DNA from: Frankiales bacterium
GTDB taxonomy: Bacteria > Actinomycetota > Actinomycetes > S36-B12 > CAIYMF01
Length of the DNA: 64,000 nucleotides
Assembly (NCBI GenBank): GCA_016125335.1
Contig: WGLY01000001.1
Coordinates: 62,001 to 126,000, forward strand
Reading direction: 5' to 3'
A program made the position numbers and the translations under genes. The notes beneath the pieces are model-generated. The model searched no databases. It was given only the letters and a program-made list of their open reading frames with translations, and was not told the origin of the DNA. How positions within the stretch are numbered: the first letter of the stretch is position 1; each line of letters starts with the position of its first letter. Positions 1 through 64,000 of the stretch are shown here, in pieces.

Positions 1-2
1 GC

Positions 3-137
3 TCGTGCGGCCTGGCCGCGCTCGCCATGACGTCGTCGTTCACCGCGGGCGACCTGGTGGGCGGCCTGGTCAACGGTCTCCAGGTGATCGCCGACCACGG
101 CCGTCGTCAGCGCGTGCTGCACCTCGACCGGGCCTGA
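3..137 (+). CDS. C-terminal end of an unidentified protein (cut by window start)
   Basis: An open frame enters from the left edge and ends at a TGA at 135-137; about 44 residues are visible. Third codon positions are almost all G or C, as in the real genes around it, so I take it as the tail of a real gene. The visible part has a small hydrophobic Gly/Ala/Leu stretch and ends in a basic tail, with no motif I recognise. It converges on pepN. In actinobacteria a DUF5130-type protein often neighbours pepN, but that identification would be a guess from context only. Confidence 0.5.
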   Translation, partial: SCGLAALAMTSSFTAGDLVGGLVNGLQVIADHGRRQRVLHLDRA

Positions 138-150
138 CCGGCCTGGCGGC

Positions 151-177
151 CCGCCCGCGGCGCGCAGTCGCGGGCGG
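151..177. terminator. Hairpin between convergent genes
   Basis: A perfect 9-bp stem (CCGCCCGCG at 151-159 pairing with CGCGGGCGG at 169-177) with a 9-base loop lies between the stop at 137 and the convergent pepN stop at 183. There is no T tract on either strand, as is usual for high-GC actinobacteria. It could terminate both genes. Confidence 0.5.
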
Positions 178-182
178 AACTC

Positions 183-2738
183 TCAGGAGTCCAGCGCCTG
201 GCAGCGCAGGGCACGCTCCACGCCGTCGCGCCCCTCGCGCACGAGGCGGCGCGCCCCCGGGGGCACGTCGTCGCGGGCCAGGAAGCGGTCGGTGAGCTCG
301 AGCGTCGCGGGCTCCACCAGGAAGGCCGGGTAGAGCCCGAGCACGATCGTCTGCGCCGTCTCGTTGGTCCGGGTCTCCCACACGCGCGGCACGGCGTCGA
401 AGTACCGGTCCACGAAGCCGCGCAGGAGCTCGCGGTGGTCGGACTGGCTGAACCCGGCGACGGTGGCGAGCAGCATCGCGTTGGGCAGCTCGTCGCTGTC
501 GACGGCGGCGGCGAACGCCTCCTCCTTGGCCTCCCGGGTCGGGACGGCGGCGCGGGCCGTGGCGGCCTGGCGCCGGCCGGTCGCGGTGTCGTCGCGCACC
601 AGCTCGGTCTCGATCTCCTCGGGGTCGGCCGCGCCGAGCGCGACGAGCCGCTGGAGCAGGGTCCAGCGCAGGTCGGTGTCGACCGACAGCCCCACGGGAG
701 CGTCGCCGGACAGCCACCCGCGGACGACGGCGGCGTGCTCCGGGGTCCGCGCGGCGGCGGCGTACGCCCGGGCGAAGCTGAGCTGGAGGTCGCTGCCGGG
801 GTCGGCGCCGGCCAGCAGGCCCAGGGCGGCGGCGGCCCAGCGGTCGCGGTAGCCCTCGCGCCTGCCGACGCCGGAGTAGACCTCGATGGCGGTGCGCACC
901 TGGGCGAGCAGCGTGGTGACGACGTTGATGTCGGACTCGGTGGGCAGTCCCGACTCCACCAGCGACAGGAAGTCGCCGAGCGGCATCTCGGCGTCGCGCA
1001 CCATGTCCCAGCAGGCCGCCCAGATCAGCGCCCGGGCGAGCGAGTCCTGCAGCGTCGCCATGGACTCCACCGCGGTGCGGCGCGAGCGCTCGTCGAGCCG
1101 GATCTTGGCGAAGGTGAGGTCGTCGTCGTTGAGGAGCAGCAGGTCCGGCTGGGCGACGCCGACGAGCTCGGGCACCTCGGTGCGCGCCCCCACGACGTCC
1201 ACCTCGATGCGCCGGCCACGCCGGAGCGACCCGTCGACGACGTCGTAGAGGCCGATGGCGATGCGGTGCGGGCGCAGGATCGGCGCGATCCCCTCGGGCG
1301 AGGACGGCGGCTCCTGCACGATCGTGACGCCGGAGTAGGTGCCGTCGGCGCCGAGCTCGACCTCGGCCCGCAGCGTCGTGACGCCGGCGGTCTCCAGCCA
1401 CGAGCCGGACCACGTCGACAGGTCGCGCCCGCTGGAGCGCTCGAGCTCGCCGAGCAGGTCGGAGAGCTGGGTGTTCCCCCAGGCGTGCGTGGCGAAGTAG
1501 GCGTTGAGGCCGTCGAGGAACTCCTTCTCGCCCACCCAGGCGACGAGCTGGCGGATGGCCGCCGCGCCCTGCGCGTACGTGATGCCGTCGAAGTTCACCT
1601 CCACCGCCTCGAGGTCGACCATGTCGGCGGCGATCGGGTGGGTGGAGGACAGCTGCGCCTGGCGGTAGGTCCAGCCCTTGCGCACGATGAGGAACGTGGT
1701 CCAGGCGTCGCGGTAGCGGGTGGCGGAGACGTTGGCGTGGTGCGAGGCCCACTCGGCGAACGACTCGTTGAGCCACAGGTCGTCCCACCACGTCATGGTG
1801 ACGAGGTCGCCGAACCACATGTGCGCGAGCTCGTGCAGCACGGTGTTGGCCCGCTGCTCGTAGGAGTAGTCGGTCACGCGGCTGCGGAAGACGTAGTCCT
1901 CGAGGATGGTCACGCACGCGGCGTTCTCCATCGCGCCGGCGTTGAACTCCGGGACGAACAGCTGGTCGTACTTGCCGAACGGGTACGCCGTGCCGAACGC
2001 CGACTCGAAGAACTCGAATCCCTGCTTGGTGACCGTGAGCACCTCGTCCGCGTCGAGGTGCTCGGCGAGGCTCTGCCGGCAGAACACGCCGAGCGGGTAG
2101 GTGCCGTGCGGGCCGGCGTACTCGTCGCGCACCACGTGGTAGGGACCGGCGACGAGCGCCGTGACGTACGTCGAGAGCCGCGGGGTGGGGTCGAAGCGCC
2201 ACACCGCCATCGCGGCGTCGTCCGGCTCGGGCTGCGGCGTGGCCGCGTTGGAGACCACCTGCCAGTCGTCGGGCGCGGTCACCGTGAGCGCGAACTCGGC
2301 CTTGAGGTCGGGCTGGTCGAAGCAGGCGTAGACGCGGCGGGCGTCGGCGACCTCGAACTGCGAGTAGAGGTACACGCACTTGTCGACCGGGTCGACGAAG
2401 CGGTGCAGGCCCTCGCCGGTGCGCATGTAGGCGCAGTCGGCCTCGACCACGAGCACGTTGTCGGCCGCGAGGCCGGGCAGCGGGAGGCGGGTGCCGGTGA
2501 ACGTCGTGACGTCGAGGTCCGTGCCGTTGAGCACCGCGCGGCGCACACCCGGCGCGACGAGGTCGATCCAGGTGCTTGACCCCGGGGTCGCGGTGAACCG
2601 CGCCGTGGTGGTGCTCGGGAAGGTGGCCGAGTCCTCGGCGGACGCGCGGGTGAGGTCGATCTCGACCTCGTAGCGGGTCACCCGGACGTTCGCCGAGCGC
2701 TCGCGCGCCTCGGCACGCGTGATGTTGGTGTCGGGCAC
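183..2738 (-). CDS. pepN: Aminopeptidase N (M1 family zinc metallopeptidase)
   Basis: The 851-residue protein matches the usual length of actinobacterial PepN. It removes N-terminal residues from peptides in the cytoplasm. The exopeptidase motif GAMEN is at residues 268-272, the zinc site HELAH at 302-306, and the third zinc ligand is Glu325 in NESFAEW. An N-terminal beta-rich domain precedes the catalytic domain and an ERAP1-like helical domain fills the last ~300 residues. No signal peptide is seen. The ATG at 2738 is the first sensible start. The gene is divergent from rpiB, sharing about 210 bases of upstream DNA; rpiB and nei follow on the other strand, an order also known in mycobacteria. 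No missing catalytic residue is seen. Confidence 0.97.
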   Translation of the reverse strand: MPDTNITRAEARERSANVRVTRYEVEIDLTRASAEDSATFPSTTTARFTATPGSSTWIDLVAPGVRRAVLNGTDLDVTTFTGTRLPLPGLAADNVLVVEADCAYMRTGEGLHRFVDPVDKCVYLYSQFEVADARRVYACFDQPDLKAEFALTVTAPDDWQVVSNAATPQPEPDDAAMAVWRFDPTPRLSTYVTALVAGPYHVVRDEYAGPHGTYPLGVFCRQSLAEHLDADEVLTVTKQGFEFFESAFGTAYPFGKYDQLFVPEFNAGAMENAACVTILEDYVFRSRVTDYSYEQRANTVLHELAHMWFGDLVTMTWWDDLWLNESFAEWASHHANVSATRYRDAWTTFLIVRKGWTYRQAQLSSTHPIAADMVDLEAVEVNFDGITYAQGAAAIRQLVAWVGEKEFLDGLNAYFATHAWGNTQLSDLLGELERSSGRDLSTWSGSWLETAGVTTLRAEVELGADGTYSGVTIVQEPPSSPEGIAPILRPHRIAIGLYDVVDGSLRRGRRIEVDVVGARTEVPELVGVAQPDLLLLNDDDLTFAKIRLDERSRRTAVESMATLQDSLARALIWAACWDMVRDAEMPLGDFLSLVESGLPTESDINVVTTLLAQVRTAIEVYSGVGRREGYRDRWAAAALGLLAGADPGSDLQLSFARAYAAAARTPEHAAVVRGWLSGDAPVGLSVDTDLRWTLLQRLVALGAADPEEIETELVRDDTATGRRQAATARAAVPTREAKEEAFAAAVDSDELPNAMLLATVAGFSQSDHRELLRGFVDRYFDAVPRVWETRTNETAQTIVLGLYPAFLVEPATLELTDRFLARDDVPPGARRLVREGRDGVERALRCQALDS

Positions 2739-2950
2739 CGGTCGGGCTCCTTCGTCGTGGGGCGCGCGGCCGGGATCCTCCGGATGACGCGCTGGTCCGC
2801 CCGCGGTCGACCGCCGGGCCCGGACATCCTCGCACGGGGCGGCGGATCCGCCGCTGCTGTTGGGGCGGGGGCGGACGGCGGTCCGCCATCGGGAGGAGGA
2901 GGTCGCCGGGGGCGTCGTCCGGCCGGACCCGGGCCTGGCACGATGCGCGC

Positions 2951-3406
2951 ATGCGCGTACACCTCGCCGCCGACCACGCCGGGTTCGAGCTCAAGGCAGC
3001 CCTCGCCGACCACCTGCGCTCGCAGGGCCACGAGGTCGTCGACCACGGCGCCGACACCTACGACGCCGCCGACGACTACCCGGCGTTCTGCATCGCCGCG
3101 GCGCGGGCGGTCGCCGACGACCCGGGCAGCCTCGGACTCGTCATCGGCGGGTCGGGCAACGGCGAGCAGATCGCGGCGAACAAGGTGGTCGGGGTCCGCG
3201 CCGCGCTGGCCTGGTCGGTGGAGACCGCCACGCTGGCGCGCGAGCACAACGACGCCAACGTGGCGGGCCTCGGGGCGCGCATGCACGACCGGCAGACGGC
3301 GCTCGACATCGTGGACGCGTTCGTCGGCACGCCCTTCAGCCAGGACCCCCGGCACGTCCGGCGGATCGCGCAGGTGTCGGCCTACGAGACCACCGGGTCG
3401 GTCTGA
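2951..3406 (+). CDS. rpiB: Ribose-5-phosphate isomerase B
   Basis: A 151-residue RpiB/LacAB-family sugar-phosphate isomerase interconverting ribose-5-phosphate and ribulose-5-phosphate in the pentose phosphate pathway. The N-terminal phosphate-binding segment starts MRVHLAADHAGFELK and the family loop GGSGNGEQIAANKV spans about 66-79. Glu72 sits where E. coli RpiB has its catalytic cysteine; this Cys-to-Glu change is known for the actinobacterial subtype (M. tuberculosis RpiB). HNDAN near residue 100 is the other conserved block. The gene is followed by a small antisense gene and nei. Confidence 0.95.
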   Translation: MRVHLAADHAGFELKAALADHLRSQGHEVVDHGADTYDAADDYPAFCIAAARAVADDPGSLGLVIGGSGNGEQIAANKVVGVRAALAWSVETATLAREHNDANVAGLGARMHDRQTALDIVDAFVGTPFSQDPRHVRRIAQVSAYETTGSV

Positions 3407-3439
3407 CCGGCGCGGTGCGGCGCCCGGCGGGGGAGCGCC

Positions 3440-3640
3440 TCAGCGCTCGACCTGGCGGGCCCGTCGCACCGTGACCGACCTGCCGGCCGCGGCGAGCGCC
3501 GCCGGGGCGGGGCGCGAGACGTCGCGGGCGCGCATCGCGCCCTCGACGCCCACGCGCGAGGGACCGCGGTCGGCGAGCCGGTCGAGCGCGCGGTCGTCGA
3601 CGTGCTCGTCGTCGCGACGCGGGTCGGAGGGCCGGGGCAC
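3440..3640 (-). CDS. Small uncharacterised basic protein
   Basis: A 66-residue frame lies on the minus strand between rpiB and nei. About 64 of 67 codons end in G or C, which is strong coding evidence in a gap that otherwise looks empty. The start chosen is the GTG at 3638-3640, beginning VPRPSDPRRDDEHVDD. The middle reads SRVGVEGAMRARDVSRP and the C-terminus is very basic. There is no signal peptide, membrane segment or domain I recognise. A clear ribosome binding site is absent, so the mRNA may be leaderless. It points away from nei and converges on rpiB. Confidence 0.6.
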   Translation of the reverse strand: MPRPSDPRRDDEHVDDRALDRLADRGPSRVGVEGAMRARDVSRPAPAALAAAGRSVTVRRARQVER

Positions 3641-3691
3641 GCGACGACGGTACGCCTGCGGCCGCACGGACCGAAGGAGGAGGAGGGCGAG

Positions 3692-4555
3692 GTGCCCGAG
3701 GGACACAGCATCCACCGGCTCGCGCGCGGCCTCGCGCGCGACTTCGGCGGGCGCCCGGTGCGCGCGAGCAGCCCCCAGGGCCGGTTCTCCGACGGCGCGG
3801 CCAGGATCGACGGCCATGTCCTCGAGCGCGCCGAGGCCTGGGGCAAGCACCTGTTCCTGCACCTCGGCACCCGCGACGTCGTGCACGTCCACCTCGGGCT
3901 CTACGGCACCTTCCTGACCGCGCCCCTGCCGGCGCCGGCCCCGCAGGGCGCGCTGCGCCTGCGGCTCGAGGGCGACACGAGCTACGCCGACCTGCGTGGC
4001 CCCACCGCCTGCGAGGTGCTCGAGCCGGCGGGACGTCGTGCCGTGCTGGCCCGGCTCGGGCCGGACCCCTTGCGCCGCGACGTCGGGCCCGAGCCCATGC
4101 GGCGGCGCGTGACGTCCAGCCGGGCGCCTGTCGCGACGCTGCTCATGGACCAGTCCGTCGTGGCCGGCGTGGGCAACATCTACCGGGCCGAGCTGCTCTT
4201 CCGGCACCGGGTCTCGCCGTTCCGCGAGGGCCGCGAAGTCGCACCGGACGTCCTCGACGCGATGTGGGAGGACCTGCGGGTGCTCATGCGCGACGGCGTG
4301 CGCCGCGGGCGGATCGTCACCGTCACCCGTGCCGACGTCGCGCGCCTGGCCGCCCTCGACGCCGACCGGCCGCCCGCGGACGACCCGGAGCTCGACGGCG
4401 GCGACGACACGCTGGCGATGCGCCGCCGGCGCCGGGAGACGGGCACGTACGTCTATCGGCGCGAGGGCCGGGCCTGCGTGCGCTGCTCGACCCCCGTGGC
4501 GGCCCGCGAGCTCAGCGGCCGTCGCCTGTTCTGGTGCCCCGGCTGCCAGGTCTGA
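3692..4555 (+). CDS. nei: Nei/Fpg-family DNA glycosylase (endonuclease VIII type)
   Basis: A bifunctional DNA glycosylase/AP lyase that excises oxidised bases. The reading frame is open further upstream, but the start must be the GTG at 3692: it follows a strong GGAGGAGG ribosome site, and it puts proline at position 2 (PEGHS), the catalytic nucleophile, with Glu3 next to it. The protein is 287 residues. The helix-two-turn-helix segment contains DQSVVAGVGNIYRAELLF, and the C-terminal zinc finger shows CVRC and CPGC pairs. Its last 44 bases overlap the end of the convergent small gene ending at 4512. Confidence 0.93.
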   Translation: MPEGHSIHRLARGLARDFGGRPVRASSPQGRFSDGAARIDGHVLERAEAWGKHLFLHLGTRDVVHVHLGLYGTFLTAPLPAPAPQGALRLRLEGDTSYADLRGPTACEVLEPAGRRAVLARLGPDPLRRDVGPEPMRRRVTSSRAPVATLLMDQSVVAGVGNIYRAELLFRHRVSPFREGREVAPDVLDAMWEDLRVLMRDGVRRGRIVTVTRADVARLAALDADRPPADDPELDGGDDTLAMRRRRRETGTYVYRREGRACVRCSTPVAARELSGRRLFWCPGCQV

Positions 4556-4754
4556 GCCGCCTCGGCAGCAGGCGGGCGAGCCATCCGGCAGCACGTACTA
4601 CGGACACCGTGTCGTCGACCACGCGGATCCCGTGGTCGGGTGAGTAGCGCGGGCAGACCGTCGGCCCGCAGGCCCCGCAGTCACGTCCGGGGCGGTAGTG
4701 CTCGTGCATCTCCTCGGGGTGTCCGCAGCGGCACAGCGCGACGACGGTGATCAT
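4512..4754 (-). CDS. Small Cys/His-rich putative zinc-binding protein
   Basis: An 80-residue protein whose first half is dense in metal-ligand residues: CRCGHPEEMHEHY, then CGACG and VCPRY. This CxCxH...CxxC...C layout suggests a small zinc ribbon, though no fold can be named. The N-terminal half has strong G/C third positions. The last ~25 residues are basic and overlap nei on the other strand, and may be less constrained. The ATG at 4754 is the first start; AGGTGG a few bases upstream may serve as ribosome site. Confidence 0.6.
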   Translation of the reverse strand: MITVVALCRCGHPEEMHEHYRPGRDCGACGPTVCPRYSPDHGIRVVDDTVSVVRAAGWLARLLPRRLRPGSRGTRTGDGR

Positions 4755-4978
4755 GCCGCCACCTGGGGGATCCTGTGACTCTCCGTGATCAGTCGGCGAC
4801 CGAGAATGTCGCGCTGAGTATCAGATATGAAGGGGGAATCAGTCGTTTGGTGGAAACCTCGCGGACACTCACTGCCGCTACGATTACTCACCGTGCGCAT
4901 GGTGCTGGGGGTTCGCCGGGCAGGCGACAGGCACCGCATGGCCCTGGGCAGGCCGACGCGCCGGGATGGGAGAAGCTG
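4755..4978 (+). promoter_or_regulatory. Upstream region of the first glycosyltransferase gene
   Basis: This gap is clearly richer in A/T than its surroundings (4795-4890), as expected for a promoter at the start of a long surface-polysaccharide region. TACGAT at 4879-4884 could be a -10 element; no convincing -35 is seen at the right distance. GGGAG at 4968-4972 is the ribosome site for the ATG at 4979. Confidence 0.3.
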
Positions 4979-5941
4979 ATGAGCACGTGGTCGATCAAGT
5001 CCGAGTTCGATGCCGGGGAGCGTCCGAACCGGAGCCGCACGCCACGCGTCAGCATCGTGGTGCCGGCGCGCAACGAGGCGAAGAACCTCGAGGTCGTCCT
5101 GCCGGAGCTTCCGGAGGTGCACGAGGTCATTCTCGTGGACGGCCACTCCACCGACGGCACCATCGAGACCGCCCGGCGTGTCATGCCGGACATCCGCGTG
5201 GTGCAGCAGACCCGCCGTGGCAAGGGCAACGCCCTCGCGTGCGGCTTCATGGCCGCCACCGGCGACATCGTGGTGATGTTCGACGCCGACGGCTCGGCCG
5301 ACCCGCGTGAGATCACGCGCTTCGTCGCCGCGCTGGTCGAGGGCGCCGACTTCGCCAAGGGCACCCGGTTCGTCAAGAACGGCGGCAGCGAGGACATCAC
5401 GCGCATCCGCAAGATGGGCAACTGGTTCCTCAACACCACGACGAACGTGTCGTTCGGCACTCGCTACACCGACCTCTGCTACGGCTACAACGCCTTCTGG
5501 CGCGACATCGTCGGTGTGCTCGACCTCGCCGACCCGTCCATCCCGGACGTCGAGGGCGGCAAGCTGTGGGGCGACGGCTTCGAGATCGAGACGATCATCA
5601 ACTGCCGGGTCGCCGCCGCGGGGCTGCGGATCACGGAGGTGCCCAGCGTCGAGCGCCTGCGCATCTTCGGCGAGTCCAACCTCCACGCCGTCCGCGACGG
5701 CTTCCGCGTGCTGCGCACGATCTTCAGCGAGCGCACGCGTATGAAGACCAAGCGCGCGGCCCTCGCAGAGCTCGAGGCCCTCGCCGTCGGGGGCGCCGAG
5801 CGCCGGGCCGAGTCCGACGTCCCGGTCCAGCGCGAGGTGGTCATCGACCTGCGCGAGCGCGAGGCCGACGTCGTGCGGCTGCGCGAGCCCGTGCAGTCCG
5901 AGGCCGACGAGTCCGTCGCCATCACGGAGGAGACTGCGTGA
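4979..5941 (+). CDS. Family 2 glycosyltransferase
   Basis: A 320-residue GT-A fold glycosyltransferase, expected to move a sugar from a nucleotide donor to a lipid-linked or polysaccharide acceptor at the inner face of the membrane. The N-terminus has SIVVPARNE, then VDGHSTDGT (about 53-61) and the metal-binding DAD at 102-104. It most resembles the dolichyl-phosphate-mannose-synthase type without C-terminal membrane segments. The frame is open further upstream, but the ATG at 4979 has a GGGAG ribosome site and the family-typical N-terminus. The last ~60 residues are acidic and low in complexity. Its TGA overlaps the GTG of the next gene (GTGA), so the two are translationally coupled. Confidence 0.85.
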   Translation: MSTWSIKSEFDAGERPNRSRTPRVSIVVPARNEAKNLEVVLPELPEVHEVILVDGHSTDGTIETARRVMPDIRVVQQTRRGKGNALACGFMAATGDIVVMFDADGSADPREITRFVAALVEGADFAKGTRFVKNGGSEDITRIRKMGNWFLNTTTNVSFGTRYTDLCYGYNAFWRDIVGVLDLADPSIPDVEGGKLWGDGFEIETIINCRVAAAGLRITEVPSVERLRIFGESNLHAVRDGFRVLRTIFSERTRMKTKRAALAELEALAVGGAERRAESDVPVQREVVIDLREREADVVRLREPVQSEADESVAITEETA

Positions 5942-6909
5942 CGCAGGCGTCAGCCTCCGGGCCGACCGTCACCGTCCTGGTCTGCACCTACACCGCACTG
6001 CGCTGGGCCGAGCTCGCGGCCGGCATCGACGCGGCCCGGTCCCAGCTCCGTGCGGGTGACGAGCTGCTCGTCGTCGTCGACCACAACGACGCCCTCCTCG
6101 AGCGGGTGCGCGACGAGCTCGGCGTGACCGCGATCCCCAACGCCGGCGCCCGCGGGCTGTCCGGCGGCCGCAACACCGGGGTCGCGGCGGCGTCGGGCGA
6201 CGTCGTGGTGTTCCTCGACGACGACGCGTGCCCGGCGCCGGGCTGGGTCGAGGCCTACCGGGCCCGCTTCACCGACCCGGCCGTGGTCGCCGTCGGCGGC
6301 TCGATCCGGCCGGCCTGGGAGGGTGGCGCGGCACCGCGCTGGTTCCCGCCCGAGTTCGGCTGGGTCGTGGGCTGCGACTACATCGGCCTGCCCGGCGACG
6401 GCGAGCCGATCCGCAACCCGATCGGCGCCAGCATGGCCGTGCGGCGCAGCGCGCTGGTCTCCGTCGGTGGGTTCTCCGAGCTCGTGGGGCGCGTGGGCAC
6501 GCTGCCGGTGGGCTGCGAGGAGACCGACCTCGCCATCCGGGTGCGCCAGGCCGACCCGGGCGCGGTGATCCTGCGGGACACGACCGCCCAGGTGGACCAC
6601 CTCGTCCCGGTGCAGCGCCAGAAGGTCTCCTACTTCGTCAGCCGGTGCTACCACGAGGGCCGCAGCAAGGCGGTGCTCTCCGGACGCGTCGGGGCGGCCG
6701 ACGGCCTGTCGAGCGAGCGGGCCTACGCCACCCGGGTGCTCCCGCGGGGCATGCTCGCCCACCTGCGCTCGGCGCTGCGCGGCGACGGCTACGGCGCGGC
6801 CCGGGCGGGTCTGGTCCCCGTGGGCCTGGCCGCCACCGGAGCCGGCTACCTCTCCGTCCGGCTGCGCGGGAGCTCGACCCTGTCCGAGCCCGCCGCCACG
6901 ACCGGGTGA
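5938..6909 (+). CDS. Family 2 glycosyltransferase
   Basis: A 323-residue GT2 enzyme. VTVLVCTYTA opens the fold, GLSGGRNTG (73-81) and the acidic FLDDDACP (DDD at 94-96) mark the nucleotide-sugar and metal site, and CEETDLAIR is the later acceptor/base region. It starts with GTG at 5938 inside the stop of the preceding glycosyltransferase gene. The C-terminal ~70 residues contain a weakly hydrophobic stretch that may associate with the membrane. The sugar specificity cannot be read from sequence. Confidence 0.85.
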   Translation: MTQASASGPTVTVLVCTYTALRWAELAAGIDAARSQLRAGDELLVVVDHNDALLERVRDELGVTAIPNAGARGLSGGRNTGVAAASGDVVVFLDDDACPAPGWVEAYRARFTDPAVVAVGGSIRPAWEGGAAPRWFPPEFGWVVGCDYIGLPGDGEPIRNPIGASMAVRRSALVSVGGFSELVGRVGTLPVGCEETDLAIRVRQADPGAVILRDTTAQVDHLVPVQRQKVSYFVSRCYHEGRSKAVLSGRVGAADGLSSERAYATRVLPRGMLAHLRSALRGDGYGAARAGLVPVGLAATGAGYLSVRLRGSSTLSEPAATTG

Positions 6910-7033
6910 CACCCCGTCCGTCCTGGCCCGTGCGCGTGGGCGAGCCCGTCGGGCTGCTGCTAGCGTCGTCGCGCCGGAGCCTCGAGCCCGGACGGGCGGC
7001 CGTGCGTCGCGCCGCGAGCCGAGGAGAGGACGC

Positions 7034-8371
7034 GTGACCGTGACGGAGCAGGGCGTCGGGGACGTGCCCCCGCGCACCGGCGACCGGCTGGTCCGCAACG
7101 CGGGGTCCCTCGTGGCCACCACCGGCGTCACCGCCGTCCTCGGGCTCCTCTTCTGGACCCTCGCCGCGCGCCACTACCCGGACGCCGACGTCGGACGCGC
7201 CACCACCACGATCTCGGCCGCCACCGTCCTCGGCGGGTTCAGCGGCGACTACCTGTCGGCCATCATGATCCGGTTCCTGGCCACCGCCGGGAACCGCACC
7301 CGCGTCATCATCGCGCGGGCCTACGCCGTGGCCGCGGTCACCGGGCTCGTCGTCGCGTCGGGGTTCGTCGCGCTCGGGCTGGGCTCGGCGTACATCCCCG
7401 ACTCCACGTCGCAGCGGGTCTTCTTCGTCGCGATGGTCGTGCTCTTCGTGGTGTTCGCGCTCCAGGACGCGGTGCTCACGGGGCTGGGCCGCGCGCCGGC
7501 GGTGCTCGTCGAGAACATCGCGTTCTCGGTGGCCAAGGTCGTCCTGGTCGTGGTGGGGCTCAGCCTGATCTCGGTCAACGGCATCATCATGGCTTGGGTG
7601 CTGCCGGTGCTCCTGGCCGTCATCGGGGTCACCGTCTACCTGGTCGCCGTGGTGCTGCGGGCCGGCTCCGACGTGGTGCAGGGCGAGTCGGCGTTCCCGC
7701 GGGGCCGGGCCGTGGTCAGCTACGCGGCCGCCGAGTACGTCCGGCGCATGCTGTCCTCCGCGGTCACGCTGGTGCTGCCGCTCCTCGTGGCCCACGTCCT
7801 CGGTCTCGAGCAGGCGGCGTACTTCTCCGTCCCGTGGCTCATCCTCAGCGTCGTGTCGATCATGCTCAGCAACGTGTCGTCCGCCCTCGTCGTCGAGAGC
7901 GAGCGCAGCGACCAGCACGCCGCGGTGCTGCTGCGCAAGGCGATCTCGCTCGGGCTCGGCGCGGTGCTGCTGGCCACCGTCCTGCTGCTGCTGCTCGCAC
8001 CCTTCGCGCTGTCGATCCTGGGCTCCGCGTACGCCGAGAACTCCACCGGGCTGGTGCGGCTGTTCGCCCTGGCGCTCCCGTTCTCCGCGCCGGTCGTGCT
8101 CTACGGGACCCTGCTCTGGCTCGACCGCCGGCTGTGGACCCTGGCACTGGTGCAGGGCAGCGCCTCGCTCATCACGATTGTCGGGTCCGTGGTGCTGCTC
8201 GGCCGCCTGGGTCTCAACGGCATCGGCGTGGCCTACCTGGTGTCCGAGATCATCGTCGCGATCGCCTGCTCGCCGTTCCTCGTGCGGCGCCTGCGCGAGC
8301 TCAGCAGCGAGCACGCCAGCCTCCAGGCGCTCGACGCCGAGAACGGCGCCCTGCCCTGGAGCGACCGATGA
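7034..8371 (+). CDS. Wzx-like polysaccharide flippase
   Basis: A 445-residue, very hydrophobic protein with about 12 predicted membrane spans, of the MOP/polysaccharide-biosynthesis transporter type that flips lipid-linked oligosaccharide across the cytoplasmic membrane. The N-terminal block LFWTLAARHYPDADVGRA is typical of the family's first helix and loop. It starts with GTG at 7034 after a GAGGAGAGG ribosome site. Its TGA overlaps the ATG of the following glycosyltransferase (ATGA). A second paralogous flippase lies nearby on the other strand (9497-10822), which suggests two export routes. Confidence 0.85.
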   Translation: MTVTEQGVGDVPPRTGDRLVRNAGSLVATTGVTAVLGLLFWTLAARHYPDADVGRATTTISAATVLGGFSGDYLSAIMIRFLATAGNRTRVIIARAYAVAAVTGLVVASGFVALGLGSAYIPDSTSQRVFFVAMVVLFVVFALQDAVLTGLGRAPAVLVENIAFSVAKVVLVVVGLSLISVNGIIMAWVLPVLLAVIGVTVYLVAVVLRAGSDVVQGESAFPRGRAVVSYAAAEYVRRMLSSAVTLVLPLLVAHVLGLEQAAYFSVPWLILSVVSIMLSNVSSALVVESERSDQHAAVLLRKAISLGLGAVLLATVLLLLLAPFALSILGSAYAENSTGLVRLFALALPFSAPVVLYGTLLWLDRRLWTLALVQGSASLITIVGSVVLLGRLGLNGIGVAYLVSEIIVAIACSPFLVRRLRELSSEHASLQALDAENGALPWSDR

Positions 8372-9486
8372 GGGTCCTGGTGCCGGCCTGGTCGTTCCAG
8401 CCGGTCGGCGGCGTCGAGGTGGGGGTGCTCCAGGCCTCGCGCGCCCTCGCCGAGCGCGGCCACGAGATCCGCGTGTTCTTCGAGGTCGACGGCCCGCTGC
8501 GCGCGCAGTGGGAGCAGTTCGCCGAGGTGCACCAGGTCGCCTCGATGGAGCCGCTCAAGCCGTTCTCGATGACCCGGTCGTCGATGCAGGCCTCCCGCGC
8601 CGTGTGGAACCGGCCGGCCGACGTGCTGTGGCTGAACCGGCCGGAGTACATCGCGTGGGCGCAGGTGGTCAGCCGCGCGGCGGGCGCCCGCCTGCTCGTC
8701 CACTTCCACCACAAGCTGCGATGGCACCTGCCCGCGGTGCTGAAGTCCGGCGTCCCGCACTACCTCGCGGTGTCGGAGTACCTCAAGTCCGTCTACGTCG
8801 AGGACGGCGTGCCGGCCGAGCGGCTCGAGGTCCTGCACAACGCCGTCGCGGCCGACGACTACCCCCCGGGCGACGTCGCCGCCATGCGCGCCGCTCGGGA
8901 GGCCCTCGGCCTGCCCCAGGACGTGCGGATCGCGCTGTACTACGGCCGGCTCGACCCCATCAAGGGCGTCGACGTGCTCTTCGACGCGTGGCGCCGGCTG
9001 GCCCCCGATCCGTCGCACGCGCGCCTGGTCGTGATGGGCAGCAACCCGGACCCCCAGCGTGACCTCGCCATCCGCGCGAACCAGCCGCCCGACGTCATCT
9101 GGCTCGACCCGCGTGCCGACGTCGTCCCCGTGCTGCACGCCGCCGACCTCGTGGTCGCGCCGTCGGTGTGGGAGGAGCCGTTCGGCCGCGTGCTCATCGA
9201 GGCGATGTCGACCGCCCGCCCCGTGATCGGGTCGCGGTCCGGCGGCATGCCCGAGATCCTCTGCGGCCCGATGTCCGACCTGCTGGTGGACAAGAGCGAT
9301 CCGGCCGGCCTGGCCGAGCGGATCTCGCAGTACCTCGACTGGCGCGAGCAGCGTCCCGGGCTGGGGGAGCAGTGCGCGGCCTGGGTGGGCGAGCGCTTCT
9401 CCTTCGACCGCATGGTCGACGGGCTCGAAGGCGCCCTCGTCACGACCGAGGCGGCCTCGCGCCCCCGGGTCTCGCGGCGCGGCTGA
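8368..9486 (+). CDS. Family 4 glycosyltransferase
   Basis: A 372-residue GT-B fold retaining glycosyltransferase. The N-terminal domain has PVGGVEVGV; the C-terminal nucleotide-binding domain carries YYGRLDPIKGVD and the EX7E-type motif EEPFGRVLIEAM. The start ATG at 8368 overlaps the flippase stop. It is the last gene of the plus-strand glycosyltransferase-flippase operon and converges, with only a 10-base gap, on the second flippase gene. Confidence 0.88.
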   Translation: MRVLVPAWSFQPVGGVEVGVLQASRALAERGHEIRVFFEVDGPLRAQWEQFAEVHQVASMEPLKPFSMTRSSMQASRAVWNRPADVLWLNRPEYIAWAQVVSRAAGARLLVHFHHKLRWHLPAVLKSGVPHYLAVSEYLKSVYVEDGVPAERLEVLHNAVAADDYPPGDVAAMRAAREALGLPQDVRIALYYGRLDPIKGVDVLFDAWRRLAPDPSHARLVVMGSNPDPQRDLAIRANQPPDVIWLDPRADVVPVLHAADLVVAPSVWEEPFGRVLIEAMSTARPVIGSRSGGMPEILCGPMSDLLVDKSDPAGLAERISQYLDWREQRPGLGEQCAAWVGERFSFDRMVDGLEGALVTTEAASRPRVSRRG

Positions 9487-9496
9487 GCCCGCAGCG

Positions 9497-10822
9497 TCAG
9501 GCGGCGCGCGCCCGTCGCCCGGCGAGCACGCCGAGCAGCCCCACGAGGCCGCCCACGACGTTGGCCAGGCCCCACGCGCAGGCGACCCACAGCAGCTCGT
9601 GCTCGTCGGCCATCAGCGCGAGGCCGAGCGCCACGACGCAGAACGCGGCGTTGGCCGCGGTGAGCCAGCCCAGCTGCGCGGTGATCTTGAGCAGGACGCC
9701 GGACCACGAGTTGAAGGCGACGCCGAGCGCCGACACCGAGAGCACGATCAGCAGGGGCCGGCCGCTGTCGGCGTAGGTCGGGCCGAACAGCGAGAGCACG
9801 GGGCCGGACACCAGCGACACGACCAGGATCGCGGGGACCATGAGCGACGCGATCGCGCGGGCCGAGGTGAGTGCCAGCTGGCGCAGGTGCGCGGAGTCGT
9901 GGCTGCCCTCCGCGAAGGTCGACTGCCCCACGGCGAACCCGATGGCGTTGATCAGGTTCGCGATCTGGAAGGCCACGAAGTACAGCGCCGCGTCCACCGG
10001 CCCGAACGCCCGCAGGACCACGAGCGGCAGCACGAGCTGAGGCACGAGGTTGAGCGCGCCGGCGAGGTAGGTGCCGCCGGAGTAGCGGTAGGTCTCGCGG
10101 ATGAGGTCGCGCGAGAGGCCGCGGTGGATCCGGATGCCCAGCCGGCGCTGGATCAGCCAGATGCTGGCGACGGCGGCGACCGTGGCCGCGAGGGTGTGCG
10201 AGAGGAAGATCCCGAACGCGCCCACCGCGACGAGCAGCACGGGCAGCGCCACGCGCACGACGCCCATGAGCACGCCGTCGACGAGCAGGTTGTACTCGGT
10301 CCGGCGACGGGCCACGAACACCGAGTCGGTGAGCAGGTTGACGCTCGCGCCCGCGGTCAGCAGGACGAACAGCGGCGCGCGCCATGACGTGTCGAGGACG
10401 TGCCGCAGGTCCGGGGCGGCCCGCGGGAGCACCAGGCCGCCCACGACCGCGATGAGCGCCCCGGCCAGGGCGACCACCACGAGGGCGGTGCCGACGAGCC
10501 GGCCCGGGTCGGCGCTCGAGGGCAGGAACCGGATGAGGGTGGAGTTGAAGCCCAGGAGGCTGAAGTACGTGAACAGGCTCACCGCCGACAGCAGCGCGCT
10601 CGCCTCGCCCACCTCGGTGGGGGAGTACAGCCGCGCGGCCTCCACCCAGAACACGAAGCCGGCGGCGGCGGACACCGCCGTGGTGGCCATGAGGTAGAAC
10701 GAGTTGCGCATGAGGTGGCTGCGCTCGCCGAGGCGGAGCCACCGCGCCAGCGGTAGCCCCCCTCCGCGCGCGCGGGCGTCCGGGTCGGTCGTCCCGGGCT
10801 CAGCCTCGGCCACGCCCACCAC
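9497..10822 (-). CDS. Second Wzx-like flippase
   Basis: A 441-residue protein with a ~35-residue hydrophilic N-terminus followed by about 12 hydrophobic spans. FVFWVEAARLYSPTEVGEAS resembles the same N-terminal block seen in the flippase at 7034, so the two are paralogues of the polysaccharide-exporter (MOP) family. It is the most downstream gene of a minus-strand series: P-loop kinase, APH-like kinase, deacetylase, glycosyltransferase, flippase, with a 9-base gap to the glycosyltransferase. It likely exports the product those genes build. Confidence 0.85.
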   Translation of the reverse strand: MVGVAEAEPGTTDPDARARGGGLPLARWLRLGERSHLMRNSFYLMATTAVSAAAGFVFWVEAARLYSPTEVGEASALLSAVSLFTYFSLLGFNSTLIRFLPSSADPGRLVGTALVVVALAGALIAVVGGLVLPRAAPDLRHVLDTSWRAPLFVLLTAGASVNLLTDSVFVARRRTEYNLLVDGVLMGVVRVALPVLLVAVGAFGIFLSHTLAATVAAVASIWLIQRRLGIRIHRGLSRDLIRETYRYSGGTYLAGALNLVPQLVLPLVVLRAFGPVDAALYFVAFQIANLINAIGFAVGQSTFAEGSHDSAHLRQLALTSARAIASLMVPAILVVSLVSGPVLSLFGPTYADSGRPLLIVLSVSALGVAFNSWSGVLLKITAQLGWLTAANAAFCVVALGLALMADEHELLWVACAWGLANVVGGLVGLLGVLAGRRARAA

Positions 10823-10831
10823 GGTAACGAG

Positions 10832-12184
10832 TCACGACGTGGCCGCCGGGGTCCGCTGCTCGCGACCGTCCGCTGAGCCGGTGCGGGCCGCGCCCAGGGC
10901 GCGCACCCGACGTCGGCTGACGAGGTACGCGGCAGGCCCGCACACGATGCCGGCGACCTCCCGCACCATGAGCCCGCGCGGGTAGCCCGTCCGCTTCCCC
11001 GCGTTCTTGGGGGAGTCGCCCGACAGCACGTACGACATCCCCGTGGGGACGGCGCGCAGCACCGCGCGCAGCTCGGACCGGGAGGCCAGCGCGCGGCGCG
11101 TGATCATGGCGCTGATGCCCAGGCCGTAGCCGAACACCTGGCGCGCCAGCGCCGCGGAGTCGGGCGCGTACTCGTGCCGCACGAGCGCCGCGGGCTGGTA
11201 GCGCAGCCGGTAGCCCGCGAACAGCACGGACAGGTAGGCGCTGAGGTCCTCGCCGCCCCGCGCGGCGGTGGCCGGGCCGAGGTCGACGGGGAAGCCGCCG
11301 AGCTCGAGCAGCACGTCGCGCCGGAACGCCGAGCACGCGCCGGACCCGAACATCCCGGCGGTGTAGGGGAACAGCGGCCCGTGGTCGGTGTCGGTCAGGG
11401 CGAACACGCGCGGCGCGAAGCCCTTGGAGAACCCGCCGAACTTCTCGAACGTGCGCTGCTCCTCGGTGTCGAGGGACGCCGGCAGGATCAGCCCGGTCAC
11501 GCACGCGGTGCCGTCGTCGGCGAGCAGCTCGACGACGAGGTTGGCGACCCAGTCCGGGTCGGCGTCGACGTCGTCGTCGGTGAACGCGACGTACTCGCCG
11601 CGGGCGGCGCGCAGACCGGTGTTGCGGGCGCGCGACGCGCCGCGCTCCGGCTCCTCGAGCAGGCGCACCCGAGGGTCGCCGACCGAGTCGATGGCCTCCC
11701 GCGCCCCCGGGGTCGAGGGGCTGTTGTCGACCACCACGATCTCCAGCTGCGGCCAGGTCTGGGCCGTCAGCGTGCGCAGCGTGCGGGCGAGCCGCTCGGG
11801 CCGTCGGAAGGTCGCGAGCACCACGCTCACCAGCGGGGTCCCGGTGCCCAGCGCGTCGAGCCGCGCGGACCAGGTGCAGTCGGGAGGGTCGGCACGCAGG
11901 TCAACGTCGGCCGCGGCCAGGCCGTCGGCCTCGAGGTGCGCGTCGAGGGCGGCGCCAAGGCGCCGGCGCACCTCGCGCTGCACGTCGTCCGCCGCGGCCC
12001 GGCCGTCGCGGCACGGGACCACGACTTCGCCGACGGGGTGCCCGTGCACGCGCACCAGCAGGCGCACGGCCTCGTAGGGCTCGCCCGACGCGTTCGCCGC
12101 GGGCACGACGACGTCGTCGTGGACGGCGTCGCCCACGAGGTCGACCGTGGCCAGCCACACCGGGCCGTCGGGCAGCTCAGGCAT
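10832..12184 (-). CDS. Family 2 glycosyltransferase with extra N-terminal domain
   Basis: A 450-residue protein. Residues 1-115 form an acidic domain I do not recognise; the GT2 fold begins at about 117 with VSVVLATFRRPERL, followed by the VVDNS strand and the metal-binding DDD at 203-205. GGEDLSAY provides the acceptor-side acidic residues. The frame runs open further upstream, but the ATG at 12184 is inside the end of the deacetylase gene (8-base overlap) and fits an operon. A C-terminal hydrophobic stretch may contact the membrane. Confidence 0.85.
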   Translation of the reverse strand: MPELPDGPVWLATVDLVGDAVHDDVVVPAANASGEPYEAVRLLVRVHGHPVGEVVVPCRDGRAAADDVQREVRRRLGAALDAHLEADGLAAADVDLRADPPDCTWSARLDALGTGTPLVSVVLATFRRPERLARTLRTLTAQTWPQLEIVVVDNSPSTPGAREAIDSVGDPRVRLLEEPERGASRARNTGLRAARGEYVAFTDDDVDADPDWVANLVVELLADDGTACVTGLILPASLDTEEQRTFEKFGGFSKGFAPRVFALTDTDHGPLFPYTAGMFGSGACSAFRRDVLLELGGFPVDLGPATAARGGEDLSAYLSVLFAGYRLRYQPAALVRHEYAPDSAALARQVFGYGLGISAMITRRALASRSELRAVLRAVPTGMSYVLSGDSPKNAGKRTGYPRGLMVREVAGIVCGPAAYLVSRRRVRALGAARTGSADGREQRTPAATS

Positions 12185-12989
12185 GGGCCCCCACCCTCGA
12201 CCGGGCGCGTCGGTAGTAGCGGAATCCCTTGGTGCGCAGGCGCTCGCGCTTCCACGCGATCGGGGCTCCGGTGCCCTCGAGGTACTGCGCCAGCTCGTCG
12301 TCTCCCGTCGTCCGCGTGATGGTGACGCGGGCGATGGCGAACACGTCGTCGTGCGGGTGGGAGAGGGCGTTCTTGACCCCGCAGGCGGAGGCGAAGCCGG
12401 CCTCGACGACGGCGGAGCGGACCGACCGGTCGTGGTGGCCGTGCGGGTACGCGAACGAGGTGCACGGGCGGGCCAGGCGCTGCTCGACGTCGTCGCGGGA
12501 GCCGGCGACCTCGTCGAGGAGACGGGACCGGGGCAGCACGTCGAGCTGGGGATGGGTGCGGCTGTGCGCTCCGACCTGGACCCACTCCGGCAGCGCGGCG
12601 AGGTCGGCCCAGCGCACGCGGCCCGGCGTCCCCGCCTCGCCCGTCGTGACGTACACGGTGGCGGCCGCGACGCCGGCACGTGCCAGGGAGTCGACGGCGC
12701 GGGGGAACTCGGGGTAGCCGTCGTCGAAGGTCACCAGCACCGGTCGCGACGGCATCGGCGCGCGGCCCGCGAGCGCGTCGGCGTAATGGTCGACGGTCAG
12801 CGGGTCGCGCCCGGAGGCGGCGACGGCACGCATGTGCCGAAGGAACGTCGCATGGTCGACGGCGTAGGGATCGCCGGGCTCGTCGGTGACGTCGTGGTAG
12901 AGCAGCACGGGCACGGCCGTCGCGGCGCCGGGGGCGCTGCGCACCGCGCGCGGGTACGCCGAACCAGCGCCCGCGTGCTCCCCAGCCAC
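12177..12989 (-). CDS. Polysaccharide deacetylase (NodB domain)
   Basis: A 270-residue carbohydrate esterase family 4 protein that removes N- or O-acetyl groups from a polysaccharide or its precursor. The motif LVTFDDGYPEF gives the catalytic Asp pair (89-90) and VGAHSRTHPQL gives the zinc-binding His142 and His146. VPVLLYHDV at the N-terminus is typical of the PgaB/NodB-like subgroup. The start is taken as the GTG at 12987-12989. No signal peptide is evident, so either it acts on a cytoplasmic precursor or the true start lies elsewhere. Confidence 0.85.
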   Translation of the reverse strand: MAGEHAGAGSAYPRAVRSAPGAATAVPVLLYHDVTDEPGDPYAVDHATFLRHMRAVAASGRDPLTVDHYADALAGRAPMPSRPVLVTFDDGYPEFPRAVDSLARAGVAAATVYVTTGEAGTPGRVRWADLAALPEWVQVGAHSRTHPQLDVLPRSRLLDEVAGSRDDVEQRLARPCTSFAYPHGHHDRSVRSAVVEAGFASACGVKNALSHPHDDVFAIARVTITRTTGDDELAQYLEGTGAPIAWKRERLRTKGFRYYRRARSRVGAHA

Positions 12990-13080
12990 AGTCGCGAGTC
13001 TAGGTCGGGGCGGGCGTTGATGAACGTCGGCTGAACATCCGATGGCGCCAGGGGATCGGGGCCGTCGCCGTGCCCTCGCG

Positions 13081-14169
13081 TCACACGATGCGTAGCACGC
13101 GATGCACATTGCGTAGCTCCCAGGCGCGCACCGAGTGGGCGACGTAGCGCCTCTGCTGAAGCGAGATCGCGGCGACGTGCCGCAACCAGGCGAGCAGCAC
13201 CAGGTCCTCGTCGGCCGGTCCCCCGTCGGGCAGGCACCACCGGCTGCGGTCCAGCAGGGCGCGCTCGTGGGCGTCCCATGACGCCCGGCCCCGGACGACG
13301 TCGGCGACGACCTGACCGGTCTCCTGACCGGAGACGGCGCGGCGGTGGTGCAGCAGCAGGTGCAGGACGTCGAGCAGCGGCAGGTCGGGCGAGGCCGCGA
13401 GGTCCCAGTCGACGACGCCGGTGACCGCTCGGGTGGACGGGTCCACGAGCAGGTTGCCCGACCACAGGTCGCCGTGCACCCAGCCCGCCTCGACCACGAC
13501 GCCGCGCAGCGCTGCGCGCAGCCGCTCGCGGAGGGCGGCGATCCGCGACGTCGGCGCCAGCAGGTGCCACCGCGCCGCACCCTGGGCGAGCACGTCCAGG
13601 GGGGCGTCCACCCACGCGTGCAGCTGGTCGTCGTCGCAGACGATGCGGGTGGCGGTGGCCTGGTGCAGCGACGTGAGGAGCCCGACCGTCGTCCCCGACA
13701 CGGCGGCCCAGGCCTCCGCGTCGGTCTCGAGCGTGTCCGCGGGGACGCCGGGGACCAGCGCGTCGACCGCGTAGGCGCTGCCGGACACCGTGCCGGCCGC
13801 GAGGCGGCGGGGGAGCGCGGCGGCGATGGGTGCGGGCAGCTTCGCGGCCGCGAGCTCGTGCAGCACACGGGTCTCGTGGGGCAGCCGGGCCGCCCCGCTC
13901 GGTGAGATCCGCAGCAGCGCCACGGGTTGCCCGCCGGGCGGCCCGAGGCGCACCACGGCAGTGCCCGTGCTCGTCCAGTCCGCGTCGAGGACCTCCCAGC
14001 CGCCGGCGCGCGGATCGGCCTGCGGGACGGCGGCCAGCGCCGACGGCACCAGTCCGAGCGCGGCGTCGAGGGCGGCGCGCGCGCGGGACGACCAGGGCCG
14101 CACCGGCGTGGCGGGTCCACTCGCGGGGTCGGCGTCCGCGAGGTAGGCCGGGGGCTCGGGCCGGATCAC
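13081..14169 (-). CDS. Aminoglycoside-phosphotransferase-like kinase
   Basis: A 362-residue protein with the protein-kinase-like APH fold. HGDLWSGN (232-239) is the catalytic loop and VDWD (253-256) supplies the metal-binding aspartates. The first ~60 residues are an extra proline-rich leader. Its GTG start overlaps the stop of the P-loop kinase gene upstream (GTGA), so the pair is coupled. In this setting it more likely phosphorylates a sugar, lipid carrier head group or other biosynthetic intermediate than an antibiotic. The substrate cannot be read from sequence. Confidence 0.75.
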   Translation of the reverse strand: MIRPEPPAYLADADPASGPATPVRPWSSRARAALDAALGLVPSALAAVPQADPRAGGWEVLDADWTSTGTAVVRLGPPGGQPVALLRISPSGAARLPHETRVLHELAAAKLPAPIAAALPRRLAAGTVSGSAYAVDALVPGVPADTLETDAEAWAAVSGTTVGLLTSLHQATATRIVCDDDQLHAWVDAPLDVLAQGAARWHLLAPTSRIAALRERLRAALRGVVVEAGWVHGDLWSGNLLVDPSTRAVTGVVDWDLAASPDLPLLDVLHLLLHHRRAVSGQETGQVVADVVRGRASWDAHERALLDRSRWCLPDGGPADEDLVLLAWLRHVAAISLQQRRYVAHSVRAWELRNVHRVLRIV

Positions 14170-15473
14170 CGGGCCGCACCGAGCGGCTCGCCGTCCGCTG
14201 GCGCGGGCGGCACCGGACGCACGGGGCCCGACGGCAGGGCGCGCCAGCGGGCGAGCGTGCGGTCCCACAGGGTCGCGAGCACCTCGGTGCGGACCTCGGC
14301 CGCGGGTCGCGCGGCGTCGACCACGACGGCGCGCGGGATGACCGAGCCGAGCAGCCGGTACTCGGCCTCCTCGCGGCGCGCCGACTCCAGCGAGTCCTCG
14401 GGCTTGCGCTCGTGCGCGACCTCGGCCGGCAGCGTCAGCACGACGACGACGTCGGCGTCCGGCACGCTGCGCGCCAGCACCGAGAAGTACGCGCGCTTGA
14501 GGGTGACCAGGGGCGGCGCCGGCGGGATGCGGGCGTCGTGCACGTAGCGGTCGTAGACGACGAGCCGCCCGCGCAGCCGCGACGAGGTGCCGCGCAGCCA
14601 GCGCGACCACGCCGTGGGCACCCGGAGCAGCGGCGCCACGACGGGGTGCTCGCGCACGCTGCCGTCGCCGCTCTTCCACAGGCCCATGTAGACGCTGTCG
14701 ACCGGCAGGGGCCAGGACTCCTCGATCGCGCGGCGCAGCGTGGACTTGCCGGCGCCGTTGGGACCGAGGAGCGCGACGCTGACCCCGTAGCGGCGCGGCA
14801 GCAGGGCGGGCGCGCGGAGGCGGCGGCGCGCGCGGGCCGCGACGTCGGCGCGCCGCTGGCGCGGCGAGCGGTCGCGCCGCCACCACTCGGCGAGCTGCGG
14901 TGCGAGCGTGGTCAGCGCGCCCCACTCGCCACGCTCCGCGCTCGTGCGCACACGGTGCGCCGACCACGCCGGCGGGGCGTGGGCCGTCACGACACGCCCG
15001 AGCTCACCGTCGTCGACGGCGCCGGGCGCCAGCGACCGCAGCCGCTCGCGGTACTTGTCGGGCACGGCGCCGGTGTCGAGCAGGCAGTGCAGCACGAGCA
15101 GCCAGAACTCGTCGTCCGCGCCGGGCAGGCGCACGCCGTCCTCGCCGCGGGTGCGACCCAGGACGGTCGCCGTGTGCCCCGTGGCGAGCCCGTGCCCGAA
15201 GACGATCCGGTCGGTCACCTCGAGCAGGAGGAACCGTCCCGTCGGGCGGTCGAGAGCCATCATCAGCAGCGTCGGCGCGCTGTCCCACCCGGGAACCGGG
15301 ACGAAGCCGTGCTCCTGCGCGATGCGTTGGAACGTAAGGAGATCCGAGGGTGACACCAGGACGTCGACGTCGCCCGTGGGTGCCTCGGGGACAGCGGGGA
15401 GGCGCAGCAGGCACCAGCGCACGCCGTCGGTGTCGAGGTGGGCGAACAGGTCGCCGAGGAGTGGATGGATCAC
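14166..15473 (-). CDS. P-loop kinase with nucleotidyltransferase-like N-terminus
   Basis: A 435-residue two-part protein. The N-terminal ~200 residues include TGDVDVLVSPSDL (33-45), the acidic pair pattern of nucleotidyltransferase folds. The C-terminal half has a P-loop, GPNGAGKS, at 237-244 and a thymidylate-kinase-like layout with YDRYVHD as the second acidic motif. Such fusions occur in polysaccharide loci of actinobacteria with no assigned reaction, to my knowledge. It is the first gene of the minus-strand operon ending at the second flippase and is divergent from the secreted repeat protein at 15780. Confidence 0.7.
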   Translation of the reverse strand: MIHPLLGDLFAHLDTDGVRWCLLRLPAVPEAPTGDVDVLVSPSDLLTFQRIAQEHGFVPVPGWDSAPTLLMMALDRPTGRFLLLEVTDRIVFGHGLATGHTATVLGRTRGEDGVRLPGADDEFWLLVLHCLLDTGAVPDKYRERLRSLAPGAVDDGELGRVVTAHAPPAWSAHRVRTSAERGEWGALTTLAPQLAEWWRRDRSPRQRRADVAARARRRLRAPALLPRRYGVSVALLGPNGAGKSTLRRAIEESWPLPVDSVYMGLWKSGDGSVREHPVVAPLLRVPTAWSRWLRGTSSRLRGRLVVYDRYVHDARIPPAPPLVTLKRAYFSVLARSVPDADVVVVLTLPAEVAHERKPEDSLESARREEAEYRLLGSVIPRAVVVDAARPAAEVRTEVLATLWDRTLARWRALPSGPVRPVPPAPADGEPLGAAR

Positions 15474-15779
15474 CGCTGCCGGCCCGGTGGGCCCGGGTGG
15501 CGCGACGGCTGCCCGGTCGCCATCGTCGGCACCCCCCTCGTGTGCGCTGCAAGCGCGGTCAGTGTGTCAGCACCGGTGGGCCGGTCGCGCGCGGAGCGGG
15601 CGGTCGGGCGGGTGGGTGGGTGGCACGGTCGTGCCGGGGACCGTACTGCCCGGTCGGACGGTGGCGCATCGTCACGTCGGACGACCCGTGCACGGGCGTC
15701 GCGGGCATACGCTGGCTGCGTACGGCGACGGGCGGGCATCCGACGTCGTACGAACGGGCAGGGGAACCGGGGTGTCAGC
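15474..15779. promoter_or_regulatory. Divergent intergenic region
   Basis: These 306 bases separate the divergent P-loop kinase and secreted repeat protein genes and must hold both promoters. CATACGCT around 15706-15713 could be an extended -10 for the plus-strand gene; the -35 side is not clear. No small gene with coding bias is seen. Confidence 0.35.
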
Positions 15780-17468
15780 ATGAACGAGCTGCGGGTCGAA
15801 GGTCACCGGGCGTCACGTCCTCCGCGTCATCTCGCGCCGCCCCCGGGTCCGCGTCACGCCGGTCGTCCCGTCTCCGTGCTGCGCCACGTCGCCGCCGTCG
15901 CCGTGGCGGCCACCGCGATCGGCGGGGTCGGGCTCGCTGCGGCCACCGCCCCCGTGCAGGCCGCCGACCCCGCGCCCGTGGCCGTGGCCTCGGTGGGCAG
16001 CCTCGTGGTGCACACCAACCAGCCGGCCCTGGCGACCGAGACCGTGTCCGTGGCCCCGCACGGCGTCGGGAACCTCCTCGCCGTGGCCGTGGAGACGAAG
16101 TTCGTGGGCACGCCCGCCTTCACCGGCGCCTCGATCAGCGGCGGCGGTGTCGCGACGTGGCAGAAAGCCTTGGGATTCCTCACGATCGACGGGACGCACG
16201 CCCAGGAGCTGTGGTGGGGCGTCGTCACGACGACCGGCACGCAGCCGCTCACCGTCGCCTACACCGCCGGAGCCACGGCCGGCACCTCCCAGAGCGCGAC
16301 GTCGGTCGACGTCCAGGAGTTCTCCTCCAGCGCGGGCAGCTCCGCCTCGTGGTCGTTCGACGTCGCGGGCAGGGTCGACGACGGCACGACGACGACCGTG
16401 CCGACCTACCCCGCCCTGACGGCCGCCTCGGCCGGCGAGGTCTACGTGGGCTACCTCGCGATCCCCTCGTGGGTCTACCGCGGCAGCACCCCCGGCGTCG
16501 TCTACCAGACCGACGCCCGCGGCAACCAGGTCGTCTACGCGACGTCGGTGTCCGGGACCCTGGCGCCGTCGACGACCGGCCCCTCGCAGACCTTCACCTC
16601 GATCGGGATGCTGCTGCGCGCGGCGGCCGACGCGCCGTCGCCCGGCCCGACGTCGTCGAGCCCCGCCCCGAGCCCGACCACGTCGAGCCCGGCGCCGAGC
16701 CCCACCACCTCGAGCCCGGCCCCGAGCCCGACGACGTCCAGCCCCGCCCCGAGCCCCTCGACGTCGAGCCCGGCACCGAGCCCGAGCACCTCGAGCCCCG
16801 CGCCGCCTCCGGGGCCGGCGACCGTCAGCGCGGTCGGGTCGCTCGTGACGCACACCAACCAGCCATCTCTGGCGACCGAGACCGTGCAGGTGCGCCCTCG
16901 CGCCGCCGGGAACGTCCTGACCCTGGCGATCGAGACCAAGTTCGCCTGGGGCAAGGGATTCCTCGTCTCCTCGGTGAGCGGCGGCGGCGTCACGGCCTGG
17001 CAGCGCGCGTCGGCCTTCTACACCCGTGACGGCACCCACGGCGTCGAGCTGTGGTGGGGCGTCGTCTCCTCGCCCGGCGCCACGTCGCTGACCGTCACCT
17101 ACGGATCCGGCTCGGCGACCGGCAGCTCCCAGAGCGCCACCTCGGTCGACGTGCAGGAGCTCGCGTCCTCGTCGGGAGCCGCCACCGTGTGGTCCCTCGA
17201 CGCGACGGGGCGGGTCGACACCGGGGTGTCCACCTCGAGCCCGACGTACCCCACCCTGGCTCCGACGTCGACGCACGAGGCCTACGTGGGCTACCTCGCG
17301 ATCCCGTCGTGGGTGCGAAAGGGCAGCACCCCCGGTGCCGTGTACCAGACCGACGCGCGCGGCAACCAGGTCGTGCACCTGGTGTCGGTCGACTCGACGG
17401 TGACGCCGTCGACGACCGGGCCGCAGCAGACGTTCACCTCGGCCGGGATGCTCCTGCGCGCCACCTGA
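15780..17468 (+). CDS. Secreted protein with two tandem ~165-residue domains joined by a Pro/Ser/Thr linker
   Basis: A 562-residue exported protein. After a ~35-residue basic region there is a hydrophobic signal segment (VAAVAVAATAIGGVGLAAAT) and an Ala-x-Ala cleavage zone. Two closely similar domains follow, each opening with VGSLV.HTNQP.LATETV and closing with a TFTS.GMLLRA block. Both contain ELWWGVV, SQSATSVDVQE and YVGYLAIPSWV. They are joined by five full copies and one partial copy of a nine-residue SSPAPSPTT-type unit. The domain family is not one I can name; the repeats suggest a beta-rich surface or matrix-binding module. The start is the ATG at 15780. Confidence 0.75.
   Translation: MNELRVEGHRASRPPRHLAPPPGPRHAGRPVSVLRHVAAVAVAATAIGGVGLAAATAPVQAADPAPVAVASVGSLVVHTNQPALATETVSVAPHGVGNLLAVAVETKFVGTPAFTGASISGGGVATWQKALGFLTIDGTHAQELWWGVVTTTGTQPLTVAYTAGATAGTSQSATSVDVQEFSSSAGSSASWSFDVAGRVDDGTTTTVPTYPALTAASAGEVYVGYLAIPSWVYRGSTPGVVYQTDARGNQVVYATSVSGTLAPSTTGPSQTFTSIGMLLRAAADAPSPGPTSSSPAPSPTTSSPAPSPTTSSPAPSPTTSSPAPSPSTSSPAPSPSTSSPAPPPGPATVSAVGSLVTHTNQPSLATETVQVRPRAAGNVLTLAIETKFAWGKGFLVSSVSGGGVTAWQRASAFYTRDGTHGVELWWGVVSSPGATSLTVTYGSGSATGSSQSATSVDVQELASSSGAATVWSLDATGRVDTGVSTSSPTYPTLAPTSTHEAYVGYLAIPSWVRKGSTPGAVYQTDARGNQVVHLVSVDSTVTPSTTGPQQTFTSAGMLLRAT
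16656..16805 (+). repeat. 27-bp tandem repeat encoding the Pro/Ser/Thr linker
   Basis: Units start at 16656, 16683, 16710, 16737, 16764 and 16791, an exact 27-base period, with the last unit incomplete. The frame is kept throughout. The repeat codes for SSPAPSPTT and SSPAPSPST and is likely prone to copy-number change. Confidence 0.9.
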
Positions 17469-17487
17469 TCCCGCGACGGTGCCGCGG

Positions 17488-18504
17488 TCAGCCGATCGTG
17501 AGGCCGAACGCGGCTGCGAGGTCCGGGGCACCGGCCCCCTGGCGCAGCGGCCGCGCGCCGACCACCTGCGCGTAGAGCCGGGTCAGGCTGTAGTGGTCGA
17601 GGGGCACGTCGACGACGCGGTGCGCGAGGCTCGGGTGCAGCACCACGGTGAGCACGCGGTTGTCGGGCGTGTCGTCGCCGTCCTCGTCCGCGGTGACCAC
17701 CACGAGGAGCCGGCCCGAGGTGAAGTCGGGCGACCGCAGGAGCGGCGCGAGCAGGGTGCGCAGCCACGTGTCGGCCGTGGCGAGCGAGCCGTCGTGCGCG
17801 TCGTGCTGGAGGTCCGGCACGACCAGGCCCACGTCGGGGAGCCGCCCGTCGCGGATGTCGGTGGCGAGCCGGCCCGTCACCGGGTCCCCCGCCGGGACGT
17901 CGTAGCGCGCGCAGTCGGCCGCTCCGCGGCGGAAGAACACCCAGGGGTTGTGCTTGACCGGCGCCGTCCCCGACTCCGACGTCGAGCACGGGCGGTCCAT
18001 CCCGTCGACGTAGGTCATCGCGGTGCGCCCGTGCGCGATGGCCTGGTCGAACACCGACACGGCGTCGCCGACCTTCGGCGCGTTGGCGTCGACGCCCGCG
18101 TCGTCCGTCACCCCGAAGGTGGATCCCCCGGCGATGGCGAGGTAGTTCGGCTCGCTCGGGTGCGTGATCGCGGTCCAGTGCGTGGCGTAGCCGTAGCGCT
18201 CGGCCAGGCTCGCGAGGTAGGGCATGCCGGCGCGCATCTGGTCGAGCGAGTGGTTCTCCTCCACGACCACGAGCACCTTCGAGACGGGGGAGAGCGACGG
18301 GCTCGGGGACGGCGTCGGCGTCGGGGCCGGGGTCGCGCCGGCCGACGAGCCGGTGGGCGTCGCGGGGCTCGTGGCCGGGGAGGCGGCGCCCTCGGACGTC
18401 GCCGGAGCGGAGGTCGAGGAGCAGGCGGCCAGCAGGGCCGCGCCGAGCGCAACGGCGATCAGTCGCGCCGGCGCACGTCTCCGCCCGCCCGTCCCGGTGC
18501 CCAC
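17488..18504 (-). CDS. Phosphoesterase-family lipoprotein (phospholipase C / acid phosphatase type)
   Basis: A 338-residue protein with a lipoprotein signal (ALGAALLAACSS; the lipid-modified Cys follows LAA) and a ~45-residue Ala/Pro/Thr/Ser linker. The catalytic domain starts with VVVEENHSLDQM, the metal-binding opening of the PF04185 phosphoesterases. It goes on with ITHPSEPNYLAI and closes with VVTADEDGDD, where the later metal ligands sit. It should act outside the membrane on phosphodiesters or phosphomonoesters such as teichoic or lipid substrates. It converges on the secreted repeat protein. Confidence 0.82.
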   Translation of the reverse strand: MGTGTGGRRRAPARLIAVALGAALLAACSSTSAPATSEGAASPATSPATPTGSSAGATPAPTPTPSPSPSLSPVSKVLVVVEENHSLDQMRAGMPYLASLAERYGYATHWTAITHPSEPNYLAIAGGSTFGVTDDAGVDANAPKVGDAVSVFDQAIAHGRTAMTYVDGMDRPCSTSESGTAPVKHNPWVFFRRGAADCARYDVPAGDPVTGRLATDIRDGRLPDVGLVVPDLQHDAHDGSLATADTWLRTLLAPLLRSPDFTSGRLLVVVTADEDGDDTPDNRVLTVVLHPSLAHRVVDVPLDHYSLTRLYAQVVGARPLRQGAGAPDLAAAFGLTIG

Positions 18505-18546
18505 TCGCGCACGGTACGTCGCCGATGCGGAGCGACGCGCCCCGGG

Positions 18547-18789
18547 TCAGGCCAGGGCGAGCAGGCGGGTCACCGTCGTGACCCCTGCGGCGATCACCAG
18601 GGCCGGCACGACGCCGTAGCGCATCACGCGGGCCACACGGCGGGTGAACCACGCGGGCTCGGCCTCCCAGGCCCATCCGACGAACAGCACGACGGCGAGC
18701 GCGAGCAGGACGAGGACGAGCCCGAACGGGCCGGACAGCAGGTCGGCCAGCGGCCCGCTGAGCTTCGGGACGGTGATGGCGAGAGTCAC
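18547..18789 (-). CDS. Small two-helix membrane protein
   Basis: An 80-residue protein with two hydrophobic spans (about 20-40 and 60-77) separated by a basic, Trp-containing loop. The GTG start at 18787-18789 overlaps the stop of the large membrane protein gene (GTGA), so it is translationally coupled to it and probably a partner subunit. I know no family for it. Confidence 0.65.
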   Translation of the reverse strand: MTLAITVPKLSGPLADLLSGPFGLVLVLLALAVVLFVGWAWEAEPAWFTRRVARVMRYGVVPALVIAAGVTTVTRLLALA

Positions 18790-20960
18790 GCGGTGCCTCC
18801 CGGTGCGGTCGGCGCGGCGAGCACCTGGGCGTGGTCGCTGGACCAGATGGTGCGGTAGCCGAGCTTCTCCGCCGAGGCGACGGCCCGGTCGGACCAGTCG
18901 GGTGAGAGGCCCAGCACGTCGGTGCCGTAGTACAGCTGACCGCTGCTCACGTAGATGTAGTCGGGCGCGACGCCCGCGATGCAGCCGCCCGGGTCGGTGT
19001 CGCTGAAGCACGTGTCGTCGCTGAGCGAGGGGTAGTTGTACTTCCCGATGCCGCCCAGCGAGAGCGGGTTGAACGGCGAGAAGTCCGCGATGGTCGCGCC
19101 CTGGGGTGCCACCGCGTAGAGCGCGCGCACCGCCGCGACCTGGTCCGGCGTGACGCGCTCGTAGCGCTGGTTGGCCCCTCGCGAGGCCACGAGCGACGTC
19201 GCGATCGCGGTGAGCGCGACCGCGATCACCGACGCGCGGGCCGCGGGGCGCAGCCGCACGAGCAGCGGGGCGACGGCGTCGGTGGTGAACACCGCGAACA
19301 GCGGCATGGCGAACAGGAAGCTGCGCACCACGACCTCGCCGCCGTAGCTCTGGCCCGCGATGACGCTGAAGGGGAGCAGCGTGAGCGCCACGAAGGTGAG
19401 CACCCAGGCCGACCGGCGGCGCACGACCAGCCCGATCATGGCGGCGACGAGGAAGCCGCCCGAGGTGGCCAGGCGCAGGTACTGCAGCCGCAGGTGCTCG
19501 GGGGAGCCCGTGACGCGCTTGCTCACGCCGCTGCCGAGCGACGACCCGACCTGGCCGACGTCGCCGAGGAGCCCCTGGAGGTGCCCGAGCCAGAAGTCCG
19601 TGGCGCCGTAGGAGAACCACAGCGAGAAGATGAGCCCGGCCGCGAGCCAGAGGAAGCGCAGGCGGGTGCGCCCCGTGAGCGCGAGCACGGCCAGCGCCAG
19701 GATCGTCACGACCGGCGTCAGCTGGTGGCTCACCACGCTCGCCGTGATCACCACGACGAGCAGGGCCCCCACCGCGACGTACTGCCACGCCTCGACGCCG
19801 CGCACGCGCTCGGGCCGCACGGCGGCGACCGCGCGGGCCAGGCGCACCACGCTGCGGCCGATCCCGTCGTGCCACCAGCGGCGCACCCGGTCGCGCACCC
19901 GGACCTCGACGTCGGTGCCGGCCGCGCGCCCCAGCCACACGAGCACCGAGAGCAGCACCAGGTAGAGGACGAAGTTCGTGGCCTGCGGGGCGAAGTAGTC
20001 CTGCTCGAACCAGTTGCCGCAGAAGAAGAGCATCACGGCGAGCCAGGCGTAGCGCCGGCGCCGCCCCACCCGCCGGGCCAGCAGCAGCAGCGGGGTCAGG
20101 AACAGCAGGTTGTACACCAGCGGCGCCCACCGGAGCAGGCCGGTGGCGTCGGGCAGGCCGGCCGAGGTCGTGAGGCTGGCCGTGGCCCCGAAGAAGCCGG
20201 GCCACGAGAACCGCGCGTCGTAGCTGGGCAGGATCGCGCCGTGCTCGTGGATGTAGTCGGAGAACCCGGCGTGCAGCCACGCGGTGGGGAACCCGGCGAC
20301 GTCGTCGGAGCCGTTCTGGTAGGTGAACAGCACCACGACCAGCGTGACGGTGGTGAGCAGCAGCCACCGCTCGCGCTGCCGCTCGGCGGACAGCTCGATG
20401 CCCGCCGCCGCGCCGATGCAGCCCAGTGCCAGCACGTAGCTCAGCGGCATCACCGAGATGAGCGCGTACGCCGACATGAGGTCCTGGTCGGTGTGGGTGA
20501 CCGCGAAGGCGTAGAGCACCAGGGCGGCCAGCAGCAGCCACGGCGTGGGGCCGGCGTCCACCACGCGCTGCCGCCACGGGGTCGCCACCGGCTCGGGCCC
20601 GGCGTCGGGCAGCGGTCTGCCCCGGCGCAGGACGAGCGCGGCGAACACCCACGCGAGCACGCTCGGGACCGTGACGGAGGCGACCGGGTGCCACCAGCCC
20701 GTCTGGAGCATCACCATCGCGACGAGGATCTGCACGGCCACGCTGGTCGCGACGGCGAGCCCCACGGTGGCGAGCACCGAGGGGAGCCGCAGCCACAGCG
20801 CGACCGGGACGCCCGGGATGAGGAAGACGTAGGCCAGCGCCGTCCACGTGCGTCCGTACAGCGGGACGTCCGCGACGACCAGCAGCGGCTGGAGCACGGA
20901 CAGCGCGAGAGCGGCCGACAGCAGACCCCACGGGACGGTGGCCGTCGGGAACCGCCGCAC
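18786..20960 (-). CDS. Large polytopic membrane protein, putative glycosyltransferase or polymerase of surface glycan
   Basis: A 724-residue protein with roughly 14 membrane spans and a soluble C-terminal tail. The overall plan (many spans, a long external loop with SYDARFSWPGFF, soluble C-terminus) resembles GT-C type transferases and polysaccharide polymerases, but I see no diagnostic signature. The frame stays open further upstream; the GTG at 20960 is preferred because GGAGGCGGA directly precedes it and it puts the first membrane span near the N-terminus. It is coupled to the small membrane protein downstream and divergent from the GH16-like gene at 21079. Confidence 0.65.
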   Translation of the reverse strand: MRRFPTATVPWGLLSAALALSVLQPLLVVADVPLYGRTWTALAYVFLIPGVPVALWLRLPSVLATVGLAVATSVAVQILVAMVMLQTGWWHPVASVTVPSVLAWVFAALVLRRGRPLPDAGPEPVATPWRQRVVDAGPTPWLLLAALVLYAFAVTHTDQDLMSAYALISVMPLSYVLALGCIGAAAGIELSAERQRERWLLLTTVTLVVVLFTYQNGSDDVAGFPTAWLHAGFSDYIHEHGAILPSYDARFSWPGFFGATASLTTSAGLPDATGLLRWAPLVYNLLFLTPLLLLARRVGRRRRYAWLAVMLFFCGNWFEQDYFAPQATNFVLYLVLLSVLVWLGRAAGTDVEVRVRDRVRRWWHDGIGRSVVRLARAVAAVRPERVRGVEAWQYVAVGALLVVVITASVVSHQLTPVVTILALAVLALTGRTRLRFLWLAAGLIFSLWFSYGATDFWLGHLQGLLGDVGQVGSSLGSGVSKRVTGSPEHLRLQYLRLATSGGFLVAAMIGLVVRRRSAWVLTFVALTLLPFSVIAGQSYGGEVVVRSFLFAMPLFAVFTTDAVAPLLVRLRPAARASVIAVALTAIATSLVASRGANQRYERVTPDQVAAVRALYAVAPQGATIADFSPFNPLSLGGIGKYNYPSLSDDTCFSDTDPGGCIAGVAPDYIYVSSGQLYYGTDVLGLSPDWSDRAVASAEKLGYRTIWSSDHAQVLAAPTAPGGTA

Positions 20961-21078
20961 TCCGCCTCCGTGGCCTCCGGGTCGTGCCCATACGGGCGGG
21001 GGCTCGTTCCCCCGTCCGACACGCCAGCCTAACCGGCCCGGTGAGGGCAACCGACCCACGACCGGGCACCATGGGCGC

Positions 21079-21897
21079 GTGGTGGTCACGAGGACTCGGG
21101 TCGTGGTGACGGTCCTCGCGGTCGCGGCGGCCGCACTGGTCGCCGTGTACCTCCTTCGCGGGTCCGGTCCGGGCACGCCGGCGCCCGTCTCCACGGCGGA
21201 CCTCACGCACCCGTCGGGCCTCGCCCCCACGGTCGACAAGGACCCGCGCTGGGGCGCGGCGTTCGTCGACGACTTCGACGGCAGCGCCCCCGACGGCTGG
21301 TACCTCTACGCCGGCGTGCCGGCGGGCGGCAACGGCGGCTTCTGGGCGCCGTCGCACGCGACGGTCGCCAGCGGCGTCCTGCGCCTGCGCACCACGCGGG
21401 ACGCGGGCCGCTGGGTCTCGGCCGGCGCGGCGCACAAGGCCGACGGCTCGATCACCTACGGCAAGGTCCAGGTGCGGTTCCGCATGGCGCCCGCGCACGG
21501 GGTGTCCTACGCCCTGCTGCTCTGGCCGGACAGCGAGAAGGCGCCGCCGTACGTCGAGTTCGGCGAGGACGGCGGCGGCGACCGCACGACGACGTCGGCC
21601 ACTCTGCACACGGCCACGGGCGGCACGGGTCCGCCGCACCTGCTCGGCGGCGACTTCTCCCAGTGGCACACGCTGGGCGTGGAGTGGACCCCCGGACGGC
21701 TCGACTACACCCTCGACGGGCAGGTCTGGGCGTCCGACATCGGCGCGGGCGTCCCCACCAAGCCGATGCACCTCGTGGTGCAGACCCAGACGTGGGACTG
21801 CGGCGTCCCCGACGTGCAGTGCCCCGACGCCACGACGCCCGCGACGACCGACCTCGAGGTCGACTGGGTGACGGTGCAGCCCTACCGCGGCGGCTGA
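21079..21897 (+). CDS. Secreted GH16-like protein lacking the catalytic nucleophile
   Basis: A 272-residue protein with an N-terminal membrane anchor or signal (about residues 8-26) and a concanavalin-like GH16 domain. It aligns without gaps over the active-site region with the next gene. At the catalytic signature ExDxxE it reads YVEFGE: residue 158 is Tyr instead of the nucleophile Glu, 160 is Glu instead of Asp, while the acid/base Glu163 remains. Hydrolysis by the normal retaining mechanism should therefore be impaired or lost, leaving a carbohydrate-binding role possible. The start may be either of the two adjacent GTG codons at 21079 and 21082. Confidence 0.82.
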   Translation: MVVTRTRVVVTVLAVAAAALVAVYLLRGSGPGTPAPVSTADLTHPSGLAPTVDKDPRWGAAFVDDFDGSAPDGWYLYAGVPAGGNGGFWAPSHATVASGVLRLRTTRDAGRWVSAGAAHKADGSITYGKVQVRFRMAPAHGVSYALLLWPDSEKAPPYVEFGEDGGGDRTTTSATLHTATGGTGPPHLLGGDFSQWHTLGVEWTPGRLDYTLDGQVWASDIGAGVPTKPMHLVVQTQTWDCGVPDVQCPDATTPATTDLEVDWVTVQPYRGG

Positions 21898-21974
21898 CGC
21901 TCGGTGCACGGGTCGCGACCATGCGTCGCGGTCCGGGCACACCGGGGGCGGCGCGCGCCGCGGGGAGGCACGAT

Positions 21975-22793
21975 GTGCGCGTGAAGTCCCGGAGGGTTCG
22001 GCTGGCCGCCGTCGGCGGTGGGCTCACGGCGGCCGTGCTCGTCGGCGTGCTCGGCTTCCGCGAGCACGCGCTGGCCCGCTTCCCCGGCGTCGACGACCCG
22101 GCCCACCCCTCCGGCATGGCCCCCGCCCTCGACCCGGACCCGCGCTGGACCCCCGTGTACGTCGACGACTTCACCGGGACGTCGCCGGACGGCTGGTACC
22201 TCTACTCGGGGGCGCCCTCCAGCGGCCCCGGCGGCTTCTGGTCGCCCAGCCACGACATCGTGCAGGACGGCGTGCTGCACCTGCGCACGACGTACGAGAA
22301 CGGGCGCTGGGTGTCCGGCGGGCTCGCGCGCACGGCGCCCAAGCCCCTCGTGTACGGCAAGATCCAGGTGCGGTTCCGCATGGCCGAGGCGCGCGGGGTG
22401 TCCTACGCGCTGCTCATGTGGCCCGACGACGAGGTGTGGCCGCCCGAGATCGACTTCGGCGAGGACGGCGGCGGCGACCGCACGATGACGACGGCCACGC
22501 TGCACCACGGGCCGGAGAACAGCATCGAGCAGCACCAGCTGTCCGGGGACTTCAGCCAGTGGCACACCCTGGGCATCGAGTGGACGCCGGGCCGCATCGA
22601 CTACCTGGTCGACGGCCACGTGTGGGCGACCGACGAGGGCGCGGCCGTGCCGTCGGTGCCCATGCACCTGGCCCTGCAGACGCAGACATGGGACTGCGGC
22701 CTGGCCTACGCCCAGTGCCCCGACTCGACCACCCCGGCCCAGACCGACCTCGAGGTCGACTGGGTGACCGTGCAGGGCTACACCGGCGGCTGA
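21975..22793 (+). CDS. Secreted GH16-family glycoside hydrolase
   Basis: A 272-residue paralogue of the preceding gene, with an N-terminal hydrophobic anchor and a GH16 domain carrying an intact signature EIDFGE (Glu158, Asp160, Glu163). GH16 enzymes cleave or transglycosylate beta-1,3/1,4-glucans and galactans, and genes like this in polysaccharide loci often trim the exported polymer. GGGGAGG at 21962-21968 places the start at the GTG at 21975; the next in-frame GTG at 21981 is also possible. It follows its catalytically altered paralogue by 77 bases. Confidence 0.85.
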   Translation: MRVKSRRVRLAAVGGGLTAAVLVGVLGFREHALARFPGVDDPAHPSGMAPALDPDPRWTPVYVDDFTGTSPDGWYLYSGAPSSGPGGFWSPSHDIVQDGVLHLRTTYENGRWVSGGLARTAPKPLVYGKIQVRFRMAEARGVSYALLMWPDDEVWPPEIDFGEDGGGDRTMTTATLHHGPENSIEQHQLSGDFSQWHTLGIEWTPGRIDYLVDGHVWATDEGAAVPSVPMHLALQTQTWDCGLAYAQCPDSTTPAQTDLEVDWVTVQGYTGG

Positions 22794-22820
22794 GCCGGGC
22801 GCTCCCCGGGGGCGCGGACG

Positions 22821-24281
22821 TCAGGGCGTGTAGCTGTACGCCGTCACCCAGTCCACGCGCACGTGACCGCTCGCGCTGTTCGACGGCGCGCCGCCGCTGA
22901 GCCGGGTCTCGGTCTGCAGCACCCAGTGCATCGGCTTGGACGGGACCAGCTTCGTCGAGGTACCGATCACCTTGCCGTCGAGGTAGAAGACGACCTTGCC
23001 GGGCTTCCACTCGACGGTGCTCGTGTGCCAGCCGGAGAACGTCGTCGACAGCTCGAACGCGTCCTGGCCGCCGCTCGAGGAGGCGTAGTGCGCGTAGGCG
23101 GAGATGGTCGAGCTCAGGTCGCCCTCGGGGAAGTCGATCTCGCCGTCGGCCGGCCAGGAGTCCGAGTCCGGCCACAGCAGCCACGCGACCTTGTACCCCG
23201 GGGTCGAGTCGGCCTGGAACCGCACCGAGTAGCGCCCGTAGGTCATCTTCGGCAGCTTCGGCATCGGCGCCGACACGTAGTGCACGCCGTTGACCGTGTG
23301 AACCCAGATGTCCATGAGGCCGTTGGACGCCGACAGCGTCCGCGCAGGGTCGTAGGTCCCGTTGCCGCTGGTGTCCTTCCACGGCGACGGGTAGGCCGTC
23401 CAGCGCGTGCCGTAGGCGGACAGGAACGAGCCGAGCGCCGCGTCCTTGCTGAAGTCGTCGGCGAAGATCTGGGTCCAGCCCGGCAGGTCGCCCTTCGGCA
23501 TCGCGCTCGGGTCCGGCGCCGGAGCCGACGGCGCCGAGGTCGTCGGGGCGGCCGTGGTCGGCGCGGCGGTCGTGGGCGCGGCGGTGGTGGGGGTCGCGCT
23601 CGTCGGCTCGGGGGCCGGCGTCGGCGACGTCGTGTCCGTGGGCGTGGGCGACGCGCTCGTGGGCGTCGGCGTCGGGGAGGGCACGTTGGAGCGGTGCGAG
23701 CGGTAGGACCGGTTGGCCGCGTCCACCGCGGCGGCCGTGGCCGAGGCCACCGCCGCGGAGTCGGCGGAGGGACGGGCGGCGGCCAGCGACTGGCGGCGGG
23801 CGCCCCGCAGCGCCGCGGTGAGCGTCGTCGTGACCATGACGCTGCGCGCCGCGGTGCGGCTCGCGAACGCCGAGCGCGACCCGGTGGTGCTGATCACGCC
23901 GTCGCTCACGGTCGCGGTGGCCGAGGCGCTGCTCGAGGCGGCGACGCGCACCGTGACGTAGCGGTGCAGCCGGCCGCTGCTGCTGCGGGCCCAGCGGCCG
24001 CTGACCGAGACGATGCGGGCCCCGCGCGCGACGACGCGCGCCGAGACGTCGGGAGCCACGGTGGTGGTGTCGGTGCGGACCCCGGGTGCGGGCAGGTCCG
24101 GCCCGGACGCGCTCGCCTGGCTGTTGCCGGCCACCAGCAGCCCGAGCAGCACCGTGACGACGGCCAGCATCGCGGGGAATCGCCAGGGGCGCGACACGCT
24201 GGGTGACCACCGCGCGGGGCGGCCAGGGCGCTCGTCGGGCAGGACGTGCGCGGGGCGCCGGGAGTGGGTGCCGACCGTCAT
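22821..24281 (-). CDS. Secreted GH16-family hydrolase with long N-terminal region and Thr/Pro linker
   Basis: A 486-residue protein. A signal segment (about 38-58, AMLAVVTVLLGLLVAGNSQ) is followed by a ~110-residue Ser/Ala/Arg-rich domain, then a Pro/Thr/Ala linker (TAAPT-type repeats, about 195-245), then a GH16 catalytic domain with intact EIDFPE (Glu381, Asp383, Glu386). It is more distant from the two neighbouring GH16 genes than they are from each other. It converges on them and is divergent from the carrier-protein operon at 24636, with which it shares a 354-base upstream region. Confidence 0.85.
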   Translation of the reverse strand: MTVGTHSRRPAHVLPDERPGRPARWSPSVSRPWRFPAMLAVVTVLLGLLVAGNSQASASGPDLPAPGVRTDTTTVAPDVSARVVARGARIVSVSGRWARSSSGRLHRYVTVRVAASSSASATATVSDGVISTTGSRSAFASRTAARSVMVTTTLTAALRGARRQSLAAARPSADSAAVASATAAAVDAANRSYRSHRSNVPSPTPTPTSASPTPTDTTSPTPAPEPTSATPTTAAPTTAAPTTAAPTTSAPSAPAPDPSAMPKGDLPGWTQIFADDFSKDAALGSFLSAYGTRWTAYPSPWKDTSGNGTYDPARTLSASNGLMDIWVHTVNGVHYVSAPMPKLPKMTYGRYSVRFQADSTPGYKVAWLLWPDSDSWPADGEIDFPEGDLSSTISAYAHYASSSGGQDAFELSTTFSGWHTSTVEWKPGKVVFYLDGKVIGTSTKLVPSKPMHWVLQTETRLSGGAPSNSASGHVRVDWVTAYSYTP

Positions 24282-24635
24282 GGATCCGGCTTCGGCCGGT
24301 GCCCGGGCGGATTGAGCCGGGGGAGGTCCCCGTCACCCGGATGCCGTGTAACGGCGGGTCCGGCGTCACCCGGACGGCCCAGTGGCGCCGGCGCCGCGGA
24401 GGGGTGGCGGAGGGCCCGTCCGGCGGCGGCCACCGGCACGCACGGGCCGGGGTCGCGCGACCGCGGGCGTCCGGTGCCGCCGGACGGGGTCGGCCCATCG
24501 GGTGGTTCTGGTTCGTCCGTTGGGTCACCGAGGTTACGCAGAGTTACCCGAGGCTGGCATAGTCGTCGAGGGCGACCGGTCGCCCGGGGGGACACGGGAG
24601 ACCGGTCAGGAGAAGCACGGGACGGAGGCGGGCGG
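24282..24635. promoter_or_regulatory. Divergent region between GH16 gene and carrier-protein operon
   Basis: This 354-base stretch has no gene with coding bias. A plausible plus-strand promoter is TTACGC at 24534-24539 and CATAGT at 24558-24563, an 18-base spacing. Overlapping the -35 are repeats of GTTAC (GTTACGCAGAGTTAC, about 24533-24547), possibly a binding site for a regulator. GGACGGAGG at 24620-24628 is the ribosome site of the next gene. Confidence 0.4.
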
Positions 24636-25049
24636 ATGGGCAGCACGCGCGTCGGTGTCGACCTCGCCCGGGCGTCCGACGTCCGCGAGAGCATCGCCGC
24701 CTTCGGGGATCGCTACCTGCGCCGGGTGTACACCGAGCACGAGCTGGCGGCGTGCACCGGTGCGGGGCAGGTCGCCGAGCGGGGGCTCGCGGCGCGCTTC
24801 GCGGCCAAGGAGGCCCTGCTCAAGGCCCTGCACGTGGCCGACGCCGCGATCGACTGGCGCGACGTCGAGGTGCGACGGACCGCCGGCGGGTGGCCCGAGC
24901 TCGCGCTGCACGGCGGGGCCCGGCGCCTCGCCGAGGACGTGGGTCTGCTCGACGCCTCGGTGTCGATGACCCACGACGACGACGTCGCCATGGCGGTCGT
25001 GGTCGCGGTGTGCGACCCCGGCGTCCGGCGGCCGGACGAGCCGCGCTGA
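24636..25049 (+). CDS. AcpS-type 4'-phosphopantetheinyl transferase
   Basis: A 137-residue enzyme that transfers phosphopantetheine from CoA to a carrier-protein serine. The N-terminal GVDLARASDV supplies Asp9, and RFAAKEALLKAL supplies Glu59, the two magnesium ligands of the AcpS family. It lies 45 bases upstream of the carrier protein gene, so it is probably dedicated to that carrier; the housekeeping AcpS would be elsewhere. The ATG at 24636 follows a GACGGAGG ribosome site. It starts the seven-gene operon that ends at 32770. Confidence 0.85.
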   Translation: MGSTRVGVDLARASDVRESIAAFGDRYLRRVYTEHELAACTGAGQVAERGLAARFAAKEALLKALHVADAAIDWRDVEVRRTAGGWPELALHGGARRLAEDVGLLDASVSMTHDDDVAMAVVVAVCDPGVRRPDEPR

Positions 25050-25094
25050 GCCTGCCCACCGGCGGGCGCGGAGCACGAGGACGGGGGCAAGGAC

Positions 25095-25388
25095 ATGAGC
25101 GCGACCAGGACCCAGGACGACCAGGAACGAGGGATCTCTCCCGTGGACGACACGATTCGGAAGGTGCTGGCCGATCACGGCCGCCTCGCCGTCGACGCCG
25201 CAGGGCTCGACCGGCACGCGGACCTCTACGAGGCCGGTCTCACCTCCCACGCCAGCGTCAACATCATGCTGGCGCTCGAGGACGCCTTCGACCTCGAGTT
25301 CCCCGACAGGCTGCTGAAGAAGTCGACCTTCTCCAGCATCGCGTCCATCGAGGACGCCATCACCGAGCTCAGCGAGGGAGGGTCCTGA
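25095..25388 (+). CDS. Acyl-carrier-like protein (aminoacyl carrier)
   Basis: A 97-residue carrier protein with a ~18-residue leader and a four-helix ACP fold. DLYEAGLTSHASV carries the likely phosphopantetheine attachment site Ser51, where fatty-acid ACPs have DSL. ALEDAFDLEFPD continues helix II and its loop. This variant agrees with my memory of the carrier proteins loaded by aminoacyl-tRNA-synthetase-like ligases described from Bradyrhizobium and Agrobacterium. The stop overlaps the start of the next gene (TGATG), so the flavoprotein is coupled to it. Confidence 0.88.
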   Translation: MSATRTQDDQERGISPVDDTIRKVLADHGRLAVDAAGLDRHADLYEAGLTSHASVNIMLALEDAFDLEFPDRLLKKSTFSSIASIEDAITELSEGGS

Positions 25389-26554
25389 TGACCCTGGACC
25401 TGGACGCGCCCGCCGCCGTCGACTACCGCGCGCTCGCCCGGCGCATCGCCACCGAGGTGGCCGCCCCGGCCGCCGCCGAGGTGGACCGCGACGCCCGGTT
25501 CCCGCACGAGTCGTTCGCCGCCCTGCGGGCCGAGGGCCTGCTCTCGGCGATGATCCCGGTCGAGCTGGGCGGGGCCGGCGCCACCGTGTCCGACATGGCG
25601 GCGGTCACGGAGGAGCTCGGCATGGCCTGCGCCTCCACGGGCATGGTGTTCGCCATGCACCAGATCCAGATCAACTCCCTGATCCGGCACGGCCGCAGCG
25701 CCGCGCTCGACGAGCTCAAGCGCGAGATCTGCCGCGACCAGCTCCTCGTCGCGTCGGCGACGACGGAGGTCGGCATCGGCGGCGACGTGCGCTCCTCGAG
25801 CTGCCACGTGCAGCTGGAGGGGGACACCTTCCGGGTCACCAAGCAGGCCCCGGTGATCTCGTACGGCGAGCAGGCCGACCTCCTCTTCCTCACCGCCCGG
25901 CGCAACGCGGACTCCCCGCCGAACGACCAGGTCCTGACGGTGATGCGGATCAAGGACATCGAGCTCGAGCGCGTGGGGGAGTGGAACACTCTCGGCTTCC
26001 GGGGCACGTGCAGCCCGGGGTTCGTGGTGCGCGGGCACGGCCCGGCCGACCTCATCCTCGACGACCCCTACGGCGACATCTCGGCGCGGTCGATGCTGCC
26101 GAGCGCGCACATCCTGTGGGGGCACCTCTGGTTCGGCATGGCCACGCAGGCCGTCAACCAGGCCCGCGCCTTCGTCCGGGCCGCGGCGAGGTCCAAGCCG
26201 GGGACGGTCCCGCCGGGGGCGCAGCGCCTCGCCGAGCTCATGGTCGTGCACCAGCAGATGGCCGAGCTCGTCCGCGGCGCCGCCGCCCGCTACGAGGCCA
26301 CCTACGACGACGTCGACGCGCAGAGCTCTATCTCCTTCGCCGTGGCGATGAACTCCCTCAAGGTGTCGGCGTCCTCGCTGCTCATCGACATCGTCGGCAA
26401 GGCGCTGGTCATCGTCGGGATCATGGGCTACCGCGAGGACTCGGCGTACTCCCTGGGCCGCGTCCTGCGCGACGCGTGGGGCGCCCCGCTGATGGTCAAC
26501 AACGACCGGATCCTCGGCAACAACGCCCAGCTCCTGCTCGTGAGCAAGGACTGA
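25388..26554 (+). CDS. Acyl-CoA-dehydrogenase-like flavoprotein
   Basis: A 388-residue protein with the three-domain acyl-CoA dehydrogenase fold. FAALRAEGLLSAMIPVELGG is the usual N-terminal helical region, ASATTEVGIGGD matches the FAD/substrate loop, and the C-terminal helical domain ends with NNDRILGNNAQ. Because it sits between the carrier protein and the amino acid:carrier ligase, the expected substrate is an aminoacyl or acyl group on the carrier phosphopantetheine, not CoA. This matches carrier-bound dehydrogenases such as those making pyrrolyl-S-carrier from prolyl-S-carrier. The reaction is inferred; the active-site base is not identified here. Confidence 0.82.
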   Translation: MTLDLDAPAAVDYRALARRIATEVAAPAAAEVDRDARFPHESFAALRAEGLLSAMIPVELGGAGATVSDMAAVTEELGMACASTGMVFAMHQIQINSLIRHGRSAALDELKREICRDQLLVASATTEVGIGGDVRSSSCHVQLEGDTFRVTKQAPVISYGEQADLLFLTARRNADSPPNDQVLTVMRIKDIELERVGEWNTLGFRGTCSPGFVVRGHGPADLILDDPYGDISARSMLPSAHILWGHLWFGMATQAVNQARAFVRAAARSKPGTVPPGAQRLAELMVVHQQMAELVRGAAARYEATYDDVDAQSSISFAVAMNSLKVSASSLLIDIVGKALVIVGIMGYREDSAYSLGRVLRDAWGAPLMVNNDRILGNNAQLLLVSKD

Positions 26555-26557
26555 CCG

Positions 26558-27472
26558 ATGGTCGACGTCACGGACCACGTCGCCTTCCGGGACCGGCTCG
26601 TCGAGACGGGGTGGCTGCGCCGCACCGCCGTCGACGGCGTCATCGCCCGCACCCAGCCGTTCGTGCGGGTCGAGCGCGGCATCGACGCGCTCGTCACCCG
26701 TACCGGCGCCGACCAGGACGCGCTCGTGCTGCGGTTCCCGCCCGTGTTCCCGCGGGAGTCCTACCTCAAGACCGACTACCTGGCCTCGTTCCCCAACCTC
26801 ACCGGCTCGGTGCACACGTTCGAGGGCACCGAGCGCGAGGCTGCGGCGCTGCTGGCCCAGCAGGAGGCGGGTGAGGACTGGGGGCTGTCGCTGGTCACCA
26901 CGGACCTCATGCTCGTGTCGGCCTCCTGCCACCCGTCCTACGAGCTGTTCGCGGGCGAGCTCGGCACGGACTCGGTGCTGCTCGACATCGAGGGGTGGTG
27001 CTTCCGCCGCGAGCCCTCGCCGGACCCGGCCCGCGCGCAGTCCTTCCGGCAGCGCGAGTTCGTCTACATCGGCACGCCGGACGGCGCTCTCGCGCATCGC
27101 GACGAGTGGGTGAAGCGCGGTCTGTCGGTGCTCGAGCAGCTCGAGCTGCCCGCCACCGCCGACATCGCCAACGACCCGTTCTTCGGCCGGGCCGGGCGCA
27201 TGCTCGCGGCCAACCAGCGCGAGGAGGCGCTCAAGATCGAGCTGCTCGTGCCGCTGTACGGGCCGGACGAGCCGGGCACCGCGCTGGTGTCCAGCAACTG
27301 CCACCGCGACCACTTCGGGGTCAACTTCGGCATCACCACGCCCGACGGCGAGGTGGCGCACTCGTCGTGCGTCGGCTTCGGGATCGAGCGCATGGTGGTG
27401 GGACTGGTCCGCCACCACGGGCCGGACCTCGACTCGTGGCCCTCGGGCGTGCGGGAGGTGCTGGGGCTGTGA
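26558..27472 (+). CDS. Amino acid:[carrier protein] ligase (class II seryl-tRNA-synthetase-like)
   Basis: A 304-residue homologue of the atypical SerRS catalytic core without a tRNA-binding arm; true SerRS is over 400 residues. Motif 2 is FRRE (149-152) with FRQRE following, motif 3 is GFGIER (273-278). The zinc ligands expected from this family are Cys124, Glu167 and Cys271. Known relatives activate glycine or alanine with ATP and load the phosphopantetheine of a carrier protein instead of tRNA (Mocibob and co-workers). It follows the dehydrogenase by 3 bases and overlaps the DUF1839 gene (GTGA). The amino acid used here is not determined. Confidence 0.9.
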   Translation: MVDVTDHVAFRDRLVETGWLRRTAVDGVIARTQPFVRVERGIDALVTRTGADQDALVLRFPPVFPRESYLKTDYLASFPNLTGSVHTFEGTEREAAALLAQQEAGEDWGLSLVTTDLMLVSASCHPSYELFAGELGTDSVLLDIEGWCFRREPSPDPARAQSFRQREFVYIGTPDGALAHRDEWVKRGLSVLEQLELPATADIANDPFFGRAGRMLAANQREEALKIELLVPLYGPDEPGTALVSSNCHRDHFGVNFGITTPDGEVAHSSCVGFGIERMVVGLVRHHGPDLDSWPSGVREVLGL

Positions 27473-28443
27473 CCGCGCAGGATCAGGCCGAGCTGGTCGG
27501 CCACCCGATGCACTCGGGCACCCGCACGTGGACCGAGACGAACTGCTACGCCGACGTCTGGATCGAGCTGCTGCACGACCTGGGGCTCGACCCGGTCCCC
27601 GCGTTCGTCTCCGCGCTCTCGGCCGACTTCCAGGGCGACCAGTGGGTCTTCCTCAAGGTGGAGACCGAGGACCTGCGCGACCTCTACGGCATCACCGTCG
27701 GCGAGATGAACGTGTGGCGTCCCGTGCGCGACCACGTCGTGGAGCAGCTCGCGATGGGCCGGCGCACGACAGTCGAGGTCGACTCGTGGTGGCTGCCCGA
27801 CACCGCCGGCGTCTCCTACCGGCTCGAGCACGTGAAGACGACGATCGTGCCCACGACGGTCGACGTCGAGGGCCGCCGGATGCGCTACCTGCACAGCGCC
27901 GGCCACCATGTGCTCGAGGGCGAGGACTTCGACCACGTCTTCGACCTGCGCGCCGGTGCGGGCGGCCCGGGCCTGCCGCCCTACATGGAGGTCGTGCGCC
28001 TCGACCGGCTCGCCGATCCCGACGACCTGCCCGAGCGCACCGCGGCCCTGGCCCGTCGCCACGTGGCCCGGCGTCCGGACGACAACCCGGTGGAGCGGCT
28101 CGCCGCGCGGCTCGTCGCGGACCTCCCGTGGCTGCGCGAGCAGGGCCTGGAGACCTTCCACCAGTACGCGTTCGGCATGATCCGCCAGTGCGGGGTCACC
28201 GCCGAGCTGGCCGCCGACGTCGTCGACTGGCTGACCGAGCACGGCCAGGGCGACCTCGGCCGGGCCGCGTCGCTGTTCCGCGAGGCCTCCTCGAGCGCCA
28301 AGACCCTCCAGTTCCGCGTCGCCCGGGCGGTGTCCGGACGCGACATGGACGTGCCCGCCCTGGTCCGTCCGGTCGCCGAGGCCTGGGGCGCGGCCATGGC
28401 CGACGTCGTGGCGTGGGCGGAGCCCGCGCGCGGATCGGCGTGA
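27469..28443 (+). CDS. DUF1839 family protein
   Basis: A 324-residue protein of the DUF1839 type, which in my knowledge is commonly found next to amino acid:[carrier protein] ligases but has no assigned reaction. HPMHSGTRTWTETNCYADVW opens it and contains a conserved-looking Cys (NCYAD); DSWWLPDTAG and HQYAFGMIRQCG are other striking blocks. There is no signal peptide or membrane span. It overlaps both neighbours by 4 bases (GTGA), so it belongs to the same translational unit. A role in handling the carrier-bound aminoacyl group is a reasonable inference. Confidence 0.85.
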   Translation: MTAQDQAELVGHPMHSGTRTWTETNCYADVWIELLHDLGLDPVPAFVSALSADFQGDQWVFLKVETEDLRDLYGITVGEMNVWRPVRDHVVEQLAMGRRTTVEVDSWWLPDTAGVSYRLEHVKTTIVPTTVDVEGRRMRYLHSAGHHVLEGEDFDHVFDLRAGAGGPGLPPYMEVVRLDRLADPDDLPERTAALARRHVARRPDDNPVERLAARLVADLPWLREQGLETFHQYAFGMIRQCGVTAELAADVVDWLTEHGQGDLGRAASLFREASSSAKTLQFRVARAVSGRDMDVPALVRPVAEAWGAAMADVVAWAEPARGSA

Positions 28444-30842
28444 CCGGCACGGATCTCCTCGCCCCCGCCGCGTGGCGCCTCGCGCGCTGCGAGCCGGGGG
28501 CCCCCGCGCCGACTCCGGACGACGCCGGCTGGATCCCGGCCGCGGTGCCCGGCACGGCGGCGCTCGCGTGGGCCGCGGCGTACGGCGACGCGGCCGCGCG
28601 CGAGCTCGACGTGGACGCGTGGGACTGGTGGTTCGCCACCTCCGTCGAGGTCGGCGCGCCGGGGCCGCACACGCTGCGCCTCGACGGCGTCGCCACGCAG
28701 TGGTCGGTGTCCGTCGACGGCGATGCCGTGGCCGAGGGCACGAGCATGTGGCAGCCGGTCGAGGCGGTGCTCGACCTCGGCGCCGGCGCCCACGACGTGG
28801 TGCTGCGCTGCGCGGCGCTGCGCCCGGTTCTCGAGGGGCGCCGGCCGCGCCCGCGCTGGCGCTCCCGGCTCGTGGCGGAGTCCGGCCTGCGCTGGGTGCG
28901 CACGTCCCTCCTGGGCCGGATGCCGGCGCTCGCGCCCACCTGGGCCCCGGCCGGCCCCTGGCGTCCGATGCACCTGTGGGCCTCGCGCGAGCTGCCGCCG
29001 AGGCTGCTCGACCTGACCGCGCGCCTCGAGGACGGCGACGGCGTGGTGGACGTGGTCGCGCGCGTCGGCGACGTCGCGGAGGCGACCGTCCACGCGGGCG
29101 CCGTCTCCGTGACGGTGCCGGTCGTGGACGGCGAGGTGCGCGCCACGCTGCGGCTGCCCGCGGCGCCGCTGTGGTGGCCCCGCGGCTACGGCGGGCAGCC
29201 CCTGGTCGACGTCGCGGTGGAGACCGTGCCCGGGCGCCGGCATCTGCTGCGCCGGATCGGTTTCCGCACCGTGTCCGCGGACCGGTCCGACGGCGGGTTC
29301 ACCCTGCTCGTCAACGACGTCCCGGTGTTCGCCCGCGGCGCGACCTGGTCGCCGGTCGACCCGGTGGGCCTCGCCGACGACGAGGAGCTGCTGCGGCGCG
29401 ACCTCGACCGCGCGGCCGCGCTCGGCGTCACGATGCTGCGGGTCGTCGGCACCCACGCGTACGAGTCGGCCGCCTTCTTCGACCTGTGCGACGAGCGCGG
29501 CATCCTCGTGTGGCAGGACGCGATGCTCGCCACGCTCGATCCGCCGGACGACCCTGAGTGGCTCGCCGTGGTGGCCGACGAGGTGGGCACCGTGCTGCAC
29601 GGCCTTCAGGGGCGGCCGTCGCTGGCGGTCGTCTGCGGCGGCACCGAGACCCTCCAGCAGCCCACGATGATGGGCCTCGAGCGCGACCGTCGGGCCGTGC
29701 CGGTGATCGAGGCCACGCTGCCCACCGTCGTCGAGGCCGTCGTCCCGGGCACGCCGTACGTGGAGTCCTCACCGTCCGGCGGCGACCTGCCCACGCACAA
29801 CGGCCAGGGGGTCGCGCACTGGTTCGGGGTGGGTGGCTACCGTCGCCCGCTCGAGGACGTGCGGCGCGCGGACGTGCGCTTCGCATCCGAGTGCCTCGCC
29901 CTCGCCACCCCGCCCGAGCGGGCGTCGCTCGCCCGGCTGCTGCCCGACGGCGCAGGCGGCGAGGCGTGGCTGGCCGGCGTCCCGCGCGACCGAGGGGCCG
30001 ACTGGGACTTCCTCGACGTCACCGACCACTACGTGCGCGAGGTGCTCGGGGAGGACCCGGCCTCCGCCGGCGACGAGCGCGGGCTCGACCTGCGTCGGGC
30101 GGCCGCGGCCCACGTGATGTCGGAGGTGTTCTCCGAATGGCGCCGGGACGGCTCGCGCTGCGCGGGCGGCCTGGTGCTCGAGTGGCGCGACCGCGTGCCC
30201 GGGCCCGGGTGGGGGCTGCTCGACAGCGCCGGCCGCCCGAAGGCCACGTGGTACGCGCTGCGCCGGGTGCTCGCCCCCACCGCGGTGCTGCTCACCGACG
30301 AGGGCCTCGACGGCGTGCGCGCGCACGTGCGCCACGACGGCCCCGGCCCCCTGCAGGGTGTGCTGCGCGTCTCGGCGCTCGGGCGGCACGGCGCGCTCGA
30401 GGTGGCCGAGGGCGAGATCGCGGTGCCCGGCCACGGCGCGGCGTCGCGCACCGTCGACGGCGTCCTCGGCGTCTTCCGCGACCTCACGCACGCCTACCGC
30501 TTCGGGGAGCCGCAGTACTCCGCCCTCCGCGTGTCCCTGCACGACGTCGGCGGCCACGAGGTGGCCTCGGCCGTGCGGCTGCTGCCGGACCAGCGGGTGC
30601 GCGACCTCCCGGACCCGGGGCTCGTCGTCGAGCCGGCCGGCGAGGGGCGCGTGCGCGTGCGCGCCGAGCGGCTGGCCGCCTGGGTCGTCGTGGAGGCCGA
30701 GGGCCACGTGCCCGACGACGCCTGGTTCCACCTGCTGCCGGGGGAGTCGCGCACGGTCGCGCTCGCGCCGGTCGACGCGTCGGCCGGCCCGATGAGCGTC
30801 GACGCCGTCACGGTCCGCTGCCTCAACGGGGGCGGGCAGTGA
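28440..30842 (+). CDS. Glycoside hydrolase family 2 / beta-mannosidase-like protein
   Basis: An 800-residue protein with the GH2 plan: jelly-roll N-terminal domain (WDWWFATSVEV), immunoglobulin-like domain, then a TIM-barrel opening near LLVNDVPVFARGATWSPVD. The position of the acid/base Glu is VCGGTET (Glu403), compared with the usual GNNE, and the candidate nucleophile is FASECLAL (Glu484), compared with SEFG. Both Glu remain but their surroundings are unusual. No signal peptide is seen, so it should be cytoplasmic, where it may act as a transferase or on a precursor. It overlaps both neighbouring genes (GTGA). Confidence 0.75.
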   Translation: MTGTDLLAPAAWRLARCEPGAPAPTPDDAGWIPAAVPGTAALAWAAAYGDAAARELDVDAWDWWFATSVEVGAPGPHTLRLDGVATQWSVSVDGDAVAEGTSMWQPVEAVLDLGAGAHDVVLRCAALRPVLEGRRPRPRWRSRLVAESGLRWVRTSLLGRMPALAPTWAPAGPWRPMHLWASRELPPRLLDLTARLEDGDGVVDVVARVGDVAEATVHAGAVSVTVPVVDGEVRATLRLPAAPLWWPRGYGGQPLVDVAVETVPGRRHLLRRIGFRTVSADRSDGGFTLLVNDVPVFARGATWSPVDPVGLADDEELLRRDLDRAAALGVTMLRVVGTHAYESAAFFDLCDERGILVWQDAMLATLDPPDDPEWLAVVADEVGTVLHGLQGRPSLAVVCGGTETLQQPTMMGLERDRRAVPVIEATLPTVVEAVVPGTPYVESSPSGGDLPTHNGQGVAHWFGVGGYRRPLEDVRRADVRFASECLALATPPERASLARLLPDGAGGEAWLAGVPRDRGADWDFLDVTDHYVREVLGEDPASAGDERGLDLRRAAAAHVMSEVFSEWRRDGSRCAGGLVLEWRDRVPGPGWGLLDSAGRPKATWYALRRVLAPTAVLLTDEGLDGVRAHVRHDGPGPLQGVLRVSALGRHGALEVAEGEIAVPGHGAASRTVDGVLGVFRDLTHAYRFGEPQYSALRVSLHDVGGHEVASAVRLLPDQRVRDLPDPGLVVEPAGEGRVRVRAERLAAWVVVEAEGHVPDDAWFHLLPGESRTVALAPVDASAGPMSVDAVTVRCLNGGGQ

Positions 30843-32770
30843 CCGTGGCCGGCGAGGAGCGCACACCCGCCACGCCGCGCACCGGCCGTCCGGATGATCC
30901 GGACGGGGGTCGCGCGGACTACGGTCGACCCGTGGCGTCGCACTCCGTGTCCGTGCCGGGTGCGCGCGCCACCGAGGGCGGCACCGCGGCCCCGGGGGCC
31001 GCCGTCCCGCGGCCGCGCACCGAGCCGGTGCTCGCCGCCACCTCGGTGCCCGGAGTGACCATGCGGGCCGGCTGGTTCGGCTCGCCGCGGCGGCCGCTCT
31101 ACGGCGTCTGGCACCTTCCCGCCGACGGCACGGCCCGCGGCGCGGTGGTGCTCGCGCCCGGCATCGGCCTCGAGCTCGACCTCGGCCACCGGGCCCTGCG
31201 CGTGCTCGCGGACCGGCTGGCGCAGTCCGGCGCCGCGGTGCTGCGGTTCGACTACGACGGCACCGGCGACTCGGCCGGCGACGACCGCGACCCCGATCGC
31301 GTCCCGGCGTGGCTGGGCAGCGTGCGCGACGCCGTCGACGCGGCGCGGGCGGCGGGGGCTCCGCACGTCACGCTCGTGGGGCTGCGCATCGGCGCGACGC
31401 TCGCGGCGTCGGCCCGGGCCGGGGCGGACGCCCTCGTGCTGTGGGACCCCTGCGCCACGGGCAAGGCCTACCTGCGCCAGGAGAGCGTGATGTTCGCGCT
31501 CAACGTCTCGACCAGCCGGCCCGAGCCGCGCACCGACGGCTCGGTGGACGGGCCCGGCTCCGTCTACACGGCCGAGACCGTCGCGGCGCTCGGCGAGCTC
31601 GCGCTGCGCGGCGACGACGTCGAGGACTGCGCGTCCTGCCTCGTGCTGCTGCGCGACGACAAGCCCGACAACCGCACGACGAAGGCCGTCTCGGGCCGCC
31701 GCGGCGTGCAGGTCGAGGAGGTCTCCGGGCAGGCGGCGATGCTCGAGGTGTCCGGCTTCCTGTCGAAGGTCCCGCTCGGCACGGTCGAGCGGATCGTCGA
31801 CTGGGTGGCCGAGCGGCTGCCCGACGAACCGGTGCCGATCGCGCCGTCGATCGAGCCCGAGGCCGTCGTGGCGACGCTGCCGGACGGCACGCAGGTGGTC
31901 GAGTCCGTGCAGTCGCTCGGCCCGCACCGGCTCTTCGGGATCCTCACCGAGCCGCGCCCGGCACCCGCTGCCCCGCTCACGGTCGTGTTCTCGAACAGCG
32001 CGACGACGTACCACGTGGGCTCCGCCCGGTCGTGGGTGGAGCTCTCCCGGCGCATCGCGGCGCACGGCGTGCGCGGCCTGCGGATCGACCAGCGCGACCT
32101 CGGCGACGGGCCCGACGTCGCCGAGCCGCCGGGGCCGGTGTACTACAACGAGGAGTCGCTCGAGGACCTGCGCGTGGCGGCCGAGTCCGCGCGGTCGGCG
32201 TCGTCCGGCGACGTCGCCCTGGTGGGGCTGTGCTCGGGCTCGTGGTCGTCGGCGGTGGTGGCCGAGCAGGTCAAGCCGGCCGGCCTGCTGCTGCTCAACC
32301 CGTGGGTGTGGGACCGCGAGGTCTCCCCGATGGGACCCGTCGCGTACCCGGCACGCGAGATGTTCACCGCCCGGGTGTCGCGCGCGCTGTCCGACCGCGC
32401 CCGGCTGCGCGCCTTCGGGGCGCGCGTGCTGTCGTGGCTGTGGGCGCTGCGCCCGGACTTCCTGTGGCGGGCGGCCGCGAGCCTGCACCTCGGCGACACC
32501 ACGGGCGCCACTGTGGGCCGCATCGTCGACGGCGGCACCGACGTGCTCGTCGTGATGGGACCGCGCGAGGCGCAGATCTTCCGTCGCGGCCTCGGCTACG
32601 GCATGGCCCGCCGCCTCGAGCGCAGCGGCCGGCTCGCGCTGCTCGACCGCCCCGCGCTCGACCACGGGATGCTGCACTCGCGCGAGCGCGACGTGGTCCT
32701 CGACCGCGTCGTCGCCGACGTCGCCGCCCTGGCCCAGCGCGTCCGCGACACGGCCGGCCGCCCCACCTGA
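30839..32770 (+). CDS. Double-domain alpha/beta-hydrolase
   Basis: A 643-residue protein with two alpha/beta-hydrolase domains after a ~65-residue flexible leader. The first (about 75-330) has a nucleophile elbow GLRIG, with Arg183 where a Ser is expected, so it is probably not catalytic. The second (about 340-640) has GLCSG, placing Cys465 as nucleophile, as in dienelactone hydrolases, and DHGM near the end as candidate catalytic His. As last gene of the carrier-protein operon, it could transfer or release the acyl group from the carrier. The GTG start at 30839 overlaps the preceding stop; an in-frame GTG near 30932 is an alternative. Confidence 0.75.
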   Translation: MTVAGEERTPATPRTGRPDDPDGGRADYGRPVASHSVSVPGARATEGGTAAPGAAVPRPRTEPVLAATSVPGVTMRAGWFGSPRRPLYGVWHLPADGTARGAVVLAPGIGLELDLGHRALRVLADRLAQSGAAVLRFDYDGTGDSAGDDRDPDRVPAWLGSVRDAVDAARAAGAPHVTLVGLRIGATLAASARAGADALVLWDPCATGKAYLRQESVMFALNVSTSRPEPRTDGSVDGPGSVYTAETVAALGELALRGDDVEDCASCLVLLRDDKPDNRTTKAVSGRRGVQVEEVSGQAAMLEVSGFLSKVPLGTVERIVDWVAERLPDEPVPIAPSIEPEAVVATLPDGTQVVESVQSLGPHRLFGILTEPRPAPAAPLTVVFSNSATTYHVGSARSWVELSRRIAAHGVRGLRIDQRDLGDGPDVAEPPGPVYYNEESLEDLRVAAESARSASSGDVALVGLCSGSWSSAVVAEQVKPAGLLLLNPWVWDREVSPMGPVAYPAREMFTARVSRALSDRARLRAFGARVLSWLWALRPDFLWRAAASLHLGDTTGATVGRIVDGGTDVLVVMGPREAQIFRRGLGYGMARRLERSGRLALLDRPALDHGMLHSRERDVVLDRVVADVAALAQRVRDTAGRPT

Positions 32771-32776
32771 TCCGAC

Positions 32777-32831
32777 GTCACTGGTGAACCGGTCGCTTCC
32801 CGGCCCGGGAGACGACCGTTTCACCAGTGAC
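32777..32831. terminator. Strong inverted repeat after the carrier-protein operon
   Basis: Two 19-base arms (32777-32795 and 32813-32831) match as inverted repeats at 18 of 19 positions. The 17-base loop itself contains the palindrome TCCCGGCCCGGGA. It begins 6 bases after the operon's last stop, so it is most likely its terminator. There is no T tract. A regulator site for the following secreted-protein gene is an alternative. Confidence 0.7.
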
Positions 32832-33009
32832 ATCGCGGGGCTCGGGGTGCGCGCCTGACCCTGCGTCACCGGGCCGGCACGGGGTGCGATCCCGTTGCTC
32901 CGCACGGGTCTGCGGCGTCCGGCGGCTGCGCGGTCGCGTGCTTCACTCGACCGGGCAGACGCGGCGTCCGAGGGGGTCTCCGCGACGGCACGACGGAGGT
33001 CGCGGAACG

Positions 33010-36000
33010 GTGGGCCCACGGGGTGCACGCACGGCGCTCGCGGTCACCGCGGCGCTCGTCGTCGCGCTGCTGCCGTTGGCCGGGCCGGTCGCGCCGGCCT
33101 CGGCCGTGCAGAGCACGGCGTCGGTGGACACGCTGCGGACCTCGTGGGACAGCGCCGAGCCGGGATTGCGTCCGGCCGCGGTCGCGAGCTCGGACTTCGG
33201 CGGCCTGTTCGACGCGACGGTCGACGGCCAGGTGTACGCCCAGCCCCTCGTGCAGGACTCCTCGGTGCTCGTCACCACGGAGCGGGCCCGCGCCTACGCG
33301 CTCGACCGCCTCACCGGCGCGGTGGCGTGGAGCCGATCGTTCGGCGCCCCCTTCCAGGCGACCACCATCGGGTGCGGCGACCTCGTGCCGGACCTCGGCT
33401 CGACGTCGACGGGAGTCGTCGATCCCGCCACGCGGACTTGGTACTTCACCACCAAGCTCGCCGTCGGCAACTCCGACGCCGCGTGGTGGCTGCAGGGCGT
33501 CTCGGTCGACACCGGTGCGGACCGTCCCGGGTTCCCGGTGCGCATCGCCGGCTCGCCGGACAACGACCCGGCGACGACGTTCTCCGCGGTGACGCAGATG
33601 CAGCGGCCGGGGCTGCTGCTGCTCGACGGTGTCGTCTACGCCGCGTTCGGCGCCCACTGCGACGTGCTGCCGTTCAAGGGCTACGTCGTCGGCGTCAGCA
33701 CCACGACGCACGCGGTCACGTCGATGTGGACCACCGCGGTGGGCGCGTCGCTGTCCGGCGGCGGCATCTGGCAGGGCGGCGGCGCGCTGGTGTCCGACGG
33801 GCCGGGACGCATCCTGCTCTCTACCGGCAACGGGTTCTTCGGCGGCAGCCGGTCCGGCACCCCGGGCCTGCTCGCCGAGTCGGTGGTGCGGCTGCGCGTC
33901 ACGGGCACCGGGCAGCTGGTGACCGACGACTGGTTCACGCCGGCGGACGCGCGCACGCTCGACGCCAACGACACCGACCTCGGGTCCGGCGCGCCCACCG
34001 CCCTGCCCGACGCCTTCGGCACCGCGGCGCACCCGCACCTGATGCTGGTCGAGGGCAAGGACGGGCGGATGTTCGTCCTCGACCGCGACGACCTCGGCGG
34101 CTACGGCACCGGGCCGGGTGGCACGGACCGCATCGTGTCCACGACGTCGGACGTCGGGCCGCTCTGGGGGCATCCGGCGTTCTTCGGCGGCGGTGGCGGG
34201 TACGCGTACGTCGCGCCGAGCGGGCAGCCGCTGCGGGCGCTGGCCTACGGCGTCGAGAGCGGCACCGGCGTCCCGCGGATGACCGTGGTGGCGAGCAGCA
34301 CCGGGTCCTTCGGGTACACGTCCGGCTCGCCCGTGGTGACCTCCGACGGCACCGACCCGTCGAGCGCGCTCGTCTGGATCGTGTACTCCGGCGGGGCCAA
34401 CGGGGCCGACGCGGAGCTGCGCGCGTACGACGCGGTCCCGAGCGCCGGCGTGCTCACGCTGCGCTGGCACGCCGCGATCGGCACCGCCTCGAAGTTCTCC
34501 CAGCCCGCGACGGACCGCGGCGTGGTCTACGTCGGGACCCGCGACGGCCACGTGCTCGCGTTCGGCCGGCCGCAGACGACGGCGCTCGCGTCGTCGCCGG
34601 TGGAGCTCGGCGCGACGCCGGTGGGCGTGCGCGTGTCCGGCACCGCGACCCTCACGGCGACGACAGCGGTGCACGTCCTCGACGTGAGCGCCACCGCGCC
34701 CTTCACCGTCACCCGTCCGGCGACGCTGCCGGCCATGTCGTCGGGCGACGTCCTCGCCCTCGGCGTCGCGTTCCAGCCGGGCGCCGCGGGCGACGCGGTC
34801 GGCCAGCTCGTCGTCACGACGGACGTCGGCACCTTCCGGACCGGGCTGCACGGCCGCGGCACCCAGGACGGGCTCGCGTCGGCACCGGGCGCGGTCGCCT
34901 TCGCCGACCAGCCCACCGGGCTGCCGCGCATGCGCTCGGTCGTCCTGACGAACACCGGCGCCACGGCCACCACCGTCTCCGGGGTGTCCGGGCCCGGCGG
35001 GGCCTTCTCGCTGTCCGGGCCGCCGGCGGTCGGCACCGTGGTCGCGGCCGGCGCCTCGATCACCGTGGGGGTCACGTTCGACCCCGGCACGGTGGGCCCG
35101 GCGTCGTCGTCGTTCACCGTGACGTCCACGACGGGAGCCGTCACGGTGCCGGTGTCCGGCACCGCCGTCGCCGGCGCGAGCCAGCTCTCGCTCTCGCCGC
35201 CCACGCTGGACTTCGGCGTCGTGCCCGTGGGGCAGTCGGTGTCGATGGGCTTCGACGTCGCCGACACCGGCAACCTGCCGCTCACCGTCACCAAGGCCAA
35301 GGCGCCCACCGCGCCGTTCACGGCCGACAGCCCGCTCGGCGAGGGGACCGTCGTCGGCGTCGACCTGTCCTACCGGCAGGACGTCCGCTTCACGCCCACG
35401 CAGGCCGGGTTCTTCACCGCCTACTACGAGGTGACCGGCGACGACGGGACCGGTCAGCACTACGTGCTGCTGCGCGGCCGGGCCACGACGCCGGCCGCGG
35501 CGACGGCGCCCTCGCCGGTGACCGGGCCGGGGTGGCGGCTCAACGGGGCCTCGGCGGTGGTCGGGCCGTCCCTCGTCCTGACCCCCGCTGCGCCGGACGC
35601 GGTCGGCAACGCGGTGCTCGGCACGGAGGTGGCCAGCGCGGGGCTCTCCGTGCGCTTCCGCACGACCGTGCCGGCCGGCAGCGCCGGTGCGGAGGGCGTC
35701 GCCCTCGGCCTGCTCGACCCGGCGGCGGAGAGCCCGGCGTCCCTCGGCCAGGGCGGGGGCGGGCTGGGCGTGGGCGGGCTGCACGGTGCGGCGGTGACGC
35801 TCGACGTGCACGACGACGGCCCGCTCGAGCCCGCGCGGCCGTTCGTCGGGATCGTCGACGACACCAGCCTGACGCCGGGCACGCCCCACTACGTGCGCAC
35901 CTCCGCCGTCCCCGGCGCCGTCTCGCACCTGGTCACGGTCACCTACGTCCGCGGGGTCCTGCACGTCGACGTCGACGGGACGCCGTCGGCGTCGGCCGTC

Positions 36001-37293
36001 GTGGCGCTCCCGCGCACCGTGCTGCTGTCCTTCTCCGCAGCCACCGGACCGGCGGGGGCGGCGCAGTCGGTGCGCGACGTCGTCGTGGGCCGGGTGCCCG
36101 TCACGGACACCGTGCACGGCACGCGCGGCTGGCGGTTCAACCACGGCGCCTTCGCGTCCGGGTCGTGGACCACGCTCAACCGCGCGGTGCGCGGCGTCGC
36201 GGGATCTGTGGTGCTCCCGTCCGCGCGCAGCACGTCGGAGCTGACGGCGTCGTTCACGCTGGGCATCGGCGGCGGCACCGGGGGAGAGGGCATGACGTTC
36301 GCCCTGCTCGACCCCGCGTCGTCGACGCCGGCCTCCGTGGGCCGGGCGGGTGCGCAGCTGGGGGCCGGTGGGCTCGCGGGCACGTTCGTCACCTTCGACA
36401 CGCGGCGCGAGCGGGGCGAGCCGTCGTCGAACTTCGTCAGCGTCTCCACCGGCGTGCGCGGCGGCAGCCTGCACCGGCTCGCCGCGACGACCCATGTGCC
36501 CGGCCTGCGGGCGGGGAGCCACGCGGTCGTGGTCCGGACGTTCGACGGGCGGCTGTCCGTACGCGTCGACGGCCGGGTCGTGCTCGACGTGGTCGCGCCG
36601 CTGCCGCCGCGGGCGTACGTCGCGTTCACCGGCTCGACCGGCACGGCCACCGACGCCCACCGCGTGGCGCGGGTGGTCGTCAGCGCCGTGCGCTCGGTGG
36701 CGGCGCCGGCGGTCGCGAGCAGCGGCTGGCGCCGCAACGGCGACGCCGTGGTGTCGCGCGGCGCCGTGCGGCTCACCTCCGCGCGCGTCGGCCGTCGTGG
36801 CACGACCTTCACCCGGGCCGTGTTCCCGGCCGCCGGGCTGCGGCTGCGCTACGTCGCGACCATCGTCGACGGGCGCGGCGCCGACGGCATGGCGCTCGCT
36901 CTCGTGCCCGCGACCGTGGCGGACACGGCGCAGGGCTCCCCGGGCGGCGGCGTCGGCTGGTCGGGCCTCGGCGGCGTCGCCGTGGTGAGCGACACGTTCG
37001 CGAACTCCGGCGACCCCGGCCGCGACTTCGTCGGCGTGGCCACCGGCACGCGCGGCGTCGCCGACCGGCTGCGCTACGTCGCGCACTCGCCGCCGGGGCA
37101 CCACCTCACGTACGGCACTCACGTCGTCGACGTCGCCTATGTGGGCGGCCGGCTGTACGTGTGGGTGGACGGCTGCCTGCGGATGGCCCCCGCGGTGGTG
37201 CTGCCCCCGCTCCTGCGCGTCGGGTTCACGGCGTCCACCGGCGGCCTCGCGGACAGCCACACGGTGTCCTCGGTGGCGCTGACGTCCTGGTAG
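33010..37293 (+). CDS. Giant secreted beta-propeller / lectin-repeat protein
   Basis: A 1427-residue exported protein. The signal region (LAVTAALVVALLPLAGPVAPASA) leads into a PQQ-like beta-propeller domain (to about residue 530). About 300 residues of repeated beta-sandwich modules follow (FGVVPVGQSVSMGFDV, typical of HYDIN/choice-of-anchor-D repeats). Three ~199-residue lectin-like (ConA-type) repeats start at GWRLNG (~841), GWRFNH (~1040) and GWRRNG (~1239). No LPxTG motif or C-terminal anchor is seen. The GTG at 33010 is chosen because the signal peptide starts there and GGAGG lies upstream. It probably binds glycans at the cell surface or in the matrix. Confidence 0.8.
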   Translation: MGPRGARTALAVTAALVVALLPLAGPVAPASAVQSTASVDTLRTSWDSAEPGLRPAAVASSDFGGLFDATVDGQVYAQPLVQDSSVLVTTERARAYALDRLTGAVAWSRSFGAPFQATTIGCGDLVPDLGSTSTGVVDPATRTWYFTTKLAVGNSDAAWWLQGVSVDTGADRPGFPVRIAGSPDNDPATTFSAVTQMQRPGLLLLDGVVYAAFGAHCDVLPFKGYVVGVSTTTHAVTSMWTTAVGASLSGGGIWQGGGALVSDGPGRILLSTGNGFFGGSRSGTPGLLAESVVRLRVTGTGQLVTDDWFTPADARTLDANDTDLGSGAPTALPDAFGTAAHPHLMLVEGKDGRMFVLDRDDLGGYGTGPGGTDRIVSTTSDVGPLWGHPAFFGGGGGYAYVAPSGQPLRALAYGVESGTGVPRMTVVASSTGSFGYTSGSPVVTSDGTDPSSALVWIVYSGGANGADAELRAYDAVPSAGVLTLRWHAAIGTASKFSQPATDRGVVYVGTRDGHVLAFGRPQTTALASSPVELGATPVGVRVSGTATLTATTAVHVLDVSATAPFTVTRPATLPAMSSGDVLALGVAFQPGAAGDAVGQLVVTTDVGTFRTGLHGRGTQDGLASAPGAVAFADQPTGLPRMRSVVLTNTGATATTVSGVSGPGGAFSLSGPPAVGTVVAAGASITVGVTFDPGTVGPASSSFTVTSTTGAVTVPVSGTAVAGASQLSLSPPTLDFGVVPVGQSVSMGFDVADTGNLPLTVTKAKAPTAPFTADSPLGEGTVVGVDLSYRQDVRFTPTQAGFFTAYYEVTGDDGTGQHYVLLRGRATTPAAATAPSPVTGPGWRLNGASAVVGPSLVLTPAAPDAVGNAVLGTEVASAGLSVRFRTTVPAGSAGAEGVALGLLDPAAESPASLGQGGGGLGVGGLHGAAVTLDVHDDGPLEPARPFVGIVDDTSLTPGTPHYVRTSAVPGAVSHLVTVTYVRGVLHVDVDGTPSASAVVALPRTVLLSFSAATGPAGAAQSVRDVVVGRVPVTDTVHGTRGWRFNHGAFASGSWTTLNRAVRGVAGSVVLPSARSTSELTASFTLGIGGGTGGEGMTFALLDPASSTPASVGRAGAQLGAGGLAGTFVTFDTRRERGEPSSNFVSVSTGVRGGSLHRLAATTHVPGLRAGSHAVVVRTFDGRLSVRVDGRVVLDVVAPLPPRAYVAFTGSTGTATDAHRVARVVVSAVRSVAAPAVASSGWRRNGDAVVSRGAVRLTSARVGRRGTTFTRAVFPAAGLRLRYVATIVDGRGADGMALALVPATVADTAQGSPGGGVGWSGLGGVAVVSDTFANSGDPGRDFVGVATGTRGVADRLRYVAHSPPGHHLTYGTHVVDVAYVGGRLYVWVDGCLRMAPAVVLPPLLRVGFTASTGGLADSHTVSSVALTSW

Positions 37294-37363
37294 GCGTCGT
37301 CCGGCCAGCCTTCGGGACCGCAGCCGATCTACGCTCGGACGGCGGCGAGGGAGGGAGCCCGCG

Positions 37364-38227
37364 ATGGCCAAGAAGTCGCACAAGAAGAAGGACGGCGCCA
37401 AGGCGCGCCCGGGGACGCCTGCGCCGGCAGCGGCCACCGGGCCGGCGCCGCGCGGGAAGATGAGCCGCAAGGACTACGAGCGCGAGCTGCGACGGCTGCA
37501 CGGGGAGCTCGTGTCGCTCCAGGAGTGGGTCAAGTCCAGCGGGGCCAAGGTCTGCATCGTCTTCGAGGGTCGCGACACGGCCGGCAAGGGCGGCACCATC
37601 AAGGCCATCACGGAGCGGGTGAGCCCGCGGGTGTTCCGGGTGGTGGCGCTCCCCGCCCCGACCGAGCGCGAGAAGTCGCAGATGTACATCCAGCGCTACA
37701 TCACGCACTTCCCCGCCGCCGGCGAGGTCGTCATCTTCGACCGGTCCTGGTACAACCGCGTCGGCGTCGAGCGGGTGATGGGCTTCGCGACCGAGGAGCA
37801 GGCGCAGGTGTTCCTGACCCAGGCGCCCGCCGTCGAGAAGGCCATGGTGGAGAACGGCATCATCCTGCTGAAGTATTGGCTCGAGGTGAGCCCCGAGGAG
37901 CAGACCCGCCGCCTCCAGGCGCGTATCGACGACCCGCGCAAGACCTGGAAGCTCTCACCGCTCGACCTGAAGTCGTACAGCCGCTGGCACGACTACACCC
38001 GGTCGCGCGACGACATGCTCACCGAGACGAGCAGTCCGTGGGCGCCGTGGCACGTGGCGCACACGGACGACAAGAAGCGCGGCCGGCTCAACATCATCAG
38101 CCACCTGCTCGGGCAGATCCCCTACGACCCGCAGCCCGAGCTCGACGTCCGGCTCCCGCGCCGCCAGCGCCCGCTGGCCCGCCAGGAGCACGACCTCACG
38201 CCGTACCTCATCCCTGAGCCCTTCTGA
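37364..38227 (+). CDS. ppk2: Polyphosphate kinase 2 family protein
   Basis: A 287-residue PPK2-family enzyme that uses polyphosphate to phosphorylate nucleotides (ADP/GDP or AMP, depending on subtype). The Walker A motif is EGRDTAGKGG (about 68-77), the Walker B VVIFDRSWYNR (about 122-132), and the lid region has SPLDLKSYSRW. A ~35-residue Lys/Ala-rich N-terminal extension precedes the domain. The subtype cannot be set with confidence. The ATG at 37364 follows GGGAGGGAG. Confidence 0.92.
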   Translation: MAKKSHKKKDGAKARPGTPAPAAATGPAPRGKMSRKDYERELRRLHGELVSLQEWVKSSGAKVCIVFEGRDTAGKGGTIKAITERVSPRVFRVVALPAPTEREKSQMYIQRYITHFPAAGEVVIFDRSWYNRVGVERVMGFATEEQAQVFLTQAPAVEKAMVENGIILLKYWLEVSPEEQTRRLQARIDDPRKTWKLSPLDLKSYSRWHDYTRSRDDMLTETSSPWAPWHVAHTDDKKRGRLNIISHLLGQIPYDPQPELDVRLPRRQRPLARQEHDLTPYLIPEPF

Positions 38228-38240
38228 TCCAAGCCGCGGA

Positions 38241-38264
38241 GCGCGGGTCTCGGGTCCCCCGCGC
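38241..38264. terminator. Hairpin after ppk2
   Basis: GCGCGGG at 38241-38247 pairs with CCCGCGC at 38258-38264 around a 10-base loop, 14 bases past the ppk2 stop. It is short and lacks a T tract, so the call is tentative. Confidence 0.35.
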
Positions 38265-38425
38265 CGCCTCGGTCGAGGATCGGTCCCGGGACGGACCTGG
38301 TGCCGGGGCGCGCATCGGCCGGGCTCACCTTCTGGCGCACCGTCGCATGACAGGGCGGAGGGTCCTGCCATGTGGCGGCCGGCGGGTCGACTGCAGCGAC
38401 ATCGCCCGGAGCCGACGCGCCACCG

Positions 38426-39175
38426 TCACCGACGGGCGGGCCGTCCGGGACGGGGAGCGTCGTCGATGCTCGTGCCGGAGGCTTGGAGGCGGAGGCCTGC
38501 CAGCAGCAGGTCGAGGCCGGCTCGGAATTGGTCGGCGTCGATGTGGGTGGCGAACTCGTCGACGATCTCGTGGGTGAAGGGGTACTCGTCGGGATCCAGC
38601 TCGCGCCACTGGTCTGCCACGCGTCCGAGGAAGGCCTCGCGGGTCATGCGGCCGTCGACCACGGCCTCTGGTGGCTCCTGGCCGAGGTCGGTCGCGCTGC
38701 CGATGACGTACCCGATGACCGCCGAGACGGCGTGGAAGCGCTGACGTGCAGTGAGTGTGAGGCGCAGGGTCTGCTGGCCGAGGTGCTCGTAGATGGCGAG
38801 CGCGTTGGGCTGGACGCTCGAGTTGCGGAGGAAGTAGGCCGCAAGCCACGGGCGGGCCACGACCCCGTCGAACAACCGCACCGCGATGCTGCGGATGTCG
38901 TCGACGGCGTCATCGGTGGAGGGGATCGCCTGGATGGCGGTCAGGAGCTCCGCAGCGACGGAGTCGGTCGCCCGGTCGAGCAGCTCGTCCCGGCTGGAGA
39001 CGTACCAGTAGATGCTGGCGACACCGCCGCCGAGCCTGGCTGCCAGCGCTCGGAAGGTCAGCGCCGGCTCGCCGCCCTCGTCGAGCAGCGCCACGGCCTC
39101 GCCGAGCACGGCGTCGATCGAGTGCGACGTCCGGCGCCGGCCCTGGCGCGGGGACGCGGCTCGCAATGGGCTCAC
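38426..39175 (-). CDS. TetR-family transcriptional repressor
   Basis: A 249-residue regulator with an N-terminal helix-turn-helix (LTFRALAARLGGGVASIYWYV, split by the usual turn) and a C-terminal ligand-binding domain of the TetR_C (tetracycline-repressor) type. It is divergent from the MFS exporter gene with about 100 bases between them. That gap contains three related palindromes, so it almost certainly represses both itself and the exporter, with release by the exported compound. The GTG at 39173-39175 is taken as start, 10 bases after GGAGGG. Confidence 0.9.
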   Translation of the reverse strand: MSPLRAASPRQGRRRTSHSIDAVLGEAVALLDEGGEPALTFRALAARLGGGVASIYWYVSSRDELLDRATDSVAAELLTAIQAIPSTDDAVDDIRSIAVRLFDGVVARPWLAAYFLRNSSVQPNALAIYEHLGQQTLRLTLTARQRFHAVSAVIGYVIGSATDLGQEPPEAVVDGRMTREAFLGRVADQWRELDPDEYPFTHEIVDEFATHIDADQFRAGLDLLLAGLRLQASGTSIDDAPRPGRPARR

Positions 39176-39211
39176 GGTTCATCTTCCCTCCGGTGGGGTT
39201 GTCATCCTATC

Positions 39212-39260
39212 GAACATCGTTCTATGCTCTCGAACAATGTTCGAGGAACGAACGATGTTC
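39212..39260. promoter_or_regulatory. TetR operator: three palindromic sites
   Basis: The perfect 15-base palindrome TCGAACAATGTTCGA is at 39230-39244. GAACATCGTTC at 39212-39222 and its exact reverse complement GAACGATGTTC at 39250-39260 flank it. The centres are 20 and 18 bases apart, close to two helical turns, so proteins would bind on one face. The last site is 18 bases before the exporter ATG. Confidence 0.85.
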
Positions 39261-39278
39261 GATGAGAGGTAGGCGCCG

Positions 39279-40739
39279 ATGAGCACAGCTCCCGCGACGA
39301 CCGAGGCCGAGCCGGCCCGCACGTACAGCTCCCTGCGCGCAGCGGCGGTCCCCCTGCTCGCGCTGTGCCTGGCGTTCTTCGTGGAGATGGTCGACAACAC
39401 CGTGATGAGCATCGCGCTGCCCACCATCGGCCGCGACCTCGGCGGTGGAACCCTGTCGCTGCAGTGGGTCACCGCCGCGTACTCCGTCACCTTCGGGGGC
39501 CTGCTGCTGACCGCCGGTTCGATCGCCGACCGATTCGGGCGCCGCCGGGTGCTGCTCGTAGGGCTCGCCCTCTTCGGTGTCGTGAGCCTCGCGGTCCTCG
39601 CTGTGGGCTCCATGGGCCAGCTCATCGGGCTGCGCGCCGGCCTGGGGGTCGCCGCGGCCATGATGGCGCCGGTGACCAACTCGCTGGTCTTCCGGCTCTT
39701 CGCCGACGACGGGCTGCGCCGCAAGGCGTTCACGGTGATGATCACGGTCGGCATGACCGGGTTCATCCTCGGACCGGTGCTGGGCGGCAGCGTCCTGACC
39801 CACGTCGACTGGCAGTGGTTGCTGCTCATCAACGCGCCGATCGCCCTGGTCGCCTGGATCGGCGTCCGGGCCGGCGTGCCCGCCGACCACCCCGAGGACC
39901 TCACGCACGACCGCCTCGACGTGCCGGCCGGCCTGCTCAGCATCGCCGCCATCGGCCTGGGCAGTCTCACCTTCACCAGCGGGGTGCTTTACGGCTGGCT
40001 GTCCTGGCAGACGATCGCCGCCTCGGTCTGCGCCGCCCTCGCCCTCGTCGCCTTCGTCGTCCGCGAACGGCGCACGCCCGAACCGATGCTCGACCTGCGC
40101 CTGCTGCGCCTGGGCACGATCCGAGGAGCGCTCCTCGCCCAGCTCGCCACGGCGGTCTCCATGGCCGCGGTCATGTTCGGGCTGATCCTGCACTTCCAGT
40201 ACGCATACGGCTGGAGCCCGATGAAGGCGGGCCTGGCCAACCTCCCCTTGATCGTGACGATGCTCCTGGCCTCGCCCCTGGCCGAGACGCTGGTCACGCG
40301 TCTGGGCCACCGGGCGGCTTGCCTGATCGGCAGTGTGGTGCTGGCCGCCTCATTGGCCGGCATGGGATGGGCCGTCGAGCACGGCTACCTCGCGATCGCG
40401 ACCTTCATGGTCACCTTCACGGTCGGCTTGCGCGTCGTCATGACGACCTGCGCCGTCGCGCTCGTGGACGCGATGCCGAACAACCGCACCGCGCTCGGCA
40501 CCTCCCTCAACGACACGGCGCAGGAGGTCGGCGCCAGCATCGGCACCGCCTTCATCGGCACACTGATCGCAGTCCTGGTCACCTTGGCGCTGCCCGACGG
40601 TGTCTGGCCGGACGCGCTCGTGACGTCGTACCTCCACGGCGAGCGAGTCGCGTTCCTGCTCCTCGCGGTGCTCGTCGGCGCCGTTGCCGTGCGGGGGTCG
40701 CTCGCGCTCACCGACTCGCGCGCCACTGAGGAGCACTAG
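39279..40739 (+). CDS. MFS multidrug exporter (DHA2, EmrB/QacA type)
   Basis: A 486-residue protein with about 14 hydrophobic spans. Motif A is GSIADRFGRRR, and ILGPVLGG is the exporter-specific motif C. NTVMSIALPTIGRDL is the DHA2-type first-helix block. It should expel hydrophobic compounds using the proton gradient. Its expression is likely controlled by the divergent TetR repressor through the operator just upstream. GAGAGG precedes the ATG at 39279. Confidence 0.92.
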   Translation: MSTAPATTEAEPARTYSSLRAAAVPLLALCLAFFVEMVDNTVMSIALPTIGRDLGGGTLSLQWVTAAYSVTFGGLLLTAGSIADRFGRRRVLLVGLALFGVVSLAVLAVGSMGQLIGLRAGLGVAAAMMAPVTNSLVFRLFADDGLRRKAFTVMITVGMTGFILGPVLGGSVLTHVDWQWLLLINAPIALVAWIGVRAGVPADHPEDLTHDRLDVPAGLLSIAAIGLGSLTFTSGVLYGWLSWQTIAASVCAALALVAFVVRERRTPEPMLDLRLLRLGTIRGALLAQLATAVSMAAVMFGLILHFQYAYGWSPMKAGLANLPLIVTMLLASPLAETLVTRLGHRAACLIGSVVLAASLAGMGWAVEHGYLAIATFMVTFTVGLRVVMTTCAVALVDAMPNNRTALGTSLNDTAQEVGASIGTAFIGTLIAVLVTLALPDGVWPDALVTSYLHGERVAFLLLAVLVGAVAVRGSLALTDSRATEEH

Positions 40740-40790
40740 CACGGCGCGACGTCTCGTCGTCGTGGCCGCTCGCCGTGTCCCGTGCTTCGA

Positions 40791-41017
40791 CGCGAGCGGG
40801 TGACGGGACCCGTCGATCGCCGTTGGCGATCTCCTCCCGATTCCCGCGTGTTTCCCTTGATCGCGTCGAAGGGGCCCGGGGGATCAACCCCGGGCCCCTT
40901 CGACGCGAGCGGGTGACGGGATCCGTCGGGTCTCCCTCGGAGACCCTCCTCCCGATTCCCGCGTGTTTCCCTGATCCCGTGCATGAGGCCCGGGGGTTCA
41001 GCCCCGGGCCTCACGCA
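40791..41017 (-). repeat. Tandem ~113-bp repeat of tRNA-Gly 3' end plus downstream sequence
   Basis: CGCGAGCGGGTGACGGGA occurs at 40791, 40904 and 41018, giving periods of 113 and 114 bases. Read on the minus strand it is the 3' end of a tRNA-Gly acceptor/T-arm with following bases. The two full units also share CTCCTCCCGATTCCCGCG and TGTTTCCC. Each contains its own strong hairpin. Only the third copy extends into recognisable tRNA sequence. Confidence 0.85.
40861..40908. terminator. Very strong hairpin in repeat unit 1
   Basis: A perfect 21-bp stem (40861-40881 with 40888-40908) encloses the loop GATCAA. It is GC-rich (GGGGCCCGGGG core) and placed downstream of a tRNA-Gly 3'-end copy on the minus strand, as tRNA terminators are. 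Confidence 0.8.
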
Positions 41018-41018
41018 C
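40979..41018 (-). terminator. tRNA-Gly terminator hairpin
   Basis: Arms 40979-40995 and 41002-41018 pair over 17 bases with one mismatch around the loop GTTCAG. It starts 4 bases past the tRNA-Gly 3' end at 41022 on the minus strand, so it is the natural terminator of that tRNA locus. Confidence 0.8.
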
Positions 41019-41021
41019 GCG

Positions 41022-41064
41022 AGCGGGTGACGGGAATCGAACCCGCATGACCAGCTTGGAAGGC
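41022..41064 (-). other. tRNA-Gly(UCC) 3'-half remnant: probable attachment site of a genomic island
   Basis: On the minus strand the T-arm and acceptor 3' strand are intact (TTCGATTCCCGT, CACCCGCT). The anticodon loop CTTCCAA (anticodon TCC at 41058-41060) and the 3' side of its stem are also present. Immediately 5' of the loop, after AGC, the match to tRNA-Gly stops and no 5' half follows. This is what is left on the host side when a tyrosine-recombinase element integrates in a tRNA gene and carries its own 3' half. The intact tRNA and the integrase would be expected at the other island end, beyond 64000. Confidence 0.75.
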
Positions 41065-41280
41065 TCGAAAGCCAGATGTCCCCGAGTGCCCAATAGTGCC
41101 TCTGACCTGCGGTTTTACAATGTGATCTTGACCGCGGTGACCCGCCGGTGTCCGTCGTTTTCCGTGTCTACGGACACGATAGGGACATGAGATGCACGTT
41201 TCCGCGGCGATCCGCCCCATGGCCCGGCGTCTGACGTAGGCACCTCGGACGGGGCGCTCGCGGTGCCCCTGTCGCGTGTG
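41065..41280. other. Island-end region without genes
   Basis: No frame shows coding bias. It holds the palindrome GTGTCTACGGACAC at 41164-41177 and a related half-site GTGTCCGT at 41148-41155. These could be arm-type binding sites of an integrase next to the attachment core. A frame running through the tRNA remnant here is an artefact. Confidence 0.4.
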
Positions 41281-41652
41281 TCACGCGGGCTTGCGTGCTT
41301 TGGCCTTCTTGGGTGCCTTCTGTGGAAGTGCGGCGGCGAACTCTAGTGAGCGGTTCACCCAGGCTGCTGTCTGGTTCGTGGGTTTCCGCCATTGAGCCGG
41401 AAGGGAGACGTAGCCGCCCATCGGGCGCTCCGGGGGACCGAAGGGACCGGCGCCTTCGACTGAGAGAAGAGCCTCTCGGTCGGGCTCGGGGAGCTTGACT
41501 CCGATCGACGGGCCGAACAGTCCCATGAACATGTTGCCGTTCACGTAGGCGCCGAGGTTGCCGAACATGGGCTTGACGACGACGTCGGGTCGGTCAGGGA
41601 CGAGGGAGTGGAAGACTGCCTTGTCCTCGTCGCTGGGCTTCGGGATCTCCAT
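41281..41652 (-). CDS. TfoX/Sxy N-terminal-domain protein
   Basis: A 123-residue protein of the TfoX N-terminal family: KPMFGNLGAYVNGNMFMGLF and GPFGPPERPMGGYVSLP are the typical blocks, and the C-terminus is Lys/Ala-rich. The family name comes from a competence regulator, but stand-alone single-domain members have no known function. A good GAGAGGAG ribosome site precedes the ATG at 41652. It has less extreme third-position G/C than the genes left of 41000, as does much of the island. Confidence 0.8.
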   Translation of the reverse strand: MEIPKPSDEDKAVFHSLVPDRPDVVVKPMFGNLGAYVNGNMFMGLFGPSIGVKLPEPDREALLSVEGAGPFGPPERPMGGYVSLPAQWRKPTNQTAAWVNRSLEFAAALPQKAPKKAKARKPA

Positions 41653-41755
41653 GCCTGACTCCTCTCTCGGGGTGGCCCGGACTCAGGGGCGGCGCCCAAT
41701 GCGATATCGCCCGAGGATCCGATCCGGATGAGCCCCGATCACGGGATGACGGGCG

Positions 41756-42073
41756 CTACATGCCAGGTTGTGGAAGCACCTCGAGAACTTCGATGGTGCC
41801 CATGGCCCTGTGCGGGTGACCTTCGAGCAGGGCGTTGAGTGCGTCGAGGTTGTCGGCCTGCAGGAACGAGTAGCCGCCGACCCACCCGGCAGGTCCTGGA
41901 TCGCCGTCACTGGCCGGCTGCGTGGGGGAGCCGAAGTCGATGAGGGCGTCGCCCGCCTTCGCGCCCCACGACATCCAGTCGTTCATGCTGGCCTGCATCG
42001 CCTCAGGCGTGGCGGCGGCCATCTGCTCGCCGACAGAGAGCGTGGAGCGGTAGAGCACGAGGTACTTGGGCAT
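41756..42073 (-). CDS. YCII-related protein
   Basis: A 105-residue protein of the YciI-like ferredoxin-fold family. It opens with MPKYLVLYRS, has the middle GGYSFLQADNLDALNALLEGHPH typical of these domains and ends with a short strand (TIEVLEVLP). Such proteins are thought to be small enzymes or sigma-factor-linked partners; no reaction is assigned. It is transcribed in the same direction as the TfoX-like gene, 103 bases upstream of it. Confidence 0.82.
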   Translation of the reverse strand: MPKYLVLYRSTLSVGEQMAAATPEAMQASMNDWMSWGAKAGDALIDFGSPTQPASDGDPGPAGWVGGYSFLQADNLDALNALLEGHPHRAMGTIEVLEVLPQPGM

Positions 42074-42444
42074 GGCCTTGCCTCTCCTCTGCGGCGCCGG
42101 TCAACGCCGACGCCACTGTGCTCCCCCTCGGTTCTGCTGTCTACGGCAGCCGTCACGCCGCCGTCCACCAGCTGGAACGCCTCGTGGCGACTTGTGCGTC
42201 GAGGAAGCGATCGTCTCTGTTGAGCTCAGATGGGGTCGGTGGGCTTCGTGCTGGGCCTGATGGACCGTGAATCGAGCACCACGCGACGACTACGTCCAGC
42301 CGTGCCTTGCACCCGGCGTTCGGATCCGACGTCCAAGATCAGAAGCACCGACGGTCGGCGGTGTCTAGTTGGCACGCACCGCCGGTGTCGCGCGGGGATC
42401 GGCAATCGGGCAACCGCGGGCGCCGAGCGAGGTATACATGTGCC
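42074..42444. other. Intergenic region, no gene seen
   Basis: These 371 bases between divergent genes show no frame with the codon bias of the neighbours. They must hold promoters for the YCII-related gene and the SRPBCC gene. GGTATACAT at 42431-42439 just before the SRPBCC start resembles a -10 element, which would make that mRNA nearly leaderless. Confidence 0.35.
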
Positions 42445-42927
42445 ATGTTCACCGTGTCGGACTCCGTCTGCATCGACGCCGCCCCGGAGGCTGTCTGGTC
42501 GGTGCTTGCTCGTCTCGAGGACATCGTGCTGTGGTCGGACGCCGTGCAGTCGGCGGTGACCGCGCCGGGTCGTGATCGAGGCGTCGGTGCCGAGCGAATC
42601 TGCGTGTTGCGCGGCGGGATCACACTGACTGAACGCTGGACGCACTGGGAAGAAGGTAGATCCTTCACCTACCTCGGCAGCGGTTTGCCAGGAGTCAAGG
42701 CGGCATCCAACAGGTGGACGGTGACGGCGGTTGACGGTCGGACCCTGCTTGAGACGCGTGCCGAGGTCACGCTGAAGGCTGGTCGCATTGGTCGATTGTT
42801 CGACGAGGCGCTGGCCCGCCGAGCGCGCGGCATGGGTCGCGACACGTTGGGCGTGCTGAAGTTCTTGAGCGAGACCGGCCGAGTCCCGCAGCAGGGCGAG
42901 GCGCGCGACGCGCCCGTGCACTGCTGA
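42445..42927 (+). CDS. SRPBCC (START-like) family protein
   Basis: A 160-residue helix-grip protein of the polyketide-cyclase/dehydrase type. SVCIDAAPEAVWSVLARLEDIVLWSDAV is the usual first strand, helix and Trp, and the long C-terminal helix (GRLFDEALARRARGMGRDTL) closes the cavity. These proteins bind small hydrophobic ligands; the ligand is unknown. The ATG at 42445 is favoured over frames open upstream because the domain begins there. It is the first of three SRPBCC proteins in the island. Confidence 0.8.
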   Translation: MFTVSDSVCIDAAPEAVWSVLARLEDIVLWSDAVQSAVTAPGRDRGVGAERICVLRGGITLTERWTHWEEGRSFTYLGSGLPGVKAASNRWTVTAVDGRTLLETRAEVTLKAGRIGRLFDEALARRARGMGRDTLGVLKFLSETGRVPQQGEARDAPVHC

Positions 42928-43126
42928 CCGGAGGCGAGGCAGAGCCGACGTCGTTGGGATGTGCGCCGACGGCGGCGTGTCGACCGTCGTGACCAGGGGC
43001 GAATTGGCTGCAGCTAGCCATCCCACCGCGATCCGCCACTCGTGGTTGGGCCGGTCCGGATGCCGGGCCCCGGCCTAGGCGGATGGCGATGCGTCACCGT
43101 TGATGACGGGCCGACTCGCGACGTGA

Positions 43127-43648
43127 TTACGCTCCCGCATACTGGTCATCGCGTTTAGCAAGCTGTCGTGCCTTGCGCGGGGACACGGTGCCGCTCTCGA
43201 CGAAATGGACGAGGTCCTCGCCTGAGATGCGCAGCGTTCGACGCAGGTTGAGCCACAGGAACGGTGTTGCGAGATATCCGAGGACGCCGTGGGTGGTGGC
43301 CTCTGCCCGCATCGTGAAGTGGGTCGTCGTGGCATCGAGCGGGGTGAGGGCCCAGGAATTGCGAGCCGTTGTGACGAACTGGGGCAGGCCTCGGTCGACC
43401 GTGAAGGTAAACCGGTGCGCCAGCGGGTCGTACTCAACCAGCGTCTCGTGGATGGTTGAGAAGCCTGGCGTTGACAGGTCGCACGCGCGCCCGGCGACCG
43501 GTGCACCGAGCAGGGTGACCGGTGTCGCGTTGGCCCGAGACGCGGGGATCGGGGTTGCCCAGGCGCCGATGTCGGCGAAGCCGTCTCCGATAACGTGCCA
43601 CACCGCCTCGAGCGGTGCGTTGATCGTGTACTCCAGGTTGATGCGCAT
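43127..43648 (-). CDS. SRPBCC family protein
   Basis: A 173-residue helix-grip protein: LEYTINAPLEAVWHVIGDGF at the N-terminus and a C-terminal helix leading to a basic tail. GAGAGAGG precedes the ATG at 43648, which is preferred over the open sequence upstream. It is divergent from the XRE regulator gene, with a 109-base gap, so the regulator probably controls it. Ligand and function are unknown. Confidence 0.8.
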   Translation of the reverse strand: MRINLEYTINAPLEAVWHVIGDGFADIGAWATPIPASRANATPVTLLGAPVAGRACDLSTPGFSTIHETLVEYDPLAHRFTFTVDRGLPQFVTTARNSWALTPLDATTTHFTMRAEATTHGVLGYLATPFLWLNLRRTLRISGEDLVHFVESGTVSPRKARQLAKRDDQYAGA

Positions 43649-43757
43649 GACGCGTCCTCTCTCTCGTAGGAGCGCAAGTGGACGATGGAGGTCGTGCACG
43701 GCGCGATTCCTTGCCGGGGAATGGCCCTTCGTACGGCGTGCTGGCAACCTGTGGCTT

Positions 43758-44567
43758 ATGACGACTGCGGCCGAGACCTCAGCACCATTCGGGCGGGAGC
43801 TGCGCACGTGGCGCAGTGTGCGGGGGATGAGCCAGCTCGACCTGGCGATCGCGGTAGGCAGTACGAGCCGGCACATCTCGTTCCTGGAGACCGGTCGCAG
43901 TCGGCCCTCGGCGGGCATGGTCGATCGGCTCGCGGACCAGCTCGACGTGCCGGTTCGGGACCGCAACCGCATCTTCGAGGCCGCCGGCCTGCGTGGGCCC
44001 TACTCGGCGGCGCCGCTGAACGACCCCCATATGGAGCCGTTCCGGCGTGCCCTGCGCAGGTTGCTGGACAGCCACATGCCCTACCCCGGTTTCGCCTACG
44101 ACCGGTCTTGGGATCTCGTCATGGCCAACAGCGCCGCGGAGGCGCTGTTCGCGGGCGAGGAGACGAACGTGGTGCGCCTGCTGTTCGCCGGGGCCTGGCG
44201 CGACATGATCGAGAACTGGTCGACCGTCGCGTGGGCGGTGCTGGACAGGCTGCGTTTCGAAAGCGTTCAGGAGCCTGATGACGAAACTCTGCGCGTCTTG
44301 GTACGGCTCGGGTCCGAGGTGCTCGGCAACGAGCCGCGACCGGGCCAGGTCGGCAGCGACCTCGCGATGTGCCCATTGTTCGTGGTCGGCGATCAGCGGA
44401 TCCCCACCGTGAGCGTCCTGGCGAGGTTCGGCACGCCACGTCACGTCGCCACCGACGACATCCGCGTGGAGCTGGTCTATCCGGAGGACGAAGTTGGGCA
44501 CGCGTTCTTTGCATCCGTGGCTGCTGGTCCATCGGATGCTCGTGCGGTCCTTAGACACCTGACCTGA
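43758..44567 (+). CDS. XRE-family transcriptional regulator (MmyB-like ligand domain)
   Basis: A 269-residue regulator. The N-terminal helix-turn-helix is GRELRTWRSVRGMSQLDLAI followed by SRHISFLETGRSRPS. The C-terminal ~150 residues match the MmyB-like ligand-binding domain, with AYDRSWDLVMANSAAEALF. Related proteins respond to small hydrophobic ligands and often regulate a neighbouring enzyme gene. The divergent SRPBCC gene is the likely target. The ATG at 43758 has no strong ribosome site, so it may be leaderless. Confidence 0.85.
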   Translation: MTTAAETSAPFGRELRTWRSVRGMSQLDLAIAVGSTSRHISFLETGRSRPSAGMVDRLADQLDVPVRDRNRIFEAAGLRGPYSAAPLNDPHMEPFRRALRRLLDSHMPYPGFAYDRSWDLVMANSAAEALFAGEETNVVRLLFAGAWRDMIENWSTVAWAVLDRLRFESVQEPDDETLRVLVRLGSEVLGNEPRPGQVGSDLAMCPLFVVGDQRIPTVSVLARFGTPRHVATDDIRVELVYPEDEVGHAFFASVAAGPSDARAVLRHLT

Positions 44568-44860
44568 AGGCGCCTAGCTCGGCTGTGCGGCGTTGGTCCT
44601 CGCCGGCTCGAGGCTGCACCACAAGTCGCTGACGGCGAGCGACAAGATCCGCGGTATGCACGAGCCTCCGGGCAGCCGCGGTGGCGGTTTCGATGGCGGT
44701 GGCGGCGAAGTGGTGGTTACGGCCCTCGTGCGTCGGCGCGCCCCTCGCCGGGTCGACTCGACCTGAAGCGGAGTCACCCGAGCGTCGGCCGGGTTTCCCG
44801 ACTAGCGTGCCGCCCTTGGCCGCGTGCCCTCGCTCGTGATGGGGACGAATGGCACCGCAC
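44568..44860. other. Gap between convergent genes, nothing recognised
   Basis: This ~290-base stretch lies between the XRE gene end and the convergent reductase gene end. A short minus-strand frame at 44574-44777 lacks a convincing start and any recognisable sequence. No strong hairpin was found. Confidence 0.3.
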
Positions 44861-45616
44861 TCAGACGCGGTACTCCGGGTTGGGGTGGGTGGGATCGCTC
44901 AGATCCCAGTTCGCGGTCCGGTTCCCGTGGGCCGGTATGCCTCCGCCGTCGACGAGGCGCCGTGCCGAGTGGAGCAGGTTCCACGTCGCGAAGACGGTGT
45001 TGCGCGTGGTCCAGTGGTTGCGGGCGCCCTGGTTGTCGTCGAGGTACGACGGTCCCGGGCCTGCCTCGCCGACCCAGTAGGCATCGGCTTGCGGTGGGAT
45101 CGTGAATCCGATGTGCGAGAGCGCGTAGAGCATCTGCGCAGCGCAGTGTTTCCCGCCGTCCTCGTTGCCGGTGATGAGGACACCGCCGGTCTTGCCGTAG
45201 TAGGACCATTGGCTGAACTCGTTGACGTCGCTGGACCAGCCGTAGAGCCGCTCGATCATGAGTCGCGTCATCGACGACTGGTCGCCCAGCCAGATGGGGG
45301 TGGCGAGCAGGACGATGTGCGCTGGCTCGATCAGCTCGCGGTAGATGTCGGGGAAGTCGTCGCCCGGCCACCCTCGTTCACGCATGTCGGGGTAGACCCC
45401 CGGGGGGATGACGTGGTCGATCGTGCGCACGACGTCGACCCGGGCACCCACTCCGCGCAGGATGTGGGCGCTGATGTCGATCAGTGCGTCGGTGTGGCTG
45501 GATTCCGGGGATCGCTTGAGCGTGCCGTTGAGGAAGACCGCTCGTAGGTCGGAGTAGTCGGTGGTGTTGGCGGCGATCTCGGAGTCGATGAAGGCCTGGA
45601 CCGAGTCGGGCAGCAT
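44861..45616 (-). CDS. Flavodoxin-fold NAD(P)H-dependent oxidoreductase
   Basis: A 251-residue FMN reductase-like protein. The first strand and phosphate-loop region is AVFLNGTLKRSPESSHTDAL, followed by LATPIWLGDQSSMTRLMIER and TGGVLITGNEDGGKHCA, which line the flavin in this superfamily. It should reduce quinones or other electrophiles with NAD(P)H. TAGGAG before the ATG at 45616 supports the start. It stands alone, downstream of the glutaredoxin-lspA operon in the same direction. Confidence 0.82.
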   Translation of the reverse strand: MLPDSVQAFIDSEIAANTTDYSDLRAVFLNGTLKRSPESSHTDALIDISAHILRGVGARVDVVRTIDHVIPPGVYPDMRERGWPGDDFPDIYRELIEPAHIVLLATPIWLGDQSSMTRLMIERLYGWSSDVNEFSQWSYYGKTGGVLITGNEDGGKHCAAQMLYALSHIGFTIPPQADAYWVGEAGPGPSYLDDNQGARNHWTTRNTVFATWNLLHSARRLVDGGGIPAHGNRTANWDLSDPTHPNPEYRV

Positions 45617-45669
45617 GCGCAGCTCCTAACGAGAGTGTGATCGGGGATGGATCGGGGTAGTCGCTGTCG

Positions 45670-45978
45670 TCAATGCGGGATTGAGTCTGTGCTTGCGGCC
45701 CTCGACGAAGGCGAAGCGGCACCGGGCCGAGGATGGCGCGAATGGACGCGACCGGCGCCTGGCCGGCAATCCAGACCCCGGCCAATGCGGCTTTGGCCGG
45801 GGTCGCGCTGGAAGGCGTAGGGCGACACGGCTAATGCAACGAGCGCAACCACCTCCGCCGCGCGCCCAGATCGAAGCCGGGTGATCAAAGCAGCGACAGC
45901 AAGCACCGTAGTGATGATGGCCCGAGCGACCCCGGGCCTAAAGGTCTGCCGCGGAATCCGACGCCGCGATCGCTTCAT
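45670..45978 (-). CDS. Possible small membrane protein coupled to lspA
   Basis: A 102-residue frame whose ATG overlaps the lspA stop (ATGA), the same coupling that joins lspA to the gene before it. The N-terminus is very basic, then two hydrophobic stretches (about 19-36 and 42-55) follow. The last ~45 residues look like low-quality coding sequence. No family is recognised, and codon bias is only moderate, so the gene may be shorter or not real. Confidence 0.4.
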   Translation of the reverse strand: MKRSRRRIPRQTFRPGVARAIITTVLAVAALITRLRSGRAAEVVALVALAVSPYAFQRDPGQSRIGRGLDCRPGAGRVHSRHPRPGAASPSSRAASTDSIPH

Positions 45979-46520
45979 CGCGAGTCCGCAGCGACGGCGT
46001 GGGTGCCCATGTTGCGGAGACCGGTGCCGCGCCTACCTCGGATCCACACCAAGCAGGCCACCCCCAGCCCGCCACGGATCGCCAGGTCGGCGACATTGAA
46101 CGAGGGCCCGTACCAGGCCAGGTGGACCCAATCAGTGACGGCACCGTGGGATGCCCGGTCGACCAGATTGCCCATCGCGCCGCCCAAGGCGACCGCGAGC
46201 GCCAGCTTCAGCGGCAGCGGGGTGGTTCGCACCAGCACCACCAGGAGAAGCAGTGTCAGTCCGCCGGCCGTAGCCGCGACGACGACGGGGTGATCGGCAG
46301 CGAACCCGAACGAGGTGCCGGTGTTGAGCACGAGTGGGATCCCGGCAGGTGAGCCGACGGCTTGCCCGCCGCGGTTGGGCTGCCTTGCCCACTCTTTGGA
46401 CAACCAATCGGCGGCGAGGACGAAGAAGACTGCTGAGGTCGCCGTGACCGACGCTGTCGGGCGGAATCGATCGGGGACGCCGCCACGCCAGCTGCCCCCG
46501 CGCCTCTTCGCCGCCGTCAT
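45975..46520 (-). CDS. lspA: Lipoprotein signal peptidase (signal peptidase II)
   Basis: A 181-residue membrane aspartyl protease that cuts lipoprotein signal peptides. The two catalytic blocks are present: GNLVDRASHGAVTDW (first Asp) and SFNVADLAIRGG (second Asp). VLNTGTSFGF is the third family motif and four membrane spans can be drawn. The ATG at 46520 overlaps the stop of the glutaredoxin-like gene (ATGA). As island cargo it is probably an extra copy beside a chromosomal lspA; such extra copies commonly travel with metal-resistance genes. The TlpA-like and YnjB-like lipoproteins of the island are possible clients. Confidence 0.9.
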   Translation of the reverse strand: MTAAKRRGGSWRGGVPDRFRPTASVTATSAVFFVLAADWLSKEWARQPNRGGQAVGSPAGIPLVLNTGTSFGFAADHPVVVAATAGGLTLLLLVVLVRTTPLPLKLALAVALGGAMGNLVDRASHGAVTDWVHLAWYGPSFNVADLAIRGGLGVACLVWIRGRRGTGLRNMGTHAVAADSR

Positions 46521-46963
46521 CGTCGCAACGGCCGGGTCGCCCACCAGGCGGCAACGGCCAGGGCGTCTGCGCCCAGACTCAGGAGCGGGAGTCCTGTGGA
46601 GCGACCGACCTCGCTGATGGCGACGAGTCCGAGCACGGGGAGCCAGGAGCTCAGGGCCGTAAGCCGGGAGTGGGATCGGGTCGGCGCCGGGATACCGGTC
46701 GCGTCGCCCGATAGCGCGAGGGTTGCCACATGGGCGCCTGAGGGGTTCGTCAACCAGGTGTTCCCGACGCGAACCGTGGGCACGACTTCGTTGCCGTTGT
46801 TGTTCCGGGCCGAGAGCGCCCGTGCGTCGTTGTCCTCCCAGATGTTGCGCCAGTTGGCGTGGACGCCCCTCCGAGCGAGGTCTCGACGCAGCCGGGCGCA
46901 GTACCCGCAGCCCGGCCGCCACAGCACCTCGACGTCGGTCGCCCCGTCCGTCCGTTGCGTCAT
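46517..46963 (-). CDS. Glutaredoxin-domain membrane protein
   Basis: A 148-residue fusion: a glutaredoxin-like domain at the N-terminus (VLWRPGCGYC, Cys19 and Cys22, with VVPTVRVGNTWLTNPS as the cis-Pro block) and a C-terminal ~50-residue region with two hydrophobic stretches. It is probably a membrane-tethered disulfide reductase. It opens a three-gene coupled operon with lspA. The active site CGYC is like mycoredoxin-1, which uses mycothiol. Confidence 0.82.
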   Translation of the reverse strand: MTQRTDGATDVEVLWRPGCGYCARLRRDLARRGVHANWRNIWEDNDARALSARNNNGNEVVPTVRVGNTWLTNPSGAHVATLALSGDATGIPAPTRSHSRLTALSSWLPVLGLVAISEVGRSTGLPLLSLGADALAVAAWWATRPLRR

Positions 46964-47060
46964 GTCGCCGAGCCGAGATCGCGACGAGAGAATTCGGGCC
47001 CGCGCGGCACCTGACCCTCGGGGCTGCGCCGGCGATCGCCGCAGCGGTTGAACATGCCTG

Positions 47061-48296
47061 TCATGCCAGGGCCTTCTCGTCGCGGGCCACCGTGGTGGCC
47101 ACGTGGACCTCGTGTGTCAGCGTGCGATGCACGGGGCACTTGTCCGCTATGACCGTGAGGGCCGCAACCTGGTCGTCGTCGAGATCACCCGCGATCAGGA
47201 TCTCGCGCCGAATCCGGTCGAGCTGGCCGCTCGTGGTCGAGCAGTCAGCGCAGTCGGACGCATGGATGCGGTCGTGCTCGAGGACCACCTGGACCGACTC
47301 GAGCGGCCATCCCTTCCGATCGGCATACATCCGCAGTGTGATTGCCGTGCACGACCCCAACGCTGCGAGGAGAAGGTCGTAGGGCGAAGGGCCACTGTCG
47401 TCGCCGCCGACCGCGACCGGTTCGTCCGCGACCCAACTGTGCCGGCCCGCGGTGATGTCCTGCCGATAGCGCCCATCGGTCGACTCCCTGACCAGGACCC
47501 GACCGTGGCCACTGAGGGCGGGGTCAGGGGTCGCGGGCTCGTCGTCGACGTAGCGGCTCGCCCAGGCTGCCAGGACGCCGGCGACGTACCGAGAGTCGGC
47601 CGGGCGGGTCAGCAGGTGGTCGGCACCGTCGAGGGCGAGGAACGACTTCGGGTGCCGCGCTGCCTCGTAGATAGTGCGGGCGTTCTCGATGCCGACGACG
47701 CAGTCCTGCGGTGAGTGCATGACCAGCAGGGCAGCTCCCAGCTGAGCGATGCGCTCGAGCTGTGGCTGCTCGCGGATGTCGTCGAGGAAAGCTCGGCGTA
47801 TGCGGAACGGTCGACCAGCCAGCACGACCTGCGCCTCGCCGACGGTGTCGAGAGCGGGGAGAGCGTCATCGAGCAGGTTGGTCACGTGCGCGGGGTCGCT
47901 GGGTGCACCGATGGTCGCGACCGCGCGCACTTCTGCGATGCGTGGCGCTGCGGCCAGCACGGCCGCCCCGCCCAGGGAGTGTCCGACGAGGAGGGCTGGT
48001 GCTCGGTCGCGGCTGCGGAGGAAGTCGGCGGCCGCGACGAGGTCGGACACGTCACAACTAAACGTGCCGTCGGCGAAGTCGCCGGGTGACTCGCCGAGGC
48101 CCGGTACGTCGTAGCGCAGGACCCCGAAGCCACTCTCGGTCAGCGATCGAGCGATTCGTGTGGCGGCGAGGCTGTCCTTGCCGCACGTGAAGCAGTGGGC
48201 GAAGATCGCGTACGCGTGCGGCCGACCGGACGGCATGTCCAGGCGCCCCACCAGGGTGCGTTGGCCCGACCCGTTGAACTCGACACGCTCCGCCAC
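47061..48296 (-). CDS. Alpha/beta-hydrolase fused to an OsmC-family domain
   Basis: A 411-residue bifunctional protein. The N-terminal hydrolase (about 1-250) has GHSLGG with Ser107. The C-terminal OsmC domain (about 265-411) has its two catalytic cysteines in GSCTAI (Cys316) and DKCPVH (Cys387), which reduce organic peroxides. This fusion is known in bacteria, but the hydrolase substrate is not. The start is set at the GTG at 48296 because GAGGGAGGG precedes it; an in-frame GTG 15 bases upstream would add five residues. It fits the island's thiol/oxidant-stress theme. Confidence 0.88.
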   Translation of the reverse strand: MAERVEFNGSGQRTLVGRLDMPSGRPHAYAIFAHCFTCGKDSLAATRIARSLTESGFGVLRYDVPGLGESPGDFADGTFSCDVSDLVAAADFLRSRDRAPALLVGHSLGGAAVLAAAPRIAEVRAVATIGAPSDPAHVTNLLDDALPALDTVGEAQVVLAGRPFRIRRAFLDDIREQPQLERIAQLGAALLVMHSPQDCVVGIENARTIYEAARHPKSFLALDGADHLLTRPADSRYVAGVLAAWASRYVDDEPATPDPALSGHGRVLVRESTDGRYRQDITAGRHSWVADEPVAVGGDDSGPSPYDLLLAALGSCTAITLRMYADRKGWPLESVQVVLEHDRIHASDCADCSTTSGQLDRIRREILIAGDLDDDQVAALTVIADKCPVHRTLTHEVHVATTVARDEKALA

Positions 48297-48435
48297 GTCG
48301 CCCTCCCTCACGTTCGGCGCACGCAGCTGTCTGCTGACTCGGTCGCCGGACGTGCTGGGAACCCGGGAGCGCGTCCCTGGTGTTCCCGATGCGATGTCCG
48401 AATCGGATAGGCGGCCCGTTGCTGCTGCGTGGTGG

Positions 48436-49395
48436 TCACACGTCGGGCATGGCAGGGTCCCTGGCGACCCGGCATGAAGCCAGATAGCCGATGCTCGACA
48501 CGACGTAGGGGATCAGATAGTTGGCCGCGACGCGCAGCAGAGTCGGGGCGCTGAGATCGCCCGACGCGATGACGGTCGCCTGGTTGACCAGGGTGAGCAC
48601 GGTGCCGACCACGAGGGCGATCCGTGAGGCGGTGGCGAAGGTGGCGCCGCGACAGATCAGCAGCGTGGCCTCGAGGGGCGTGCTCCAGGCCAGCTCGGCC
48701 GCGGTGCGCCGTGAGGCCGGCCCGACCGGGGGTGTTGGTCCAGTGGCCGAGTCGGGCTGCGCCGTGGTCGGCGGGTGGGGTCGGCGCAATGTGACGTGCC
48801 CGGCGATGACGCGTTGGGTGGCGCTGATCCCGACGATGGCAGCCCAGACCCAGGCGATCTGGCCGGCGTAGCCGGGCAGGATGCACCACAGCGAGTGCAC
48901 GATCACTGTCTCGGTGCCCTCGGCGAGGCCACCGAGGAAGGACAGGGAGCGTCCGTCGTCGATTGGCGTTCCTCGGCGTTCGGCGATGGAGGAGAAGGCC
49001 AAGAAGGCTGCGCCGTTGGCGTAGTAGGCCAGCAGCACGAGCAGGAAGGGCAGCATGCTCGCGCCGGTTCCGACTGCTACGCCGACGACGAAGCTGCCGT
49101 AGACGACGAAGTCGGCGGTGATGTCGAGGAACCCGCCGGCGTCACCGTCGTCGGGTGTGCCGGCGGCGCGGCGGCGCCGGGCCAGTGGTCCGTCGAGCCC
49201 GTCGAGGAGGCGTGACGCCAGCCAGAGCCCCAGTGCGATCCACCACGCGGCGCGAGCGGCCGTGACCGCGCCGGCGACCCCGGTGAGGAGGCCGAGCACG
49301 GTGAGCCGGTCTGGGGTGATGCCGGGCCTGTCGAGCAGCGCGGCCACCCGATCAAGGGGTCCGGCCAGGGCGCGGCGAGCGCGGGTGTCCAGCAT
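48436..49395 (-). CDS. CDP-alcohol phosphatidyltransferase fused to an NrtS-like domain
   Basis: A 319-residue membrane protein. Residues 1-~205 form a CDP-alcohol phosphatidyltransferase with the signature DGLDGPLAR...GGFLDITAD, matching the D-x2-DG-x2-AR-x8-G-x3-D-x3-D pattern. After a Pro/Thr linker, the last ~85 residues (LEATLLICRGATFATASRIA, NQATVIASGDL, LLRVAANYLIPYVVSS) look like the small NrtS nitrate/nitrite transporter family. Its start overlaps the TVP38 gene stop by one base (TGATG). E. coli YnjF is a CDP-alcohol phosphatidyltransferase in a comparable gene set, but has no such tail. Confidence 0.8.
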   Translation of the reverse strand: MLDTRARRALAGPLDRVAALLDRPGITPDRLTVLGLLTGVAGAVTAARAAWWIALGLWLASRLLDGLDGPLARRRRAAGTPDDGDAGGFLDITADFVVYGSFVVGVAVGTGASMLPFLLVLLAYYANGAAFLAFSSIAERRGTPIDDGRSLSFLGGLAEGTETVIVHSLWCILPGYAGQIAWVWAAIVGISATQRVIAGHVTLRRPHPPTTAQPDSATGPTPPVGPASRRTAAELAWSTPLEATLLICRGATFATASRIALVVGTVLTLVNQATVIASGDLSAPTLLRVAANYLIPYVVSSIGYLASCRVARDPAMPDV

Positions 49396-50084
49396 CAGGC
49401 GGCGCTGTCTGCGCGGGAGGGCTCGGCAACGCCGTCAATTGACCCTCTGCGGTGGCGGCGGGCGGCGATCGCGCCGATGACGGTGAGCGCGAGGAATGCC
49501 GCGACCGCGGCTGCGAACTCCCAGGACCCGGGCTCGGTGCCGTAGGCGCCGAGCGCGACGTAGGCGAACGTGCCCGGGATGATCCCGAGGGCTGTGCCGA
49601 GCAGATAGGGGCCGAACCGGATGGCGGTCAGGCCGGCGGCGTAGTTGATGACGGTGAAGGGGATGACCGGGATCAGCCGGACCACGACGATCGCGGCGAC
49701 GCCGTGCCGGTCGACGAGGTCATCGAGGCGGTCGAGGTGTTTGCCGGCCAGGCGGGCCACCGTGTCGCGGCCGAGCCAGCGGCCGAGCCAGAACGCCGCG
49801 ATGGCGCCGAGCAGGGCACCCACCATGACCAGGCCCACGCCAGGCAGCAGACCCCAGGCCAGACCCGCAGCGATGCTCAGCACCCCCTTGGGTACGACCA
49901 GCAGGCTGCAGATCACGTAGCCGACGACGAAGGCGGCCACGCCGGGCAGTCCGCTCGTGCTGATGGAGCTCCGCAGCGCGTCGGGGTCCGGGATCCCGAT
50001 CCAGCGCGCGAGCACCACGCCGCTGACGAGCAGTCCGGTGAGCAGGGCGAGGCGCAGCCACGCCCCGAGGCCCAAAGTTCGCAC
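49395..50084 (-). CDS. TVP38/TMEM64 (DedA-superfamily) membrane protein
   Basis: A 229-residue protein with about six hydrophobic spans and the family core (VVPKGVLSIAAGLAWG, then VVRLIPVIPFTVINYAAG with its conserved Arg and Pro). Such proteins are proposed lipid scramblases or transporters and often lie next to mercuric-reductase-type flavoenzymes. The GTG at 50084 is selected because GGAAGGG stands 5 bases upstream. It is divergent from the ABC transporter operon and resembles E. coli YdjX/YdjZ in both family and neighbourhood. Confidence 0.87.
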   Translation of the reverse strand: MRTLGLGAWLRLALLTGLLVSGVVLARWIGIPDPDALRSSISTSGLPGVAAFVVGYVICSLLVVPKGVLSIAAGLAWGLLPGVGLVMVGALLGAIAAFWLGRWLGRDTVARLAGKHLDRLDDLVDRHGVAAIVVVRLIPVIPFTVINYAAGLTAIRFGPYLLGTALGIIPGTFAYVALGAYGTEPGSWEFAAAVAAFLALTVIGAIAARRHRRGSIDGVAEPSRADSAA

Positions 50085-50181
50085 AGGATCCCTTCCATAT
50101 CGATGGTTCGTGCTGGGAAGGCTTCGAGGTGCCCACCGTGTTCCCGACACGACCGACTATCTCCACGCGAGGGAGCACGAC

Positions 50182-51450
50182 GTGCCCGGTACCGCCTCAG
50201 CTCGCCGCCAGGGCAAGGCCCGACGGCTGCAGCTCGTCGTGCTCGTCGCGGGTGTCGGTCTGCTCGCGAGCGCGTGCTCCGCCGCCGTGGCCACGCCGGA
50301 TCAGCCGACATCGCGGCCATGGTCCCAGGTGCTCGACGCCGCCAAGGGGCAGACGGTGTCGCTGTGGATGTGGGGAGGCGACCCGCAAGGCAACGCCTAC
50401 GTCGATGACGTCCTGGCACCGGCCGCCGCCAAGCTCGGCATCACCCTCACCCGGGTCCCGATCACCGACACCAAGGACGCGATCAACCGCGTGCTGACCG
50501 AGAAGCAGGCTGGTCGTACGGATGGCGCGGTGGATCTCGTCTGGGTCAACGGCGACAACTTCGCCACCGGCCGGCAGGCCGACCTGTGGGCGTGCGGATG
50601 GGCGGACCACCTGCCCAATGCGGCCTTCACCGCGCCGGGGGACCCGCTGCTGGCCCGGGACTTCGGTACGCCCGTCGACGGGTGCGAGGCACCGTGGAGC
50701 AAGGCGCAGTTCACCTTCGTCTACGACTCGGCGCGGGTCAGCGACCCGCCCCACTCGATGGCCGGCCTGCTGGCCTGGGCCAAGGCTCACCCCGGCCGGT
50801 TCACCTACCCCGCGCCGCCGGACTTCACCGGCTCGGTGTTCGTCCGGGAGGCGCTCTACGCCACCGCCGGCGGCTACGCCACGGTCCCCGCCGACTACAG
50901 CCAGGCCGCCTACGACCAGGTCACGCCGCTGCTGTGGACGCAGCTGTCGGCGCTCACTCCTTCACTGTGGCGGGCGGGGCAGACCTATCCGAAGGATTCC
51001 GTGCAGCTCGACAGCCTCTTCGCCGGCGGTCAGGTCGACTTCACCATGACCTACGGTCCGGCGACGCTGACCAGTCTGGTCGCCAAGGGCACGTTCCCGA
51101 AGACCACGCGCGTGCTGAACCTGGACGAGGGCACGGTCGGCAACGCCAGCTTCCTCGCCATCCCGTCGACCTCCGGTCATCAAGACGCCGCCCAGGTCGT
51201 GGCGAACCTCGCACTGTCCCCGGAGCAGCAGGTCGCCAAGGCCGACCCGAGCGTGTGGGGGCAGTTCACCGTGCTCGACCCGGCGCTGCTCCCCGCGACG
51301 CAGGCGGCCGCCTTCGCTGCGCTCCCGGCCTCCCCGGTCGTCCCGGCGTACGCGGTGCTGGCCCGCAACGCGAACCCGGAGCTGTCCGCGGCCTGGGTCG
51401 CGAAGCTCGATGACGGGTGGCGCCGCCAGGTGCTGGCAGGTGGTGGATGA
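50182..51450 (+). CDS. YnjB-like ABC transporter substrate-binding lipoprotein
   Basis: A 422-residue lipoprotein: signal with lipobox LLASAC, then a periplasmic-binding-protein fold. SLWMWGGDPQGNAYVDDV and ITDTKDAINRVLTEKQAGR match the opening of the YnjB (COG4134) family, whose substrate is unknown. The GTG at 50182 follows GAGGGAG. It is the first of four coupled transporter genes: its stop overlaps the next start (ATGA). The divergent TVP38 gene shares the 97-base promoter region. Confidence 0.85.
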   Translation: MPGTASARRQGKARRLQLVVLVAGVGLLASACSAAVATPDQPTSRPWSQVLDAAKGQTVSLWMWGGDPQGNAYVDDVLAPAAAKLGITLTRVPITDTKDAINRVLTEKQAGRTDGAVDLVWVNGDNFATGRQADLWACGWADHLPNAAFTAPGDPLLARDFGTPVDGCEAPWSKAQFTFVYDSARVSDPPHSMAGLLAWAKAHPGRFTYPAPPDFTGSVFVREALYATAGGYATVPADYSQAAYDQVTPLLWTQLSALTPSLWRAGQTYPKDSVQLDSLFAGGQVDFTMTYGPATLTSLVAKGTFPKTTRVLNLDEGTVGNASFLAIPSTSGHQDAAQVVANLALSPEQQVAKADPSVWGQFTVLDPALLPATQAAAFAALPASPVVPAYAVLARNANPELSAAWVAKLDDGWRRQVLAGGG

Positions 51451-52283
51451 GGCGCTCCCTCGTCCTGATCCTCCCCGCAGCCGTCCCCACGGCGCTGGTC
51501 CTCGGGGTCGGGCTGAGCATGGTGGTCGCGCAGAGCATCGGGCTGGTGCCGGTGGTGGGGCAGGCGCGCCCGAGCCTGGACGCCTACCGCGACGCGGTGT
51601 CGACGGAGAGCCTGTGGTCCTCCTTGCTCCTCAGCCTGTCGATCGCGACGGCCGCGACAGTGCTGGCGCTCACGGTCGGCCTGGCCACCGCGCTCGCCGT
51701 TCGGGCCACTCGGGTCGGCGGTCGGATCCTGTCCGGGCTGGCGACCCTGACCATCCCCGTCCCGCACCTGATCGGCGCAGCGGCGATCGGTCTGCTGCTG
51801 TCGGACTCGGGGATCATCGCCCGGCTGACTGGAGCGGCGCCGGGGGAGTTCCCGCAGATCGTGGCCGGGCCGTGGTGGGCGGCGGTGGTCCTCGAGTTCG
51901 GCTGGAAGGAGTCCGCGTTCGTCGCCCTGGTGGTCGTCAGCGTCCTGGCGTCCAGCGCCGACCAGCTCGACGAGACGGCGGCCGTGCTCGGCGCCGGTCC
52001 GTGGAGCCGGCTGAAGTACGTCACCCTCCCGCTGGCGGCACCGGGACTGCTCATCGCGGGGGCGGTGTCCTTCGTGTATGTGCTCGGCTCCTACGAGGTG
52101 GCCTGGTTGCTCGGCCGCGCCTACCCAGAACCCCTCCCCGTCCTGGCCTACCGCCTGTTCACCTCGACTGATCTGACCGCACGACCTGAGGCGCTCGCGG
52201 TGGCGACGATCACCGTCCTTGTCTGCGCGATCATCGGCGCGGGAGCGCTGCCCGCAGTGCGCCGCTCGATGGAGCCGGTATGA
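51447..52283 (+). CDS. ABC transporter permease (YnjC-like, first half)
   Basis: A 278-residue permease with about six membrane spans. The cytoplasmic EAA loop is recognisable as DETAAVLGAGPWSRLKYVTL. In E. coli YnjC is one ~510-residue double permease; here the two halves are separate genes, this and the next. The start ATG overlaps the YnjB-like stop and the end overlaps the next start (ATGA). Confidence 0.87.
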   Translation: MRRSLVLILPAAVPTALVLGVGLSMVVAQSIGLVPVVGQARPSLDAYRDAVSTESLWSSLLLSLSIATAATVLALTVGLATALAVRATRVGGRILSGLATLTIPVPHLIGAAAIGLLLSDSGIIARLTGAAPGEFPQIVAGPWWAAVVLEFGWKESAFVALVVVSVLASSADQLDETAAVLGAGPWSRLKYVTLPLAAPGLLIAGAVSFVYVLGSYEVAWLLGRAYPEPLPVLAYRLFTSTDLTARPEALAVATITVLVCAIIGAGALPAVRRSMEPV

Positions 52284-53134
52284 GACCGCGGACGAGACGT
52301 GGCCGGGCGCTGGCGCGGTCGGGTCAGGCGACTCTCGGGCTGTGGTTCGTCCTGCCACTCGTCCCGCTGCTGCTGTGGGCCGCGGCGCGTCGCTGGTCCT
52401 ACCCCGACGTGGTGCCGTCCTCATGGGGACCCGAGGGGTTCGTCGCGGCCCTCAACGATGGCGCGGGCCCGGCGTTCGCGACATCGCTGGTCCTCGGCCT
52501 GCTCACTGCCGGTCTTGCCGTCCCGGCAGGTGCGATGGCCGCGCACGCGCTCGCCGTCGACCCGCCGCCGGCGGCGCGCACGATCACGGTCCTTCTGCTC
52601 GCCCCGGTGTTCGTACCGCCGTTCGTTGTGGTGATGGGTCTCAACGTGGTCCTGCTGCGGGCTCATGTCCCACCACTGTTCGGCATCGCGCTGATCCTGA
52701 TGGTGACGGCGATCCCCTACACGACCTTCGTGATGCGTTCGGCGTACGCCGGCTACGACCGCGCCATCGAGGACGAGGCGCGCACCCTCGGCGCGGACCC
52801 GCGGTCGGTCCTGCTGCGCGTGCGGATACCGCTGCTCGCCAGGCCGCTGAGCGCGGCAGCTCTGCTGGCGTTCCTGGTCGGGTGGAGCGACTACATCGTC
52901 ACCCTGTTGGTGGGCGGCGGCCAGGTAGTGACCGTGCCGCTGAAGGTCGCCAGCGCGGCGTCCGGTACCGGCAACGATGCGGTGCTGGCGGCCCTGTCGG
53001 TCGCCGCAGTGGGGCCGCCGCTCCTGCTGCTCTTGGTCGTGGGCCTCCTGGCCCGCCCGGCGCGCGCCCCACGTTCGGCGCAGACTGTCTCGACTGCGCC
53101 TTCCGAGCTCGAGCTGACAGGAGCCAACCGATGA
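52280..53134 (+). CDS. ABC transporter permease (YnjC-like, second half)
   Basis: A 284-residue permease with about six spans and EAA loop EDEARTLGADPRSVLLRVRI. It pairs with the preceding permease to form the membrane channel. The ATG at 52280 lies inside the preceding stop, and its own stop overlaps the ATPase start (ATGA). Confidence 0.87.
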   Translation: MRPRTRRGRALARSGQATLGLWFVLPLVPLLLWAAARRWSYPDVVPSSWGPEGFVAALNDGAGPAFATSLVLGLLTAGLAVPAGAMAAHALAVDPPPAARTITVLLLAPVFVPPFVVVMGLNVVLLRAHVPPLFGIALILMVTAIPYTTFVMRSAYAGYDRAIEDEARTLGADPRSVLLRVRIPLLARPLSAAALLAFLVGWSDYIVTLLVGGGQVVTVPLKVASAASGTGNDAVLAALSVAAVGPPLLLLLVVGLLARPARAPRSAQTVSTAPSELELTGANR

Positions 53135-54303
53135 CCGCCACGCTTCACGTGACGGGATTGCGCAAGCAGTACCCAGGCTCGGCCGCGGCGGCGCTAGCCG
53201 GGCTGGATCTCACCGTGAGCTCGGGAAGCTGTGTTGCTTTGCTCGGCCCTTCCGGATCGGGGAAGACGACCGCGCTGCGGCTGATCGCCGGCCTTGATGC
53301 CCCCGATGGTGGCGACGTACGCGTCGGCGGAGTCAGCGTCCTTCAACTACCGCCCGAGCGCCGCGGCATGGCGATGGTCTCCCAACGCCCGCTCCTGTTC
53401 CCGCACCTCACCGTGCTCGACAACGTGGCGTTCGCCGCGCGCATGGCCGGAGCGTCACGCCGCGCCGCGCGCAGTGCAGCGTCCCGCTACCTCGAGCTCG
53501 TCCAGCTCGGCGCACTCGCCCAGCGGCGCCCGGCCACGCTGTCCGGCGGGCAGGCCCAGCGGGTCGCCCTGGCACGCGGACTCGCGGCAGAGCCGTCCGT
53601 GCTCCTGCTCGACGAGCCGTTCAGCGCCCTCGACCCGTCGCTGCGCACCGACATGCACCAGCTCGTCATGGAGGTCCGGGCCATCCTCGAGCCCACCATC
53701 CTCCTCGTCACCCACGACCAGCAGGAGGCAACGACCCTGGCCGATTCGATCGCGATCGTGGTCGAGGGCCGCCTCCTCCAGCACGCGGGGCAGCAGGAGC
53801 TCTTCGGCAGTCCGGCGTCCCTGGAGGTGTATCGGTTCCTCGGTGGCCTCAACGAGATTCCCGGCGTCCTGCTCGGTGCTGGCCACAGATCGGCACTAGG
53901 GGTCTTGTCGACGCCGCTAGCAGTTGGTTTCCATGACGGACCAGCCGTGCTCGCGATCCGCCAAGAATCGGTTGGAGTGGTCGCTGCTGATGACCCGGAC
54001 GCCGACGTCGTCGGCGTGGTTGCACGGGTGAGCCCGCGCGGCCCGCGAACGCTTCTGGAGGTCACGACGACGGCTGGCCCGCTCTTCGCGGAACTACCGG
54101 CCGGACATGGCGTCGGTGTCGGCGCAGTCGTGGGTCTCGTCCTGCCGATGGCCGCGCGGCTGGTCGTTCTCGAGTCAGGGGAGACACGTCGCGAGCGCGT
54201 CGCGGCCGCTCAGGTCAGAGACGGGCCGCCCTCGCATGAGACCGAAGTTCTGGCCGGCGCGGAACTGGCATCCGATCACAGCTCGACCAGCGATCGTGCG
54301 TGA
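53131..54303 (+). CDS. ABC transporter ATPase (YnjD-like) with C-terminal TOBE-type region
   Basis: A 390-residue ATPase. Walker A is GPSGSGKTT, the signature LSGGQ is followed by Walker B LLLDEP and the H-loop VTHD. The last ~130 residues form a TOBE-like domain, which senses substrate or regulates in many importers. It completes the four-gene importer with the YnjB-like receptor and two permeases. The ATG at 53131 is preceded by GACAGGAG. Confidence 0.9.
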   Translation: MTATLHVTGLRKQYPGSAAAALAGLDLTVSSGSCVALLGPSGSGKTTALRLIAGLDAPDGGDVRVGGVSVLQLPPERRGMAMVSQRPLLFPHLTVLDNVAFAARMAGASRRAARSAASRYLELVQLGALAQRRPATLSGGQAQRVALARGLAAEPSVLLLDEPFSALDPSLRTDMHQLVMEVRAILEPTILLVTHDQQEATTLADSIAIVVEGRLLQHAGQQELFGSPASLEVYRFLGGLNEIPGVLLGAGHRSALGVLSTPLAVGFHDGPAVLAIRQESVGVVAADDPDADVVGVVARVSPRGPRTLLEVTTTAGPLFAELPAGHGVGVGAVVGLVLPMAARLVVLESGETRRERVAAAQVRDGPPSHETEVLAGAELASDHSSTSDRA

Positions 54304-54310
54304 GCGGAAG

Positions 54311-54775
54311 TCATCGATCTGGCGTCGCTGGTCCGTCACGGGTCTCGAGCAGGTCCTTGAGTCGACTGAGGTCCTTCTGGTTGGCCCTCCTCATCGCCAC
54401 GGCCATGGCCTGACCGGTGACGGCCGCGAAACCCGACGGCTCGCCCTGGTTGCGCAGGGTCATTGTGGTCGACCCGTCGCCCTGGTCGTGCCACTCGTAG
54501 GTGGTCTGCATCGAGAACGGACCCTGGCTGGTCCGCATCGTCAGCCGCACACCCGCCACGTAGTCGACGACCTCGTAGGTATAGGACAGCCGGCGTCCGA
54601 GGAACCTGGCCTGGAACGCCATCCGGGACCCGACACCGACCGGTGATGGGGTGAGCCATTCCACCGCGTCGATGTTGGCGTACCAGTCGGGAGCGTTCGA
54701 GGGGTCAGCTGCGAAGGCCGACACGACGTCCGGGGGTCGGTGGATGGTGATCCGGGTCAGCACGTCGACAGGCAT
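54311..54775 (-). CDS. SRPBCC family protein
   Basis: A 154-residue helix-grip protein: VLTRITIHRPPDVVSAFAAD, APDWYANIDAVEWL, and a long C-terminal helix. It is the third SRPBCC protein of the island and converges on the ABC ATPase gene with only 7 bases between stops. Ligand unknown. Confidence 0.8.
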   Translation of the reverse strand: MPVDVLTRITIHRPPDVVSAFAADPSNAPDWYANIDAVEWLTPSPVGVGSRMAFQARFLGRRLSYTYEVVDYVAGVRLTMRTSQGPFSMQTTYEWHDQGDGSTTMTLRNQGEPSGFAAVTGQAMAVAMRRANQKDLSRLKDLLETRDGPATPDR

Positions 54776-55081
54776 CCCTGGCTCCGATCACAAGCGGTAG
54801 TCACGCGGAACGGCCAGTCGGAATCATGACCGGTCCACATCGAGTGTGGCATTACCCCGGCGACGTCTCTCCCGAACTGCGACGAGTCGGTGTCGGCGGA
54901 TCCATATCGCGACCTAGCCATGCTTTGCCACGATCGCGTCCCAGCGAATCGCTGCACTGCCGAAGGGACGTCGTTGTGTTTGCGTCAGCGAACGACCGGG
55001 CCACCGGGCGGATTCCGCCTGGTGACCCGGCCGGTTGACACGTGCTGTTCTCCGCACACGATCACCGTGCCGTGAGCGTCC
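54776..55081. other. Intergenic region, no gene seen
   Basis: These 306 bases upstream of the SRPBCC gene and downstream of the Met/His-rich protein gene show short frames on both strands but none with convincing start, ribosome site or codon bias. No strong hairpin was recognised. Confidence 0.3.
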
Positions 55082-55942
55082 TCAGCGGTCGTGGTGCCCG
55101 GACCTCACATTGAAGGTCACCGACGCCATGGCCATCGGCATGACGGGCATGTGGTCGTTGCCGACGAGCACGGCCGTGAACGTGTGCGGGCCGGAGTTCA
55201 GGCCCTTGAGAGACACGGTCTGGGTCGCGTCGCTGGCCATGGTCATCATGTGCGGCATCATGCTCATCGGGTCCATCGCACCCATGGGCAGGTCGACGAA
55301 GATGTGCCAGTGTCCCTCGCCGGCGACGTTCGGCTTCCCGTAGCAGTCGCCGCAGAGGACGAAGTTCCTGATATCGGCGGTGAGCGTGAACGAGCTGCCC
55401 CGGATGGTGGATCCTGGCGCGGGGCTCACGAGCGCGATGGTCGCTGCCTCGGTGCCGGTGTAGCCCGCGGGCTCGGGCAGGAACGGTCCCGCGTAGGTGA
55501 ACGGGACGTTCACGGCTGCGCTCATCACTTCGCTGTGGTCGTTCCACGCGGGGACGACGGTGAGCACGTGGCTTCCGGGCTGGACCCCGACCATGGAGAT
55601 CGTGTCCCGGTTGCCGTTGCGGACGGAGGGTGACATGTCGATCAGGTGTCCGTCGATGATCGTATGGAAGTGACCGACGCCCGGGATCAATGGTGTGCCG
55701 GCGTAGCGCGCGTCCAGCTGGAATCCGGCCCATCGCACGTAGATGGGCATGACGGAATCCGTGACCACCTCCCCGACAGCGGGCTCGACGACCGTGAGCG
55801 ACACCTGCCGGTGCTCGCTGTGCTTCGCGCTGTCGTCTGTCGCGCTCGCCGTGGCGATGCCGGCTGTGAGCGGGGCGACGAGCGCCATCGCGACGAGACC
55901 TGCCTTCAGGGCAGACATTCGGAGCCTTCGATTCCCGTTCAT
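55082..55942 (-). CDS. Secreted Met/His-rich protein, candidate metal-binding
   Basis: A 286-residue exported protein: a basic start, then a signal segment (ALKAGLVAMALVAPLTAGIA) with an ATASA cleavage zone. Two related halves each contain a His-rich strand (GVGHFHTIIDGHLIDM and EGHWHIFVDLPM). The second is followed by a Met/His-dense stretch, MGAMDPMSMMPHMMTM, like copper-binding loops. The halves may be DUF4399-like, which I cannot confirm. A single CGDC pair could also bind metal. The ATG at 55942 is the likely start; MSALKAG 24 bases later is an alternative. It lies downstream of the radical SAM gene, same strand. Confidence 0.72.
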   Translation of the reverse strand: MNGNRRLRMSALKAGLVAMALVAPLTAGIATASATDDSAKHSEHRQVSLTVVEPAVGEVVTDSVMPIYVRWAGFQLDARYAGTPLIPGVGHFHTIIDGHLIDMSPSVRNGNRDTISMVGVQPGSHVLTVVPAWNDHSEVMSAAVNVPFTYAGPFLPEPAGYTGTEAATIALVSPAPGSTIRGSSFTLTADIRNFVLCGDCYGKPNVAGEGHWHIFVDLPMGAMDPMSMMPHMMTMASDATQTVSLKGLNSGPHTFTAVLVGNDHMPVMPMAMASVTFNVRSGHHDR

Positions 55943-56174
55943 TCTGCGGGCCTTTCGGTAGTCGGGCGAGCAACCGTGTGGGAACTCGCGACGGGAACCC
56001 GTCGGGCAGGGCGCCCCATTCCCGTTGGTGGAGTTGGGAATCCGGCGATCACCCCATCGCTGGGACGATCGAAGGCGTGAGGGCAGAACCATTGACCCTG
56101 CTGGCTACTCGCACATGGGGGTCGGTGTTTGCGCGGTCGGAGCGGGTCGTCGTTTGGACTTCTCCGAGCGGTGG

Positions 56175-57623
56175 TCAGCGAGGTGTTGCTGCGTATCCCG
56201 GGGCGGAGCCGGACCTGACCTCGATGAGCGGGAGAAGTTGACGCAGCTGGGCATTTTCCTCGAGGTCGAGCACCGAGTGCTGCGCGCATGCGGGGACGAG
56301 CAGGTCTGAGTCGGGGTGGGCCATCGTGTACACGCAGGCCTGAAGTCGCTCCTGCGTCGCACGGATTGTCGGGTCCTCGCTGATCACACCGTCTTGAAGG
56401 AGCCGCCAAGCGGGGGCGACGTCGCTCGCGTCCATGAAGCTGTGCATGACGAAGGTCATCGGCCGCACTCCATTGCGCACCATGGCGATGGGTCCTCCGG
56501 CGCGGCGCACCAGCCGGACGCCGTACCGGAGCGCGACGCCCGACGCGCGGGGGTGACTGAGGGCAGCACGAGTGGCCTTCATGGCGGCCTGCCAGGCCGG
56601 GATGCCGCCCAGGACGGCACCACCGAGATGGGCGAAGAACGCGTCGCGGGCAGCGAGGTCGACGGCGGATTCGTCGTCGAGGAGCGGAACCCAACGGGCA
56701 CCGACCAGGATCCCGTACGCGGTCCGGTTGCACCGGGGATCACCCATCTGGACCGCGGCGTGCGGCAGTCGCGTGCCCGCACCGGCCTCGATCTCCGCCC
56801 ATACGGCATCGGCCGTGACCTCGCGGAACCCTTCGCGCCATCGGCGGTCATCGCCGACGAACGCGGCCGGCTGGAAGGACAGCATCGAGTAGCCCATCGG
56901 CACGGTGTCACGCACCAGCTGGGCCACCTGATCGAGGTTCGAGGGCGTCACCGTCATGTTGTGCGCCAGGTACGAGGTCACTCCGTGCTCACGGCGCAGC
57001 CGGGTGAACATGTCCGCGAACGCAGCCCGATACGGGTTCAGCTCCGACTCCGACCTCGGACGCGGGATCCCACGTCGACCGCGCATCAGCGAGTCGAAGT
57101 GCGCCGCGAACGAGAGCTTGGCGAATCGCGGGAGCCCGTCGGGGCCGAGAGCGAGACTGCGCAGGTAGTCGTAGTCGAAGTCGCCGTGGGTCATGCTCAT
57201 CGGCTCACGGCCATGGGCGCGCATGGCGAGGAGCGTCTCGGCGTGGTCATCGGGGGTCAGCAGGGACACCTCACCCCCGATGAGCTGCGCGTGCGCGCGC
57301 GAGCCGCGGCGCTTGCGCAGGTAGGCCATCTGCTTCGCGACCTCTCGCACCGTGTGGGAGCCATCCACTCGGACCTTGTTCGCGTCGCTGGAGTGGTAGC
57401 AGGGGGAACACGTGAGGTTGCACTGGGGGAAGACGCCGTGGGTACCCTCGCAGCCGATCGCGAACCGGCCCACCAGCTGGTTCGCCGTCTTCACACCGTC
57501 GGGGAGCTCGTCCCACCGCTCGGCCATGATCGAGCGGCGCTCAGGGTCCACGGGGCGGGTCAGGTTCTCCCAGCGGTGCAGTGCGCGGCGAGCACGAGCG
57601 AGCAGACCGGGTGCCTCGGACAT
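56175..57623 (-). CDS. Radical SAM protein of unknown substrate
   Basis: A 482-residue protein with the 4Fe-4S motif CNLTCSPC (Cys68, Cys72, Cys75) near the N-terminus, then GGEVSLL as the strand that binds SAM. The middle has HNMTVTPSNLDQVAQLV and a long C-terminal part with further Cys residues (RCN, ACVYT, PACAQ) that could hold an extra cluster. The ATG at 57623 follows GGAAGG. It lies 101 bases downstream of the anti-sigma gene on the same strand, so the ECF factor probably controls it. The reaction cannot be assigned. Confidence 0.82.
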   Translation of the reverse strand: MSEAPGLLARARRALHRWENLTRPVDPERRSIMAERWDELPDGVKTANQLVGRFAIGCEGTHGVFPQCNLTCSPCYHSSDANKVRVDGSHTVREVAKQMAYLRKRRGSRAHAQLIGGEVSLLTPDDHAETLLAMRAHGREPMSMTHGDFDYDYLRSLALGPDGLPRFAKLSFAAHFDSLMRGRRGIPRPRSESELNPYRAAFADMFTRLRREHGVTSYLAHNMTVTPSNLDQVAQLVRDTVPMGYSMLSFQPAAFVGDDRRWREGFREVTADAVWAEIEAGAGTRLPHAAVQMGDPRCNRTAYGILVGARWVPLLDDESAVDLAARDAFFAHLGGAVLGGIPAWQAAMKATRAALSHPRASGVALRYGVRLVRRAGGPIAMVRNGVRPMTFVMHSFMDASDVAPAWRLLQDGVISEDPTIRATQERLQACVYTMAHPDSDLLVPACAQHSVLDLEENAQLRQLLPLIEVRSGSAPGYAATPR

Positions 57624-57724
57624 GCAGGGCCTTCCAGCAGGTCGACTCCAGCCGAGTCGGGTCTGCATCGAAACCCGCCGACGCGCCTCAACCCTTCCCG
57701 GCCAGCTCGGTCATCTTCACCCGC

Positions 57725-58006
57725 TCAGGGGCCCTCGCTGTCCAGGGCACGGTCCAGCGCGAGACGTACCCGGCGGACCGCCTCGTCATCGGGTTCCAGG
57801 GTGGCGCCGAGGTGCTCAAGCGACCGGTGCAGCGCGCGGTACTCCTCGGCCAGGCCGGTGCAGCGCTCGCAGCCCCGCAGGTGCTCCTCCACCTGGGCCA
57901 CCTCGGCCGTCGTGAGCGGCGCCGACGGGTCACGGTCTAGGAACCGCTGGAGGCGCCGCCGCGTGCGGCGGCATTCGAGCATCCGCGGGATCGACATCGA
58001 CATCAC
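57725..58006 (-). CDS. Zinc-finger anti-sigma factor
   Basis: A 93-residue soluble protein. ECRRTRRRL near the N-terminus and EEHLRGCERC (H-x3-C-x2-C) form the zinc-binding anti-sigma domain (mycothiol-system-type anti-sigma fold). No membrane span is seen, so it probably senses a cytoplasmic thiol oxidant or metal, as RsrA-type proteins do. The ATG at 58004-58006 overlaps the sigma gene stop. Confidence 0.85.
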   Translation of the reverse strand: MMSMSIPRMLECRRTRRRLQRFLDRDPSAPLTTAEVAQVEEHLRGCERCTGLAEEYRALHRSLEHLGATLEPDDEAVRRVRLALDRALDSEGP

Positions 58007-58554
58007 GAGAACCTCCCGGAGGAGCGTAGGTGCTTGCGCATGCGGTCCCGAGCCCGACTCAGTCGGGACATGACCGTCCCGACCGGGATACCCAGAGCCT
58101 CAGAGCATTCGGCGTAGGTGAGTCCGTGGATGTCCACCATGATCAGAACGGCACGGAAGCGGGGGTCGAGGGACGCCACCGCGGTTTCGACGTCGGGTTC
58201 CAGCACCTCGGCGAGGACCGATTCATCGGCCGTCTCGGGGCGGTTGGCCCCGAACGCGGGCCTCGGGTTGGACAGCACGTCCCAGCTCTCGACCAGGTCG
58301 GGCCGGGTTCTTCGGTGCAGGTTGGACGAGGTGTGTCGCAGGATCGTGAGCAACCAGGCTCGAGGGTGCGCGCCGTCGAAGCGGTCGAGGGCTCGGTAGG
58401 CACGGATCAGTGTCTCCTGCACGAGATCCTCGGCGTCGGCCGCGGAGCTGGTGAGCGTCCGGGCCACCCGCAGCAGCACCGGGATCTCGGGCTCGACGTA
58501 CAGCGCGAACGCGGCCGCTCGATCCTTCTCGGGCGTCGCGCCGACCTCCTGCAT
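58003..58554 (-). CDS. ECF-type RNA polymerase sigma factor
   Basis: A 183-residue sigma-70 family factor. Region 2 is seen as SAADAEDLVQETLIRAYRAL with the following WLLTILRHTSSN; region 4 is LTYAECSEALGIPVGTVMSRLSR, split by the turn of the helix-turn-helix. It is coupled with its cognate zinc-finger anti-sigma factor (SigR/RsrA-like pair) and is divergent from the small membrane protein and peroxiredoxin-like genes. The ATG at 58554 lacks a good ribosome site; a longer N-terminus from 58635 is possible but unlike the family. Confidence 0.9.
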   Translation of the reverse strand: MQEVGATPEKDRAAAFALYVEPEIPVLLRVARTLTSSAADAEDLVQETLIRAYRALDRFDGAHPRAWLLTILRHTSSNLHRRTRPDLVESWDVLSNPRPAFGANRPETADESVLAEVLEPDVETAVASLDPRFRAVLIMVDIHGLTYAECSEALGIPVGTVMSRLSRARDRMRKHLRSSGRFS

Positions 58555-58651
58555 GGTGGTCAGTATGCCCCGTGCGGTGGGCGGGAACTCCGCTCGAGCA
58601 AGTGTGGGCTGGCCCACGGTGGGCGACCGGATCACGACCTAGTCTGCCCTC

Positions 58652-58873
58652 GTGGAGCGACTCATCGAGTTCATCATCGCCATCCCCCTCGTCGCCTATC
58701 CGATCCTGCTGGCGGTGGGCACTTGGCGCGGCAAGGTCCGGCTGTACAAGTGCACGGTCGACGCACGACACGACCTGCGGATGCGCGCCGCCTTCCCGGA
58801 GATGGATGAGCAGAGCTGCCCCGTCATCCCCCTGCGAGAGGGGACGCTCGTGGACCATGACGACCGCACCTGA
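58652..58873 (+). CDS. Small membrane-anchored protein
   Basis: A 73-residue protein with one hydrophobic span (about 5-21) and a hydrophilic C-terminal part with two Cys (YKCTV, QSCPV). Its end overlaps the next gene by 17 bases. The GTG at 58652 is 97 bases from the divergent sigma gene start. I know no family; codon bias supports it as real. Confidence 0.6.
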   Translation: MERLIEFIIAIPLVAYPILLAVGTWRGKVRLYKCTVDARHDLRMRAAFPEMDEQSCPVIPLREGTLVDHDDRT

Positions 58874-59399
58874 CCTGGGCGCCGTCCCGCTGCTCACCCC
58901 TACGGGGCAGCCGAGCTCCCTCGAACCGTTCCGCGGGTCCTGGCTCGTGGCGCAGCTCGTCCGGTACTTCGGTTGCCTGCCCTGCCAGGAATGGCTCATC
59001 GAGCTGGACCGGCAGAGACCGCGGTTCGAAGCGCACGGCGCCACCGTCGTCGCGATCGGTGGTTCGGCGGACTACCAGGCCCGCTGGCTGATGCAGGAAC
59101 GTGGCGTCACGATGCCCCTGCTCCTCGACCCCGACCAACGAGTCCGTGACGCGGTCGGGCTCGGTGACCCCCTGGGCTGGAGGATGCTCGACCCCCGTGG
59201 CGTCGCCTCCTACGCGCGAACCATGACGCACGGGTTCCGACCCCAGCGGATCACCCGAGACACGGTTCGTTCGCCGGGCGTCGTGATCCTCGATCCGGGG
59301 CTGGTACCGCGCTGGCAGTTCCTGGGCCGCCGGATCGGCGACTACCCCGCCCACTCATCCGTCGAGTCGGCTCTGGGATCACGGGTCCGTGGGATCTGA
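58857..59399 (+). CDS. Peroxiredoxin-like (AhpC/TSA2) protein
   Basis: A 180-residue thioredoxin-fold protein. YFGCLPCQEW holds Cys40 and Cys43, a CxxC pair at the position of the peroxidatic cysteine, and TMPLLLDPDQRVRDAVGLGD is the following conserved block. It may reduce peroxides or disulfides. The ATG at 58857 overlaps the small membrane protein gene. It is followed, 202 bases later, by a TlpA-like lipoprotein and CcdA. Confidence 0.82.
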   Translation: MTTAPDLGAVPLLTPTGQPSSLEPFRGSWLVAQLVRYFGCLPCQEWLIELDRQRPRFEAHGATVVAIGGSADYQARWLMQERGVTMPLLLDPDQRVRDAVGLGDPLGWRMLDPRGVASYARTMTHGFRPQRITRDTVRSPGVVILDPGLVPRWQFLGRRIGDYPAHSSVESALGSRVRGI

Positions 59400-59601
59400 C
59401 AGCGAACATCCGCCGCGAGTGTGTGGCAGCCCACAGAACTGGGAACTGCGTCGACGCACCATGGCATCGCGTCCGGGTCTCGCCACAGGTCGAGTCACCC
59501 GGACGTCCAGCGTGCCGCACGCGCGTCACCTGGCCGGATCCCGGGAATGCCGAGCATCGCTCGCCGGGTTCGGTATCGACCGACCAACCTGAGGAGCGCG
59601 G

Positions 59602-60198
59602 ATGACGATGACCACCACCGCATCGCGGCGACGGCTTCTGCTGGCGTCCTTGGCCCTGTCGGGGCTGTTGCTGACCGCCTGCGGCAGTGCAACGGGTTCG
59701 ACGAGCGGGCAGAGCGACCATTCGATCCCGCCGACTAGCGCCGCGCCGGTCATCGGTCCCACGGCCCTTGCGGCTCCGTCGACCCAGGCTCCGGCCGCCC
59801 TCCAGTTCGGCGGCGCCACGCTGGACGGTGCCGCGTTCTCCGGTGCGACCCTGGCGGGCAAGCCGGTGGTGCTGTGGTTCTGGGCGCCGTGGTGCACCAT
59901 CTGCCGCGGCGAGGGCCCCGACATCGCCAAGCTCAGTGCCGAGTACTCCGGACGGGTCCAGTTCGTCGGGATCCCGGGGCTTGGGTCGGTGGAGGAGATG
60001 AAGGGCTTCGTGTCCGACACCGGAACCGGCGACTTCAGCCACGTATCGGACCTGGACGGCTCGCTGTGGGCGCGTTTCGGGGTCCCGGCTCAACCATCCT
60101 TCGTCTTCGTCACCCGGCAGGGCGATGCGCAGCGGTTCATCGGCGGGATGAGCGCGGACGACCTGCGCAGCGTGCTCGACAAGCTCGTCGCGGCGTAG
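59602..60198 (+). CDS. TlpA-like thioredoxin-fold lipoprotein
   Basis: A 198-residue extracytoplasmic redox protein. The signal ends in the lipobox LLLTAC (Cys27), a ~40-residue linker follows, and the thioredoxin fold has WAPWCTIC (Cys98, Cys101) and the cis-Pro loop VPAQPSFVF. It should keep extracytoplasmic thiols reduced or handle metal-thiol adducts. CcdA, 7 bases downstream, is its natural electron donor through the membrane. LspA in the same island can process it. GAGGAGCG precedes the start. Confidence 0.9.
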   Translation: MTMTTTASRRRLLLASLALSGLLLTACGSATGSTSGQSDHSIPPTSAAPVIGPTALAAPSTQAPAALQFGGATLDGAAFSGATLAGKPVVLWFWAPWCTICRGEGPDIAKLSAEYSGRVQFVGIPGLGSVEEMKGFVSDTGTGDFSHVSDLDGSLWARFGVPAQPSFVFVTRQGDAQRFIGGMSADDLRSVLDKLVAA

Positions 60199-60205
60199 GC
60201 ACCCG

Positions 60206-61078
60206 ATGGAGACCGGGCTGCTGGCCCTAGCGCTCGTAGCGGGCGCGGTAGCGGCCTTCAACCCCTGCGGTTTCGCGCTGCTCCCCGCCTACCTGACCGT
60301 GCTGGTGGCCCAGTCGGGCTCGGCACGGCCCGCCGACGGGGCCGGGGGAGAGCGGTCGGCTGCCGTGCTGCGCGCCCTGCGGTTCTCCGCCGGGATGACG
60401 ATCGGGTTCGTCGCGGTGTTCGGTCTGTTCGGTCTGGTGCTCACTCCGCTGGCCTTGTCCCTGGAGCGGTATCTGCCCTTCGTCACCGTCGTCATCGGGA
60501 TCGGGCTGATCGGACTCGGGGGGTGGCTGCTGGCCGGTCACTCGCTGCGGATCCCCGCCCTGGCCGGGCGGGGGCAGGGCCCGACGGCTGCGTGGGGCTC
60601 CCAGGTGGCGTACGGCGTCGGGTTCGCCCTCGCGTCGCTGTCCTGCACGCTGGCGCCCTTCCTCGCCGTCACTACTGCCGCCGCGCGGTCGGGGAGCGTC
60701 GCGTCCGGTGTGCTGGTGTTCGTCACCTACGCGGTGGGGATGGGCATCGTCGTGCTCGTCCTGGCCGTCGGCGTGGCGACCGCGGGAGCGTCGGCGGCGA
60801 CGCGGATGCGGCGAGCCGGGCCGCGCATCATGCGCTTCAGCGGGCTCCTGCTGGTCGTCGCCGGCGCGTATGTCGCCTGGTACGGCGTGTTCGAGATCCG
60901 GGTGCTTGCCGGCGATGCGACGTCGGATCCGGTGGTCGGTGCCGCCACCCAGATCCAGTCGGCGATCACCCGTGCGGTGGCGTCGGTTGGCCCCTTGCCA
61001 CTTGTGCTTCTTGGCGTAGGCGTCGTCGTCATCGTGGCAGCGGTCCTGGCGAGACGGCGTCAGGGCGCACGGTCATGA
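60206..61078 (+). CDS. ccdA: CcdA/DsbD-type transmembrane thiol transporter
   Basis: A 290-residue membrane protein with about 7-8 spans. The redox-active Cys pair is in FNPCGFALLPAYL and SLSCTLAPFLAV, the two signature blocks of the CcdA family. It carries electrons from cytoplasmic thioredoxin or mycoredoxin to extracytoplasmic thioredoxin-fold proteins, here most likely the TlpA-like lipoprotein. The C-terminal extension of about 60 residues beyond the usual size adds one more span. It converges on the methyltransferase gene. Confidence 0.9.
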   Translation: METGLLALALVAGAVAAFNPCGFALLPAYLTVLVAQSGSARPADGAGGERSAAVLRALRFSAGMTIGFVAVFGLFGLVLTPLALSLERYLPFVTVVIGIGLIGLGGWLLAGHSLRIPALAGRGQGPTAAWGSQVAYGVGFALASLSCTLAPFLAVTTAAARSGSVASGVLVFVTYAVGMGIVVLVLAVGVATAGASAATRMRRAGPRIMRFSGLLLVVAGAYVAWYGVFEIRVLAGDATSDPVVGAATQIQSAITRAVASVGPLPLVLLGVGVVVIVAAVLARRRQGARS

Positions 61079-61106
61079 GCCCGTGGCGCGGGGGCGGTAC
61101 GAGCCC

Positions 61107-61907
61107 TTAGCGCCGGACGGCTACCGTGCGACGGATGGCCAGGGGGAGCTGGCCCCCGGGGCGTGCGTGACGGCTCAACCGCGTCGCGGCCTCGCGCCGA
61201 CGGTCGTCGCCGACGTGGGGCAGGTAGAGCGCGTCGACGGCGAGCAGCGCGTCGTCCTCGGACTCCAACGGGTGCACGAAGCGCAGCGCCGCGTCCGAGG
61301 TGATGTCGAGACCGGCCCCGTGAAGAATCCGCCGCAATCCTCGGCCACTGAAGCGCTGCGGCATCTCGGGAAGATGACGCAGTCCCGCGAGCAGCGGGAT
61401 GGCCAGTCGCAGATCCGCAAGGCTGAAGGGGGTGCCCACCGGTCGGATGGTGGTGAAGATGCCTCCGGGGCGAAGGACCCGCGCGACCTCGGTGAGAGCG
61501 ACCTCGATGGGTCGGAGCAGCATCACGGCCATCGAGCACACGACGACGTCGACACTGGCGCTCGGCAGTGGCAGCACCAGGGCGTCGGCACTCATCAGCG
61601 GCCCCCGGCCTCGCTCGGCCGCGTAGGCGAGCTCGGCAGCTGAGAGATCGACGCCGAGATAGTGGGTCGCGTCGAGGAGCAACGGATGCATGGGGGCGCT
61701 CCCGCACGCGAGGTCGAGGACATGACCGGGGTTCGCCCGCACCGAGGCCCGCAGCCACTGGTAGGGCGTCCCGACATCCGGGTGAGTTGCTCGGGTGAGC
61801 ACGCGTTCGGTGATCCCAGCATGTGACGCGTGGTAGTCCTCGAGGTAGCGCGACCACTCGTCTGCGGATGATGACCGCTGGGCCTCGTCGCTGGGGCGTT
61901 CGGTCAC
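61107..61907 (-). CDS. Class I SAM-dependent methyltransferase
   Basis: A 266-residue methyltransferase. VLDLACGSAP is the SAM-binding motif I, YLGVDLS the acidic second strand, and VLRPGGIFTTI the later motif of the ubiE-like group. The substrate is unknown. The GTG at 61905-61907 overlaps the stop of the mycoredoxin gene (GTGA), so both are translated together, which suggests a thiol- or metal-linked role. Confidence 0.85.
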   Translation of the reverse strand: MTERPSDEAQRSSSADEWSRYLEDYHASHAGITERVLTRATHPDVGTPYQWLRASVRANPGHVLDLACGSAPMHPLLLDATHYLGVDLSAAELAYAAERGRGPLMSADALVLPLPSASVDVVVCSMAVMLLRPIEVALTEVARVLRPGGIFTTIRPVGTPFSLADLRLAIPLLAGLRHLPEMPQRFSGRGLRRILHGAGLDITSDAALRFVHPLESEDDALLAVDALYLPHVGDDRRREAATRLSRHARPGGQLPLAIRRTVAVRR

Positions 61908-62164
61908 GGCCGGCCGGTCGCGGCTCGTGACCGGTCACGATCGAGGTGCTCGAGGACCTGACGCCCGGACGGTTCGATCATCACCGTGCCGTCGTCGAAG
62001 ACCACCGTCGGAACGGATTGGTTGCCGTCGTTGACTCGCACGACGAAATCCGCCGCGGAGCTGTCCTGCTCGATGTCGATCTCGCGGTAGGCGACCCCCG
62101 AACGGTCCAGGGCGGACTTGAGCCGGATGCAGTCACCGCACCAGGTCGTGCTGTAGATGGTCAT
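61904..62164 (-). CDS. Mycoredoxin-1-like glutaredoxin
   Basis: An 86-residue glutaredoxin with the opening MTIYSTTWCGDC (Cys9, Cys12), SVPTVVFDDG as the cis-Pro block and a C-terminal helix. It is closely like M. tuberculosis Mrx1, which reduces mycothiol mixed disulfides. The pattern WCGDC differs from WCGYC in Mrx1 at one position. It precedes and overlaps the methyltransferase gene. The ATG at 62164 is taken; an in-frame GTG 21 bases earlier is possible. Confidence 0.88.
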   Translation of the reverse strand: MTIYSTTWCGDCIRLKSALDRSGVAYREIDIEQDSSAADFVVRVNDGNQSVPTVVFDDGTVMIEPSGRQVLEHLDRDRSRAATGRP

Positions 62165-62294
62165 CGCCGCGTTGCGAGTCGACACTGCTCGTCCTCCGGT
62201 TCGGTGGTGCGTATGTCCTGGCCAGGGAACCCGCGAGCTCCGCCGCGGCATTCCCATCGCGGCGTCCCCGGCGCGTCGACGCGCCGGCTGCTGG

Positions 62295-62750
62295 TCAGCC
62301 CGCCGCGTCTCGGGGGCTGAACGAGCGGCCGTGGTCCGAGCACGTGCACGGTCCCGGGTTGATGATGTGGCAGACGGTGTCGGGCAGGCAGTCGGCCGCG
62401 GCAAGGTCGACGGCCCGGGCCCGCAGCTCACGCAGGTCGCGGCGCAGCGACTGCAGGTCGCGGATTCGCTCGGTGAGCTGGTCGAGGTGATCGTCGAGCA
62501 GTTCGGTGGCCGCGGCACACGGTGTCCGGCCGTCGTCGCGGATCGCGAGCAGGTCGCGAATCTCGGCCAGGCTGAGCCCGATCGCCTGTCCGCTCCTGAT
62601 GAACGTGAGCCGCGCCTCGGAGCTCTGGTCGTAGTCGCGGTACCCACTACTGGTTCGGGACGCCGCCAGAACGAGCCCGATTTCCTCGTAGTACCGCAGC
62701 GTCTTGGCCGTGATCCCGTGCCGGTGGGCGAGTTCACCGATCTTCATCAC
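62295..62750 (-). CDS. MerR-family metal-responsive regulator
   Basis: A 151-residue regulator: the N-terminal winged helix opens MKIGELAHRHGITAKTLRYY, then a long dimer helix, then a Cys-rich end. Cys78 lies at the position of the conserved dimer-helix cysteine of Hg/Zn sensors, and Cys121, Cys127, Cys135 and Cys137 form the C-terminal metal site. Cys78 with two later cysteines is the pattern of mercury sensors; the extra CTC near the end could allow another metal. It is divergent from the flavoenzyme gene at 62795 and overlooks a MerR-type operator. Confidence 0.9.
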   Translation of the reverse strand: MMKIGELAHRHGITAKTLRYYEEIGLVLAASRTSSGYRDYDQSSEARLTFIRSGQAIGLSLAEIRDLLAIRDDGRTPCAAATELLDDHLDQLTERIRDLQSLRRDLRELRARAVDLAAADCLPDTVCHIINPGPCTCSDHGRSFSPRDAAG

Positions 62751-62756
62751 GCCACC

Positions 62757-62788
62757 TTGACCTTCCCGTCGACTGGAAGGTCCAAGGT
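62757..62788 (+). promoter_or_regulatory. MerR-type operator/promoter of the flavoenzyme gene
   Basis: The -35 TTGACC (62757-62762) and a -10-like CAAGGT (62783-62788) are separated by 20 bases, the over-long spacing typical of MerR-activated promoters. Between them is the inverted repeat GACCTTCC-N8-GGAAGGTC (62759-62782), similar to CueR/ZntR-type operators. The predicted transcription start falls on or next to the ATG at 62795, so the mRNA would be leaderless. Confidence 0.8.
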
Positions 62789-62794
62789 ACGTCC

Positions 62795-64000
62795 ATGGAC
62801 TATGACCTGCTCGTTATCGGATCCGGCTCGGCAGCCTTCGCCGCAGGGATCGAGGCCCGATCCCTCGGTGCCACGGTCGCGCTGATCGAGCGCGGCACCC
62901 TGGGAGGCACCTGCGTGAACGTGGGCTGTGTCCCGTCCAAGACGCTGCTGGCGGCGGCGCACGTGGCAGCGCGGGCCTCCGCGCACCCGTTCGAAGGGGT
63001 CGAGACCGAGCTTCGCCACGTCGACCTGGGCACGGTCGTGGCGCGTAAGGACGACCTGGTCGCCGGCCTCCGCCAGACCAAGTACGCCGACGTCGCCACA
63101 GCTCATGGGTTCGACGTGCTGTCGGGGGAGGCCCGATTCCTCGACGACCGCACCCTTGCCGTCGCCGACTTCACCTTGGCCATCAACTCGGTGGTGATCG
63201 CGACCGGCGCGGCACCTGCCGTGCCACCGATCCCCGGACTGGACTCGGTGGACTACCTGACGTCCACCACGGTGATGGAGCTGCAGGTGCTCCCTGCCAG
63301 CCTCGTCGTCATCGGTGCAGGCTTCGTCGGCACCGAGCAAGCTCAGCTCTTCGCCCAACTGGGGACCCGGGTCAGTCTCATCGGACCTCTGCTCACCGGC
63401 GCTGACCCGGATCTGGCGAACCTCCTGGACCAATCCCTTCGCGATGAGGGCATCACGCGGTGCGGAACCAAGGCTGTCCGTATCGACACAACGCCGGACG
63501 GCATCGTGGTCTGGTGCGAGGACGGCACGAGTGTGACGGGTGAGCACGTCCTGGTCGCGACGGGGCGGACGCCGCGAACCGCTGACCTCCAGCTCGACCA
63601 CGCCGGCATCGCGGTGGACGACCGGGGGAGGGTCCGGATCAACGATGCCCTGCGCACGACCCATCCGCGTGTCTTCGCTGCGGGGGACGTCACGACCGCG
63701 CCTGAGTTCGTCTATGTGGCTGCGGTGATGGGTCGCACCGCAGCGCACAACGCGATCGCCGGGACAACCCGGGCGATGGACTACACCGGCCTGCCCCACG
63801 TGGCGTTCACCAGTCCGCAGCTGGCCTGGTGCGGTCCCAACGAGGCCGAAGCGATACGACTCGGTCACGCGGTCGAGACCCGGACCCTGGGCCTTGAGCA
63901 GGTGCCCCGTGCTCTGGTCAGCCGCGACACCCGGGGGGCCATCAAGCTCGTGGTCGCTGCTGACACCCACCAACTCCTCGGCGTCCACGTGCTGGCCGAT
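62795..64000 (+). CDS. merA: Mercuric-reductase-like flavoprotein disulfide reductase (cut by window end)
   Basis: 402 residues are visible. The N-terminal FAD motif is VIGSGSAAFAAGIEA, the redox-active disulfide is GGTCVNVGCVPSKTL, and later come VIGAGFVGTEQAQLF (NADPH motif), ATGRTPRT and FAAGDVT. It is a short-form MerA without an N-terminal heavy-metal-associated domain. The C-terminal Cys pair that would prove mercury reduction lies beyond 64000, so dihydrolipoamide-dehydrogenase-like activity cannot be excluded. It is controlled by the divergent MerR regulator. Confidence 0.85.
   Translation, partial: MDYDLLVIGSGSAAFAAGIEARSLGATVALIERGTLGGTCVNVGCVPSKTLLAAAHVAARASAHPFEGVETELRHVDLGTVVARKDDLVAGLRQTKYADVATAHGFDVLSGEARFLDDRTLAVADFTLAINSVVIATGAAPAVPPIPGLDSVDYLTSTTVMELQVLPASLVVIGAGFVGTEQAQLFAQLGTRVSLIGPLLTGADPDLANLLDQSLRDEGITRCGTKAVRIDTTPDGIVVWCEDGTSVTGEHVLVATGRTPRTADLQLDHAGIAVDDRGRVRINDALRTTHPRVFAAGDVTTAPEFVYVAAVMGRTAAHNAIAGTTRAMDYTGLPHVAFTSPQLAWCGPNEAEAIRLGHAVETRTLGLEQVPRALVSRDTRGAIKLVVAADTHQLLGVHVLAD

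Follow-up and report, generated by a model that had tools for sequence, protein, structure and literature searches.

The gene neighborhood closest to the locus described here was reported by Iyer et al. in 2010 and combines a SerRS-like ligase with an acyl carrier protein (ACP), a redox enzyme, the conserved open reading frame Atu2574 (Agrobacterium), a glycosidase and liposaccharide genes (PMC2922099). The parts of that paper concerned with this neighborhood predict that an amino acid becomes amide-linked to an amino sugar at the surface, a reaction assigned to the tightly linked Atu2574 from gene context alone; they name neither a phosphopantetheinyl transferase nor a double hydrolase, and treat the conserved open reading frame without a structural test. 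Bll0957-type ligases (PDB 3mey and 4h2w) represent the same ligase family as that of our locus, with the same zinc set and an adjacent carrier and acyl-CoA-dehydrogenase-like (ACAD-like) gene. In lincosamide biosynthesis, the catalytic cysteine of CcbD takes carrier-bound proline and hands it on to a sugar amino group (PMC12945683). The exosortase-A system (TIGR03101, TIGR03100 and TIGR03098), finally, brings together two alpha/beta hydrolases, a ligase and a carrier within a polysaccharide locus, as is also seen in our locus.

Seven co-directional, tightly packed open reading frames (ORFs) occupy positions 24636–32770 on the + strand of the window, the 64,000-nucleotide stretch of DNA that was analyzed. 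The initial annotation had described a mostly overlapping seven-gene operon, and the ORF list and library searches recovered all seven reading frames and their families. Overlaps of 4 bases join neighboring ORFs at 27469, 28440 and 30839, the carrier and flavoprotein genes overlap in a TGATG at 25388, and the ligase gene follows after a gap of 3 bases; hydropathy reveals no evident signal peptide or membrane segment in any of the seven proteins. As in the neighborhood of Iyer et al., a ligase, a carrier, a redox enzyme, a conserved ORF and a glycosidase are found with liposaccharide genes, and from gene order we infer that Atu2574 is DUF1839, the product of the fifth gene. The core pathway idea is prior art from 2010, and the GH2 protein is not, as had been supposed, an undescribed member of it, the glycosidase link and transfer to a surface sugar both being found in the relevant parts of PMC2922099. 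The description of the operon as lying inside a polysaccharide region is fair, with two GT2 genes, a Wzx-type flippase and GH16 genes identified upstream by library searches.

Some further genes around the operon deserve mention. Three GH16-like genes of the beta-glucanase type stand together just upstream (approximately 20848–21897, +; 22018–22793, +; and 22821–24281, −), the first two being alike by eye, which suggests tandem duplication. An 817-aa protein (18786–21239, −), hydrophobic on reading and with no Pfam match, could serve the polysaccharide region as polymerase or glycosyltransferase. Directly downstream, 32827–37293 encodes a 1488-aa protein with a beta-propeller, a choice-of-anchor D and three L-type lectin domains, which looks secreted and carbohydrate-binding, and next to the cluster 37364–38227 resembles, by eye, a polyphosphate kinase 2 family protein.

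The operon opens with an AcpS-type 4′-phosphopantetheinyl transferase (PPTase; 24636–25049, +; PF01648, 57 bits), in which D9, E59 and K63 are conserved (40 sequences), followed by a stand-alone carrier protein (25095–25388, +; PF00550; NF005480, 103 bits) whose predicted phosphopantetheine attachment site, Ser51, as proposed initially, is invariant in 95 of 95 relatives. The ligase (26558–27472, +), encoded two genes downstream of the carrier, is a 304-aa protein with a class II core and the zinc set and without the tRNA-binding arm of SerRS. It scores 400 bits against NF005479, above the curated cut-off of 357, and finds Bll0957 in the PDB at E 6e-72. The Cys-Glu-Cys zinc set that had been noted in the truncated SerRS-like ligase is kept in at least 100 of 103 relatives (Cys124, 103/103; Glu167, 100/103; Cys271, 103/103), and the motif residues Arg150/Glu152 and Arg278 are conserved as well. 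By sequence, the window ligase is a member of the amino acid:[carrier protein] ligase family.

Family membership, which the initial annotation had recognized, is thus borne out; the closest characterized ligase, Bll0957, belongs to a separate clade. In a maximum-likelihood ligase tree the Bll0957 type forms one long-stemmed clade with 100/100 support, and the window ligase falls with other Actinomycetota ligases of the DUF1839 type (the truncated loci L022, L045 and L136 carry label A in this tree but belong to the DUF1839 type). Bll0957 orthologs (62–96% identity) sit with a flavoprotein and mostly a carrier only, and in seven 20-kb Bll0957-type loci (140 kb in total) we found no DUF1839, GH2 or hydrolase gene. 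With both tree and gene content setting the two types apart, the amino acid preference of Bll0957 is not simply transferable to the window. In the Bll0957-branch loci L125–L131, genes for AMP-binding proteins and short-chain dehydrogenases abound, a content that hints that this branch makes another product, possibly a small molecule.

The third gene (25388–26554, +; PF02771 and PF00441; residue numbering from a start at 25385) encodes an ACAD-like flavoprotein that has neither of the glutamates by which an ordinary acyl-CoA dehydrogenase is recognized. In an alignment to solved ACADs, the position of MCAD Glu376 is V/I in 100 of 103 relatives and what we take, from this alignment and general knowledge of the family, to be the position of IVD Glu254 is S/A in 98 of 103; the neighboring His242 is present in 102 of 103. 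Homology at the level of the fold family holds, and with both canonical catalytic positions lost the sequence points to an ACAD homologue for which ordinary dehydrogenase or desaturase chemistry is doubtful. The proposal that the amino acid is oxidized on the carrier keeps its plausibility, its ordinary desaturation version being doubtful. Among PDB entries ordinary ACADs are closest, with nitrososynthases among the weaker matches, and nitrososynthase-like N-oxidation is a possibility.

The fifth gene (27469–28443, +; PF08893, 369 bits) encodes DUF1839. When its profile was run against PDB sequences nothing relevant came up, and it was the fold search alone, with an AlphaFold model of pLDDT 92, that related it to CcbD (Z 20.8 over 287 of 324 residues), AziU3 (18.6) and CtaG (17.7), after which the next, unrelated entries drop to Z 8.0. 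DUF1839 is hereby predicted to be an aminoacyl-carrier:amine condensing enzyme of CcbD-like papain fold. A C(T/S)H triad has been proposed for DUF1839 (PMC10318531), to which Cys26, His142 and Thr/Ser125, each invariant in 98 of 98 relatives, provide a fit; His121 is also near-invariant. DUF1839 shares with CcbD/LmbD the predicted fold and a putative catalytic cysteine, and the reaction predicted for it is theirs, that is, the joining of a carrier-bound amino acid to an amino sugar. The two differ in that sequence identity is 11% and the CcbD triad is Cys-His-Glu, and the lincosamide system differs from the window in that the amino acid is activated by an NRPS adenylation domain and the product is a soluble antibiotic. 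The initial annotation had given the passing of the amino acid to the double hydrolase and no role to DUF1839; since the predicted fold is that of CcbD, AziU3 and CtaG, we regard DUF1839 instead as the best-supported candidate transferase. A fold match alone is no proof of the reaction. Our search, which covered the open-access literature and subscription papers only to a small extent, found no paper connecting DUF1839 and CcbD.

The sixth gene (28440–30842, +) encodes a GH2 beta-mannosidase-like protein (Ig_mannosidase; the best PDB match being a beta-mannosidase at E 4e-35) that, aligned to beta-mannosidase, keeps both catalytic glutamates, Glu403 in 85 and Glu484 in 88 of 89 relatives. The seventh (30839–32770, +) encodes a double alpha/beta hydrolase, the N-terminal half of which matches TIGR03101 on residues 83–214 (E 2e-25) and the C-terminal half TIGR03100 from residue 364 (E 1e-21), with scores below the curated cut-offs in both cases (89.8 versus 202.75 and 77.2 versus 168.45 bits), so that as judged from these profiles it is a relative, not a member, of the exosortase-A hydrolase 2 and 1 families. 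Its first nucleophile site is occupied by Arg183 (GLRIG; 51/59) and its second by Cys465 (GLCSG; 59/59), with His609 present in all 49 relatives that reach this position. In the AlphaFold model (pLDDT 88), Arg183 and Cys465 lie between strand and helix, as in nucleophile elbows. The same Arg (GLRAG) and Cys (GLCDG) are found in exosortase-A hydrolases 2 and 1 of loci L149 and L150, and in sequence the double hydrolase resembles a fusion of the two. At a further exosortase-A locus (L153), hydrolases 2 and 1 lie close to an AMP-forming ligase (TIGR03098, 761 bits), a carrier and a flippase; unlike in the window, the hydrolases are separate genes, the ligase is AMP-forming instead of SerRS-like, and no DUF1839 or GH2 was seen at the locus examined. 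Foldseek returned ordinary esterases and lipases for one domain of the double hydrolase and no functional hint. In Rhizobium sp. NLR16a (L030, 16829–20140) a Wzx-type flippase is fused to the N terminus of the double hydrolase; no second such fusion was found among the other plasmids of the collection, and the join could be one of annotation or sequencing.

Conservation of the gene set was assessed in a scan of bacterial genomes, with many metagenome-assembled genomes among the hosts, in which 80 DUF1839 loci were kept of 541 relatives and annotated with profiles built from the window and three annotated operons. GH2 directly follows DUF1839 in 76 of the 78 readable loci. In the 55 loci with nearly 10 kb on each side, GH2 was found in all 55, the flavoprotein in 46, the carrier in 45, the ligase in 44, the double hydrolase in 36 (being absent within 10 kb in the other 19) and the PPTase in 24; over all 80 loci, the PPTase is present in 37. 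Genes missing near DUF1839 may lie further off, as in Rhodococcoides fascians A44A, where they are found from about 14 kb away. The last six genes, with their order kept, occur in Alpha- and Betaproteobacteria, Planctomycetota, Verrucomicrobiota and Chloroflexota, and the Azospirillum and Mycetohabitans annotations read carrier, flavoprotein, ligase, DUF1839, GH2, hydrolase. Rhizobium NLR16a keeps the six-gene order with a glycosyltransferase inserted between, R. rhizoryzae keeps it but with the hydrolase inverted, and Shinella has the first five of these genes, carrier to GH2, without the hydrolase. DUF1839 loci are hosted by Actinomycetota, Alpha-, Beta- and Gammaproteobacteria, Planctomycetota, Verrucomicrobiota, Chloroflexota, Gemmatimonadota and Myxococcota; they are rare in the phylum of the window (3 of 396 sampled Actinomycetota genomes, 3 of 17 in the window's family), and the scan found no DUF1839 relatives in viral contigs. 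Co-occurrence of the operon's gene families is far beyond chance. The seven families initially grouped together do travel together across phyla, and the GH2 protein (55/55) and the double hydrolase (36/55) are conserved members of the set. Two loci stand out by their setting: a plasmid of Rhizobium gallicum (pRGM101a, 7616–13476) carries carrier, flavoprotein, ligase, DUF1839 and GH2 genes adjoining nifDKNX and an annotated exopolysaccharide production repressor (L156), and one genome (G139, L020) has two systems some 8 kb apart (6146–7735 and 14931–19998), one of the full type and the other a second ligase, carrier and PPTase set.

The glycosyltransferase and flippase neighborhood anticipated for the operon is seen more widely. 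Of 126 genes flanking full loci in diverse phyla, 11 are GT4-type, accompanied by Wzx-type flippases, Wzy_C and Bac_transf, whereas among the 25 families listed for 73 genes flanking Bll0957-type loci there is no glycosyltransferase family; AMP-binding proteins and short-chain dehydrogenases dominate there, with two Polysacc_synt matches. Reduced loci, composed of ligase, carrier, PPTase and double hydrolase without flavoprotein, DUF1839 and GH2, are found inside polysaccharide clusters, for instance on a Tsukamurella plasmid, where a lipopolysaccharide-type gene, glycosyltransferases and a polyprenyl glycosylphosphotransferase are nearby, and in genome G392, with Bac_transf, three GT4 and Wzy_C nearby. 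A set of carrier, flavoprotein, ligase and hydrolase is present in another genome (G292). Some full loci, such as those of Shinella (L033, downstream) and Mycetohabitans (L031), have few recognizable polysaccharide genes nearby or none, which makes a small secreted glycoside possible.

On balance we lean toward a reading in which the operon attaches an (oxidized) aminoacyl group, in amide linkage, to an amino sugar that belongs to a cell-envelope glycan or to a lipid- or nucleotide-linked precursor of it, the amino acid and the acceptor being guessed from context. Judging from its family, the PPTase would convert the carrier into its holo form, after which the SerRS-like ligase, by an activity shown elsewhere for the family, would adenylate a small amino acid and transfer it as a thioester to the carrier. 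The ACAD-like flavoprotein may then oxidize the carrier-bound amino acid, and with both usual Glu bases missing, oxygenation or N-oxidation appears at least as likely as desaturation. The acyl group would next pass to Cys26 of DUF1839 and from there to an amine on the sugar, as in CcbD, a step supported by the fold match. In the weakest step, the cytoplasmic GH2 protein might process the sugar, and the double hydrolase might, via Cys465, either move the group onto a growing lipid-linked glycan or clear the carrier. The gene order conserved in many phyla, the CcbD fold with Cys26, His142 and Thr/Ser125, and the glycosyltransferase and flippase flanks argue for this envelope-glycan reading, as do the reduced loci in polysaccharide clusters, the NLR16a flippase fusion and the exosortase-A locus L153. 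The amide-forming role of DUF1839, taken by itself and as predicted from the model, appears somewhat better founded than the pathway as a whole. A bolder version, which we advance tentatively as a possibility, would have bacteria of at least seven phyla N-acylate envelope-glycan amino sugars with a carrier-oxidized amino acid, DUF1839 acting as a CcbD-type cysteine condensing enzyme and the Cys-nucleophile double hydrolase as a general carrier-to-glycan acyltransferase, making for a surface modification new to glycan chemistry.

The same fold match that points to amide formation also gives some weight to a rather unlikely competitor, namely that the product is an aminoacyl-glycoside that is small and diffusible, in the manner of an antibiotic, a signal or a thiol (lincosamides and mycothiol being examples), with the nearby glycosyltransferases coincidental or serving it. 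CcbD, AziU3 and CtaG, the nearest solved relatives of DUF1839, all serve small natural products, and the patchy spread (3/396 Actinomycetota), the plasmid sites and the nif neighbors in Rhizobium gallicum would suit an accessory product; some loci lack polysaccharide genes. Such a product is harder to reconcile with reduced loci sitting in Wzy-type polysaccharide clusters, with the hydrolase–flippase fusion, and with a hydrolase pair common to exosortase-A polysaccharide loci. That the charged carrier feeds nonribosomal peptide synthesis, as proposed by Mocibob et al. in 2010 in the first ligase paper (as reported in the relevant part of PMC2922099), we consider very improbable. Carrier-bound amino acids are indeed peptide building blocks, but no peptide-synthetase families occur among the 25 listed for the genes flanking full loci, GH2 constantly adjoins DUF1839 (76/78), and the corresponding part of Iyer et al. 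argues likewise against peptide synthesis (PMC2922099). We also considered a catabolic glycan-utilization operon and rejected it by reasoning: a degradative pathway would have little use for a carrier, PPTase and ligase of its own.

A separate question is which protein performs the transfer. The double hydrolase could be the acyltransferase, with DUF1839 an accessory, e.g., a thioesterase or proofreading enzyme. A cysteine in the nucleophile elbow favors thioester exchange, and Cys465 (59/59) and His609 (in all 49 relatives reaching it) are strictly kept, which counts for this assignment, as do loci with ligase, carrier and hydrolase but without DUF1839. We nevertheless think it improbable: the CcbD match gives the transfer reaction directly to DUF1839, and the tightest pair is GH2 and DUF1839 (76/78), the hydrolase being missing within 10 kb in 19 of the 55 loci. 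The double hydrolase may still be a transferase in its own right, an option that fits the reduced loci; where DUF1839 is absent it is the sole candidate, which fits its relatives in exosortase-A loci.

To the 2010 proposal our analysis adds several elements that we have not found described: DUF1839 is identified from its predicted structure, the double hydrolase is akin to the exosortase-A hydrolases and has an Arg/Cys signature, the flavoprotein lacks the usual catalytic Glu residues, the ligase is split from the characterized branch, and reduced versions occur in polysaccharide clusters. With these, most genes of the operon are now given a testable step, the likely joining enzyme is named by structure, the system is linked to the exosortase-A hydrolases, so far unexplained, and the characterized Bll0957 branch is set apart from the DUF1839 branch. 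If the reading we favor is true, the operon would represent a widespread bacterial surface modification and a source of small stand-alone enzymes that attach amino acids to sugars.
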